Assembly: GCF_002234675.1 (NCBI RefSeq)
Contig: NC_019859.2
Coordinates: 31,412,434 to 31,476,433 of the forward strand
Length of the DNA: 64,000 nucleotides
DNA from: Oryzias latipes
Taxonomy: Eukaryota > Chordata > Actinopteri > Beloniformes > Adrianichthyidae
Reading direction: 5' to 3'
Shown: piece after piece, positions 1 to 64,000 of the stretch
Numbering within the stretch: the stretch's first letter is position 1
Layout of the letters: every line of letters starts with the position of its first letter
Notes under the pieces: generated by a model
Databases searched by the model: none
Seen by the model: only the letters and a program-made list of their open reading frames with translations
Told to the model about the DNA's origin: nothing
Position numbers and translations under genes: made by a program

Positions 1-460
1 GGGTGAATGCATCAGAAAACGTTAGCCTCTGCAGAGGATAGCTTCCGAACCCTCTGAACTCAGTGCCTCTGCACGCTGCATCCTTCTGGTGTCAGCTCCC
101 AGACGTCGTCCTCTCAACCCCAACTCTGCCTTGAGCTACATGTCCCCCCGGCTCAACGGAGACGCTCCGTTTTCTCACATCCGTCGTCTCGTGCCTTTGC
201 GTCCCGGCGAAGGCCGAAGGAGAGCGAATCGTGGAGGATGAGCTTCATTGTCATGACATGGGGGAGGAGGAGGCCTGCAGGGGGGAATTTAATGCTTTCA
301 TTGTCCCAACAATCTAAAAGCGATGAGTGTAAAGCAAACAATTCAGGCCTTTTTATGCAGCTTGGGTGACACATTTAATCAAAGCTGCTGTTCGTATAAA
401 TACAAGGCAGATGATGGAGAAAGTCAACTCATTTTCTGCTTTTTTCGTTCCCAATTTGAG
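1..460. other. Intergenic sequence, no feature seen
   Basis: No coding exon, RNA gene or recognisable repeat could be supported here. The short open frames have no family resemblance or codon bias. Confidence 0.5.
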
Positions 461-654
461 CTTTAACGTTGGGAGTTGGGTCATCTAGACCCACTAGACA
501 GTGCGCTAAACCTTTTTCTTCAATGATTTGTGATCTTCACTGGTGTCCATGGATGACATGAAATCTCTCCACCTGTATCCACCTTTGTCATGGTAGGGAG
601 AACACGTCAATGTAAGGGTGGGGTCATCTGGACCCCACAAGATAGCACAAGGGG
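461..654 (-). repeat. 207-bp TIR/TA MITE, copy 1 (one end lost)
   Basis: Antisense copy of the 15-member MITE family of this window. The body and one terminal repeat (GATAGCACAAGGG followed by TA) are clear. The other terminus, about 20 bp, is replaced by unrelated sequence before position 461. Noncoding. Confidence 0.85.
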
Positions 655-3136
655 TAGTAAAATACGGGAGTCCTTTATAAGGAAACCTGACAGTGAAGCT
701 CGTGTTCTGATGCCAGCAGCTCAGTGCAGCCGCGTGGGACACAAACACGCAGGTTTACGCTCGGTTGTGTCGGGCCTAACCCGCGTTTGCTCTCGCCCTC
801 CCTTCTGCTGTTACTCTTGGATCAGTGCAAACGCATTTTTGCCCTTTGCAGTCTGTGACACCTTAATGACGATGAAGGAATGTCTTCTTGTGTTGTTGGA
901 CCAACATCCTCTAATCCATCATTGACTCAGAAGATACAGGCTGAAGGAGAAGGTCCTCTGTGGTCTTCCCGTACGGTTTCTCACTTGCATTTGTTACTAA
1001 ACCGTAGCTATTTCTCTGCACTCATTGCTTTTGTCTCTTGAGCTGAAAATGAATATACAGCAGTAACCAGCCTCCCTGTATGGATCTCATCTGCTATGTG
1101 TGGGACAGACCTCCTCTCCTGCCAGGGAAACGGTGTTCCAGGGCCATTTTGGATCCAGCACAGAATATTAAAATAATGCAACACGTCTGTGAGAGGTTAT
1201 CTCTGCTCTGTTTAAAAGAGTAACACAAAAGCTTGTTGTAAATACTACTGCAGCTGCTGATTATTCCAGTTGTTTCTTACAGCCATGCTGTCTGTCCCAG
1301 CTTTCATTGCTGAAATGACGTGAATGTGCTCGGAGGCTGAGAACGTTTTTTTGTGATGAAGATGGCATTTCCTTGTTTTTTTTTCCTGTTTTTTTTTTAT
1401 TGACTTGAGAGAAATAAGACATCCCCGGTTGACTCACATGTGTCTTTGGTCATCTGAACATACAAGAGTGACTGAAGTATCTCCTCATTATAGTGTAATC
1501 ATAATAGTATTGTTTCTGATTATTGTTGGGGGCAGAAACTGTTTTTGGGGAAAGAAATTGGCGCTTTGCATTTTTAGTGCTTTGATGTTGACATGGGAAG
1601 TTAGTGGGGGGGGTGTTGGAGTTCTGCTCTCTCTTGCGTAGTAAACCTGCTGTACTTTTGATTTTGTGAGTGCTGTAATATTTGAAGGCAAACATTTATT
1701 TAGCGTTTCTTTGCAACGATGGACCAAGACCTTGGCTCCTCTTCCTCCCGGTGGGGTTCGCATCCAGACGGCCCACCGCGCCGCCTGCTGTGGTCCCGGG
1801 TCGAGCCTCACAAACCCCCCTGAGTGGGTCCACAGGTGTGTGAATGTGAGCGTGCGAGTGCAACACACCCCAGAGGTGCCATCCACGTTAAGCTGCTGGA
1901 AGTTGCTCTTTGTTCTTCCACTTTAACTAGTATTGTTCCTGTTATATTTTTATGGCCCCTTGAGGTTCGTTCGGTTGATTCTTGTAACAATTGCTTGACT
2001 TTTTCTGAAACTGATAATTAAACTTTATTAGCTATTGTTGATGTTTCTTTTTTTTTTCTATTATAACAAAAACATTCTTTGCTCTGGGAAAGGAAAAGGA
2101 AGCTGCTGCTGCAGTTTTAGATATTTTGTTGATTGGCTGTTGGAGTCCAAAGACAGGACGGCTCCTTCTACTTCATAAAATAGGACTTTTGTGAACACCG
2201 GGGTCTAGTCTAACACGACAAGAAAAAGTAAAAGTAAAACACGGATGTTCATAGACCACAAAAGGATATGATAGTTATATCATAAGCTGATCTTCCAGAG
2301 AGCTGGAGAAACCTGTCATGTTTCTGAATAAAAACAACGCTCCATACCACACGATAAAGGACCACCACATCAAATGTTGCCATGTTTTCAGACCCGAATC
2401 TCACCAAAAACCAAATATGACCCAACAAAATTCTTCTAAAGTAGGGGTGGGCACACTATGGCTATATGCTGCCCATTAAACAGATAAATTATATTTCACC
2501 TGTTTCCCCATAGATGATGCACAACAGAAACATTGACCTTTGTTTAGGTGCTTAAAAGGATTCTGCTTTCAGATTTGTTGCTTTTCTAATGTCCGTGTGT
2601 GTTTTCGGAGTCAGAAAGGCATTTTTCCGATCTTTCCGACAGCACGTGAATGCTGCATGTCTTTAAATTTGCGTTTTTGCCTGAAGGGACATCAACCCAT
2701 TGGTGCAATTCGAACTAGTTTTGAAAGAAAATTTCAAAGAGGTATGTTTTAAGATATATATATTCATTTAGAATCAAAATGAAAGCATGTTTTCATCCAA
2801 ATTCCACGTTATTTTACCTTTAATGATGCAGATGATCACATCGATGAATGCATCTGCTCCTGGTCCAGCACTTCTGTCGTTGGAATCCCAATAAAACCAA
2901 AGCTGAGCTTTGTCACACTAGAAAATGCTGACACATATTAGGATTACTACACCAAAAGACTGATTTACGGACTTTCTAAATCATAGTGCCAGTGGGCTAT
3001 TATGTTTGCTATTATGACATACATATTTTCCACATTTTAAATTCTAGCACTGTTCATCTTGTTTTTGGTGCACAGAAATGCTCTTAATAAGAACATTTTT
3101 AATGTGTACAGAAATCTTTTTAAAGCACATTGTTGT
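655..3136. other. Intergenic, AT-rich, no gene seen
   Basis: I see no gene. Around 1730-1890 there is a GC-richer patch with a GTGTGTGAATGTGAG-like string that resembles fish retroposon debris. A TAGGGGTGGGCA string near 2450 resembles a hAT terminus, but no partner end was found. Confidence 0.4.
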
Positions 3137-3290
3137 TGTTCACCTTTCAGCATAACTCGTCAGGGGTCGCCAAAGCGAATCAGCACAAGTGATTGGGACA
3201 CCTGGTTTGGCAGAGATGCCCTTCCTGACACAACCCTGTATTTTATCCGGGCTGGGGACCGGCAAAGGGACATTGGGACCCACTTGTGAC
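3137..3290. mobile_element. RTE-like LINE 3'-end fragment
   Basis: Carries the phrases GGGGTCGCCAAAGCG and GATGCCCTTCCTGACACAACCCTGTATTTTATCCGGGC that mark 3' tails of fish RTE-type LINEs; a second fragment of the same family is at 38388-38490. Noncoding. Family assignment is from memory of fish repeats. Confidence 0.55.
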
Positions 3291-3649
3291 TACACACATT
3301 TTAAAACGCATTGACTGTTACAAAACTTCTAAGGAAATGGACTCGTTTTTTTCAAGGCTGAACTGTTGTCCTGGTATATATTAGCTTGTATTTCATATAC
3401 AGCACACTATCTGTTCACCATTTTAATAGTGTGCAAATCGTAACATTTACCCATAGTGGCCAAACTACAACCACTGAAAAGCTATAAAAACAATAAATAT
3501 TTGCTGCACTGTGAGCTCACTTCGACTTTAATCTCGTAAATTTACGACGTTTTTCTTGTAATCTTACTTTTTCTTTTTTTTTATGGTCCTAAAACACCGT
3601 CATGCTTTTGTAACCATGAATTTGTTAGAATACAAACAATATTTATGAA

Positions 3650-4459
3650 TAGGGGTGAAACGATTTATTTTAACTTCAACTTCGATTTTGGTTCATTTTA
3701 GACGTTCCAATTCGATCCGATTAACGGACCTAAAGTGGATCAAGGGCGACTTCTACCAGAGTGACTCAGAGAGAAATACCTGGTACTGAACAGTGTAGGT
3801 GAAGTTTTTCAGATTCCTTGTATTTCTTCAAGATAATCAAGTGTAAATTAAATATGTGTACAAACATACAAGTAAACAATAATTCATGTCAAATCCACAT
3901 TTTAGTTTCCTAAAGTTCAGTTTTTCCACATTCAAAGAATCCAAAGGGAACATTCTAGCACACTATGGTGACATGTCTTTGCTAAATTTAACCCTTATGC
4001 TATCTTAGATGACCCCACCCTTGCATTGACGTGTTATTCCTACCATGACAAAGAGGGATAAAGGTGGAAAGATTTCATGTAATCCATGGACACCAGTGAA
4101 GATCACAAATCATTGAAGAAAAAAGGTTCAGCGCACTGTCTAGTGGGTCTACATGACCCAACTCTCAATGTTAAAGTGCCTAGGATAGCACAAGGGTTGC
4201 AGTGTTTCCACACATTGCACTGGAATGATGGACTGATCATTTTTGGCTGCATCACATGTGTTTTGTCCGCTGTGATGGAACTTGGTCGTTTTAATATGAT
4301 GGTAAAATAAACCTACAGTGTCTCAATCTAAATGGCATTTTCCAATATTGATTTGACGATGGATTTGTCTAATTTTGAAAGTTTTTTTAATGGTATAGGT
4401 CGATTTGATTCAACTAGAATAGAAATCAATTAATTAATTGATTGATTGTTACACCCCTA
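3650..4459. mobile_element. Non-autonomous hAT-like element (TAGGGGTG termini)
   Basis: The ends are TAGGGGTG and CACCCCTA. The 8 bp outside each end (TTTATGAA and GTTATAAA) agree at 6 of 8 positions, as expected for a decayed hAT 8-bp target duplication. No transposase is encoded. A 207-bp MITE copy sits inside at 3991-4197, so this element is older than that MITE insertion. Confidence 0.6.
3991..4197 (+). repeat. 207-bp TIR/TA MITE, copy 2 (full length)
   Basis: Starts ACCCTTATGCTATCTTAG after a TA and ends GATAGCACAAGGGT. The right-hand TA has become TG. It is nested in the hAT-like element 3650-4459. Confidence 0.9.
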
Positions 4460-5316
4460 GTTATAAAAGAAAAAGATTTTTATACACGCATATCAGGGAC
4501 AATTTGAACACTTTATTTACTTAAAAAGGAAAAAAAACATAGAAATGAAGATTTTTTTAAAATTAGTAAACAAAACTCTTTCTAGTTTTGTACACAAACT
4601 TTCAGATAAGTAATAATGTAAAGACCTTTACGACATTTTAGTGAGAGTACTCCTCGTACAAGTTGGTGCCTAAAACTTACGTTTGCTCCTTCATGGTACT
4701 AAAGTGCAGTTCTTAAAGCAGCTGCTTATCAGAAAAAGAAAAAAAAAAACTCAAAAATTCCCCATAAACACACTATAAGGAACCAACATGAAAAATGATT
4801 GTCTGAACTTGTCAAATTTTTTTTTTTAGAAGCTTCATGTAATATTTGCATATTGAAGGGGAAAAAAACTACAAGAAAACAGAAAACCCATGAACAGGAA
4901 ACGAAAGAAACAATAAGCTGAAAGTCCTTGAATGACCTGCAGAATTCCCCGGCTTGACTCAGTTGCCAGTTGCGCCATCTATTGGATATTCGGATGTACT
5001 TCAGACACTAATGTTACTTAGTTTTTATGAAGTCTATGAATAAATGCTTTTGCCACGTAAAATAATGCCAAGGATTACAATTCTATTGTGTATTTAGACT
5101 TCTTTAAAAATGTTTTTAGTTCTACTTGGTTTACAGATAATCAAGCAGATTCTCCAGTACTCTTTTTATGTTAGTTGAAGTGCTTTTTTTAGTAGTTGAT
5201 GATGACAGAACTGTACAAAATACAAATATCTGAGACAGAAATGCACAGATGTTTTTGCTCCAGATCGGCATAATGATTTAGTCCGTGTAAAATTAAATGA
5301 AAATCCTCTTTTCGTA
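4460..5316. other. AT-rich intergenic sequence, nothing recognised
   Basis: A/T-rich DNA with short poly-A/T runs. No exon, RNA or dated repeat could be supported. Confidence 0.5.
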
Positions 5317-5516
5317 ACCCTTGTGCTATCCTAGGCACTTTAACGTTGGGAGTTGGGTCATCTAGACCCACTAGACAGTGCTCTGAACCTTTTTTCTTCA
5401 ATGATTTGTGATCTTAACTGGTGTCCATGGATTACATGTAATCTTTCCACCTTTATCCACCTTTGTCATGGTAGGGAGAACACGTCAATGTAAGGGTGGG
5501 GTCATCTAAGATAGCA
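5317..5516 (-). repeat. 207-bp TIR/TA MITE, copy 3 (right end truncated)
   Basis: Antisense copy starting ACCCTTGTGCTATCCTAG after TA. The distal terminus is cut within the inverted repeat (...AAGATAGCA). Confidence 0.88.
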
Positions 5517-5934
5517 ATTTTTATGTACAAAGTTTGAAGAGCAAAATTTACAATGAAATTTAGAAAAACAGCAAATTATGCTTTCTGCTGCTCACATGTC
5601 CTGCTGTTTACAGCTGCCAGCTGCACCTAAAGTGAACAGCAGGTGGTGCTGCAGATGACACTTGGGATGTTTGATGCAGTTGAACAGTAAAGATTTGTGG
5701 TTTTTCTGTGTGTTTTCTGAGTTGTTTTCCCCACACAAACTCTGACCACCCTGAAGACTGACCTGATGGTCACTGATTGCATCAATAACATGAACAGTGA
5801 TGCCGTCACTGACATGATCATCCAGTTTCCACCTAGAGGAACCTTGGAGGGATGAAGAGGAGTCACACTCCGCTCTTGACGCCACCTGGCAAACTGAAGG
5901 GAACACAGACATCGCTGTATTATACGAACAATAT

Positions 5935-6240
5935 GGGAAAACTCCATCCATTTTCTTCACTTTCGGAGTGACTGGGCTGCTGGAGCCTGTCCTGGCCACA
6001 GGAGGGCGAAGGTAGGTCGCCAGTCTGTTGCAGGACCATACAGTCACACACTCACACCAAGGGACAATGTTAGGGTAAACCGAGGAATCATGTTTTGGGA
6101 CGGTGGGAGGAAAGCAGAGATCTCAGAGAAAACCCACGCATGCATGGGGAGAACATGCAAACTCCACACAGAAAGGTCCAAGCCGGGATTGTGCCGCTGT
6201 GAGGTGAGAAGGCGAATCACTGTGCCACCATGCAGCACAT
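5935..6240. mobile_element. Fish retroposon fragment (SINE/LINE type)
   Basis: Contains GGACGGTGGGAGGAAAGCAG, GAGAACATGCAAACTCCACA and CTGTGCCACCATGCAGC, phrases that recur in dispersed fish retroposons. The opposite end begins CATCCATTTTCTTC. The preceding 5517-5934 shows nothing supportable. Confidence 0.65.
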
Positions 6241-6691
6241 GGGGAAAGCTCGTCAAAATAACAAACATTTCAAAGCGGGTCTTGGAAAGGACTGGTTTAT
6301 CTGGGTTGAATTTCCTTCACAGTATCTTCAGTAACTGTTCTCCTGGAGGTCACCTTTGCAGTCACAGAATTTTACAATGTTGTGCTTTCTGTGTTGTGAC
6401 GTTTTTTTAGAGAACCGTAGACATTTTACACTTGCCTTGATGAAATGACATACTTATAAATAAACTTAAACTAGTAATAAAATGAATTATAACAACTTTT
6501 TTTTAACGAAAGAAAGTTTTAGCGGGAACAAAATAATTATTTTGTGAGAACAAAATAACGTATTCGGGGAATGAATTAATTATTTGGTGGGAACTAAATA
6601 TTAATATTAATTTTTACCCATGTCAAATCAAGGGCTCCTTAGCATATCACTGAAAAAGTGAAATATTTTGAAAGTTAAAAGTGAAGTTGTA

Positions 6692-6840
6692 TCCATCCAT
6701 CTTCTGTTCTGTCTTAGCCCTGTGCAGGGTCATGGTCAGGGTCATGAGGGATGCTGGAGTCGGTTCCAGCTTCAGTGGTTTGTCGGGGTCCATCCTGGAC
6801 AGTTCGCCAGTCCTTTGTACTATTTAGAGTCACTAATCAA
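6692..6840. mobile_element. Fish retroposon 3'-tail fragment
   Basis: ATCCATCCATCTTCTG, followed by TGCAGGGTCATGG and GACAGTTCGCCAGTCC, matches the antisense of the (ATGG)n-ended retroposon tail also seen at 27596-27775. Sequence 6241-6691 shows no gene. Confidence 0.55.
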
Positions 6841-7710
6841 CCAATGAAGGATGTTTTCAGAGTGAGATGATGCAGAAGTCCTCAAAGAAAGTCTTTAGGC
6901 TTTTAAAAACTATTCATTTCCATGCACTATGGTTTGGATCACTTCTCAAGAGTACACTTGACCATTGCTCCATTATGGAAAAGAACGATAATTCCCTATT
7001 TACCATGGTAACCAGAGAGGATGGGGCTGGGAATGAGCAAAGCTTCAGTGGGGACTCCCTATTTCTCATCTTTATACTTCTCCAAAAGTCTGAAGTGACC
7101 CTGATTTTCAGCAAAGTTTTGACCAGCAGACAACTTGATCTCAACTTTTAGCGCTGCTGATAGCAGCCGCAGAAGGATAATGGTCTTCATCTAATGTCTG
7201 CAGACATAACAGCGATTAACTGCCGTTTAAACGGCTGTTAATCAGCAGAAGAAGGAATACCAACCTTGGTCAATCGACAGATTATGGACCCCTTTTTATT
7301 TTATTCCACTGCATTATCTTATGATAATAATAATAATAATAATAAATGCTTAATCAATTATTGAAGATGGTCATATTGATTGATCTCTAATATTACTTCC
7401 CTTGCTCCAAAAATTGATTCATGATTTTTCCTAAAGAAACTTAATTTGCGCATATTTTTAACTTTTGATACTTGATCAATGTATGCTATGAAGATTTTTA
7501 AAAAAGTGTTATGTCAATTTTACTGATATAGTATAATTTTTTAATCATATGCATTATTTTTAAAATTAGAACAATCTGTATATATTTTAGATAACTGATC
7601 TGTATTTGCCATGTTGATTTCTAAAATAGTTATGTTTTTACATCATAATTTAAGTAATTCATCTTGGTCATGTGCTTTATTGATACTTTATTGATACTTT
7701 AGGATTCTTA
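6841..7710. other. AT-rich intergenic with short (AAT)n
   Basis: No exon is supported. A short (ATA)n run lies at about 7323-7346. Otherwise this is AT-rich unique-looking DNA. Confidence 0.45.
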
Positions 7711-8108
7711 ACCCTTGTGCTATCTTAGATGACCCCACCCTTACATTGACGTGTTCTCCCTACCATGACAAAGGTGGATAAAGTTGGAAAGATTTCATGT
7801 AATCCATGGACACCAGTGAAGATCACAAATCATTGAAGAAAAAGGGTTCAGCGCACTGTCTAGTGCAGGGATCGGCAACCTTTACCACTCAAAGAGCCAA
7901 TTGGATCAGTTTCCCATAGAAATAAAAGCACAGGGAGCCGCAACAATAGGGGTGTTAGAAGAAATCGTTTCGCCAAAATATCGCGACACTTCATTTAGTG
8001 ATACTTGTATTGATTCAAAATGCCGTCAGATTATTTATTTTAATTATTTATGAGCGTGTGAGTTTTCCTTTGATCTTTTGTCCATTTTCCACAACCTTAA
8101 ATAGAACT

Positions 8109-8220
8109 TCAAAGCACTTCATGATCACCGGTGTCAGAGCGACCGGCCGGTAATCATTGTCTCGTGCCTCAATGATTACCGGCCGGTCGCTCTGACACCG
8201 GTGATCATGAAGTGCTTTGA
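8109..8220. repeat. 51-bp perfect inverted repeat at LINE 5' junction
   Basis: Positions 8109-8159 are the exact reverse complement of 8170-8220, separated by 10 nt (8160-8169). Both arms encode the same stretch of reverse transcriptase ([16 protein letters not shown]), so a short inverted copy of the LINE lies head-to-head with its truncated 5' end. Confidence 0.95.
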
Positions 8221-9394
8221 GAGGATCATCCTGAACCACATCAAGGACATCATCCCTGCTACTCTGGACAGCCATCAGTTCGCTTACAGGGAGAACCGAT
8301 CGACAGAGGACGCAGTTTCATTAGCCCTGCATGCTACCCTGTCCCACCTGGAGCATCCTGACACCTATGTCAGGATGTTATTTGTGGACTTCAGTTCAGC
8401 CTTTAACACGGTGATCCCGGACAAGCTGACACTGAAGCTCCACAACCTGGGTCTGCCTGCCTCCCTGTGCCTCTGGATCAAAGACTTTCTCACCAACAGG
8501 CCCCAAGTGGTGAGAATCGGGGACTCAACATCATCCACTCTGATCCTGAGCACAGGAACACCACAGGGGTGTGTCCTCAGCCCCGCCCTCTTCACTCTGT
8601 TCACCCACGACTGCTCCGCTATTCATTCCACAAATCTGGTTTTAAAGTTCGCCGACGACACCACCGTAGTGGGTCTCATATCCAACAATGATGAGACTCA
8701 CTACAGAGAGGAAGTTCAGCACCTGACAGGATGGTGTGCTGACAATAACCTCATCCTGAACACCTCCAAGACCAAAGAGATCATCGTGGATTTTAGAAGG
8801 ACTAGAAAGGTGGCACACCCCCCCCTCCTCATTAACGGGGAGGAGGTGGAGCGAGTGGACCACATCAAGTTCCTGGGGATCCACATCACATCTGACCTCA
8901 CCTGGTCGCTGCACACATCCCACCTGGTGAAGAAGGCTCAGCAGAGACTCTTCTTTCTAAGGAAGCTTAAAAGGACAGGAGTTTCATCACAACTTCTGGG
9001 GAACTTCTACAGGGCAACCATTGAGAGCATCCTCTGTCTGAGTGCTACGGTGTGGTACGGGAGCTGCACCGCTCAAGACAGGAAGGACTTGGCCCGGGTG
9101 GTGAAAACCGCACAGGAGATTGTGGGAGGACCTCTCCCACAACTCGACTCAGTGTACGACAGCCGGGTCCGACGGAAGGCTGGTCGTATTGCTGCAGACC
9201 CCACCCACCCAGGACATAACCTGTTTGTACCTCTTCTTCCCTCTGGGAAGAGATACAGGAGCATCAGAACTCACACAAACAGACTGAGGAACAGCTTCTT
9301 CCCAAGAGCAGTGAGGTCTATCCACCCCCCCCCCCCCCCCACACACACATCACACAACTGGGTCAACGAAACCGCCCCCTCCCCCCAGACTTAA
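8171..9394 (+). pseudogene. LINE reverse transcriptase, 5'-truncated open frame
   Basis: An uninterrupted frame of about 407 codons running from the inverted repeat to TAA at 9392-9394. Family motifs in order: YRPVAL (block 1), the [10 protein letters not shown] block with the first catalytic Asp, [10 protein letters not shown], the catalytic FADD box at 8648-8659, then the GIHITSDL region and a C-terminal [12 protein letters not shown] stretch typical of fish L2/CR1-like LINEs. The N-terminal half of ORF2, including any endonuclease, is missing. The frame is open, but the copy has no promoter or complete protein and is treated as a relic. Confidence 0.85.
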
Positions 9395-10280
9395 CATAAC
9401 CCACTAACCCCTGTCAGCACACAGCTGACAATGCTCTGACTGTATTTTAAACTATGTATGCAATATTCATGCTGTATGTGCAATATCCATTCTAATGTGG
9501 AATACCCACTCATGTGCAATATTCACCCCCCTCTACTGTACAGTATTTATGCCTTATATAGCTCCTTATTCTTATTTTATTTTATTCTACCTTTTTATAT
9601 TGTTGGACGAGAGTTGCTGGAAAAAATTTCATTGTGCACTGCAGAATGATAATAAAAAAGAAGATTCTGACTTTTCCTTTTGTCAAACACAGAGTTAAAA
9701 TGAGTGAGATGATGGAATCCAAATTCACTTTGATGCAACTTCTTTTTATTTTTTTCTTTAAATTCAGTAAACCCAATAAAGTATGTTAATATTCCAGAAT
9801 CATAAGCGGTGAGTCTAAGCCCCTCCCCTGCCACTCTACCTGTTCACATCCTCTGCAGCTCCAAGTTGTTTTCCCCCACGTGCAACCCCCCCCCCCTCCA
9901 GCGTGTCCTACACAGCGCAACATACGGTCATCATCGCAGCAGGTTGACAGGATAGTAGGGGCGCCCTTACGCAAATGTAATTACTTTTATGCAGGAATGT
10001 GTGGTTTTAGTTTGGGGGAGAAAAATAAGGCTTTTTTTTGGCGCTCATGTGCCCCCTACGACACTGCCACTGAGTGTCTTTTTAGAAGAGCTTTCCATCC
10101 CATAACAGACTCTGTACCGCTTTCACAGACACAGACACCCCCCCTAGACAATCTTAGAACATGATGGTTATTTTACAAAACCACAGAGAGCCGCAGCACA
10201 GAGATGAAAGAGCCGCACGCGTCTAGTGGGTCTAGATTACCCAACTCCCAATGGTAAAGTGTCTAGGATAGCACAAGGGT

Positions 10281-11700
10281 TACTTCTGTCTGATAAAGTT
10301 ATGAACCGGATAATGATAAATCATGTAATAAAATGGTTACAGTAGAACAGGGGTGGGATTATATAAATTCGCTTCCTTCCACTCCCTTTCAAGAAATCTT
10401 TAATTTAATGTCTAAATATCCTAAATTTGATATGTCATTGTATGAATGTATAACTTATGATTGTATTGTTTTTGTGTATTATTCTTATTTAATTGCTTGA
10501 AATAAACCATTTCAAATCAAATACTGTTTATGTATATTTAACACCTTTTACGTACATTTGATGCCTTGAAGCGGTTCAACTTTACTGAACCAAACTGATG
10601 AAAACAAGTGCCTTGTTATGACTTTTGAAGGAAACGTTCGTCTGGGTGTTGCTCCACAGTGCAGCAGAATGACCTCGTTCAGCTGTGTGACAGGAGCCTG
10701 GATCCAGAGCCATTTGATTGGACGCTGCATCCAGATGGACACCCATATCCCAACTAGTTAGAGTACGAGCCACACCTCCAGGACCATATGAAGCCAAAAA
10801 GTGATCAGTATACTCCTCCCCTCCTGACAGGAAGCGGGGCGTGGAAATGAGTGTTTTCTCCTTTACAATTTGTGTGTATTCAGACAGGAAACGCCAATGC
10901 TGCCATAAAATCTGCCTACGTTTTACTGCAAGCTGCTTGACACCCGGAGCTCCGTACAACTTTGATTCAACTTTGATTTTTCTAAACATGATTTTTGTAT
11001 CTCATTTCCTCATCAACCAACTTGGCGAGGCTAGCGGAGGGCTACCTCAACACTTCTTTATAAACAGGAAACTTGATAAGGCCCAATCTCAAGGTTTTTG
11101 GACTTTGTTTTTCTTTACAACCATGGCAGATTGGGCTTCAGTTGTTATTCTTGTGTTGGCCTCCTGCCAGAGAAATGAGCATTTCATGCACTAGAAAGAA
11201 TAAAACGGGGACAAACTACAACGAATCCAGACATCGAAACCAGAGCAGACAGATTTGAACTTTCAACCTTTGCAGATTACCAAGGGGATGTTAAAAAATA
11301 GGCATTATTGTAGGTTAAGAATGTGTGGTGAATCTGCTGCTTCTGTTTGCCACCAAACAGGATTTTCCAGTGTAACCACATGCAGGACCTCCCACCTGAA
11401 GCCTGACGGCCAAACCTGAATAACACAAGCAGGAATTTATCTACCAACAGAGAGATGCAGACGTGTTTAAGCTGAAGTAAGATACAAATTTACGGGATTG
11501 GTAGGAGGAATGAGCTTGTAGAAATACTCCGCAGTAGTTTTTAAATGCTCTGTAGATAATTGCAGAGATTTCGCAAACATAACACGAGGGTGAAAAGAGA
11601 TCTGCTCTGCCATACCTGTAAGTCCTGTATGCAGAACTTCCTGTCTTGCAAACAACCATGCAGCAGTACCCGCTGACTTTTCCTCTTTGAAGAAGCGACA
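10281..11700. other. Intergenic / upstream of ART gene 1
   Basis: No exon could be supported, although several short frames are open. The stretch 11430-11724 directly upstream of the first ART gene may hold its 5' untranslated exon: an AAAAG|GTAAGG donor-like site lies at 11724/11725, and a CTCTCTCAG acceptor lies at 11841-11849. Confidence 0.4.
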
Positions 11701-11851
11701 TGTTGCTCTAAATACCTAAAAAAGGTAAGGCGGAAAATTTACTTGAAACGATATTTTTTGGTAGAATTGATTTGCTATCTGTTGTCTTAAGCATTTATTG
11801 TAACACTGAGATGAATGTCTCTGATTCTTGGTGTTTTGTGCTCTCTCAGAT

Positions 11852-12959
11852 ATGAAGCTTGTGAAAGGAGCTGTGTCTGGGATAGGCATCCTGAGAAAAT
11901 GGGCAGTTTTTTCCATGGCAGCACTGGTGTTGCTTTTGTTATTGAACGACCCATTTCTGATACTCTGGTGGCCTCAGAGACCTCTCGAGGTAAGCTTCGA
12001 ACTCTTTTTGTGATGTAAAATTGCGTTTTAGCTGATGCTTATCCCTGTTATTGGTTTTCTCATATCTGCAGAAAACAGAAGTGGTGGTTTCACCTCTGGA
12101 TATGGCTACAGACTCCATCGACGACATGTATGCAGGCTGCAGACCTGAAACCGCCGCAGTGATTGACCTGTTTGGTGTGTTTGAGTGGAATTACAATGGA
12201 AACTTCAGCCAGGCCTGGGCTTTCGCTGAGAAATATGCAAATAGGCCTGTGCACGAGCGCTTAAAAGAAGACCACGCTATTGCGATGTATATGTACACGA
12301 AACTGTCACACATCCGGGAGGTTTTCAACAAAGCCGTGAAGACAGGGAAGCACATGTACAACACGCACAGGTTTAGATTCCACTACTTGTACTTTTTCCT
12401 GACTGACGCTATTCAGAGCCTGCGTCACAATCAGACGTCGTGCAGAACCACCTACCTCAGGACGTGGAAACACTTTGACCAAAATGTGGTCCACACACAG
12501 GTGCGTTTTGGTCATTTTGTCTGGGCAGCATCCAGCAGTCTGTCATTTGAACTTCATGGCAACGTGTCCTGCTTTGAGATCTACACGTGCTACGGAGCTG
12601 ACATCACGTATTACTCCGGCATCAAGCAGCAGGGGCAGGTGCTCGTCCCCACCTATGAGGTCTTCAAAATCACTAAAGTTTCCAAGCGTGAGCCCTGGTG
12701 CAGCGTGGTCTACAAGCTGGAAAGCACCAGAGTACCAAGAGCCGACCAGAACTGCAAACTTGGAGAAGAGCGAAGTGAAACATTTTTAGCAGCTGCCAGA
12801 ACATTCTGGCTCGGACACAGCACTGTGAAGGTGTGGATTTGTGCACTCCTGCTGGTGGTTTGCTCTATGGTTCTTGTCAGAGGAAAGCAGACACGTTTTG
12901 TCGCTGTTGTGCTGGGAGCTCTGCTTTTACTGATGGTTGGTGTGTTATTGTTGAGTTAG
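11852..12959 (+). CDS. Ecto-ADP-ribosyltransferase-like, catalytically degenerate, membrane-anchored
   Basis: Two coding exons, 11852-11989 and 12072-12959, joined in phase 0 by a GT-AG intron (CTCGAG|GTAAGC ... CTGCAG|AAAACA); 341 aa. ART family enzymes transfer ADP-ribose from NAD+ to arginine on surface or secreted proteins. Exon 1 gives a hydrophobic signal or anchor (MAALVLLLLLNDPFLILWW). Exon 2 has the family start DMATDSIDDMYAGC, the RFGHF...SSSLS block, the Cys pair around FEIYTCYGAD and the LVPTYEVF strand. Two catalytic positions are changed: the Arg after Tyr is Leu175 (TAC CTC), and the ExE is Gln233-Gly-Gln235 (CAG GGG CAG). Three extra residues (VWA) lie in the Ser loop. The C-terminus has two hydrophobic stretches split by RGKQTR, suggesting a GPI signal or TM tail. 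The frame is intact, so this is a likely pseudoenzyme rather than a pseudogene. The start is the first ATG after a CTCTCTCAG acceptor; an untranslated first exon ending near 11724 is possible. Confidence 0.88.
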
Positions 12960-12967
12960 CCAGCGAA

Positions 12968-12973
12968 AATAAA
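12968..12973 (+). terminator. Poly(A) signal AATAAA of ART gene 1
   Basis: AATAAA lies 9 nt after the stop codon. The placement is very close, so other downstream signals could also be used. Confidence 0.5.
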
Positions 12974-13440
12974 TGAAATCCTTCCTCCAAGGTAGTATTT
13001 AAATTGTGATGTTGATGCAAAAGGAATTTAAACAGTTAAATGTTTCCTCATAAGCAACTCATCCTCAATTCTTAAAAAAAATATTGAATGATTTTTAAAC
13101 TGAAATGTGTTGGGAATATCCGTCTCATTATTTCTACCCGTTTATCAGATGTCACTATGAAACACCTTCTTCGGTTCCGGTGATGTGTCCATGATCAGAA
13201 ATGAATGAACAACATGCAGGGGCAGAGCTAGAACATTTTTATTTAGGGTGGCGGGAGGGGGGCAAAACTACTGTTGAAGCTCTAAAATAATTTTAGCAAA
13301 ATTCTGAAATTGTTACAGCAAATTCTAAAAAATTAGAGTGAATTCTGAAAAAAACGATACCAAATTTATAAAAATAAAAAATTAATAAAAATTTTAAAAA
13401 CCCATTAGCAAATCATCATCCTCGCTGTGTCAAATATCAC

Positions 13441-13675
13441 TCGATTGCAGATTCAGTCTTCCCAGCCTGGTGCAGGTCAACAATTTGATTTCTGGTGTCC
13501 TTGGACAGCTCTTTGGTGTCGGCTATATGTGATTTTCTGGATTTTTCTTCTTATTTTGCCTCTTGTAGTTGAGGTAAACGTATGATGCAAATTACAGGCC
13601 TCTTTCATTTTATTAAGTGGGAAAACTTACACAATTGGTGGCTGACTAAATACTTTTTTGCACCACTGTGAGTAT
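13441..13675. mobile_element. Tc1-like transposon terminal fragment
   Basis: Contains phrases from a Tc1-like element abundant in fish: CCCAGCCTGGTGCAGGTC, TGTGATTTTCTGGATTTTTC, AATTACAGGCCTCT and TGGTGGCTGACTAAATAC, ending TTTTTTGCACCACTG. No transposase is present. The same family is represented by the larger relic at 44819-47013. The bases 12974-13440 hold no gene; a CAGGGGCAGAGCTAG string near 13216 resembles a hAT end. Confidence 0.75.
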
Positions 13676-13989
13676 TTGATGCGCTGCTGACTTTGGTGGT
13701 TTGCCCACCTAAAAAAACTGACATTTATTCATCCTAATGGTAGGGTACTTGAACAGTGAGAAACAGAAAATCACATAGAAATCAATTTTAATGAATTTTA
13801 TATACATTTCATTTTATATTAGTAAATTTTGATATGTTAAAAGATTAATTTTTAAAGGACGCCCCTCACAAATTGATGGATAAAATAGAACTGAAGAGAC
13901 AAAATTGTTTGTTATGAACCTTATATCTAGTTTAAAATGTCAATAGTCAAAGTGTATCATGTTTTAGGATTCTGAAGAAGACACATGTA

Positions 13990-14186
13990 ACCCTTGTGCT
14001 ATCCTAGGCACTTTAACATTGGGAGTTGGGTCATCTAGACCCACTAGACAGTGCTCTGAACCTTTTTTCTTCAATGATTTGTGATCTTCACTGGTGTCCA
14101 TGGTTTACATGAAATCTTTCCAGCTTTGTCATGGTAGGGTGAACACGTCAATGTAAGGGTGGGGTCATCTAATTTAGCACAAGGGT
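13990..14186 (-). repeat. 207-bp TIR/TA MITE, copy 5
   Basis: Antisense copy with both termini (ACCCTTGTGCTATCCTAG ... TTTAGCACAAGGGT) and TA on each side. It is about 10 bp short inside. Confidence 0.92.
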
Positions 14187-15900
14187 TAAAACAGCAGCAA
14201 ATGTGCGGTTTCACACTCACATGCAGTCATGCAAAAATTAGATAAGTGCACCCACTTCATTGAAGTTCTTTGATAAATGAGCTCTTATTCTGCACACATG
14301 CAGGTATTCAAAGCAGGCTGTAAATGATGTCCTGCCAGTGGGTGAGTGAGACGTCATCTTCATCTATATTCCTGATCAATAAACTGCACCATTGTTTCTA
14401 ATCATGAGTGAGGATGGAGGACACTAGATTATCACTTCAGACGTCTAGTTACATCACAAAAGTGTCTCAAACAAACCTGATTTTATTTATTTCCTGCTCA
14501 AGCAGACTTAAATGACAAATCTATGAAGTGTTGATAATAATAACAAAATGAGTTTTGTTAACTAAAATTCAAATCCCAAAGTTATATAAAACCAAAAAAG
14601 CTGTAAACACAGTAAAATTTAAAAACAAATCTGCAGCAGTAAGAGTCATGTCCATAAAATGTCCAACTTTTTGCTTAAGCTTTGCCAACTACACTTGCAG
14701 TTAACACAGATTAAAGTTAATGTTGGAAATGCAGTTCAGGCTAAATATTTGCAGTGAAGTCATTTCTCTGTTTTGTCAGACATTGTAATAGGTTGTCTTA
14801 TCAAGCAGCAGCAACACCATCAAGTTCACACCAGGTCTCATTTTTAAAAGAATAAGTATCGTTTGAGTTTTCCAAAACCCATTTTCAGCTTCTCCTGTCA
14901 CATGACCAAATAACATGTCAGCCAATAAATGACAGAAACTAAAGAATACAAACCACTATAAGAAAAATGAGAATTAGTATTGAAATATTTAAATCTTTTT
15001 CTTTGATCTGCTGTTTTTCCTCTGAAATTTGTGCAGGTTTCTGTGATAAGTGTAGCATTTCTTTGTTACAGAGTATGTCAAATTAACTCTATATTGCTAC
15101 AAATAGAAACAAATTCAAATTCAACAACAGTACAGCAAAACTGCAATGATTTGCAAACGAATCACACATTTTAAAGAAAAGTTATTTCTAAACATAAAAA
15201 AGAATCAAGCTACTCTTCAGCATAGCAATTTTTTTAAAAACTTTTTTGCATGAACTCTTTGCATCCTTAAAACTGTTGGCTTAACATGATTTGATCAGAA
15301 CTAACACAAAGCTTTCTTTGTAGTGTCCCCCGTCATAAAGATACGTACAACAATCCATGCAAATATTTTTACCTGCTACTTTGTTTCAGGCATAATTGTA
15401 TCTAATTTTATCACTGAGGAGACTGCTATAAAAGTCCAGGTAAAAAACGAGGGACATGGACATCGTGCAGTGCTGCAGGTATGTTGTGGAATACTTACAT
15501 TACTGTTACAATTATGAGTCTTCATGGGCCAGGGATGCTGGAGTGCCTTAGCAATGAATGTAGAGCTAATTCTGCAATGAATTTTTTTCTTGTTTCAATC
15601 AGGAAAGAACCAGGATCAGGAAGACAGCAGAGTGTCTGGCCCCTGACTGCAAAAATAGACTGTTGGATAAGCAACTAATCTTCTAAAGGTTTGTTGTTGG
15701 AAATGAAAATGAAAGTTCTGTTGAACTGGTTAGGTGGGCTGATATTTTACCAAACTAAGGAAAATGTTAAAACAAGAATTTAGTTCCTAATTTAACAAAG
15801 TTGAAGGATTTATGTGTACAATTACGTGTTTAGTATTAATTTAATAATTCCCACATTTTTTTTATCTTCTGTGCTCCAGCAGGGGAGCTTTGTGTCCAGC
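14187..15900. other. Spacer between ART genes; possible promoter of ART gene 2
   Basis: No coding exon is supported. A CTATAAAAG box at about 15426-15434 is followed by CTGCAG|GTATGT near 15479, which could be a TATA promoter and an untranslated first exon of ART gene 2. This is inference only. The remainder is AT-rich and unassigned. Confidence 0.35.
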
Positions 15901-15918
15901 AGTGATCCGACCACAAAG

Positions 15919-16803
15919 ATGTCAGTCTGGGCTGCTTTTCTGCTGATGTTTGGAGCCTCCATGGTGACTGCAAAGGTAAAATGAACCAATGAGGCTTGAT
16001 CGTGTCTCACTGGTAACATTCTGTAGTTATTCTGTATACAGCATCAGTACTAACAATTACAATGCCTTTTTATACATCTATGGCAGGTTTATCCCTTGGA
16101 CATGGCTGACAACTCTGTGGATGACATGTATGAGGGCTGTGAAGACAAAATGTCTGAAAAAGTGGAAAAAGAGTTCCTGGAGAACGAGAAAAACAAAAAT
16201 AAGATATTTCGTGCTGCTTGGAATGAAGCAGAGATGACAACATCTTTGACAACAATTTTGAGTAGAGCTGAGGTTGTGGCCATTTATGTTTACACAAATG
16301 CTTTGACAAAAATTTACAGTGACTTAAATAAGGAAGTTAGAGAACTGGGAACTGAGTACAAGAAGAGATTTAATTATCACTCCCTGCACTTTTTTCTTAC
16401 AAGCGCTTTAAAAAAACTTGACAAAAAGAAAAAAGGAAAATGTTACACTGCCTACAGGAGAACTACTGCCTCCTTCAGTCAGGATGTTCTTAACAAGGAG
16501 ATGCGCTTTGGTTATTTTGCTTCCTCCTCACAGTATCCTTTAGAGTCCAGCCAAAGCAAAGAATTGGAAAAAGATTTTGGAAACAAAAGCTGTTTTGTCA
16601 TTGAAACGTGCTTTGGAGCTGATATCTCACCATATTCAAAGTTTGAAAAAGCAGAGGCAGAAATCTTGATTCCTCCTTACGAGGTGTTTAAAGTCACAAA
16701 TATAGAGACAAGAGCAAAGAAGCAGGAGCTTCCATGTGAGGTTGTTTATACATTGAAGAGCACCGAGAAACCTTTTTCAAAGTACAATTGTGCACTATTC
16801 TAA
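15919..16803 (+). CDS. Secreted ecto-ADP-ribosyltransferase with intact R-S-ExE motif
   Basis: Two coding exons, 15919-15975 and 16087-16803, phase 0 (GCAAAG|GTAAAA ... ATGGCAG|GTTTAT); 257 aa. Exon 1 encodes a cleavable signal peptide (MSVWAAFLLMFGASMVTA). The mature protein starts near VYPLDMADNSVDDMYEGC, the family N-terminus with its structural Cys. The catalytic triad is present: Arg143 after Tyr142 (AYRRT), the Ser block RFGYFASSSQ, and Glu209-Ala-Glu211 followed by ILIPPYEVF. The ExE form predicts arginine-specific mono-ADP-ribosylation. It ends at CALF, with no hydrophobic tail, so it should be secreted, unlike the neighbouring paralogue. It is rich in Lys and Glu. The start ATG is the only one giving a signal peptide in phase with exon 2. 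The tandem position and shared exon layout argue for local duplication. Confidence 0.92.
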
Positions 16804-16936
16804 GTCCTCCATGTCTCATGGATGAGAATTTTGGACTAAAAAAATGCAGATCCTTTGAATTTATTTGAAATACCAACAACCAAAAGCAACAGAAACAGGC
16901 AAAAGTGTCTCAAGAAATCAGTGCGTACCTTGGAAA

Positions 16937-16942
16937 AATAAA
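16937..16942 (+). terminator. Poly(A) signal AATAAA of ART gene 2
   Basis: AATAAA lies 133 nt after the stop codon, followed by an A-rich stretch and (TG)n. Confidence 0.55.
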
Positions 16943-18420
16943 AAAAAATTAAAAAAAAAATGTGTGTGTCTTTGTAATGTGGAGTTCCTTTGACGATGAA
17001 ATTGTGTTTGTTACGCCATCTAGTGGAAAAGGGAGACACTGTCTGGGATTAATTATTTTGCTGTCAAACTCAAACTTACAAACTCAGAAAATGTCTCTTT
17101 TAAATAAACAAAATACCCTTTGCAGCCTGTGTCGTTGCTTGGGAGCGTTGGGGTCTAAAACTTAGTGATCACTTCACTTAAAAGTGAAACAAAATAAGCA
17201 CATGCAGTGTTTTTGTACTCACTGCCTCCTAGTCAGTCAGTGCAGATTCCATGGCGTATTGAGTTATTGGAAATTATAGAGGGAAGAGGAACTTGACCCA
17301 AAACTGGAAATGGACTCTCGTTCGATGTTCACTGAGCACGACCTGGTCCCAGCGGGAATTTTCTGGATCGCCGTCAGATGCCTACAGGAAAAATCCAAGA
17401 GCACGTCCTGGTCCTGCTCCTGCTCCTGCTCCTCAGCCAATGCACAAACATGCCTTGTTAATATTCCCAAACAACCTCTCAATTCAAGGGTGTTAACTAA
17501 CGTTTAAACTTCACTACATTAGCACCGTTTACATTTTTTTTTTACCGTAACGTTGGGTCACAGAATTAATCGCAGCTAACAAGTTACATGCTGTAGCATT
17601 CCTCTCATTTTGTGCATTGTAAAACTCAGCGCTATTATATACACAAATATTGTCAAAAAGTTTACCTTCAGCAGTATTCCGTATGCTTTGAACTCCTTTG
17701 GTGAACTCTGCATCCACCACCGTCAGAGAATTTCTGAACGTAGTCTGTTCAACACGCACACGGTGTTTCAGTCGTCCCGCCCTCAGATGTTGTGATTGGA
17801 TTAACATCCAAAACCAACAAAATAACACTCAAAGAATCCCTTGATAGACAATCTGACATCCCATTCGACTAACCTACACAATGGGCGCACTTCCTACACT
17901 TACAGTAACTTCAAAAAAGTGATAATAAAACAAATAATAAAACACTGATAATACTATATTCAAAATCTTTGCCAACAGTTTAACTTAACATAAATAACTT
18001 CACTGTTTATCTAAAGAAAACTTAAGCAAATATAGATATTTTTTAAGACAAATACTATTTAAATGAACTACTTTTTTCCTTCTTTTACGACCGGGCTACA
18101 ATGACAACATTGGTGTTGAATCCACTTTTTTTCCTAATCCATACATGTAAATGCGATTCTATACTTTCACTTTTGAACAGCAAGGATAAGAAAATGTGCT
18201 TTAAGCTCAATCTACTGATAATCCACTCTGACAGTGGATCAAAACTTTTGTCATCACTTTGTTCAGTTATATGACTGACATGTTAGAAATCTAAACATTA
18301 ATATGAATGTTTGATTGTTGTTTTGATGCAAGTGTCTGAGACCTTTAACCCCAGGTACATTTCAGTGGAAATGTCTGCTACTTCTTGGAAGGTAGAACTT
18401 TTGTGATTACTAGTTGTCTG
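16943..18420. other. Intergenic; a possible but unproven exon near 17.3 kb
   Basis: No gene is assigned. Near 17290-17440 an open frame with a (CTCCTG)n run starts at an ATG, and on the other strand 17680-17790 looks exon-like with a GTAAAC donor. Neither matches a family I know. Confidence 0.3.
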
Positions 18421-18645
18421 TCATCAAAAAGGTTGCCCGGTGGTGTGGTGGTCAGCTCTTTCATCACACAGCGAGAGGATTGAATCCTCGCTGTGACCTT
18501 TCTACGTGAAGCTTGCATGTTCTCCCTCTGCAGGTCTGATTTGTCTCCTGCTTCCTCCCACCTTTCAAAAACATGTTTTACAGATTAACTGCTGTCTGCA
18601 TGTCGCTCCTATGTTTGTAACAAACTGTTGACCTGATTAGGTTGT

Positions 18646-18873
18646 TGTGGTATCTTGAATCTGAGAAGGTTGTGTTTCAATATTGTATTGTAATGTAGTG
18701 GCCAGCAGAGGGCAGACCTGCAAGTTTAGTTGAGTTGTGGCATTGTGTGTTGAATAAGAAGAAGTCGGGACAGACATGAGGTCAGGCTGTACAGAGAGGT
18801 TCTGTTATGCAAATTAAACTGTTGCACCCACTTTCTATGTTTGAGACCTTCTTTTTTGGATCAAGATGCAACA
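18646..18873 (+). repeat. 5' LTR of gypsy element
   Basis: 228 bp, TGTGGTATCTTG...GATGCAACA. No difference from the 3' LTR was seen on base-by-base reading. Confidence 0.95.
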
Positions 18874-18879
18874 TCTTTT

Positions 18880-18892
18880 TGGCGACGAGGAT
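18880..18892 (+). promoter_or_regulatory. Primer binding site, tRNA-Ser(GCT)-like
   Basis: TGGCGACGAGGAT begins 6 nt after the 5' LTR. It is complementary to CCA plus the acceptor end of vertebrate tRNA-Ser(GCU), whose 5' acceptor strand is GACGAGG as recalled. The rest of the 18874-19014 leader is noncoding. Confidence 0.65.
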
Positions 18893-19014
18893 TTTTAAGG
18901 AGGAGAAAGGCCCATAGACCTCCGGGAAAAAGGGAGAGAGAAAAAAAAAAAGAAGCAGCAGAAAGGTACGTGGCTAACAAGTGGTTTGGTTAGCCTCTCA
19001 CAGAGAAGTGAAGC

Positions 19015-19527
19015 ATGGCAACAATTGGCACGCTAGCAGCGTTTGATCCGAAAACTCAAACCTGGGATGAGTATACAGAAATACTTGAACAGTTTTTTGC
19101 GGCCAATGAAATAGACAATGAAGACAGACAAAAGGCAATATTGATAAGTGTAGTGGGAGCACCGACCTACAGTTTAATGCGCAACCTCCTCAGCCCAGAC
19201 AAGCCAAAAGACAAGTCCTTTAATGAGCTTGTATTATTGATGAAGAACCATTATGACCCAAAACCAAGCGAAATCGTACAGAGATATAAGTTTGATTCTC
19301 GTAACCGGAAGCCTAATGAAACAGTTATGGATTATGTAGCTGAGCTGCGTCGTTTGGCCCAAGACTGCAACTATGGAAACACTCTGCAACAAAGGCTGAG
19401 GGACCGGCTTGTATGTGGGATTAATGATGACAGGATTCAGAGGTGTCTCCTGGCCGAAACAGATCTCACTTTTGAAAAGGCTCTGGGAATTGCAGTATCA
19501 CATGAGACGGCAATTAAAAATGCATAG
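19015..19527 (+). pseudogene. Gypsy gag (capsid region), ended by in-frame TAG
   Basis: A 170-codon frame starting MATIGTLAAFDPKTQTW and containing the gypsy capsid signature (WDEYTEILEQFF; later FDSRNRKPNETVMDYVAELRRLA-type text). It stops at TAG 19525-19527. The zinc knuckles that normally end gag lie downstream in the same frame (19615-19716), so the stop separates capsid from nucleocapsid. It may be a point mutation; programmed readthrough is less likely at this location. Confidence 0.85.
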
Positions 19528-21618
19528 GATCTGCAGACTGGCACATCTACAAAATGCTACAGCATCAGTAGAGGACAACAGGAAACTCGGGCATTCCAAG
19601 GAGTCAGAAAAGAATGCTACAGGTGCAAAGGAACTGGACACACAGCTGCAGATTGTAAGTACAAGCAGGAAAAATGTCATGCTTGTGGCAAAGTGGGTCA
19701 TATAGCAAGAGCTTGTAGAAGCAAAGTTAAAAGCAACCCAGAAAAACATGAGCATAAACATCACAAGAGAGAAAATAAACGGGGATCACATTATCATTCT
19801 CATAAAGTGTATGACACAGAAGATGAAAAGAAAAGTGAGGATGAAGATCAAGACTCTTTTGCTTTGAACTGCATCAATAGTGGACCAAATCTAAAAGGCA
19901 ACGTGTACAAAGTAGGACGTCAGGCCGGAGGGGACCTCGGAAAAGTGGCGCCCTACACGGTAAAATTGAAACTGAATGGACAGTATGTCAACTTTGAACT
20001 CGACACTGGATGTTGTTTAACCGTCATGAGTGAAGCCACATTTAAAGACACATGGAAAAACACAAAACTTCCCAGTCTGAACCTGGCCAAAATCAAAATG
20101 GAAACCTATACAGGGGATCCTGTGGAGGTGATTGGTACCACAAAAGTAACTGTACAGTACCAACAGCAGACATTGAAACTGCCCCTGATTGTTGTCAAGG
20201 GGGAAGGGCCCAGCTTGTTAGGTCGAGCCTGGTTGGAGGAGTTAAGTCTGGATTGGAGAGAAATAAAAAAGAGATGTAAAGCTGAAAGAGTGCACAAGGT
20301 TAAAGAAAATGAAAACACACTACAGCAAGTGTTAAACAAGCATGAAAATGTGTTCAAAGAGGAGTTGGGCACCCTGAGAGGCACAAAAGCCACCATTCGG
20401 GTAAAATTAGATGCCTCCCCACGTTTCTTCCGCCCGCGTTCTGTTCCTTTTGCTATGCGAGCAAAAGTTGATGAAGAAATAGACCGCCTATTAAAAGAAA
20501 ATATTATCTCTCCAGTCAAATATGCTGAAGGGGCAGCGCCGGTGGTACCCATTCTTAAACCTACAGGAACTGTAAGACTTTGTGGAGATTATAAACTGAC
20601 TGTAAATACAGTGGCTTCATTGGAGCAGTATCCTATTCCAAAAGTGGAGGATCTATTCACTGCGCTGTCAGGAGGAAAACAGTTTTCTAAACTAGACATG
20701 AGCCATGCTTACCAACAAATACTGCTGGATGAAGAATCAAAGAAATATGTGACGGTGAACACCCACAGAGGACTTTTCACGTACAACAGACTGCCATTTG
20801 GAGTAGCATCAGCACCAGCCATATTCCAGAGGACGATGGAAAACCTTTTAAAAGGTATACCATTGGTGGTGGTCTACTTAGATGACATCTTGGTGAGTGG
20901 CAAGGATGAGGCAGACCACCTAAAAAACTTGACTGCGGTGCTGGGCAGGCTGGAAGAAGCAGGGCTGCGGCTGAAAAGAAGTAAGTGCGAGTTTATGCAA
21001 AAAGAGGTGGAATATTTGGGGCATAAAGTTGATGCACAAGGTCTCCACCCAGTGCAAAAGAAAGTGGAAGCCATTTTAAATGCTCCGGCTCCCACCAATG
21101 TAACTGAACTTAAATCGTACTTGGGTTTGTTAAACTATTATAACAAATTTCTCCCAAACTTGGCGACCCTGTTGGCCCCCCTTCATGAACTCTTGAGGCA
21201 GAATGTAAAGTGGTCATGGCAACAGAGGCATGTTGAAGCATTTGAAAAGTCAAAAAGGCTGCTGAGCTCCGCTGATGTGTTAATCCACTATTCAGCTGAT
21301 AAAGAGTTAGTTTTGTCATGTGATGCATCACCTTATGGTGTTGGAGCTGTGTTGTCACACAGAATGGAGGATGGCTGTGAGAAACCACTAGGTTTCATGT
21401 CACGTACTCTCTCACCCGCTGAAAAAAGATATTCACAGTTGGACAAAGAAGCATTAGCAGTAATATTTGGTCTGAAGAAGTTCCATAAATATTTGTATGG
21501 CAGAGTTTTCACGATCTACACAGATCATAAGCCACTGATTTATCTTTTTAACATGAAGAAGCCCATACCTCAAATGGGCTCACCAAGAGTGCAAAGATGG
21601 GCTATCAAGTGCATATGA
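19528..21618 (+). pseudogene. Gypsy nucleocapsid, protease, reverse transcriptase and RNase H
   Basis: Same frame as gag. There are two CX2CX4HX4C knuckles (19615-19656 and 19675-19716), then an aspartic protease with the DTG triad (from 20002). The reverse transcriptase has the KLDMSHAYQQ block and YLDD box (20875-20886). RNase H has the CDAS, KEALAV and TDHKPL motifs. The frame runs out at TGA 21616-21618. The reading continues one frame over from about 21608, so a small indel lies just upstream. Confidence 0.92.
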
Positions 21619-23098
21619 GTATGACATCGTCTACAAACCAGGCAAAAGCCATGCTAACGCGGATGCACTCAGTAGATTGCCGCTACCTGAAACAACACCA
21701 GAAAAAGAGTCTGTTGAACAAGTTTTGATGATGGATGTCTTGGATGACACACTGCTGGACACCAGACAGATCAAGCGATGGACATCTACAGATGTTCTTC
21801 TGTCCCAAGTCCATGAGTACATACTAAAAGGATGGCCGGAAAAACTGGACGCCCGCCTAAAGCCATATCAACAAAGGAAAATGGAGCTAAGTGTGAGGGA
21901 TGGATGTGTGCTCTGGGGAGCTAGAGTGGTGATTCCAACCAAAGGGAGAGACAACATCCTGAAGCTTCTACATCAGACTCACACAGGCATGTCAAAGATG
22001 AAAGGTCTAGCAAGGTCATATCTTTGGTGGCCAGGTATGGATGAAAGCATCGAAAAGGAGGTGCAGTTATGTGAAGAATGTCAAAAACACCACAAATCAC
22101 CACCCGCTGCACCATTACACCCCTGAGAATGGCCAGAAACACCGTGGTCCAGAATCCATGTGGACTATGCAGGACCGTTCCTAGGTGAGATGTTTTTATT
22201 GGTGGTAGATTCTCATTCAAAGTGGATGGACATTTATCCTGTGAAATCAGCTACTTCACAAATAACCATTGAAAAACTGAGGCAGAGTTTCAGTGTGTTT
22301 GGTCTTCCAAAGATGCTGGTATCAGACAATGGGACATGTTTCACAAGTGCAGAATTTGAGTCATTCATGAAACAAAATGGAATTGACCATGTAAGATCTG
22401 CACCTTTCCACCCATCCTCTAACGGTCTAGCTGAAAGAGCAGTGCAGACTTTTAAGGAGGGGATGAAGAAGATAAAAGGTGACACCCTCCAAACTAAACT
22501 GTCAAGATTTCTGTTCAGTTATCGAATTACACCGCATGCAACAACAGGTTTGTCCCCAGCAGAACTGATGATGTCACGGAGACTTAGATCAGCTTTTGAC
22601 CTGCTCATGCCGGATGTAAAAACTAGAGTTCAGAAAAAACAACTGAAACAGAAAGACCAACATGACACAAAGAAAACATTGAGAAGTTTTGTATCAGGAG
22701 ACAAGGTGTTCATCCGAAACTATTCCTATGGTCCAAAATGGATACCAGCAGTCGTGATGGACTCATCAGGTCGTCGTACATCAGTGTCGTACAACGTCAG
22801 CATCAGGAATGGCCGAACTATGAAGAGGCATGTGGATCAAGTCCGAGCTAGGCTCCAAGACACTGTTCTAGGGGAACCGGAGGCAGACCGGGAGCTGTGC
22901 GAAGATGGGGAAACTGTTGCAGTTGAGGAAGCACCTTTATGTGTGGTTTCTACAACCCAACTGTCATCAGATGAGTCACGTGACCCAACACCAGCGACTC
23001 CCCCTAGGGTTCCTCCTGAGTCACCAGTTGCACCTGTGTTGCGACGCTCACAAAGAGAGAGACATTTACCAGGACATCTCAAAGATTTTGTTAGATAG
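21608..23098 (+). pseudogene. Gypsy integrase, interrupted by TGA
   Basis: Shifted frame after the RNase H break. The HHCC zinc domain (His pair near 21970, CEEC near 22072) is followed by TGA at 22124-22126, in the place where the family usually has Trp. After that come the catalytic Asp in VDYAGPF (22163), Asp in SDNGT (22325) and Glu in LAERAV (22433). The last pair is 35 residues apart, the D-D35-E spacing. The C-terminal chromatin-binding-like part ends at TAG 23096-23098. Confidence 0.9.
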
Positions 23099-23282
23099 AG
23101 TGAGATCTTTCCAGGAATAGAGCAACAATGAGCTCTGGATCTCACGGGAAGGATGTACCTTCTCAGTAAAAAAAAAAAAAGAAAAGAAAAGAGAAAATGT
23201 TCTGTGTAATGTTATTCTGTCTAATGTCGAATTGCTTGTTTTATTGGAGCAGCCTCTATGTGGGAAAGTTAGTTCACATCTT

Positions 23283-23295
23283 AAAGGGGAGGGGA
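23283..23295 (+). promoter_or_regulatory. Polypurine tract of gypsy element
   Basis: AAAGGGGAGGGGA lies immediately before the 3' LTR and primes plus-strand DNA synthesis in this class. Confidence 0.85.
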
Positions 23296-23523
23296 TGTGG
23301 TATCTTGAATCTGAGAAGGTTGTGTTTCAATATTGTATTGTAATGTAGTGGCCAGCAGAGGGCAGACCTGCAAGTTTAGTTGAGTTGTGGCATTGTGTGT
23401 TGAATAAGAAGAAGTCGGGACAGACATGAGGTCAGGCTGTACAGAGAGGTTCTGTTATGCAAATTAAACTGTTGCACCCACTTTCTATGTTTGAGACCTT
23501 CTTTTTTGGATCAAGATGCAACA
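23296..23523 (+). repeat. 3' LTR of gypsy element
   Basis: 228 bp, same sequence as the 5' LTR. It is followed directly by the GTTGT target duplication. Confidence 0.95.
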
Positions 23524-23664
23524 GTTGTACTCCACCTTCAACAGTTGTTGGGTTGGAACCAGCAAACCTGTGACCCCGAAAGCGATTCAGTGGGTTCTGA
23601 ATTGGATGGTGGAAAAATGCAGTATTTTTTTTTACTAGTAAAGGTTTTAAAAAGTTGTCTAATA

Positions 23665-24552
23665 CAGTATTTTTCAACCAGTGTGCTGCGGCACACTAGT
23701 GTTCCGTGGGAGATGGTTAAGTGTGCCGTGGGAAATTTCCCCTTATTCACTGATCTAAAAACATTTTCCATCTCCAGGATATCACCTCTTTGTTCATCCA
23801 AACAGGCCCTGATAAAACACTGAGAAATTAGGAATATAAAAGATTGTAAAATAATGTTTTCTTTGTGTTTATTTAATTGTATTAAAAACATTTTGATAAG
23901 AATGACGGTACCGCGATTTAGCTGCAGCTATAACTGTTCTCTGAAAAGTCCTGCCCCTTTAACTGTCTCCACCAATCATTCTTAAAGCCTTAATCACATG
24001 TCATCAGTCTGACCAATCAGAAGTGGTTAAAGTCTTCACTTCCTTGTTCTGATTCTGCTCATAAAGTCGCTCAGTTCTAACAAAAAGACCAGCTAAAGCT
24101 CGTCTTTAGCGGTGTAGCTTTCCACCGAATCAAGTATTAGACTGTGGAAAAAGTGAACCAAACAATGAAGCTCAGAGACGCGAGTCTGTCTGCGTTCGGC
24201 GGTTGATTGCACTACATCTCCCATGATGCATTGGGTTAAAGTGACAGTGTCTCAGCGTACAGTGCGTCTTCCTTGTTCTCCTACTGATGTGGTTTCAACG
24301 CACGTTGAACGAACATACATCAAACAGTTTTTAGATCTTTTAACTTAACCTTTATTACATCTTTTAGAAAAAACAGCTGCAACTTCCAGCTTTTTCTGCC
24401 ACAATTATCACAAAAATGCATGTGAGATTGTGGAGGGGCTGTAGATCAATACAGACTATGAGTTTCTCCTTTTTTTTTAATTTTTGGATGCTGGTGTGCT
24501 GCAGGATTTTTGTCAAGGTTAAAGTGTGCCGTTGCTCAAAAAAGGTTGAACA
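23665..24552 (-). mobile_element. Non-autonomous hAT element (CAGTRTTTTTCAACC termini)
   Basis: The left end CAGTATTTTTCAACCAGTGTGC and the body match, in inverse orientation, the element at 34002-34789 (TGCTGCGGCACACTAG near one end, TGCCACAATTATCAC near the other). The right end is cut in its last bases (GGTTGAACATG), where the L1 fragment begins. No transposase frame. Confidence 0.8.
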
Positions 24553-27236
24553 TGTTTTATAAACATGGGGAAAAACCAAGTAGACTTTTAGCTCATCAAA
24601 TTAAAGTAATGGCGGTAAGAAATCAAATTGAGGAAATAATAACAAAATCGGGCACTAAAGCCTCGACCAACAAGCAATTAATACAGAATTTAAAATGTTT
24701 TACAAAGATCTGTACTCATCTGAAGTTGAAGATGCTAACCTTGTAAACAATTTTTTTGAAGATCTTTCTATTCCTTTAATTAGTCAAAAGAATAAAACAG
24801 AGATTCCAGAGAGCTCAGTTACATTGGAGGAAGTAAAACAGGCCATTAAAGACCTTCAGAGCTCCAAAGCTCCAGGACCTGATGGCTATACTGTTGAATT
24901 CTATAAACCTTTTATTGATAGGCTGGCCCCGGTGTTGTTGCAAGTATATAATGAATCTCTCTGCCTTGGTAGGCTCCCTCAAACTTTTTATCAGGCAACA
25001 ATATCTGTGATCCATAAAAAAGACAAGGATCCTACATCTGTGTCCTCATACAGACCTATAAGCCTTTTAAATGTTGATTCTAAAATTCTGGCAAAAATTT
25101 GAAGTAACAGATTAGAATCAGTGCCACCTACAATTATCCATGCCGATCAAAATGGTTTCATTAAAAATAGACAGCTATCTCATAACCTTCGTCGTCTCTT
25201 TAATATCATCTTTACAAGAGGTGAAAAGCCCACATCTGAATTACTCATCTCATTGGATGCGGAGAAGGCCTTTGATAGGGTGGAGTGGTCTTACCTCTTC
25301 TTCACCCTTGCAAAATTTGGTGTTGGAGACAGTTTCATCTCCAGGGTTAAATTATTATATGCCTTTCCAGTCGCCTCTATTCAAACAAATGGCTATAGAT
25401 CGGAGTACTTTCCACTTGCCAGGTCCACAAGACAGGGCTGCCCATTATCCATTACTTTTTCCTATTGCAATTGAGCCACTTGCAATCTCTTTACGCACTT
25501 TGGAGGACTATACAGGCATTTTAAGAGCAAAATGCGAACATAAAGTTTCACTTTATGCGGACGATCTGCTGTTATACGTCTCAAATCCTAGCATTTCTAT
25601 TCCAAGGATAATGAAAAAAACTAGAATTCTTTGGATATGTATCTGGCTATAAGATAAATATAAATAAAAGTATAATTTTTCCAATTAATGACACCCGTGT
25701 CAACATATCTGGACTTCCCCTCAAGTTTTCATACCAATTTAAATACTTGGGAGTTACAGTTACATCATCGGTAAAAGAACTTTACAACCAAAATTTCGCC
25801 AAACTAGTTGAACAAACCACCATTGACCTTGAGAGATGGTCTTTTTTTCCACTCTCTCTTGCCGGTCGTGTGGGGGTGATTAAAATGACAGTGCTGCCCA
25901 AATTTTTGTTTTTGTTTCAATCTATTCCTCTCCACCTAAGCAAATCTTTCTTCAAAAAATTAGACAAGACAATACTGGAATTCATTTGGAATAAGAAAGT
26001 CGCTAGGATTAGACGTGAGTTTCTACAAAGAGCAAAATCCTCAGGAGGGATGGGCTTACCAAATTTTCAGCTTTATTATTGGGCTTGTAACCTTAAAAAT
26101 ATTTCATTTTGGATCACAGAGAAATCTCCAAACTGGATGGAGATAGAACAGAACCATTGCACCCCTTCTTCCCCTAAGGCATTTGTTTTTGCAGACATAA
26201 CTACAATATCACTAAAATACATTAAGGATTTGGTTGTATCCCACACAGTCGGAATATGGAAACAGATTGTGCGTCATTTTGGCCTGCAAGCAAATTCATT
26301 GTCAGGTCCTATTGTTAGAAACCATTTGTTTTTTCCATCAATGAAAAATGATAATTTTGCTGACTGGTATGATCGTGGACTACGTGTCTTCAAAGATCTC
26401 TATGTTGATGGTTTGTTTCCATCATTTGAACTGTTGAAAGACAAATATAACTTGCCTAACACTCACTTTTTTAAATTTTTGCAAGTAAGAGACTTTGTTA
26501 GACTCAACTCTCCAAATTACCCACAACTCCCAGAGGAATCTGTTACCGATTCATTATTTTTGAAAGACCCTGAGATTAGAGGCGGAATATCACATTTGTA
26601 CAACAAACTGAGCCACCTCAATGGCCACAGCACTTTGCAGCACTTGAGGGAGGCCTGGCAGGAAGAGCTCGGAATAAATATTTCAGAAGAGCAATGGGAT
26701 CTAGCTTTAGGCTCCACACACACAACCTCAATCTGTGCCAGGCATGGTTTGATTCAGTTTAAGATAATACACAGGCTCCACTGGACTAGGCTCAGGCTGA
26801 GTAAGATATTCCCTGACGTTGACCCTCTGTGTATACGCTGTAGACAGGCTCCAGCATCTTTGTCACACATGTTTTGGGGTTGCTCTAAGCTGTCAAACTT
26901 TTGGTCTGATGTTTCTCTGACACTGTCAAAAATTTTAAACCAGACAGTCAAGTTGGACCCCCTCATCGGTATTCTGGGAATCACCGACCCCCAAACTTTT
27001 AAAAACAAATCTGAGCGTAGGTTAATTCATTTCACATGCTTACTTGCACAGCGAATAATACTTTTAAATTGGAAGCAAACACAGCCTCCCACACACATCC
27101 AGTGGATTAGAGACATTTTATGTTTTCTAAATTTAGAAAAAATTAGGTACACCCTACAAGGACGGGAAGAGAAATTTTTCAATGTTTGGTCCACCTTTAT
27201 TAAGGACTTATGGGGTTTGCCTAATTATATAACTAC
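24553..27236 (+). pseudogene. Decayed L1-clade LINE ORF2 (reverse transcriptase)
   Basis: A 5'-truncated, frameshifted copy. The frame changes near 24690-24700, 25450-25460 and 25610-25620, with an in-frame TGA at 25100-25102. Recognisable blocks: SSKAPGPDGYTVEFYK, SYRPISLLNVDSKILAKI, the SLDAEKAFDRVEW block with a catalytic Asp, a TRQGCPLS block, the YADD box (25554-25565), and a long C-terminal part with KFLFLFQSIP and HMFWGCSKLSNFW. This order is that of fish L1 ORF2. The endonuclease domain is missing. The 3' boundary is uncertain: L1-like text fades after WGLPNYITT near 27236, with no poly(A). Confidence 0.85.
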
Positions 27237-27595
27237 AGTAAAAACAGGAAGCCAGAACGAGCAGACTGCTAACAAAACTACAGTCTACTTTGTATCTCAG
27301 CCTTTTGTAGCGAAGACAGAGCACTCAACAGAGGTACAACCCTGTAAGAGCGGACGAGCTGTGAAACCAAACCCAAGTGCAAACATGAACACTTGCTTGC
27401 ACTTATTTCACAGGGTGACAGAAGCTACATAGAAGACGCTGCACAAAGAGAAGAGGATTTCAGAACCAGTCAGACCCTGACTGTTTTGATTCTCAAAATT
27501 AACTTTAGAATCAGCCATCATGTAACCGTTCAGGGACAGGACCAAGTAATGGTGACTGCGATCATGCAGGTCAGTAGCTGTGATGTTCATGTCGA
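27237..27595. other. Sequence between L1 relic and retroposon, unassigned
   Basis: The open frame of the L1 continues to 27432 but without recognisable L1 text. No host gene is supported. Confidence 0.35.
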
Positions 27596-27775
27596 TCCTG
27601 TAATGAAGAGGGTTTTGCGATGGACTGATGAACGGTCCAGGGTGTACCCTGCCTTCAGCCTTCAGCAGCTGTGTAGGCTCCAGCAACCTTGTGACATCCA
27701 ACAGGAATATAATGAGTATGATGTATGCATGGATGGATGGATGCATGGACAGATGGATGGATGGATGATAAAGTC
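27596..27775 (+). mobile_element. Fish retroposon 3' tail with (ATGG)n
   Basis: GCGATGGACTGATGAACGGT, TCCAGGGTGTACCCTGCC and GGCTCCAGCAACCTTGTGAC, followed by a GGATGGATGG tail. This is a widespread fish retroposon 3' end. Confidence 0.65.
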
Positions 27776-28629
27776 TGGGCTAATGCAAAAAGAATCCTGC
27801 AGGAGACACACCCAGTCCAATCGTAACTACTAGACATAGACCACTAACCTACTGCGGAGGGGCTCTGCTCAGGCCCAAATGAACATTTGAACCTTAACTT
27901 AGGATGTTTTATGGTTAAGGTGTGGCTAAAGGTTCTGCTGTGGCTCATTTCAGACACCTGGTCTCTTTTGAACATCTACAACAGGGGATTTACCTGTGTT
28001 TAGTTTGCTTCTGTTGAGGCATACAAACATAAAAACGTCAACAGACTTCCGCTCCACATTGCCAAGCTCTCACAAAGTTGCTAAAGCTTTAGCTTTCTCT
28101 GTAAACAGGGCTGTCATATTCTGCAATTGTTTTGGAAAATGAATTTCCTTCTAAAAAGAAAATAAATTGTCAACACGTTTTGTGTTTCCAGAAAGGAAAC
28201 AGACTACTGTTTCTATACTATTTATGTTTTTTGTAATCTGTTATATAATCTTTTTTTCTCATGTAGCACAGGTTCTTGGCCAGAGGAAAAATACAATGTT
28301 CCCTGTAAAACCCAGGTAAACAATGAGATGAGATGACAGTGATGCTCCTCTTTGCTGTGTGTTGTCATTGTTATTTAATTGTAATGTAACCCTCGTGTTT
28401 TTTTTTACTGAAAGTGAATTAATTTAATATTTTCAATATAAATTTTTATTGTTTTTTAATTATGTTGATGTACGTTTTTTATAAGCACATTGTATTCTAC
28501 AGCATGTTTTGCTGTACAAATGGATTGATTGATTGATTGATGTGTGAACTTAATGGGACTAAACAAAACTATGTGACACAGCTGACTCATTTTGTTGCTT
28601 TCCCTTTTTTTTACAAGGATCTGTAAATT
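27776..28629. other. Intergenic, no gene seen
   Basis: Only a short (GATT)5 run near 28524 and AT-rich sequence. Confidence 0.45.
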
Positions 28630-28641
28630 TTCTTGCACCAG

Positions 28642-28676
<35 letters not shown>

Positions 28677-30636
28677 TTGTTCTGTCCAACAGCTGAGCAA
28701 ACAGATTAGAGCTGAAGGCTTTTTGTGTTGGACAGGTTTTACTATCACAAAAAGAGGTTATATAGCTTCAAGAAACTAGAGTGTAGATTTGTATAAACCC
28801 CTTTTTGTCGTATTATTTTTTATTTATTTGTTACATTTAGTGTGTGTGGGGAGGGAGAGGGGAAGAATGTGAGGGGAGGGTGGAAGAGAGTAAAAGGAAG
28901 AAAGGTGAAAAGGTGGGGGATACAAGCACTGATTTGACTAAGTTATTAATTTAAGCTGTAACAATTATACCAGATCTGCTGGAAAGACGAATGTTACATC
29001 AAAGGTGAAAATCTGACACTAAGATGAGCGAGAAAAAAAAACTGTCCATCAATACACTGTAGGTAAGGAGGAGGGATGAAGCAGACAGGGAGCAGTGTGG
29101 AGTGTGCACGTGCACGTGGGGGTGGAGATACATGCATGCTGCCGACGTGAACCGTGTGTTCATAAAGGGAGCCAGATCCTACCCAGCCAGACCAGCCAGA
29201 CCAGGAGAGGGGAGGAGAGCCCCCCAGGCCAGAAGCCCCCCCAGCATCCGGACCCAGGCAGCCCGGGAGGGGAGGAGGAGGGGACCGCCCACCCCACCAG
29301 CCAGGCACAGAGAGGGCCCCCCTACAGGGGCCCCCCCAATGCCCAGAGGCACAAGCGAACCCAGTGTCCGGCCCCCAGGCCACAAGACAGGAGCGCTTAG
29401 CCGTACCAGGCGGCAGCCATGGGGGCCACCGGGCGCCGGACACCGAGACAAAGGCCAGGGACGAAGCCAGGGCCCCCGGAACCCAAGAGCCGGCCACCAC
29501 CCGACCGGCGCCCCGTCCCCGCAAGCCAGCCCAGGCCCGCGACCTTAGCAACCCAGGGATCGCCACGCACCCACAGCCACAGCCACCCCCCTAAAACCCT
29601 ACGCACTACCACCCCCCCCGCCATAATATCTGACCCCCCCTCCCCAACCCTCTCAGTGCCCTCCCCTCTCTGTGATGGGGAGGGAAAGCCCCAGAGGGTC
29701 CCAGCGAGCCAGCCCCCAGGTCGGTCCTACCCATGCACTCACACACACATACTCACAATCATCTGGTTACCCTCCCTACCCCCGCCGCCAAGCAGCAACC
29801 CCCCCCCCAGCCGGCCGACCCCCAGCGCCGCATGCCCGACCCCTCCCGCAGCCGACAGGACACCCATAAGCCCGGCCGCCCTGAGAGGACCAGGCGTGTG
29901 AAGACCGGCCGCCCCCCCCCGACCCCACCCATGTATGGAGGTGTGGGAGTGCTGTGTGTGTGCTGCAGGTAAAATAGGAGGTCACCAGTGTGGGGGGATC
30001 CACCGCTGCCAAGCCGCAAAGCCCCCCACTCCGGAGTCCCTCTGTGAGTGGTGTGTATTTGCTGTGTGTGTGCTGCTAGCATGCAGTGTGTGTGTCTACA
30101 GAGGAAGTTAAAATTGTGGGGGGGCCAGCGAAAGGTGAGCACGGATGTTTCACCGTGCCCCCCTCCACCAGACCCTCTCCACAAGGCCCTAGATGAATCA
30201 GAGTGTCTAATATGCAAGTAAAAAGCGGGGAGGAGGGCGGGTGCCAACGAGAACCCAGAGAGGGGCATCCCCAGTGAGCCCCGCCAGCATACCCCTCCCA
30301 TCCAGATCCCGGGGCCCTATGTGCCTGTGTGCAATATTTGTTTGGGTGAGAGCGGGGAGGAGCGGGCGGATGGGCACAACCGGGGGAGAAGGCTCCCCCG
30401 AGCGACCGGCCCCCCAGCCGGCCGCGGTAGGCGCCCCCCCTCCCAGAGCGGCCGGGCAGCCAGAAACGCCAAGCCAGCCGCAGTCGGAGGCCAGAGCCTC
30501 GCGGCGCCGAGAGACAGCCAGCAAGGAAGGGTCCCGGTGCCAGAACGGGGGGGCAGGGGGTCCAGCCCCACCATTCATACCCTGGCCCCCCTAAGGACTA
30601 GCACACTGCCCCCCCAGGCCCCCCCCCCAAAAAAAT

Positions 30637-30694
30637 AAATAAGTAATAATAATAATAATAATAATAATACTAATAATACTAATAATACTAATAC

Positions 30695-30738
<44 letters not shown>

Positions 30739-30744
30739 TAATTA

Positions 30745-30780
<36 letters not shown>

Positions 30781-30781
30781 A
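30637..30781. repeat. (AAT)n microsatellite inside L1 3' UTR
   Basis: About 145 bp of AAT repeats with interspersed ACT variants, lying between two GC-rich blocks. Confidence 0.95.
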
Positions 30782-31197
30782 ATAAACCCACCCAAGTGAA
30801 CCCATTAACCCCTGCTGTGACTGCGGGGCCGACCCCCGGGGGGCCAGGCCACGCGCCAACTACCGGCCACGGGCGAAACACCGGCCACGGGCAGACGACC
30901 CCAGGCCCCAGAGCCCCAAGCCCCCCCCCAGCCCCCGCCACGGCGACCAGCCACCCAGCACGGCACCCGGCCGCCGTTCCCGGTCAGCCGCACTGCCTAC
31001 CCTGCGCCCAGCAGGCACCCGCCCAGGAACCCCTGCCAAGTTGCCGGCAGAGTGTGCGCCCCCACCACCACCCCACCCAGGCAACCAGAGCCCCGAACCG
31101 GGAGAACGACAGGCCCGGCAGAGCCCACCCCCCCAAACCCACCCCGGCCCACCCAACCAGCCAGGACCCGGCTCAACCTATCACCATCCCACCCCCA

Positions 31198-31548
31198 CTA
31201 GGTGATGTGACTAACCAGCTGGAGCCAGGGAGAGTCTGAAGCCGACAGGTTTTTTGTGGAGGACATTATCTCTGAACTAATATGCTCTGACATGAGGTTT
31301 CTGTAGTGGTTGATGCTAAGATTATTTTTAGATTTCCAGTTTAGGAGGATAGTTTTCTTTGCTATACATACAGCGGTGAGAACCATATAAGCCTTGTTAG
31401 ATTCCATGTTGATGTTATTCAGGTCACCTAATAAGCAGAATTTGGGGCAAGCAGGAATCTTATGATTAAACCAGATTGATAAATCCTCACAAACCTTACG
31501 CCAGAATGATTGGACAGGTGGACAGACCCACAGGGCATGCAAATAGAA
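31198..31548 (-). pseudogene. C-terminal fragment of L1 ORF2
   Basis: About 116 codons reading LHALWVCPPVQSFWRKVCED and later KKTILLNWKSK, then a stop. These are the terminal Cys-containing and LNWK motifs of fish L1 ORF2. It is cut exactly at the target duplication, so the insertion was 5'-truncated at integration. Confidence 0.85.
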
Positions 31549-31564
31549 TTCTTGCACCAGTCTT

Positions 31565-32554
31565 CACACAGAAAGGCATAAGTGAAGTGCATTGTGGGAG
31601 ACACCATTAGTGCAGAACAAACATGTAAAGGGGCAGAAGCTACCTCAACAGGGACTTCATCGCCTTCAGGTCATACTAGTAACTTATTAAGCGTTAAACA
31701 GTTAGGTTTTTAATTCAAGCTTTTTAATTCAAATTTTCCTTCCTAAACCAGATGAAACTTTGGATTTTTTTTTATAAAGATACAATTTTCAGATTATGAT
31801 TGAATTTGATCAAGTTTGACAGTAAGTGTTATTATTTCTTGTTTTGACAGAAATACCCATCATTTGCACAAAGGGGCTTTCTTTCTGCTGTATTTGGCTG
31901 TCTATGCGGCTGTTCACGGAGGCGGAGGTTCCAATTACCAGCATTACCAGCATCATATTTTTGTGCTCAGCCTATTTCTCATTGTCTTTCCCATCAGTTA
32001 GGGGGTGGGAGGTGTGCAAGGAGTGGGGGGCTAGGTACGGGGAGGGGGGCCCTATTTATTTTTTTATTTTTATTTATTTCTTTGATTTTGTTCCACCCAC
32101 AAAAAGCCTTTCCATGCTTTTTGGAACGAGGTTCTGATGAGAAAAATGTTGTTAACAAATGATGTGACCAAAAAGGTGAAAGACCTTCACTAAACTCTTG
32201 AAGCATGAAACAAGATCATAGCATGATCAGCATGAACCCGTGCTTTAGTCAGTGAAAAATATGACACCTGCCAGAAAGCTCATTAAATGCAAATGGTATA
32301 AACAATGCACTGCAGCTAAAGTGTATTCCAGAAAGCGTGTTTAAACTACCCTGACTTTAACCCTGAAAGTTATGTAATGTATTTACAAGAATCCTACTTT
32401 GTCACCTAAACTATTGACTCTTTAACTTTTTGCAGTTACATGGAACATTGTGAAACTTAGTGGGTGTATTTAATGGGTCTCCACTATTTTGTGATGTTAT
32501 AGATGTGAATGTATGATCTTGAGGTTTAGAATACAAAAATAATTAATTGACTAG
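31565..32554. other. Intergenic, no gene seen
   Basis: AT-rich with a T-rich run at 32050-32090. No supported exon or repeat. Confidence 0.45.
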
Positions 32555-33373
32555 TCAATAGAGTTTGCATGCGTCCGTTTTCTCAACGTTTTTCCAATCT
32601 TCTACTGTCCAGTTCTGGTGAGTCTGTTTGAATTGTAGCCTCAGTTTCCTGTTCTTAGCTGACAGGAATGACAGTGTGGTCTTCTGCTGCTGTAGCCCAT
32701 CTGCATCAAGGTTGGATGTGTTTTGTTTGTTTAGAGATGATCTTTTGCAGAACTCAAGTGTAACCAGTGGTTCTTTGAGTTCCTGTTGTCTTTCAATGAG
32801 CTGGAACCGGTCTGTCCATTCTCCTTTGACCTCTGGCATCAACAAGGCATTTCCGCCCACAGAACTGCCGCTCACTAGATATTTTCTCTAGAGATGGTTG
32901 TGGGTGAAAATCCCAGTAGTTTCTGAAAATAGTTTCTGAAATCCTCAGACCAGCCCGTCTGGCACCAACAACCATGCCACGTTCAGAGTCACTTCAATCA
33001 CCTTTCTTCCTCATTCCGATGCTCGCTTTGAACTGCAGCAGACCGTCTTGACCATGTCTACCTAAATGCATTGACTTGCTGACATTTCATTGGCTCATTA
33101 GAAATTTGCGTTAAGGGTTAGTTGGACAGGTGTGCCTTATCCCTTGTGCTATCTTAGATGACCCCACCCTTACATTGACGTGTGTTTCCTACCATGACAA
33201 AGGTGGATAAAGGTGGAAAGATTTCATGTAATCCATGGACACCAGTGAAGATCACAAATTATTGAAGAAAAAAGGTTCAGCGCACTGTCTAGTGGGTCTA
33301 GATGACCCAACTCCCAATTGTAAAGTTCCTAGGATAGCACAAGGGTTACAAAGTGGCTGGTGAGTGTATAATT
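32555..33373 (-). pseudogene. Tc1-like transposon relic with transposase fragments
   Basis: Antisense. Two frames of a Tc1-like transposase: one (32793-32975) begins MVVGARRAGLRISET and reaches SSERQFCGRKCLVDARGQRR; the second (32555-32875) has LLSAKNRKLRLQF and THQNWTVEDWKNV. A frameshift and internal loss separate them, and the catalytic DDE C-terminal half is absent. The outer end is AAGTGGCTGGTGAGTGTATA (33354-33373), the recalled terminus of this fish Tc1 family. A 207-bp MITE interrupts the 5' untranslated part. Confidence 0.85.
33140..33346 (+). repeat. 207-bp TIR/TA MITE, copy 6, in Tc1 relic
   Basis: Full-length; TA flanks on both sides (CCTTA|TCCC ... GGGT|TACAAAG). Removing it and one TA rejoins the Tc1 5' end without gain or loss of bases relative to the recalled family sequence. 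Confidence 0.93.
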
Positions 33374-33840
33374 TCTTTCAAAAATTGTGAGAAAACCTGT
33401 AGTACCACAAGGGTACACAGCCCTTCAGTGACACAGTGACATATCTGTTTGATAGGGACACTAAGATAAAAAGGGAAAAGAAAAGAGAAATATACTTTTT
33501 ATTACAGGACCAGAAAACTGCACACATTTACAACCCTGATTTTAATGAAACAACCCAAGAACAAACCTATACTGAAAATGTGAAGCAGCAAAATGCTTCT
33601 TTGTGCTTTGATCTTTGGCCTTTAGCAAAGTAAAATTGTCTGTAAAAACGTCACTTTTCAAGATACAGAAAGTTGTTTGTTGAAAATAATCTAAATATTT
33701 CTGTTGTCTTTACTGCTGGTTGCTTTGGGTAGAGAAGCGCTTCATATTGATTTTTCTAAAATTTAGACTTTGCTGACCTCAAGTGGTTCCTTTTTTGACG
33801 TAGCTGTGGGACACACAATATTTGGGTACCTGCTGTCTTA
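33374..33840. other. Intergenic, no gene seen
   Basis: A short frame is open at 33436-33633 but has no family resemblance. Confidence 0.4.
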
Positions 33841-34840
33841 ACCCTTGTGCTATCCTATGGGGTCAAGAAAATTGACGTATTCTCCCTACCACGACAAAGG
33901 TGGATAAAGGTGGAGAGGATTTCATGTAATCCAAGGAAACCAGTGAAGATCACAGATCATTGAATAAAAAAGGTTTAGCGCACTGTCTTGTGGGTCTAGA
34001 TCAGTGTTTTTCAACCTTTTTTGAGCCACGGCACACTTTAATCTTGACAAAAATCCTGCAGCACACCAGCATCCAAAAAAAAAAGAAGGTGAAAATCACA
34101 GTTTGTATTGATCTACAGCCCCTCTGCAATCTCACGTGCATTTTTGTGATAATTGTGGCAGAAAAAGCTGGAAGTTGCAGCTTTTTTTCTAAAAGATGTA
34201 ATAAAAGTTAAGTTAAAAGATTTAAAAACTGTTTGATGTGTGTTCGTTGTGGCTTCAAGACGTTTAACAAGGAAGACTCATTGTGCGCGGAGACGCTGTC
34301 ACTTTAACCCAATGCATAATGGGAGATGTAGTACAAACAGCCACTGAACGCAGACAGAATGGTGTCTCTGAGCTTAATGGTTTTGTTCACTTTTTCCACG
34401 GTCTGATGCCGGATTCTTTGAGCTACACCGCTAAAGACGAGATTGAGCTGGTATTTTGTTGGAACTGAGAGACTTTACGAGCAGAATCAGAACAAGGAAG
34501 TGAAGACTTTAACAACCTCTTATTGGTAAGACTGATGACATGTGATTAAGCCTCCAAGAATGATTGGTGGAGACAGTTAAAGGGGCGGGACTTTTCCGAA
34601 AAAGGCTGTAGCTGCAGCTAAATTGAGGTACGGTCATTCTTATCAAACTGTCTTAAATAGAATCAAATAAACACAAAGAATGGATGAACAAAGAGCTGAT
34701 ATCCTGGAGATGGTAAATGTTTTTAGATCAGTCAATGAATTTCCCACGGTACACTAGTGTGCTGCGGCACACTGGTTGAAAAAACACTGGTCTAGATGAC
34801 CCCACTCCCAATGTTAAAGTTCCTAGGATAGCACAAGGGT
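33841..34840 (+). repeat. 207-bp TIR/TA MITE, copy 7, split by a hAT
   Basis: The left part is 33841-34001 and the right part 34790-34840. TTAA lies outside both ends. The interruption carries an 8-bp duplication, GTCTAGAT (33994-34001 and 34790-34797). Confidence 0.93.
34002..34789 (+). mobile_element. Complete 788-bp non-autonomous hAT with TSD and TIRs
   Basis: Termini CAGTGTTTTTCAACC and GGTTGAAAAAACACTG are inverted repeats. The 8-bp target duplication is GTCTAGAT. Internal sequence matches the copy at 23665-24552. No transposase; presumably moved by an enzyme in trans. Confidence 0.93.
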
Positions 34841-35296
34841 TAAAATGAGCAAAAACAGTTAACCTGAGTCTGGGTGAGTGGATGTTACATGTTTGAAAAA
34901 TGAGAAAAAACTCTGAAACAAAGCTCCAAGACAAGTTAAAACAGATACATGTTGTTAAAACAATATTTTTTTAATATTGGTTGAAAAGAGTTTTAAAAAC
35001 ATGCTTAAAATATGATATTTATATATGCACAATTATGAAAGAGAGATAATCACCAGTGACGTTAAAGTATTTGCTTGTTAAATGTTTTTTAATTGAATGT
35101 GAAGTATGAACATTTAAATGTTTCATAATGTAATCATCAGTAAATGGGTGTTAAATCGTTTCTTAGTGTCAAAGATCATATACCATCACTTAGATACAGT
35201 TCACTCTGACAGAGTAAACTAAAGAAAAGTATAATACAGGCCTTTTAAAATCTGCTGTTGCCCCCTTATCCTTAGATGAGAGTGTTTTCTTTTAGT
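34841..35296. other. Downstream (3') flank of TRIM gene
   Basis: AT-rich; probably contains the TRIM 3' UTR, read on the minus strand. No other feature is supported. Confidence 0.4.
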
Positions 35297-37794
35297 CTAG
35301 GAATAAGGTAAAGTGTTTTGCTTCAGCTGGCACAGAGTTACTGAGGAGCCTACACCAAAGCCAGCATACAGAGGCTCACTGAAGTGGGCTTTGAACTTGT
35401 GGATGAGCTGCATTGAGTCTGACACAGCATAAAAGGCCAAGGTGTCACCTGCATGGTCCAGGTACACTCCTATTCTGGTGGTGCGGGGAGCGTTGGGGAG
35501 GTCTTTGTCTGCCGTGTTGTGCCAGGCTGAATACCCTGAGTCAGAGCAGAGGAGGCTCCACGACTTGTCATTGTAGCCCAGCAGGCTGGAGTTCTTGCCC
35601 TTGCGGTTGATGCCCTTGTAGGCCACGCCTATGGAAAACTCCCCGCTCCACTCCGCCTCCCAGTAAAACCTGAAACCGGACATGGGCTCCCTGCAAAGCA
35701 CCTGGGAGAAGCCGTCAAAGCGCTCCGGATGGTCTGGGTAAAACTGTACGGACTTCTTTCTGGTGACCCTCTGATTGCCGTCTGACAAAACCAACTCTTT
35801 GTACACCGTGTTTGGATCAAAGGACAGTTTGCAGGCATCTGAGCACAACAACAATAACACACATTTCTCTGTTATGTCCCTTTAAACTGACTCTGATTGT
35901 GTTAAACGTAGATCTTGCCCCTGAAATAGAGAAGGTTTGACTCACATCTCAGAAAGTCTGGTCTAGATTTGGGTTCCTGGAAATCTTTCCTGGAAGGAAC
36001 TGTTAGGATATTTAAAAAATTAACATTCTTGTGGGTTTTAAGTTGCTTATTGCTCAGATTATTCATCATCCCCTCACCTTTCAGACGTTTCTCTCCATTT
36101 CGTGGCAAAAGTATGTAGACAGGAGTTTCACTGACTGAAGATTTGAAGTGTTAGTCTGATCTGTGGTGGATCAGTTCAGGGTACCACAGTCCTACTCATA
36201 TTCTCTGCAGGAACTCACCTGTCTTGGAGATTTTGCTCAGCTCCTTTTTACAAATGTCATCCAGATTCTCCTTCATCTCTGTGGCTGTTTTGCTGATCTC
36301 CCCAAAGGAGAACTGAGGGTTGATGAGCACTTTGGGCACCATGGCCTCAGGAGCGACGCACAAGGTTGGGAAATTCTGTTCAACCAAGAAATGAAGTCAG
36401 TTTCTACCACAGAGATTTAAAAGAAATGATCGTCCAGCACCTGCAGGAAGTGAATGTTGTCCTCTGTTTCAAGAATCTGTCGCAGCTCAGCGTCCCGTCT
36501 CTGCAGCTCCATGATCTCCTGCTCCAAGCGCTCCACGTAGCCGTCGGCCTGTGACATGGCCGCCTGCATGTTGGCCAGTATCATCTGACTGATTTCAGCC
36601 TTCCAGCGTTCGACCGCCTGCAGCATTTCGTGGAACGTCTTGTCGCTTTCTGTCTGCGCTCTCTGGGCGGCGTTCTGCAAAAACCAGTCAGGAGCTTTCA
36701 GGTGCGAATACATTTATCCCACATGTACACCACTGGCAATGAGAAACACGTAACAGAGGAAGAGGAAGGAATGCAGCTGCACCTTAAGTACATCCACATT
36801 GTGCTTGAGCTCCTGCAGCTCCTTCATCCTTTCTGAAATGATGTGCTGCACTTCGGTTTGTGTGACCACCAGGACTTTCTGATGGACACCCATGAAAAAA
36901 AGGAGACAATTCAGATATTTAGATTCTCTATCCTTCATGAAAAGGAAAGGATCTGTTGAACAGCATGTTCTCAGAAGGTGTTCAGACCATGTGGACACCC
37001 CTGAGGTTTTTTCTTTTCTCTGGAATTCGATTTTTTTTTAGGAGTTTTTCCTTACCGCGAAGGATGGTCTAAGAGCAGGGATGCCCAGTTTAGTCTTGTC
37101 AGTAAAGTTAGTTCAGTTTAGAATTTTCCCATTGAATTCTTGATCCTTATGATTTACTTTAAAATTACCGATATGAAGCCCATTGAGACGACTGATGTTG
37201 TGACTTTGGGCGAGAACTCACCTGTTTCTCGATCCGTTCATCTTCGGCAGATGCGATGTTGTGGCTGCGGTGCTCTCTGACGGTACAAAGCACACAGATG
37301 CACATCTGGTCGGTGCGACAGAAAAGCTCCAGGCCCTTCTCATGCTGGGGGCAGATCTTCCTGTCCAGATGTCCCATCTCATCCACCAGCTTGTGTCTCT
37401 TAAAAGTGGACGACTCGTAGTGTGGCTTGACATGTGTCTCACAGTAGTAGGCCAAACACATGAGACACGACTTCACGGCCTTGTTCCGACGACCGACACA
37501 GAAGTCGCAGTAGGATTCCCGGTGCATGTATGGAAAAGGAGTGAGCTGTGGAAGCTGCTGGCGAGGCTGGTGCTGAACATCAGGGAGGTTTCGTCGCAGG
37601 ACAGGACGTGGGGTGAAGGTGGCCCGGCACTGCGGGCAGCTGTATACTCCCATGTGATCAAACTGATCCCAGTAGATCTTGATACAGTCCAGGCAGTAAG
37701 TGTCACCACAGGGAATGGTGACTGGATCTCTAATTCCATCTGCACACAGAGGACACAAAGAATCTGGCGGTAAAGGAAAGCCAGATTCTGCCAT
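35297..37794 (-). CDS. TRIM family E3 ubiquitin ligase (RING, B-box, coiled coil, PRY-SPRY), 7 exons
   Basis: Coding exons on minus: 37794-37222, 36878-36783 (96 bp), 36674-36441 (234 bp), 36375-36219, 36134-36078, 35999-35946, 35838-35297. All junctions are GT-AG and phases agree; 570 aa. The 96/234-bp exon pair is typical of TRIM genes. Exon 1: RING at residues 14-56 (CPLC...CGDTYC...CPQC), B-box 1 about 96-125 (CDFC...CLMC) and B-box 2 about 148-178 (CPQH...CVLC...H). Exons 2-4: coiled coil. Exon 7: PRY-SPRY (LSFDPNT, VQFYPDHPERFDGF, FYWEAEW). The fourth RING zinc ligand, usually His, is Asp31 (GAC). The layout resembles fish finTRIM/TRIM25/TRIM16-like genes, many of them antiviral; the subfamily is not fixed. 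The start is the first ATG, 13 codons before the RING. Exon 6 acceptor at 36000/35999 was chosen because the nearer AG causes a frame break. Confidence 0.92.
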
Positions 37795-38118
37795 CGTGCT
37801 GGATGAAGTAAAAATAAGTAAATTAATATAATTTTTTTGTTCTAAATATCAGAACTGCTCATACAAGAACACCAAGCCAGCGGCTCTGACCTTTTTCTAA
37901 CTTTACAAAATGGTTTGGCCCATATTTAAAGGTAAAGTTTTGTTTGTACTGTAAGCACATAGGTGTCATTTTCCTACATAACCTGTTTTCAGCATTTCAG
38001 TGAAATGACTGAGACTGTGTCAAAGACAAAACAAATTCTAACCCACTGGAATGGAGAGGAATTCACACAATACAGTCAAACACACAGAAAATAAAAATGG
38101 ATTTTGTATCAAGAAACA
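37795..38118. other. 5' flank of TRIM gene
   Basis: Likely promoter side of TRIM. No TATA box or interferon-response element could be assigned by eye. Confidence 0.3.
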
Positions 38119-38362
38119 CGATGGTGTAGGGGTTAGCGCTCTCGCCCAACAGCAAGAAGGTTCAAATTCCGGCTGGTAACTTACTGTGTGGAGTTTGCTT
38201 GCTCTCCTCATGCTTGGTTGGGTTATCTGGGTCAACTGGTATCTCCGCATTGTCCCTAAGTTTTAATGTGTGTGAGTCTTTTTGTTCAACAGTTGCGCCT
38301 GCGTCCCTCTGACCCCCAAAGGAATTAAGAAGGTTTTGAATATGGATGGATGAAATATTCAC
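38119..38362 (+). mobile_element. tRNA-headed fish retroposon (SINE-like)
   Basis: GTGTAGGGGTTAGCGCTCTC and GGTTCAAATTCC resemble the tRNA A and B boxes. They are followed by GTGGAGTTTGCTTGCTCTCC, a decayed body and a GGATGGATG end. Confidence 0.65.
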
Positions 38363-38387
38363 CTTATTAATAATAATAATTTGTTGC

Positions 38388-38490
38388 TGTTCACCTTTCG
38401 GCATATCCTCTTAAGAGTCGCCACTCTGTGGTTAAGTAGAGTTTTACGCCGGATGCCCTTCCTGACACAACCCTGTATTTTATCTGGGCC
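38388..38490. mobile_element. RTE-like LINE 3'-end fragment
   Basis: TTCACCTTTCGGCATATCCT and GCCGGATGCCCTTCCTGACA, the same family as 3137-3290. Confidence 0.55.
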
Positions 38491-39334
38491 TTAAAAATAA
38501 AAATTGAATGTACTTTTTTCTTTATAGTGCAATTTACTTAAAATTTGCCCCGATTCTACTAATCTGCAAATATATGGCATGAGAAATGACAGCAAGCAAA
38601 AGTCAACCTGTTTTGTATCATGTTTTTTTTCCCCCCCGTAATGTTTTTTATAGTGGAAGACCCGACTAATTCTTGAGACCTTCACAGTCTCAGGTTCTTA
38701 TGACTAAGCAGCAGCTCTCATGCTGGCGTTTGGTGTCAAAACAAACTGCTTTGTTTGTCATGTGAACAAAGCACTGTACACACTGGTCCCCACAGTGTAA
38801 CAACCCGTTATAGCAAATTTTTTTTTCTACATGATAAAGAAGAAGTCAAATGTAGAAAAACTTTTTTTTAAAGGTTTTTCTTGAAATGAAAATTAGCTGC
38901 CTGAGGATAACGAGAAGTGTAGAGAATCAAAGGTTGCTTCCACATTATGTCTTTCGGTATATTTGAATAAAAATGCATGTCACTCTGTCTTGACCTGACT
39001 GCATATCTCATGATTTAACTTTTTATTATTGTTATACTGTTCATTTTAATGGCATTTTATTTCTAATGTGTTGTTTTAACTATGTTTTTACTGCCATGGT
39101 GCCTTTCTGCCCATGTCTCCCTTGAAAAAGACATCTTATCACAATGTCACTTCCTGGTGAAATAAAGGTTAAATACAAAAATTAACAATATTAACAATAA
39201 ATTTGCAAATTGAAACAATTTTGTTTCTATTTACGGATTCCCTTGATGTAAATAATCAATAACTATTGAACATTTATGTAACAAAAAAAAAAGATTGAGA
39301 CCTTTTGTTACGGAAAAAAGAGGAGAAAAACTTA
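38491..39334. other. Intergenic, no gene seen
   Basis: AT-rich. A string near 39100-39180 (CTTGAAAAAGACATCTTATC ... AATAAAGGTTAAATA) looks like the tail of a LINE-like repeat, unassigned. Confidence 0.35.
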
Positions 39335-39526
39335 ACCCTTGTGCTAGCCTAGGCTCTTTAACGTTGGGAATTGGGTCATCTAGACCCAGCAGTGCGCTGA
39401 ACCTTCTTTCTTCAATGATGTGTGATCTTCACTTGTGTCCATGGATTACATGACATCTTTCCACCTTGTCATGGTAGGGATAACACGTCAGTGCAAGGGT
39501 GGGGTCATCTAAGATAGCACAAGGGT
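39335..39526 (-). repeat. 207-bp TIR/TA MITE, copy 8
   Basis: Antisense, both termini present, TTAA outside both ends. About 15 bp shorter than the consensus through two internal gaps. Confidence 0.92.
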
Positions 39527-40772
39527 TAAGGAGGTAAAAAAAAAAAGGAGTTGGTTCAAGGTCACAGCATAACCTAATGGCTGGTAAGTGGATTCCACGC
39601 CAGATTATTTTAACATCCAGAGGTATTTCCTCTTGGAATTTGAAGGTCTCAGAAAGTTTGTTAGATCATTCAAAACACAGCCGAGTTTAAAGAAATGATC
39701 ATTTTTACATGTAAAAGTGGTCTCTAACAGTAGAAAGACATAGGAAGAAGAAAAAAAAGCCACGTTTAAAGGTTACAGATGCACAATTAATGTTAACTTA
39801 AAAAAACAAAACAAGATTTCGCAGAATCAGATCAATTCCTGTAGGTACACCTAAATAATAACAATAAAAAAACTCATGAAATGTGACATAAAAAGGAACC
39901 AGGCAGTCAGGATAAACACTCAAAAGTTTAACAAACCAAATCAATGTTCTCAAAGAAAAAGATCATTTTGGACTTTAGGACCTTTGCTGTTAGAAGGCAC
40001 ACATACGTGGGGTTTAAAATGGGAGTACAGCTCGTTTTGGTGAATATTATTGGATGGAGTACATGAGTTTCAAAGCATTTCTCAGGACTCGTACCAAACC
40101 CTTAGCATGGCTTTCAGTGTACCTCCAGGTCCAAGTAACCTGAAACCACTCATGTTTTTGTTTTGGTCACTTTGTCATCATCTTAATCAAGTCAAACTTC
40201 TACCCCTGAGGAGCCTTTAAAAACCTGTTTGTTTTATCAGTTTACTTGAGAATTAAGAAAGCCTTCTAGATGAGAAGTGAAACGTTTTTATGATTAAAGT
40301 TCAGATGACCTTTTTAAAAACTTTTTCTGGTATTAATCTGTCAATGTGGCAAGCTGAGCAGTGAATACATACCGAGGAGAGTGCACTCTTTTATAAGTCG
40401 TGGGAAAATCATTCACAACTTTATCTTACTTTTAGCCCAAGATGCTTGTCTTGGAATCCTCCTTTTCTCAGTCTCACAGTCACTCAGAACAGAAGCCATA
40501 CCCATATGGCTTCCACACTTTCTTACGTCTGAAAGACAATAAAGATCTCAACTCAATATGTCATAAGCCAACTTTTGGTTGTCCTTTCAGGAAAACATAC
40601 CATTTGATCCTTTGATCCTACTGTGAAAACTTTTTGGAGAAAAGGTCATGTCTTTACCAATAAAAACTGAACCGAGTCAAGTTGAAAATTTGGTTCAAAT
40701 GAGTGACCCTGGATGAATGTTGGCTTGGTTTGTTGAATTTGCTCTTAGTGTGTGTGTATGTGTGTATGTGAG
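39527..40772. other. Intergenic, no gene seen
   Basis: No exon or repeat is supported. TG-rich just before 40773. Confidence 0.4.
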
Positions 40773-41193
40773 TGTCAGAAGTCAGAACTCTGTCTCCCCC
40801 TCTGGTCACCGGCGAGTATCCTCTCCAGATTATGAATGCACTTCATCTCCCAGCAACCCCAGCGGCCAGTTTCTGAGTGCTGCACACCTGACTCTCATTC
40901 ACTCAATCATTCAAAGTCCACTTAAGGACTGCACTGCAGTGTTAAGTATTGTTTGTGCCGCTCTGCTCTCCTTACCAAGCGTTGAATCTGGATCTGATCT
41001 TCTATCTCCTGACTCTGTTTGCTTGCCGCCTGCCCCGACTCTCGCCTGGATCCTGACTACTCTGTCTCTTTTCTGATGATCATATGCCTGCTATCGATTC
41101 CTGCCTGCCTGACCCTGCTTTAGCTTTGTGGACTTTTAGCTGAGCTAATAAACCTTCTGCATTTGGAAGCAGCCGTCTGCCTGTTCCTGTGAT
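40773..41193 (+). repeat. Solo LTR-like repeat (uninterrupted copy)
   Basis: Begins TGTCAGAAGTCAGAACTC and ends near CTGTTCCTGTGAT. The body is related to 57866-58505 (CACTTCATCTCCCAGCAACC; GCTAATAAACCTTCTGCATT). CT-rich, AATAAA-like signal near the end, no coding: solo-LTR features. At 40921-40925 it holds the unoccupied site (CTTAAGGACTGC) where the sister copy carries a MITE. Confidence 0.55.
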
Positions 41194-42389
41194 TATAAGA
41201 CCACACTCTATTGAAAGTGTGTAAGAATTTAGGCCTTGCGGGCAGAAGTACTAATCCAACAAGAGCATTTGTGTAAAATGATCATGTGAAAAATAAGATG
41301 TATTCAAAATAAATAAATGTTCAAGTAACCAAATAAATCATTTAAAATGTTTTCCCTTTGAATATAATTTTAATAAACTTTGTTGAGAATGAACTATGAA
41401 TTTAAATTATTTTAAATAATTGCAATTATAGAATTTAACTAAATTGCATTAGAAATCCACCTAAACTTAAAGAATTTAACCTAAACAAGCAGAAGTGATG
41501 TTTAACGGCTGCGAGACCGCTTGGACAGAAACAGATTGACTGACAGTGGGATGGGCGGGTCCTCGACACAACTGTCAACCTGATACTACGGTAAGTAACG
41601 TTGGACAATATTGCATTAGCCTCCTTAGTTTAAGAAGCCAAGCGTGAGTCTAAGATATCAATTCAGAAATATGACTATCACGAACATAAATTTTTACGGT
41701 CAAAACTAGTTTAGCTCGTTAATTTCCTCTCTTAACGTTTGGCTTTTATTTTATTGGCTATATTTTTTACTTTAATTTTATTTTATATTTTATATATTTA
41801 CGTATTTGAGTGCTTATTTTCTATTTTACAATCTTTTCTTAAATTGCTTTTATGATTGCAGTTATTACGTTTTACTGTACTGTTTTAAGGTTTCATATAA
41901 ATTTGTACTAAGATTTTATTTAGTTTGATTGGTCAGTCTGGAATTTCTCCTGCTAATGCTGCACAGCACTTTGGCTAACTGAGGTTTTTAAATAGTGTTA
42001 TATAAATAAAATTGATTTGAATTGACATTGCAGCAGCTATTTTATGTTACTAGTAGACTTATTTTACAGGTTAAGTCACTTGGAATACTTTGTATAATTT
42101 CAATATGTTGTTTGACATTTCTTGGAGACAGTTTTGGACTACAGTCATAATCCATTCTCATGCCGGTGGGAGCACCCGTGTAAAGCTTGAAAGTCTTAGG
42201 CTGCCATGGTTTTTTCAGTTGCCAACTCAACGGGCTCGGTCTTAACCGAACCTCGTCCTTTAGGTTGATGTATGGTTGCATGTTGTGTCGATAAGTTCAA
42301 GACATTTTATTGAGCATTCACTCTATGTTCAGAATTAGCTTTTCAGAAATAGAAATAACCACTAAAAGAAAGTAGACGCGGTAAGTTGT
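41194..42389. other. AT-rich intergenic, no gene seen
   Basis: No exon is supported. A very A/T-rich block spans 41260-41480 and 41760-41880. Confidence 0.45.
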
Positions 42390-42620
42390 TTTTATTTTGG
42401 CGGCAGTGGATCAGGCGGTTGATCAGGTCGTCCAATGATCAAAGGGTCAGCGGTTCAATCCGCGCTCTCCCAAATTAACTGTTGTTGTGTCCTTGGGCAA
42501 TACACTTCACCCTCCCTGCCTCCAGTGTTGCTCCACTGGTGTGTGAATGTGTATGAATGTCCCGGTGATGGTCAGATGTGAACTGGCAGCCACGCCTCTG
42601 TCATCACCAAGTATGAACGA
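42390..42620 (+). mobile_element. tRNA-derived SINE-like repeat
   Basis: GCGGTTCAATCCGCGC resembles a tRNA B box, followed by TGTTGTGTCCTTGGGCAATA, CACTTCACCC and GTGTGTGAATGTGTATGAAT, phrases of a common fish interspersed repeat. Confidence 0.6.
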
Positions 42621-43349
42621 GGTGCCAAGTCACTTCTTCATGTGCAGTATTAGTTTTTAAAGTGTAAAAGAGATTTTCTTTTCTATTGGTCTGGATCGAG
42701 TTCTGAACCTTGCGTTTGGTGTGTATTCATACTGCCGTCAAGCAGACTTTCCTGTTTCAAACCAAAGCTTGTAATCAACACCAAGTGACTATAGATCTCC
42801 TCTTTAGCAGCAGCTTCTCCTCAGATGACAAAACTAAAAATCAATGCAAAAAACTTTTTAAAAAATTAAAAGACTGTCCTATGACACATCGCTGGATGTC
42901 ATTCTTGTAGGAGAGGTGGCTGATAGAGGCCACATTCCTGAGTTGGTATGCATAGTCATTTGTGTTGATTATTTGAGTAAGAGGGTTCACATCTATGTAG
43001 GACAGCAGTGGGGACAAAGCATGTGCCTCATTCGGGCTGGTGACTTGAGGCAGTAACCCCCAAGCTGAAGGAGGCAGTGGGAGGAACAGCAAAGACACTG
43101 CCCAGGACTTTAAGTTCACAGGGTCGGGCAGTCGGTCGGTCTGTAATAAATAAATAAATAAATTCCCACTCCAGTCATATTTTGATCTATTGTAAAAGCG
43201 TTACTAGTGGTTATTTAATTATGATTATACCGTTTTTGAGCGAAATTAAAAACCTGTGTTGTTTTCTAAACATTGTTTATGCAGAGCGGGAGGACTTCAT
43301 CAGAAACTCCTCACTGTAGCCAGGACTGATATCCCATCATTTTTGTTTA
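42621..43349. other. Intergenic, no gene seen
   Basis: A short (AAAT)n run near 43147. Nothing else could be supported. Confidence 0.4.
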
Positions 43350-43556
43350 ACCCTTGTGCTATCTTAGATGACCCCACCCTTACATTGACGTGTTATTCCT
43401 ACCATGACAAAGGTGGATAAAGGTGGAAAGATTTCATGTAATCCATGGACACCAGTGAAGATCACAAATCATTGAAGAAAAAAGGTTCAGCGCACTGTCT
43501 AGTGGGTCTAGATGACCCAACTCCCAATGTTAAAGTGCCTAGGATAGCACAAGGGT
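43350..43556 (+). repeat. 207-bp TIR/TA MITE, copy 9
   Basis: Full length, TA flanks (GTTTA|ACCC ... GGGT|TACATG). It lies upstream of the TPPP gene. Confidence 0.95.
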
Positions 43557-44139
43557 TACATGGTCTCCCGCTAGCTTGCAGCCCCTCACAACCCCAAGCT
43601 AACATTAGCGGTGCAACAAAAATGGCAACCAATAACGGAGCTATTCAGCCGTCCAGTTTTGAGCCAGATTCCAGCTCAGGTGAGGAAAACAAAGACATTC
43701 ATGGATCCATTTGTCTGCAAGTGGATGCATCAGAAAGGAACAGAGCAGGGTGAATTTGGCCTGCCCATTTCGGTTTCTATGTCCCAACTGAAAAAATGAT
43801 ATCTTTTCATCTGCTCTCGATTCAAAACGAATTGAATAAAGACCTACTCAAAAATGCATCTTAAAATATTTTATACATGTCCTCCATCATGTGAAAAATG
43901 CTGCAAAAACATGTTAAAAACACAATTTTCATTGGAGTCGGTCTTTAAGAAATAATCAGTGTTTGAAGAATCCTTGAATCCATCCAGCAAATCTGCACAG
44001 AGAAGGACAGGGGGAGAGTGAGCTAATGGAGGGACTGAGCAGCGATGATGTCATTGTTGTGCTGGCTGGTACGTTCTCCCTCCTCCCTTCTCCTCCCTGC
44101 CTCTCTGTATCACTCCATCTGTGTCATTACTGTGAATAA

Positions 44140-44245
44140 GCAGGGAGCGGCAGGAAGGAGGAGAGCTAGAGGACAAAGACGGACGAGAAGCAACCAAACA
44201 GATTTGCTAAAATCTTAGCTGAGCATCCTCCTTTCACAGAAGCAG
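44140..44245 (+). promoter_or_regulatory. Candidate untranslated first exon / promoter of the TPPP gene
   Basis: A purine-rich GC-richer island (GAGCGGCAGGAAGGAGG ...) ends at AAGCAG|GTACGC, a donor-like site at 44246. A suitable acceptor, CTACAG at 47217-47222, lies 17 nt before the TPPP ATG. Promoter assignment is inference. The stretch 43557-44139 shows nothing else. Confidence 0.35.
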
Positions 44246-45977
44246 GTACGCCATTCGTTTTCAGTATTTTGTCTTTAGTTTGGGGTGCACTGATCTGGGG
44301 CAACGAGACCGGCAGTGTGAACCAATTAACAACATGAATAAGTCTCTACTGTTGTGTGTTTCAGTTTTTGCAAAAATTGTAAGAGATGTATTCCTTAAAT
44401 CTTGCATTGGAAGTAGGCTACAGACATGTAATGTTTACAATGGATTTGTTTTCTCACTCAGGCCTGTTGTGTCTTGTTCTGTCAGATAAACAGGCTCACT
44501 TATTTAGTGAGCATGTTAACTTTCCTTATGCGTATAGAATATATATATATATTTTTTTTTTTTTTTTAAAGTATAAGATGAGGTACAATTTGTACTGTGT
44601 GTGTGTGGCCAGAAAAATGGCTAAGTAAAAGAAAATGAGAGGGCGGAACCATGCACTCTGGACTGTAGTGCAGAGAAGCTATTAGGAAACTGAGGTAATT
44701 CTATTAAAGTGGCTTGAAAGCAGCTTCTGTAACACTAGCACGAGTATCTGCGGGAGAAAAGTAATCACTTCTTGGCAGCCAAGCAGCCAATTTACTAATA
44801 GCATTAATGTATTATATTAAGTGGGGGAAAAAAACTTAAGTTTTCCCATTTAAAAAGATGAGAGGTCTGTGAAGTTAATCATAGATGCACTTCCATTGTC
44901 AGAATAAAGGATTTAGCTCCAATGAGCAAGAAGAGATTCTGTCCCTCATAGATCTGCTAATTCCTCTTTAAGAAGGACATTTTAATGGAACCTGTCATAA
45001 CTGGTCATCTGTATAAAAGATCTACTTAAATATTTGGACTGCATCCTCTTCACTATGACCAAGACCAAAAAGCTGTTTTAAGACTCCAGGGACAAGATTG
45101 TTCATCTGAAAAAACCTGGGGTGGACCATCAAGCGGCTTGGAAAGAAGAGATCAACTGTCAAAGCAAGTATTAGAAAATGAAAAAAAAAAAGAGATATTG
45201 AAAATCTTCCTCAACTTAGAGCTCCATGCAAGATGTCACCTAGTGGGGTACAAATGATTTTGAGAACTGAGAGGAAACAGCACAAAACTACATGGGGGAA
45301 CTGGTCAATGACCTAAGGAAAGCGGGGACAACTATGTTGTTAGTTAGTTAGTTAGCACTTTCGATGTGAGTTGGGTGGTGCTTTAATATGGTGGCACTTT
45401 ACGCAGCACTCCGGTCATTAGTAAGGTGCATGATTTGGACACACCTTCCCATTTTTATAAATGAGATAGTGTATCCAAACTTTTGGTCTGTACTGTAAGT
45501 TCCCGTGATATGCCCACGCAAACTGTGGTCTGATGATCCTTTCCTTATATCTGACAGCCAGGTTGCATGCAAAGGACACACAAGCACGAACTTATCACTT
45601 TAACAGCACTAACAGGCTTCTTGCACAGTACGCAGGGAATGAAAAATCTGCATGACGTGCCCACATCTCACCAACTTCACCCTTACTCACCCATACGTGA
45701 TGTTAAGATGGTCCCTACAACCTTTCACCTGCAGCATGCCCTTAGAAAAAAATGTGGCTGAACGTTTAAACCTAACGAGCTCAACCAAGCGATCTTTGAT
45801 ATTTTCTGCAGGACACTTGCCCCCCCCCATTTGCGTATGTGCTCATGGGGGAGGAGTTAGACCTGAGACTGGATGGTGTTGTCAACATAGCCTACATGGT
45901 TTCGGGTTGTTAAGAGTCCTTTGTCCTGAGTTGGGGAGCCAGTGACTCCCTCCCCAAACTGGTCATCTCTTTCAGCT

Positions 45978-46220
45978 GTTAACGACCCAGGTGGAACTGG
46001 TTCGGTTTGTTTGGGTTTCAGAACACTGCCGTAGATGGATGGAAGATTAAACCTGAGACCACCATTCTTATTAAGAGAAGGTTTATCCTTCTTGATAAAG
46101 ATGGCTTTTTTCACTCCTTGCTCAAAAGAAGAATGGTGGTCTCAGGTTTCTTCTTCCATCCATGTACGGCAGTGTTCTGAAACCCAAACAAACCGAACCA
46201 GTTCCACCTGGGTTGTTAAC
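45978..46220. repeat. Long hairpin: two 92-bp inverted arms, 59-nt loop
   Basis: Arms 45978-46069 and 46129-46220 are reverse complements with about four mismatches (both ends GTTAAC). The predicted foldback is strong. No coding content. Confidence 0.9.
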
Positions 46221-46541
46221 AGAAAGAAATGACGAATGGAAGCATCACCTTAGGGAGGGCTTTCCTCCAAAGGAGAGCGAACAATTGATCTGAATGAAGG
46301 AAAGGAAGAATGGGGCCATGAATGGTAAGAATTTGTGCGAAAACCTCCTTCCAGCAGTGAGAGCACTGAGGATGATACACGCCTGAATTCTCCCGCAAGG
46401 AATTGATCCCCAACTCAATTAAAGAGAATTTTTGGAGGTGGTTGAAAATCTGTGTTGCCCAGCAACAGCCCAAAAACATCACAACTCTTGAGAAGATCTG
46501 CATGGAAGAATGGGACCAAAATAGCAGCTCCATGGTGTGTA

Positions 46542-46748
46542 ACCCTTGTGCTATCCTAGGCACTTTAACATTGGGAGTTGGGTCATCTAGACCCACTAGA
46601 CAGTGCTCTGAACCTTTTTTCTTCAATGATTTGTGATCTTCACTGGTGTCCATGGATTACATGAAATCTTTCCAGCTTTATCCACCTTTGTCATGGTAGG
46701 GAGAACACGTCAATGTAAGGGTGGGGTCATCTAAGATAGCACAAGGGT
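46542..46748 (-). repeat. 207-bp TIR/TA MITE, copy 10, in Tc1 relic
   Basis: Full-length antisense copy, TA at both sides (TGTA|ACCC ... GGGT|TAAACC). Confidence 0.95.
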
Positions 46749-47239
46749 TAAACCTGCTGGAGAACTATTGAAAATACACCAACCTGCAGTACATTACAAA
46801 GTATTCTGGTGAACTATTGTTTTTTTTGTTAATTACTTTTTCATTATAAAAAAATCTGTTAAAATCATTAAAATTATTTTCTGGATTTTTTTCATTCAGT
46901 CTTTGCCTCCAGTTGAAAATCTGTATCAATGATGAAAATTACAGACCTCTCATCTTTTTAAATGAGGCAATGTGCAGAATTGGGGACTGCCAAGTACTTT
47001 TTTGGCCCACTGGACATATTTTATTCCAACTAAATCTTTTCACAGAGGAAATCGATGCCATCTTTCACTGATCTTTTGCTGGCTTTGGAGATGGTTTTAT
47101 TATTTATATTGAATCAAAATGTACCGTAGCTTTTAATTTGAAATAGGTCCCAACACAACTCTCCAAGTGAGTGCCTCTGTTTGCTATAACACTTTGCATT
47201 TATAGGCTTAACTGATCTACAGTTTTGTGTGCAAATAGT

Positions 47240-50200
47240 ATGGCTGACGGCATGGTTACTCTGGCTGAAGTTGAGACTGCCTTCCAGAAGTTTGCCGTTC
47301 ATGGAGACACCAAAGCCACAGGAAAGGAGATGCATGGCAAGAACTTTGCTAAGATCTGCAAAGACTGCCACATCACAGACGGCAAGAACGTGACCACTAC
47401 AGATGTAGACATTGTTTTCAGCAAAGTCAAGTAAGATTTTTAGTTCATCAGGCAACAACTACATGATTGATTTTAGCTAAATAAAACATAAAGGTGTTTA
47501 TTTCTATTACTTTTAAGACAGCTGCTATAATACAAGGAATCATTAAAGAGCAGTTAATAAGGTAGGTTCTATGGAACATCGCTAATTGGATGATGACATT
47601 CGTCCATCACTTCAAACAAAACCTATTTGACAAGAAGCGATACTGGATGAGCTCTGTACTAATCATGAAACTTTTATTAGTATGTGGACATTGAATACTC
47701 ATTTAAAAAAAAGTCAAACTTCATCATCCAATCAGCGATGCCTCATAGTATTTTCCTTTTACGGTTTTCTATTGTGTTTCATTTTTTTACATTTAATTTT
47801 GATTTCCAGAAATTACTTTTTTTTGTTGTTGCTACTTTTTGTTTCGTTTTTAATTTGTTTGGGAATTCTGTTATGGTTTCTGGAATTTTGTTTCAATTTC
47901 TAATTTGTAAAGTTTTTTTTTTTAAATGTGTTGTTTTTTTAAAAATTGTTATTGTGATCTTTAATATGTTTTTGCCGTGAATGTTTTGTTGGTGTAGTTT
48001 GAATTTCAAGGCCACCGTAGCTTTAACAAAATCAGTCGTTCTTTTTATTACAAAGTTGGGCTTTTTTGTCTGTGAAACAACAGAACATCTAAGGACAATA
48101 CTGGACTAATTTAAATAAATGATATCTCTTAGATGGTGATTAATTTGAGTTAAAAAACATTCTAAACCTTCTTATCCCTTGTTGGGGATAAGAAATGTAA
48201 ACAAAAAGGAAAGAGGTTGTTCTATCAGAATGTATTTTCCTCTTATCCAATTGGCACTTCACAAAAAGGGTTTGGGACTGATGGCTTGTAATGTCGCCAT
48301 GCCATCAAATAGAATCTTGATGAAGTCATTTTATCTTGGGAGAGTAAAAGCAAGCTCTCCAGCATCAATGTAAAAGACTCACACATTTAAAATTCAAAGG
48401 GTTTCAGAGCTGGTTTGTGATCTTCCTGACTAGCACAGTATTACATGACATCTTTTTAATTCTGAACACAAACTGCAGGAAGTCAACTGATTATTGGTAA
48501 CTTTACCTGACGTCACACAGCTAAGATAATCAAATATTTTTCTCAAAACCAAGCCAGCTGTCTGCTTTAGGGTCAATATTTTTGTTGTGACTATAAAAAC
48601 AAAATCAAACTAAAAATATTTTAGGTTTTCACTAGTGGACATCTTTCACCATCGTGCAAAAAGAGAAGGAACTTGTGCAGAAAGTCTGAGTAACAAGCTT
48701 GGCACAATTTGATCCTCCACCCAGACAGCCCTGGAGTCTCAGCCTGTTTTTCCTTCAATGTGTTCCAGGTGGAGCCTAAACTTCTTTAGTCCTGAAAGAC
48801 CTTGAAAAAAGCTGGGGTTTGACAACATACATTACTTTGACTAATATCTACACAGTAACTAACTGCTGGTATTTAAAAATGACAGCATGTGGAAGGAAGG
48901 CTGTTTTTATTGAAAGGATGAACACAAAACAGGGAGGCTACAGTTAAAGATCCACGATAAGAAGTAGAGACGTGTTGCGTTAAAGGGGTGGGAATATTTC
49001 ACCCTAAAGTTGGTTGAAAATGTGTCATTTTAATAACTTGGAGATTTAATAAATGAAGGAAAAATATTACTCAGTTATCAGCTGTTACCTCATAAATAGA
49101 GTAATGATCAATGTATCAATCTCTTAACCTTAGACAATTTGCACAATTTGAAGAGACGAATAGTCTCCAAACAAATCTGAACAACGTTGTCCTTTGAATA
49201 GAGACTGAATAAAATGAGGATAAAACAAGCATGAAATACTGGACGTAACGGAAAATAATTGAAACTAGATGTAAAATATATAAAAAAACTAAAATGATAA
49301 AAAAATATTAAATGAGAGTTGTACTGATCATGTGTGTGTGTGGAGATACTGTGTGGATAGTGGGTGTTCAGTGGGAAAAGGTGTTTTGGTGATGAGTGGA
49401 GAATAGATCCTCAGAGAAATTTAAAGTTGAGGGCAAGACTTGACGTTTGTGATAACAAAGTAAATAAACAATCTATATTTCATAAACATGCATAACTTTA
49501 TTCAAGACGTCTCCATCACTGCAGTTTCTAGCAACCTCTGAGTTAAAGCACACACGGCACGTCACCTTGCCAGTAACCGCCTTGCGACACGCCTCTGCCA
49601 TACCAAAGTAACAACTAAAAAGTGTTGTTCCCGACGTTTAAAACTGATAGTCGACATATAAAGTTGTAATAAACGAACTGCCCCTATAAGGATCATAAAG
49701 CGCAGCTCGTCCGTCTCCTGTTGTTTTGACCCGCCCTCATAGTTCCTGGCCAATGGCTGAAGAGAACTTCAGTCACATGGTTTTGTTTACACACTTGGGT
49801 CCATAAGGGAATGGTCCTCTAGATGCCAATCTGAATACAGGGCAAGCACAATCTTTGGGACTCCATCTGGAACAAGGAATTTTCCCAGTCTTAATACACC
49901 CTATGTAACAATTCCTATACTGTAAGTGTCAAAACAAGAGGCTTCCTAATACACATAATATATACCATCAAATTCATAGCAGTATGAATAGTTCAAAGAG
50001 AATAATTTCATTGGTTTTGGTTTGAAAATTTAGATACAGTCTCTGTAAAAGCACAAGTTAGGTCATTCACACTTCAAGTTTACAGAATTTCTTGAGATCT
50101 TGAAGCTATGAAAAGATGTTTTACAGCTTGGGAGGAAATAAAACGATTGTTCTGTGTTACCAAATTGTAGTGGAAGGGTTATGGTGATGGTAATGTTCAG

Positions 50201-51723
50201 ATTGTCTTGGCGTTATTCAACATATGTTCAACAATGGATTTGGTGTTCACATCCAACTCCATGACAATTTGTCAAAAAGTGTTCTACTTTGTGTCTCTTC
50301 AGGGCAAAGTCAGCTCGTGTAATCACATTTGAGCAGTTCAACCAGGCTCTGACTGAACTGGCCCCCAAACGCTTTAAAGGCAAGAGCAAAGACGAGGCTC
50401 TCCAGCAGCTTTACGGTCTGCTCGCCGGGAAGGAACCTGCCAACGTTGGAGTCACCGTGAGTGCTGAATTATCATCTTAACATCAGGGGTCCAGGTTTTG
50501 CTGTGTCCCACTGAATGTCATGTTTTATGAACTGATTTATTTTTGCGTATTATTTCACATTTTCAACAGCACTTTTCTTTTGTAATCCCCTTCATGTTTA
50601 GGAAGTGGAATTTATATTAAATATGCATTTGTTGTTTTTTTGCAAACATTTTATTTGGAAATTTGATGTTCGCCCTCTTTACTGTATACATTTACACGAT
50701 TGCGCCAATTCCCCAAAGTCAACTAGGTCCCGTGACATTTTTTCGCATTGCCAGCTCATCAAATCACCACAATTTTGCTACCTTGGCTAATTGTTTTAAT
50801 TTTGTAAAAAGTTGTATTTTAGAGGCTCAGTCATACATGTCGTTAATTTAAACAGACGTGGTTAACGTCTCCACTTCCTTGTGAACATGGCTGCTGAAGT
50901 CACTTGGTTACAACTTCATGCTTTTTGTGTTGCAACCAGCCTGTAAAAACAATGGACAGATCGAAGTGTGACGTCACCCATAGAACACGCCTTACTTCCA
51001 GCTCTCGCGAAATAGGGAACAATCCCTCACCATTGCTTCCTGATACACTCGCCGCCATGTGGAAATCAGTCGACAGTGATCGGTCTGAACATGGCGGTGA
51101 CGTATCAGGAAGCAATAGTACTTCCTATTTGGGAACATGTGAAGGGAGGGTTTGAGCTGTCCATTGTTATACAGTCAATGGTTGGAACAATCTCAAAAAA
51201 CAGCCGATCCTGGGGGAACTGACATTTAACCCTTGTGCTATCTTAGATGACCCCACCCTTACTTTGACGTGTTATTCCTACCATGACAAAGGTGGATAAA
51301 GGTCTAAAGAATTCATGTAATCCATGGACAGCAGTGAAGATCACAAATCATTGAAGAAAAGAGGTTCAGACCACTGTCTAGTGGGTCTAGATGACCCAAC
51401 TCCAAATGTTAAAGTGCCTAGGATAGCACAAGGGTTAAATGAAGTAATTTTGTGCATAGTTTTATGTGAACTTTTTTGCGCTTATCAGCTAAACACTGTA
51501 CTCACACCTGTTGTTGTCCATTTATTTTTAGAAAGTGGCCAAGGCTGCAGCAGTGGACAGACTGACCGACACTACCAAATACACCGGATCCCACAAGGAG
51601 CGGTTTGACGAGTCAGGGAAAGGGAAAGGAAAGGCGGGACGTGCGGACATCCCAGACACCAGTGGCTATGTGGCGGCTTACAAGGGCACTGGAACCTATG
51701 ACGACAAAGTTAAAGACGCATAA
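47240..51723 (+). CDS. Tubulin polymerization-promoting protein family (TPPP2/TPPP3-like, p25 domain)
   Basis: Three coding exons: 47240-47430, 50303-50456, 51532-51723, all GT-AG (GTCAA|GTAAGA; CTTCAG|GGCAAA; GTCACC|GTGAGT; TTTTAG|AAAGTG). The phases, 2 then 0, agree; 178 aa. TPPP proteins bind tubulin and stabilise microtubules in the cytoplasm. Family motifs in order: [99 protein letters not shown] and the C-terminal [10 protein letters not shown]. It lacks the long disordered N-terminus of TPPP1, so it is the short type. Some segments look TPPP3-like ([17 protein letters not shown]) and others TPPP2-like ([20 protein letters not shown]), so no symbol is given. The start is the first ATG, followed 12 nt later by a second in-frame ATG. 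Confidence 0.93.
47431..50302. other. TPPP intron between coding exons 1 and 2
   Basis: 2.87 kb, AT-rich. No further exon, RNA gene or clear repeat was recognised inside. Confidence 0.6.
50941..51174. repeat. Foldback MITE in TPPP intron 2
   Basis: Ends are inverted repeats: AACAATGGACAG at 50948-50959 pairs with 51157-51168, extending to a CTGTA/ACAG outer end. A second inner pair, ATTGCTTCCTGATAC (51032-51046) against 51102-51116, continues into a CGCC(G/A)CCATGT-type match. About 234 bp, noncoding. Confidence 0.75.
51229..51435 (+). repeat. 207-bp TIR/TA MITE, copy 11, in TPPP intron 2
   Basis: Full length, TTAA outside both ends; ends about 97 bp before coding exon 3. Confidence 0.95.
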
Positions 51724-52633
51724 AGGAGTCTCTATCCTAATTCAGAAATGATCGAAATTAACACTATTTTCTGTGAAAGTAAAGGGGCATGTAAAATGAA
51801 AGAAATGTTCTGTATATTATTTCCTTTTGTGACCAAAGACAAAATGCTTGCTTTATGCAAAACATTTTTTTTAATACTCTTAACTGTGTGCCTTAATTTA
51901 GTTATTGCAGCTAATGTACATGCTCTGAAATATGGCTCTATTCTAAATGATCTCAATACACTGACTGGTACATTTAAGTGCTTCCAAATCTCCAATATTT
52001 TAAGTTTCCTTGTAGTGCAAAGGTGGTGTTTTGCTTTAAGAACAAGCGGTTCCTTGTTTCCTGTATTAGCCTGCATGAGGAAGAAAAAATCATTGTCTGG
52101 GATATTTAAAAATAAAACCAAGATATAAAAAACATCAAGCACATTTTTGGGTGTACCAAGAAAGCTAAAATGCAAAGATGCAATGTAAACAAACACAGTT
52201 TCTAGAAACGCAGGCAAGTTAGAACTCATGACCATATAAGAAGTCTAGGTACATAAAAAATCTGTAACTTGTACATTTAAGAACTATTTGACCAAATCTG
52301 ACACAAATTCTGACACAGAATTGATATAAATAGTGCTTTTTACATGTTCTAGTATATTACACTCGAAGACAGCATCAGGTACAGGTCTTCTTGGTACTCA
52401 AAATAAGCTTGGCGGTTCAAAACACATGTAATGCAAATTTGTGAAAGAATTTATTTGAAAGGAATGATGCATTGACAAGCATTTATTTAAATAAACCAGA
52501 GTACTAACAACAAAGAGATTCAGCTGATTCAAATCTCCCAAAAAAGGGATAACATATGGTTTAGAATGTGGACTTTATAGTAAATACCTGCTGACTATAA
52601 CTGTCATAACTCAAACTACATACAGTTTGTATA
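51724..52633 (+). other. TPPP 3' UTR and flank, with AATAAA at 52111
   Basis: Follows the TAA stop. The first canonical AATAAA is at 52111-52116, giving an approximately 400-nt 3' UTR. Nothing else was recognised up to the next MITE. Confidence 0.55.
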
Positions 52634-53246
52634 GCCCTTGTGCTATCTTAGGCACTTTAACATTGGAAGTTGGGTCATCTAGACCCACTAGACAGTGCGC
52701 TGAACCTTTTTTTTTTTTTTTTTTTTTAAACTTGTCCTGTCCAACAGCTAGGCAAAAAGATGAGAGCTGAGGGCCTCTTGTGTTGGACATATTTTATTTT
52801 AACAAGAGGGGTTATTCATCTTCAGACAAACCAAAGGTATGTCTGAATAAACCCCTTTTGTAATTGAGGCCAAACTTTATTAGTTTCAATCATGTTTGAA
52901 GATCTTTGGTGTTGGACCGGACGGAAAAGGAAAGAGGGGAAAAAGAGAGAGGGACGTTAGAGAGAGGGGGGGGTAGGAGGGTGATAATAGGAGGGGAAGG
53001 GGGGTAAGACCATGAAGCAGCATAGAGCAGACAGGTTTACTGGTTGTTTATCATTACGGTACAGTTCAAATGTAGTACAAAAAGGGCGGGGCCTGTTCAC
53101 ACACACTGAACCTTTTTTCTTCAATGTTTTGTGATCTTCACTGGTGTCCATGGATTACATGAAATCTTTCCACCTTTATCCACCTTTGTCATGGTAGGGA
53201 GAACACGTCAATGTAAGGGTGGGGTCATCTAAGATAGCACAAGGGG
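52634..53246 (-). repeat. 207-bp TIR/TA MITE, copy 12, split by an L1 tail
   Basis: MITE parts are 52634-52712 and 53106-53246. The duplicated target CTGAACCTTTTTT (52700-52712 and 53106-53118) brackets the insert. The outer flanks are TA. Confidence 0.9.
52713..53105 (-). mobile_element. Short 3'-end L1 insertion (same family as 28646-31548)
   Basis: A T-run (poly(A) tail on minus) is followed by sequence matching the 3' end of the 28.6-kb L1 (ACTTGTCCTGTCCAACAGCT). It has the same TGTCCAACA/TGTTGGACA stem (52738-52746 with 52781-52789) and a G-rich purine stretch. 13-bp target duplication. Confidence 0.88.
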
Positions 53247-54196
53247 TAAATACCTTTTAGAGCCAATAAATGTAGTATGCATATCAATGTGTTTACATAG
53301 CAGCCCAAATTTAAAGTCTGTTGCCTGTTATCAAATCTCAGTTCATTATAAAGGGACACATTGGATCCCATACTAAATTCTGTTAAATCTAAGATCTCCT
53401 ATCATGCAAAAACTTATATCAATGTGATAGCAATTATTCAGTTTTTGTGGAAAAGAAGTTGGTTTATGGTGTTGACTAAGCATGTGACTAGAGGTCTTAC
53501 AATGCATGTGGTTTGTTTGGTTTCTATGCAAACCCAACACATAATGCTTTTCTTGCTGATAAATAACACAGAAAAAACAACTAAAAACAACAGTCTGGCA
53601 ACTCTGCTTTTTTCTTTTTAGTTAAAAAATGTATTGGAATGCAATTCTTCCCAATTCTAATAAAACTATATTCAGAAAACTAAAGTATTGCTCATTGAAA
53701 AGGAAGAATTTGCGAATGAAAGCCAAACCAAGAGAACAAGTAAGAAACATTGAGCTTGTTTTATTTAATTGTTTTATTTTTACCATTCCATGAACACAAA
53801 GTTATTTTTTGGACTCTGATTTCAAACAAGACACTAAATCCCAACAAAAGACATTAAACATGTTGGAAGATTGCTTTACTGTGTCTGGTCATTCTGAATA
53901 AAGTATGACACAGAAAAAAAATGGACAGAACAAAATCAACACACAAGAAAACGAGGAAACGACTATAAATGATGGTCCTAGTAACAAAAATACCATTACT
54001 ATTTACACAACATATAAGGGAAGAACGGCAAAACATTACTACAGACACAAAAGTCTTTCTATAGTCTTAGGAGCAGTTAGAACAGAAAAAAATTCCATGG
54101 ATTTGAAACTATGAACTTTTAGTCTAGTACTCTAGAAAACAGGATCCCATGAAATTATGAATGCAAATCTCTGCACTCATTTAACTGTAGCTACAG
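53247..54196. other. 3' flank of GPCR gene, no other gene seen
   Basis: AT-rich. Contains nothing recognisable beyond a possible 3' UTR of the minus-strand GPCR. Confidence 0.4.
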
Positions 54197-55048
54197 TTAG
54201 AAAAAGTTAGTGCAGAAGTTCTTTTTGTTCTTTTTGTCCTTCCAAGCTTTGTGGAAGTAAAAGAAGGGATATGTGCCTCCAACCCATACCATAAATGAAT
54301 ACGTGATGGACTCCCACAAACAAATTGAGTCCACCAAGTCGGTCTTGGAAAGGTGGAAAACTGAAATCAGAGGTAAATAGCCAACAACTGCAATGGCTTG
54401 GAAGTACAGCACTAAATTAAAAGCCCTTCTCTTCACCAAACTTGATCCATCCTTGCCCCCCTCCCCTGGAGATGGCTTCTTTAAAACTCGGAGAATTGAA
54501 ATGGAACAACCGGAGTTGATACAAAACACTAAAACAAAATATGTTGTGGTCAGATCTAGGTTTACCACTCTACAGAAAACAAGTTGGATGGCACCGATCA
54601 GGAAAGTCTGAAGCCAAATGAAGCAACAAAAGCTCATTCTGTACCTGAAAGCTTTATACCGGAGGTACAGCAATGGATGTACCACTGCAACATACCGTTC
54701 TACACAGACTGTGCTTTGGAACTGAACTCTGGCCATGAAAATAATGCAGATAATTTTAACAACAATGTATGTGAGTTGATCTTTCAAGTTCAAGCTTAAA
54801 AGCAGCAGAGGGACTCCCACAAATCCAAATAGCAGCTCTGAGAGGACCATGTGGAACTCCGACATTTCCATGCGGTTCGTCCAGAAGCCAGGAGACGATA
54901 CCATCAGCTTCAACACGCAGCTGTTGGCAGGCACGGAAATCAGCACATACGGCAGGATTGTAAGACGAAAGATGGGATCCTCCAAGCAGGGATCACAGCC
55001 CTTATATGTCATTGTGTGGTTTGCTTCACTAACTGTTAAGTTTTGCAT
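54197..55048 (-). CDS. Class A (rhodopsin-like) GPCR, orphan, single exon
   Basis: 283 aa, seven hydrophobic stretches. N-glycosylation sites at Asn3 (NLT) and Asn10 (NHT). TM1 keeps the conserved Asn (PANSCVLKLM). TM2 has LSELLFGFVGVP, with Glu71 where most receptors have Asp. The DRY box is ERY (117-119), followed by VAVVHPLLY. TM6 keeps Pro in VVGYLPL. TM7 reads GGTYPFFYF, with Tyr in place of Asn of NPxxY. The C-tail is short and Lys-rich (KDKKNKKN). The protein is shorter than typical peptide receptors. It resembles intronless fish orphan receptors; I cannot name the ligand. It acts at the plasma membrane through G proteins by family inference. The start is the first ATG giving an extracellular N-terminus before TM1. 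Confidence 0.78.
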   Translation of the reverse strand: MQNLTVSEANHTMTYKGCDPCLEDPIFRLTILPYVLISVPANSCVLKLMVSSPGFWTNRMEMSEFHMVLSELLFGFVGVPLLLLSLNLKDQLTYIVVKIICIIFMARVQFQSTVCVERYVAVVHPLLYLRYKAFRYRMSFCCFIWLQTFLIGAIQLVFCRVVNLDLTTTYFVLVFCINSGCSISILRVLKKPSPGEGGKDGSSLVKRRAFNLVLYFQAIAVVGYLPLISVFHLSKTDLVDSICLWESITYSFMVWVGGTYPFFYFHKAWKDKKNKKNFCTNFF

Positions 55049-55436
55049 GACTGTTGAGAGGAAAAAGAGCAGGAAATTAAATTTTTTTTAAATTCATTCA
55101 CAGGAAATACAACATTAGAAAAAAATAAAAAAGCATTTCTTGTACCGACTCCAAAAAACTTGAAAATATAAGGAGTCAAATGGTTCTGCCATTGTGTCAC
55201 ATTTATGGAAATTAAACTTCATTCATAGTTGAATATTTTTGTCTCAATCCAATATATGTAGCTTAGTTTTTAATAAAGGTGAAAAGAATATGCTTGCTTA
55301 AATCTACTCTGAAATAGTTTGCTTCTCCACTACAATTTGAAAACGTCTGTATCTGCGCCGACCTGCATTCGAGCAGCGACTTTCAATGAAAAGTCTGCAA
55401 ACGCACGTAGACCAGGATTTCCGGCTTCTGCGTCTG

Positions 55437-55437
<1 letters not shown>
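55049..55437. other. 5' flank of GPCR gene, no feature seen
   Basis: AT-rich; no promoter element could be assigned. Confidence 0.35.
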
Positions 55438-55470
<33 letters not shown>

Positions 55471-55506
55471 GAGACAGAGAGAGAGACAGAGAGAAAGAGA
55501 GAGAGA
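55438..55506. repeat. (GA)n microsatellite with GACAGA interruptions
   Basis: About 69 bp of GA repeats broken three times by ACAGAG. Confidence 0.95.
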
Positions 55507-56436
55507 TTTCAGTTATGTTAAACACCAAAAAAACATCTGAACTATTCAAAAAGGAAGGAGAAAGACAAACAAACCAAGGTGCCTTTGATGAGGAGAACGA
55601 ACAGAGAATAATGCCCAGTTACAATCTCTCTCCGCTCTGCTGCATATTCTTGTCCCATCCCCTTTTTTATTAAGTTCGTGGGTTTCCCTAATTTACACAT
55701 GTGCTGAGCTCTAAGGAGGGGGAACAAGAAGGCAAAGCTGCAGCACGATTAGGAAACATTAATTACGACATTTCCATCTTTTGCAGCCTTCTCACATCAT
55801 CTTCGGACCTGCAAAGCCTTTTCACACGGATAAACAAGGCTTATTTTCCCGACCCTGATCACAAACATCACATCTACCTACAAATTGATTGAACCTAAAA
55901 AGCTAAACACTTCTCAAAATTACTTCACAACTACAAGAGTCTCTCTGTCCAGAAGGTATTTTTGATATATTTTAAATTTATACATTTTCTTAAACTGAAA
56001 TACAGAGTTTGCATTCTTCAGATTGTCAGATAATAATTTCCACATGTTGACCCCCTGACCCCCCCTAATGAACAAAAATACTATTCTGTAATCCATTAGT
56101 TCTGACCACTTTGTTTGTAAATATATCCTTACCCTGAAAATCATAATTATTAACTTTAATTTCAAACAAACTCAGCATTTTGGCGGGTACACATTGTTTT
56201 TTTTAACTTAAAAAATAAAAATTCCAGTACTGAGATAAACTAAATCAAAAATTGAAATGCCCTTAATTTTGGAAATATTTGTTTTGTGGATTGAGCGCAT
56301 GAAGAGTAATTTACAACTTGAATTGTTTTTTTTTTGCAGAATTAAAATAGGTTTTGTATTTGACTTGTAACTGTGCCCTCAGATTTCTAAACAATAGGTC
56401 AAATAAGTCATTATGAGGACACAATATAGATTACAC
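55507..56436. other. Intergenic, no gene seen
   Basis: No exon supported. Confidence 0.4.
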
Positions 56437-56841
56437 TGTGGTGTTATCCTTGCCTCTGGGCTTCACACCCAACAAGCTTTGCAGTTGCTATGGGCGTGGT
56501 CTGATTCAGTGTTCATATATAAAATGATTTGCCCACTTTATTTCGTTGGCATATGAGTGAATAAAGCTTCACGTATCGAAGTCAAAACATGTCTCCTCAT
56601 CATTGCCACATCGGTGACCCCAATCATGAAAAATGTCAGAAGGAGCAGACGCGTGAGTTTCAACGTCATCATCTTCAGTGACCTCGCCATCTCCTACGCG
56701 CGGCGATCCGGCCATGCTAGCTGCCGCCGCCGTGAAGCTGCCCGAGTTCTGGCAGAGCGATCCCGCCTCCTGGTTCCAGCATGTCGAGTGAATAAAGCCT
56801 CAGGTATCGAAGTAAAAACGTGTCTCCTCATCATTGCCACA
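56437..56841 (+). mobile_element. Collapsed gypsy copy: LTR, gag start, partial LTR
   Basis: A first LTR of 174 bp (56437-56610) begins TGTGG and ends CCACA. It is followed by leader sequence and a gag start (MLAAAAVKLPEFWQSDPASW at about 56714). Gag is cut after about 25 codons, where a second copy of the last 53 bp of the LTR begins (56789-56841). A 4-bp ACAC lies outside both ends (56433-56436, 56842-56845). Most of the internal region has been lost. Confidence 0.75.
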
Positions 56842-56879
56842 ACACTATGGTCCGGGTGAATACTCGATTCTGATTGTCT

Positions 56880-57330
56880 GCTGGGTGTGCATTAAAAAGT
56901 GATAACGTACAGTGATAAAGAAGTTCCAGTCACCTATCTTAACTCTTCTGTATCAGTGCGCTGGCGTCTTAAAAAAAACCTTTAACTTCATCATCTGGAC
57001 AAAAACAAGCAGTGAGAGGTGAACTTTCTCTCTGAACTGATGCTTTATTCAACCCATCGGGACGATCAGCATATATATATTGCTTTATATCGCCGAATCT
57101 TGACCGCACCACGTAACAAATAGTCCGCTTTTTGTGAAAAAAGCGATCCAAATCGGAAAAAACAAGAATGAAGTCCTAAAAACTGGTTAATATTTATATC
57201 TTTTGTAAGTGACCATGGTATAAGTGGGTCAATGGCCTTCGAGGTGTGCATTATCACTTTTTAACGCACTTCGCGGAAGCAACGGTTCAGGGACCTGGCG
57301 TGCGTTAAAAAGTGATAATGCATACTTCGT
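56880..57330. repeat. Unclassified repeat with GTGCRTTAAAAAGTGATAA inverted motifs
   Basis: The motif occurs at about 56886-56905 (+), 57247-57269 (-) and 57300-57322 (+). The last two are a perfect 23-bp inverted pair with a 30-nt spacer. The outer pair may be the ends of a non-autonomous DNA element. Confidence 0.6.
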
Positions 57331-57865
57331 CGGCCATTAACCCTTACTTAAAATTTTCATGCTGAATCGCATCAACTCAGCAGTTGAGGACTCTGATTCG
57401 GTAGTAACGTGTGGGTGGCGTCTGCGCTGAAACACGAAAGTGCCAATCATTGTAAACATGATAACAAAGGAGACATTAATAATTGCGCTTTGTACCTGGT
57501 GGGATTAATCTTACACCAAGACAGACATTTATAGGAACAGAGCTGTGAAAAGTCCTGACCTGAATAAGGCAGAAATTTGAATGTTTCTGCTGTAAAGTAT
57601 TAATCACATCGCCATTATTTGGTTGACCTATGGCGTGAGTCGGTTTGTATATTTGCATAATTATGATGTAATGGAAACAGTGTAAATGCAAAATTCTGTT
57701 TTTCAACATTTTTATAATTTGGATAAAATTTTGCGCACGAACAATAGAAACACAGCTACTTACATATAACAGCGTCTTTAATCTGGTTTTATTGAGCATT
57801 GATGAACAGGCAAAATCTTTTTTTGATTTATGTAGAGAACCTTTTCCATTTTCCTGCTCTAAAAA
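57331..57865. other. Intergenic, no gene seen
   Basis: No supported feature. Confidence 0.4.
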
Positions 57866-58505
57866 AATCAGAAGGAGCTCTGTCTCTGGTCACCGGTGGG
57901 AACCGTCTCCAGAGTGCACTTCATCTCCCAGCAACCCTGGTGCACAGTTTCTGGATGCCACACACCTGACTCTATTTTGCAGTTGCTCACAGTACACTTA
58001 ACCCTTGTGCTATTTTAGATGACCCCACCCTTGCATTGACGTGTTCTCCCAACCATGACAAAGGTGGATAAAAGTGGAAAGATTTCATGTAGTCCATGGA
58101 CACCAGAGAAGATCACAAATCATTGAAGAAAAAAAGGTTCAGTGCACTGTCTAGTGGGTCTAGATGACCCAACTCCTAATGTTAAAGTGCCTAGGATACC
58201 ACAAGGGTTAGGCACTGCACTGAGCCTCACTCAGTACGAAGTGTTGTTTGTTCCACTCTGCCTGGATTGTATCCAGACCTGATCTTCCGATTTCCTGACC
58301 CTTGTTTTTTTCTCTGAATCCATTTGCTTGCCGCCTGTTCCGAATCTCTCCTGGATCCTGACTACTCTTGTTTCTTCTCTGATTCTCCCATGCTCCTTTT
58401 TGACCCCTGCCTCTCTGTCCCTGATTTATCTTTGTGGACTTTTACCTGTGCTAATATAATAAAAACTGCTTCAATTGGAACCGGCCTTCTGCCCATTTTG
58501 TGACA
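57866..58505 (+). repeat. Solo LTR-like repeat interrupted by a MITE
   Basis: Sister of 40773-41193, from TCAGAAGGAGCTCTGTCTCT to GCCCATTTTGTGACA. The MITE splits it at 58001-58208. Confidence 0.6.
58001..58208 (+). repeat. 207-bp TIR/TA MITE, copy 13, in LTR repeat
   Basis: 208 bp, TA on both sides (CACTTA|ACCC ... GGGT|TAGGCACTGC). The empty site is seen at 40921-40925 in the sister repeat. Confidence 0.95.
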
Positions 58506-59140
58506 ATAAACACACACCCTATGGTTGTACACTTGACTATGTGGTCTTTTTAGCAGAATCCCTAATGATGTTTCATTCCTATACTACAAAAATAAAATAT
58601 TGCTACGATGTACAATTGTGAAAAAGCATTACATTTGTTTACAAATAAAATAATTTTAGAAAGAAGGTATCACACAGACATTTCCTTGCTAGGATTTTGC
58701 TGAATAGGGATTAACTATTATTCTTTGAAGTGATTTTGGCCTTTATTTAAGGCAATAACAAATATTAACAAAAGCCTTTAATTACTGAAATCCTAGTAAT
58801 CCCAGTAATCCCATCATCGGGTTCTCAATTAATGATAAAAACAAACTACCTTTTGTTTAGGACCAGTTGCATGCAGCAGGAGCTCCAGATTACATCGCAT
58901 CAATGACAAAAGTTCTGCTTATCTGCATACAAATCATTGCATGAGTGATGTGCTGGTATGCAAAAACCATTGCTGTAGCCATGTGAAGTTACTTTGAATA
59001 AAGATTAGAGGTTTGACAAATTGCGTCCAAAGGGAGGAAATATGGAAATCTTTTGGCAAATGATTTAAAACAAACAACAAACACATCAATCCCATAATGT
59101 CAACAGGAACATTTTAGCTTATGCATGAAACATCTCATGG
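58506..59140. other. Intergenic, no gene seen
   Basis: AT-rich, no exon supported. Confidence 0.4.
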
Positions 59141-62027
59141 ATGCACTGGGACGCATCCTCAGTGATGTATCCTGGGGTCTTCGGGTGTTTCGGGTCTCAC
59201 AACATCATACACCCTCACCCAGGCGACCCAGCCAGGGTTGATCAGACCCCGACTTGCGTCCCAGCAGCAGTCCAGGGATCAGCCCTCTTCATCCACAGCC
59301 AGCTCGTAGCCTTCTCTGCGGCCCTCTTTTTGGCCGCCCCTGTGATGCCTCATTGGCAGAGGACTTCACAAAGGGAACGTCCCGCAAAGCCTCTACAGCC
59401 AACTTCTACAGGCTCATAGAATGTTTTTCAGCCTCTTTCCTTGCACCCCTCAACCAGTTCCTGGTACTTAGCGCGTTTCCTCTCATTTGCTTCCTCCATA
59501 TGCCCTTCCCAGGGCACCGTGAGGTCCAGCATGATCAGGTTTTTCGAAATCTCACAGATTAATATCATGTCTGGGCAGAGATTTGTACTAACAATGTGCT
59601 GAGGGAACCTTAGCTGTTTTCCCAGGTCGACCTGCAGCTGCTAGTCCGAGGCTTTGTGGAGGAGGCCTGTTGTTACTTGTAGCCGCGCCTGAGGTTTCTC
59701 CCCAGCTTTGACGAAGGGTCCTGCCTTCTTTGGAGCGCGCTGGTTTGTGCTGGTTTTAATGGCTGAGGCTAAACTCTTGGCAAGAGCTTTAAGCACCTGG
59801 TCATGGCGCCAACGGTAGCGCCCATCAGCCAGAGCCCTTGGGCAGCTGCTGAGGAGATGTTCTAAAGAGCCACTCCCAGAGCAAAGAAGGCAGGATGGTG
59901 TTTCACTCTTTCCCCAGACATGGTGGTTTGATGGGCTAGGCAGGACATCATAGACACCTTTTACCAGGAAACGGACCCGATGGAAATCTGCCTGCAAGAT
60001 GTCTGCCCAGCTAATCCTGCGCTGCAGTGTACTCTCCCCCCTAGTCCATGCTTCCTGCTGCCGAAGGCCCGTCAACCTGCCCGCTCGTTCTTCCTCCACA
60101 CCTGCTCGGACCTCTTCCTGGAGTAGACGGTGTCTTTCTTTGCCATGGGCCTGGCTGACCACAGTCTTTGGGAAGTGCCTTTTGTCTCAAACGTGACTCT
60201 GCCTCCTCCACTGCTTTTCCAGCCTTCCATTTTCTTCCTGTCCTCACTTCAATGCCAGCTGCTGACACCTTGCCATCTCTGGAGTCCCTATAACGTAGGA
60301 CTTCCCTGGTGCGTACCACCATAAATTCTTCTGTGAGGCCACTGAAGGGCAATTGCAGGATATTACTTGTCCCATACATCCCCGCGCTGGTAAGACACCG
60401 TGGAAGGCCCAGCCACCTCCGAAGAAAGCCACTGATCTTCCTTTCTAGGGACTCTACTGTTGTCATTGGGACTGCATAAACCAGCAAGGGCCACAAGACT
60501 CTAGGCAGGATGGAATGCTGGTAGATCCAAGCTTTAAATCTACCCGGCAGACCAGACTTGTCGACCTTAGCGAGCCATACTCCAAGTTCTTTGTTGGACT
60601 TGTGGATGGTGGCAGCATCTTTCAGGCTGGAGTCGAAAAACTTCCCCAAACTCTTAACCCGTTGTTCTGTGATGGTCGGGATGACCGTCCCTGAGATGGA
60701 AAAACGGAACTTGTCAACCACTTTCCCCCTCTTCAGCACCATGGACCTTGACTTTGAAGGCTTAAAACTCATCGTTGCCCAGGTGATGAGTCTCTCCAGT
60801 CCTTGTAAGATCCACCTGCTTCCTGGGACCGATGATGTTGTGATGGTAAGGTCATCCATATAGGCTCTTATAGGGGGCTGTTGTACACCTGTCTTGGTTA
60901 GGGGCCCTCTGCATTCCACCTCAGCTGCCTTAACCACCATGTTCATGGCAAGGGCGAAAAAGGATAACACAGATGGTACAGCCTGTAATTATTCCTTTCC
61001 GAATGCGATGCCAGTCTGATATCCCTGACCCACAAGTGACCTGCATCCTGAAATTATTGTAGTAATCCACGATCAGGTCCTTGATCTTACTGGGGACATG
61101 GTGGAGGTGTAAGGCGAGCTCAACCAGCTTGTGTGGAATTGACCCATAGGCGTTGGCCAGGTGCAATCACAAAACAGCAAGGTCACCTTTGTTCTCATGT
61201 GCCTATCTGATGAGTTGTGTAACTACACCAGTGTGCTCCAAGCAGCCGGGTGCTCCAGGAATCCCCCCATTCTGCACCGAAGGGTCGATGTAGTCATTTT
61301 TGAGGAGGAACTCTGTCAGTCTTCGTGAGACGATGCTGAAAAACACATTCCCTTCAACACTCACCAACGAAATGGTTTGAAACTGATTGATGTTTTTCGA
61401 GTTCTCCTCTTTGGGGATCCACACACCATCAGCCCACCTCCGCTGGTCAGGAACTCTTCCTCTTCGCCAAATCACCATTAGGATTTTCCACAGGTGTCTG
61501 AGAAGTTGTGGACAGCATTTATATACCACATAAGGTACACCACTGGGGCCTGGTGTAGATGCTGAGCAAGCTGCCTTGATGATCTCCTCAACCTCCTTCA
61601 GGGTCCTGACGCAGGTGAACTATCTTAGTGGCTCTGTGGTTCCTGCTGTAGGGGGTATGCTTGGTCTGTCCTTTCTCTATGTGGCCAAATCTTTCTGAAG
61701 CATAGCTAACAATGATGGTAGTCATCGTTTGTAGTCGGCTCTCAGCATCTCCTTTGGCTGCGGCTTGGATGATGTTGGACACATTCTCATCAAACTGACG
61801 GCACTCACTCCGTTTACTGGCTGGGGGCCACTTAATCCGCTGCTGCGGAACTACTCTGCTGGGGTTGGGAGGCTTTGGTACGTGGAGGGACTGGGCTCTG
61901 TGGGTTGCCTCCTGGCCGGGCTCCTCCTGCGTCTCACCAGGTTCAAGACCTTTGCGTTGAACCTCCCTTTCCCGCTCCAAGCATTTCATTCTGGCCTGGT
62001 GGATTTTTAGGCCACGATGATTTTTGC
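59141..62027 (-). pseudogene. Decayed LINE with C-terminal restriction-like endonuclease (Hero/R2-group-like)
   Basis: Read on minus from 62027. A remnant of an N-terminal zinc finger (CKNHRGLKIHQARMKC) comes first, then a linker with RLQTMTTIIVSYASERFG. The reverse transcriptase follows in pieces: PKEENSKNINQFQTISLVSV, LANAYGSIPHKLVE, KGIITGCTI, and the AYMDDLTITTSSVPGS box near 60860. A thumb-like stretch with SFKPSKSRSMVLKRGK leads to a CCHC motif CLLCSGSGSLEHLLSSC (about 59860). Last is a PD-(D/E)XK-like segment (CPDMILICE ... MLDLTVPWE, about 59520-59580). This order, with CCHC then endonuclease after the RT, is that of RLE-type LINEs. At least three frame breaks and several stops make it non-functional. 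The clade name is inference. Confidence 0.82.
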
Positions 62028-62324
62028 ACAGCTTTCAGCAAATACATATGACGTTTGTCCGTTTGCATGAGTTCTTAACCTTAGGTCCGTCCGGATAGAG
62101 ATATCATCCTCTCCCCCTCTCGCGATCTCTTGGGGGTATCTCTCTGTAGGGCTTTACACTTTTATCTATCTAAGTTTTCAGTTCATAATGCAGGAAACTA
62201 TAGGTCGTGTTGTGCATTCCAGATATATGTTGTAAAAGCTGATGATCTTTAATTTGTCAACAATGTACAAGTATCAGTGACGGGAAATATATACCCTGAG
62301 TCAGAAATACCTGAAGAACTTTTA
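62028..62324. other. Short unassigned spacer
   Basis: Contains CTCTCCCCCTCTCGCGATCT; no feature assigned. Confidence 0.35.
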
Positions 62325-62640
62325 TTAATACTTCCTATTAAAAGTATTTCAGAAACTGCTAATTTACTGAGATTTTCACCCACAATCATCTCTAGGGTTT
62401 ACAGAGAATGGTCTGAAAAAGAGAAAATATCCAGTAAGCTACAGTTATGTAGGTTCAGAATTTGGCTTCAACAACATGAGAGCATGGATCCATCCTGCGT
62501 CTATCATTCATTGGTTCAGGCTGATGGTAATAGTATAATGGTGTGGGGGGGGGGGTATTTTCTTGACACACTTTACTACCCTTAGTACCAGTTAAACATG
62601 GTTCCAACACCACAGCCTACCATATTGTTGCTGACCATGT
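62325..62640 (+). pseudogene. Tc1-like transposase fragment
   Basis: Fragments of the same Tc1 lineage as 32555-33373: ISETANLLRFSPTIISRVYR, EWSEKEKISS, then directly RIWLQQHESMDPSCV and NSIMVWGGGYF. An internal segment is deleted. The VADHVH-equivalent DNA (GTTGCTGACCATGTCCATC) runs straight into the (CTAT)n array. Confidence 0.8.
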
Positions 62641-62642
62641 CC

Positions 62643-62830
<188 letters not shown>

Positions 62831-62846
62831 GTGCATTTCTTCAGTA

Positions 62847-63053
62847 TCCCTTGTGCTATCTTAGATGACCCCACCCTAACATTGACGTGTTATTCCTACC
62901 ATGACAAAGGTGGATAAACGTGGAAAGATTTCATGTAATCCATGGACACCAGAGAAGATCACAAATCATTGAAGAAAAAAGGTTCAGCGCACTGTCTAGT
63001 GGGTCTAGATGACCCAACTTCCAATGTTAAAGTGCCTAGGATAGCACAAGGGT
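62847..63053 (+). repeat. 207-bp TIR/TA MITE, copy 14
   Basis: Full length, TA both sides (CAGTA|TCCC ... GGGT|TAAATA). It starts 17 bp after the microsatellite. Confidence 0.95.
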
Positions 63054-63594
63054 TAAATACATTCACTATCTGATATCTGAGATAGTGAGAGATAGTGAGG
63101 AATACTTCACTAACTCTCATTCTCTGTTTCACAAATTTTCTCAAGTCAACCTGACATTTCTTACCATAAGTTTAATTTTTCATACTATTTTTTTTCAAAT
63201 TTCACTTTAATCTGCATCGTAATTGACTCTACACTGTTGTGCATCATTCTCCTCCCTGCCGTGCCTACTGTACAGAATTGACATAAATCCTCGATCAGGA
63301 CCAGATCTTTGTTTTTATTGTACAATACTGAACTAAGTTTTCTACAAAGGTTTGAACTTTGAGAGTTTCAATAAGAAAGAAAAGTGTAAAAATATCAATG
63401 CCTGCCTGTCTGAAAAAAGTGTATAAAGTCTAGTGGGTGCTTTTACAGCCTCCAAAAATCTATGTTTCTACTTAACAGCTATGGCGTGTGTTACGTTTTG
63501 AACGTAATGAGGGATGACTGTATCTATGAACATTTTTGACTTTTGTTTTTATTGCTTGAAATAAACCAACCAAAAAATATTAATTTTTCCTTTA
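63054..63594. other. Intergenic, no gene seen
   Basis: Short GATAGTGAGAGATAGTGAGG duplication near 63080; otherwise nothing. Confidence 0.4.
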
Positions 63595-63800
63595 TCCCTT
63601 GTGCTATCCTAGGCACTTTAACATTGGGAGTTGGGTCATCTAGACCCACTAGACAGTGCTCTGAACCTTTTTCTTCAATGATTTGTGAACCTCACTGGTT
63701 TCCATATATTACATGAAATCTTTCCACCTTTATCAACCTTTGTCACGGTAGGAATAACACGTCAATGTAAGGGTGGGGTCATCTAAGATAGCACAAGAGT
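63595..63800 (-). repeat. 207-bp TIR/TA MITE, copy 15
   Basis: Antisense, nearly full length. TA both sides (CTTTA|TCCC ... GAGT|TAAAC), with one G-to-A change in the terminus. Confidence 0.94.
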
Positions 63801-64000
63801 TAAACATGTGCAATCTGCTGTGTATGCCAGTCCTGCTCTGAAAATGCAGTTAAAGTTATCATTTCAGCAACAATCCTAAAGATGGCAGCATTGTCCTGAA
63901 AACTGTCAACCTGTATTTGGGTCCTCTAAAACGTTTTCATACAAAAAAATATCATTTCTACTGTAGATGCAATATTTATTAATACAATCATTTTTCAATA
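63801..64000. other. Window end, nothing recognised
   Basis: No supported feature up to the window edge. Confidence 0.4.

Follow-up and report, generated by a model that had tools for sequence, protein, structure and literature searches.

ARTs without a working catalytic motif are a known kind, and the precedents are ART3 and ART4. For the R-S-E clade of ARTs named in PMC7955679, the table of that paper gives the motif of mammalian ART3 as K-L-V, in which all R-S-E positions are replaced, and that of ART4 as G-S-E. Human ART4 is written as Y-S-KxE in PMC2576468 and retains the last Glu in both descriptions. According to the same source, activity was not regained when the motif was restored in human ART4, and chicken ART4 is active. 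The loss in mammalian ART4 is therefore not ancestral to vertebrates. Human ART4 carries the Dombrock blood-group antigens; according to PMC2576468, published in 2008, nothing further had come to light on the function of the two inactive mammalian ARTs beyond what that paper names for human ART4. An inactive fish ART was not found in the titles and abstract openings among the literature matches listed, which is no proof of absence.

Here we describe a fish gene, A, which lacks the catalytic Arg and the E-x-E motif and lies beside a motif-intact neighbour, B. The two genes would form a tractable pair for studying the function of dead ARTs. Both are in the window, which is the whole 64-kb stretch of DNA that was analysed (C1:31412434-31476433), and their features are collected in Table 1. 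We consider it likely that A is an intact, membrane-held ectoprotein of the ART fold that has lost its transfer residues and most likely acts by binding.

Table 1. Features of gene A and neighbour B, in positions of the window.
Feature	Position	Strand	Remarks
Gene A, possible 5' UTR intron	11725..11849	+	Predicted from the sequence: GTAAGG donor, and CAG acceptor at a distance of two bases from the ATG
Gene A, coding exon 1	11852..11989	+	46 codons; one hydrophobic stretch within residues 10-41
Gene A, intron	11990..12071	+	82 bp, GT-AG, phase 0
Gene A, coding exon 2	12072..12959	+	ART domain (PF01129, residues 55-253); hydrophobic C-terminal tail
Gene A, catalytic Arg position	12456..12458	+	Leu175 (CTC)
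Gene A, VWAASS	12519..12536	+	Residues 196-201; Trp197 at, or VWA insert ahead of, the catalytic Ser
Gene A, E-x-E position	12630..12638	+	Gln233-Gly234-Gln235 (CAG GGG CAG)
Gene A, two hydrophobic C-terminal stretches	12825..12956	+	Residues 298-341, up to the stop; KD19 maximum 3.1
Gene A, stop codon	12957-12959	+	
Gene A, polyadenylation signal	12968..12973	+	AATAAA
Neighbour B, coding exon 1	15919..15975	+	Signal peptide-like
Neighbour B, coding exon 2	16087..16803	+	ART domain with Arg143, Ser165 and Glu209-x-Glu211

The exons, intron and frame of A were derived again from the DNA. The coordinates, frame, splice sites, residue numbers and codons given in the initial annotation were all reproduced, and the observation itself therefore counts as confirmed. 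The two exons encode an intact frame of 341 residues, with no stop or frameshift inside it. A random open frame was ruled out: the bases of exon 2 were shuffled 20,000 times, and the frame never stayed open. The G+C content at codon positions 1 to 3 of A is 0.50, 0.39 and 0.59, respectively, and at position 3 it is 0.40 in B. The product has three N-glycosylation sequons. The hydrophobic stretch of exon 1 is predicted to be a signal peptide or a signal anchor. On either side of the gene, at about 10221-10291 and 13979-14049, lies one arm of an inverted repeat of 71 bases with 93% identity, which is possibly a dispersed element.

Gene A matches the ART family of Pfam (PF01129) with E=3.7e-35 and 121.7 bits against a cut-off of 22.3, over positions 1-207 of the 222 in the profile; B matches it with E=1.5e-46. 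In NCBIfam, only matches far under the cut-offs were found. The identity between A and B is 40% by BLAST and 43% in the MAFFT alignment. All six domain cysteines are common to both proteins: Cys69, 170, 213, 219, 256 and 274 of A pair with Cys37, 138, 188, 194, 236 and 254 of B, and two further cysteines of A are both in the hydrophobic tail. The cysteine pattern and the Pfam match bear out the earlier statement that the cysteines and fold motifs of A are intact. In one scan of viral contigs, 62 stretches fitted a search pattern and none of them encoded a relative.

A tblastn search with A and B gave no third ART exon in the 64-kb window, the remaining matches having E values of 0.42 or more. 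The family search covered the whole genome (734,051,031 bases in 25 contigs). Eight candidates were scored and six ART exons reported, namely A, B, one at C1:37.2 Mb (C1:37216532) and three on C12; the count of six is a lower bound, as for large families in that search. None of the 14 control genomes had an ART match in the same search. The other five exons (B and L002 to L005) have the same ART domain as A, and B also shares the six cysteines; identity to A is 36-43% for B, L002, L004 and L005. Unlike A, all five retain R-S-ExE and end without a hydrophobic tail. Judged by their sequences, these five are motif-intact: Arg, Ser and E-x-E are kept in five of five, the Arg motif being YRRT or VRRS, the Ser motif ASTS or ASSS, and the E-x-E motif EAE, EQE (three times) or EDE. 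In B, the retention of Arg143, Glu209 and Glu211 agrees with what had been claimed for it (15919-16803).

The three ART exons on C12 (L002, L003 and L005, at 26.9-27.5 Mb) are motif-intact near-copies of one another. Identity between L002 and L005 is 88%, and the tip branches of the trio are 0.05-0.09 long. From these sequences, the trio is evidently a recent expansion on one chromosome. The ART frame of L003 lies on the reverse complement of the genome orientation.

The closest solved relative of A is rat ART2.2 (1gxy; phmmer E=1.7e-14). We take Arg126, Ser147 and Glu189 to be the catalytic residues of rat ART2.2, and the letters and numbering of the chain agree with these three. By phmmer and by three MAFFT modes, R126 of the rat enzyme maps to L175 of A, Q187 to Q233 and E189 to Q235. 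The confidence of these pairings was expressed as pairwise forward-backward posteriors at the ordinary and at laxer settings. With the rat enzyme, L175 had a posterior of 0.79 at R126 and Q235 had one of 0.98 at E189; with B, the values were 0.994 for L175 at R143 and 0.96 for Q235. At the laxest setting, the values fell to 0.30 and 0.69 with the rat enzyme, where any Arg of A at R126 reached 0.22, and to 0.76 and 0.74 with B. Leu175, Gln233 and Gln235, with the CAG codons of the two Gln, are as claimed earlier, and the alignments with rat ART2.2 and B support their positions.

Two candidates for a displaced catalytic residue were rejected. Arg176 had a posterior in the catalytic site of 0.058 with the rat enzyme (0.12 at the laxest setting) and 0.002 with B. 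Neither the spacing from Cys170 through Tyr174 nor that to VLVP-x-YE is altered in A, so Arg176 does not substitute for Leu175. A nearby Glu shifted into the E189 site was also discarded, because any acidic residue of A had a posterior of at most 0.001 there. The posteriors thus place no adjacent Arg or Glu in the site with any weight at the ordinary setting; an alignment that did so was what the initial annotation had named as evidence against its own reading.

The first position of E-x-E deserves a separate statement, since rat ART2.2 also has Gln there (Gln187). Gln at the first Glu is, on the sequences, by itself no departure from active relatives. The rat enzyme itself has Arg126, Ser147 and Glu189. 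Compared with the R-S-ExE of active arginine-specific ARTs, A fails at the catalytic Arg and at E-x-E. From these residues, loss of catalysis in A is very likely. Rat ART2.2 crystal entries 1og3 and 1og4 differ at E189. Since these E189-changed entries presumably hold bound nucleotide, NAD binding without catalysis is possible for A by analogy, and it would be expected to be weakened by the loss of Arg. It is quite improbable that an unusual site still gives A another kind of NAD chemistry, such as weak NAD hydrolysis: the Gln shared with the rat enzyme and the fact that apparent pseudoenzymes can prove active (PMC7955679) speak for it, but the catalytic Arg and Glu are both replaced and no acidic residue is aligned at the Glu.

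The serine strand of A is less clear. In the two- and three-sequence MAFFT alignments, the column of the catalytic Ser is a gap in A, and in the phmmer alignment to the rat enzyme it is occupied by Trp197. The posteriors with the rat enzyme at this position were 0.42 for Ser200, 0.34 for Trp197 and 0.43 for any Ser, and with B any Ser of A had 0.10. When the paralogues were included in MAFFT, ASSS of A was aligned after an inserted VWA. We are unsure from the alignments whether the Ser is lost or the strand ahead of it carries a three-residue insert. The motif of A had been described as L-S-QxQ; L and QxQ hold, and the kept Ser is unsure, as Ser200 fits only with the preceding VWA insert.

On its sequence, A looks like a further inactive ART, with substitutions different from those of ART3 and ART4. 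Mammalian ART4 resembles A in that it is a surface protein of PF01129 whose motif is degenerate, and also has a phase-0 first coding intron followed by an exon 2 that encodes most of the protein (PMC2576468). Human ART4 retains the last Glu, whereas A has L and QxQ; in the present reading A has two coding exons, against three in ART4, and its C-terminus contains two hydrophobic stretches. A is degenerate as mammalian ART3 is, but the substitutions of ART3 are others and A may still have the Ser. It is very unlikely that A and mammalian ART3 or ART4 are orthologues with a common non-catalytic role. The common Pfam family and the phase of the first coding intron agree with such orthology, and A would be like ART3 (K-L-V; table of PMC7955679) if every motif position were lost, but the substitutions in A differ from both proteins and the activity of the chicken ART4 (PMC2576468) argues against it.

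An alignment of seven sequences, the six fish exons and rat ART2.2, was used for column counts and branch lengths. Thirty-one columns are invariant in all seven, and A alone departs in 5 more (36 in total). Two of the five departures are catalytic, R>L and E>Q; the others are M>T, K>V and R>K, and A keeps 31 of the 34 non-catalytic invariant columns. The probability that both catalytic columns fall among five random departures over 36 is 0.016, a value that concerns columns named beforehand by the finding and is suggestive only, because the six reference sequences include three near-copied paralogues. By the same count, B departs at 3 columns, C1_37216532 at 6 and the rat enzyme at 15, none of them at the two catalytic columns. 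This indicates that A is not unusually degraded elsewhere.

The branch of A measured 1.21 and that of the rat enzyme 1.65; among the fish paralogues, B had 0.75, C1_37216532 had 0.77 and the C12 trio had a stem of 0.78. The deeper supports of the tree, 58 and 60, are too low to fix the order of duplication. With the rat enzyme as the outgroup, 20-21 sites were unique to A versus 13 unique to B. The branch of A, longer than those of the fish paralogues, also fits relaxed constraint as judged from the sequences. We think it unlikely that A is an inactivated paralogue under relaxed selection, with its frame still open and heading to a pseudogene. Its branch length, its unique sites, the lost motif residues and the indel at the serine strand agree with that course, but a gene decaying in this way would have to be squared with a frame free of stops and frameshifts, with the retention of its splice sites, its polyadenylation signal, all six domain cysteines and 31 of the 34 non-catalytic columns, and with 5 departures at invariant columns against 6 in motif-intact C1_37216532.

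Between A and B, synonymous sites are saturated (pS 0.87), and their dN/dS is therefore not measurable. The pN was 0.40, whereas 50 random codon pairings averaged 0.725. This reflects constraint on the A-B pair since their split, not since the catalytic loss, and the constraint may predate that loss. The initial annotation had held that catalysis was lost and the structure preserved. This is supported by the motif kept in the five other exons, by the catalytic Arg and Glu columns among the five departures of A, and by the retained columns and cysteines; the longer branch leaves room for relaxed selection. Selection on A after the catalytic loss is what we infer under the reading of an intact, binding ectoprotein.

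The two hydrophobic C-terminal stretches of A may be a GPI signal or a membrane hairpin. By the GPI criterion, the C-terminus is hydrophobic, but it is split into two stretches. The highest KD19 was 0.72-1.11 in the exon-2 frames of the other five, compared with 3.1 in A, which alone of the six ART exons found has a hydrophobic C-terminal tail. Those five frames stop 3 to 12 residues past the last shared cysteine, with further exons possible. An AlphaFold2 model of exon 2 of A, built with B as the sole other row (two sequences), was poor (pLDDT 36.8). Its helices at model residues 250-269 and 274-294 are the two C-terminal stretches, and these are its best-scored part (block means 53-73). Because the hydrophobic tail is absent from the other five frames, the sequences suggest that A has a membrane tether, either a GPI signal or a hairpin, and that its relatives, apparently including B, are secreted.

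A has lost the residues for NAD:arginine ADP-ribosyl transfer, with the family motifs and cysteines staying in place. With the extracellular membrane topology and binding role that we infer, the hydrophobic ends would hold the ectoprotein at the membrane. What A binds at the cell surface could be some ligand, another ART as its partner, or NAD that is not turned over. A role as a decoy, NAD-binder or ligand, as proposed earlier, is plausible. It is rather doubtful that in this fish lineage a secreted ART gave rise to a membrane-anchored, receptor-like pseudoenzyme by removal of Arg and Glu, reshaping of the serine strand through the VWA insert and gain of the hydrophobic ends; such a protein may capture the substrates or partners of B.

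The rest of the window contains other frames. A reverse transcriptase is located in the retroelement-like frame at 8105-9394. Further retroelement-like frames were recognised by eye from the translations at 19012-23098, 24659-27432 and 59641-62034; Pfam gave no match for the one at 59641-60186. Long frames rich in proline, glycine and arginine are present on both strands at 28994-31239 and are probably G+C-rich repeats. On the minus strand at 35297-37848 are parts of a TRIM-like gene, one frame with RING and B-box and another with PRY-SPRY. A Rhodopsin-family receptor frame of 296 residues (PF00001) is found at 54197-55087, also on the minus strand.
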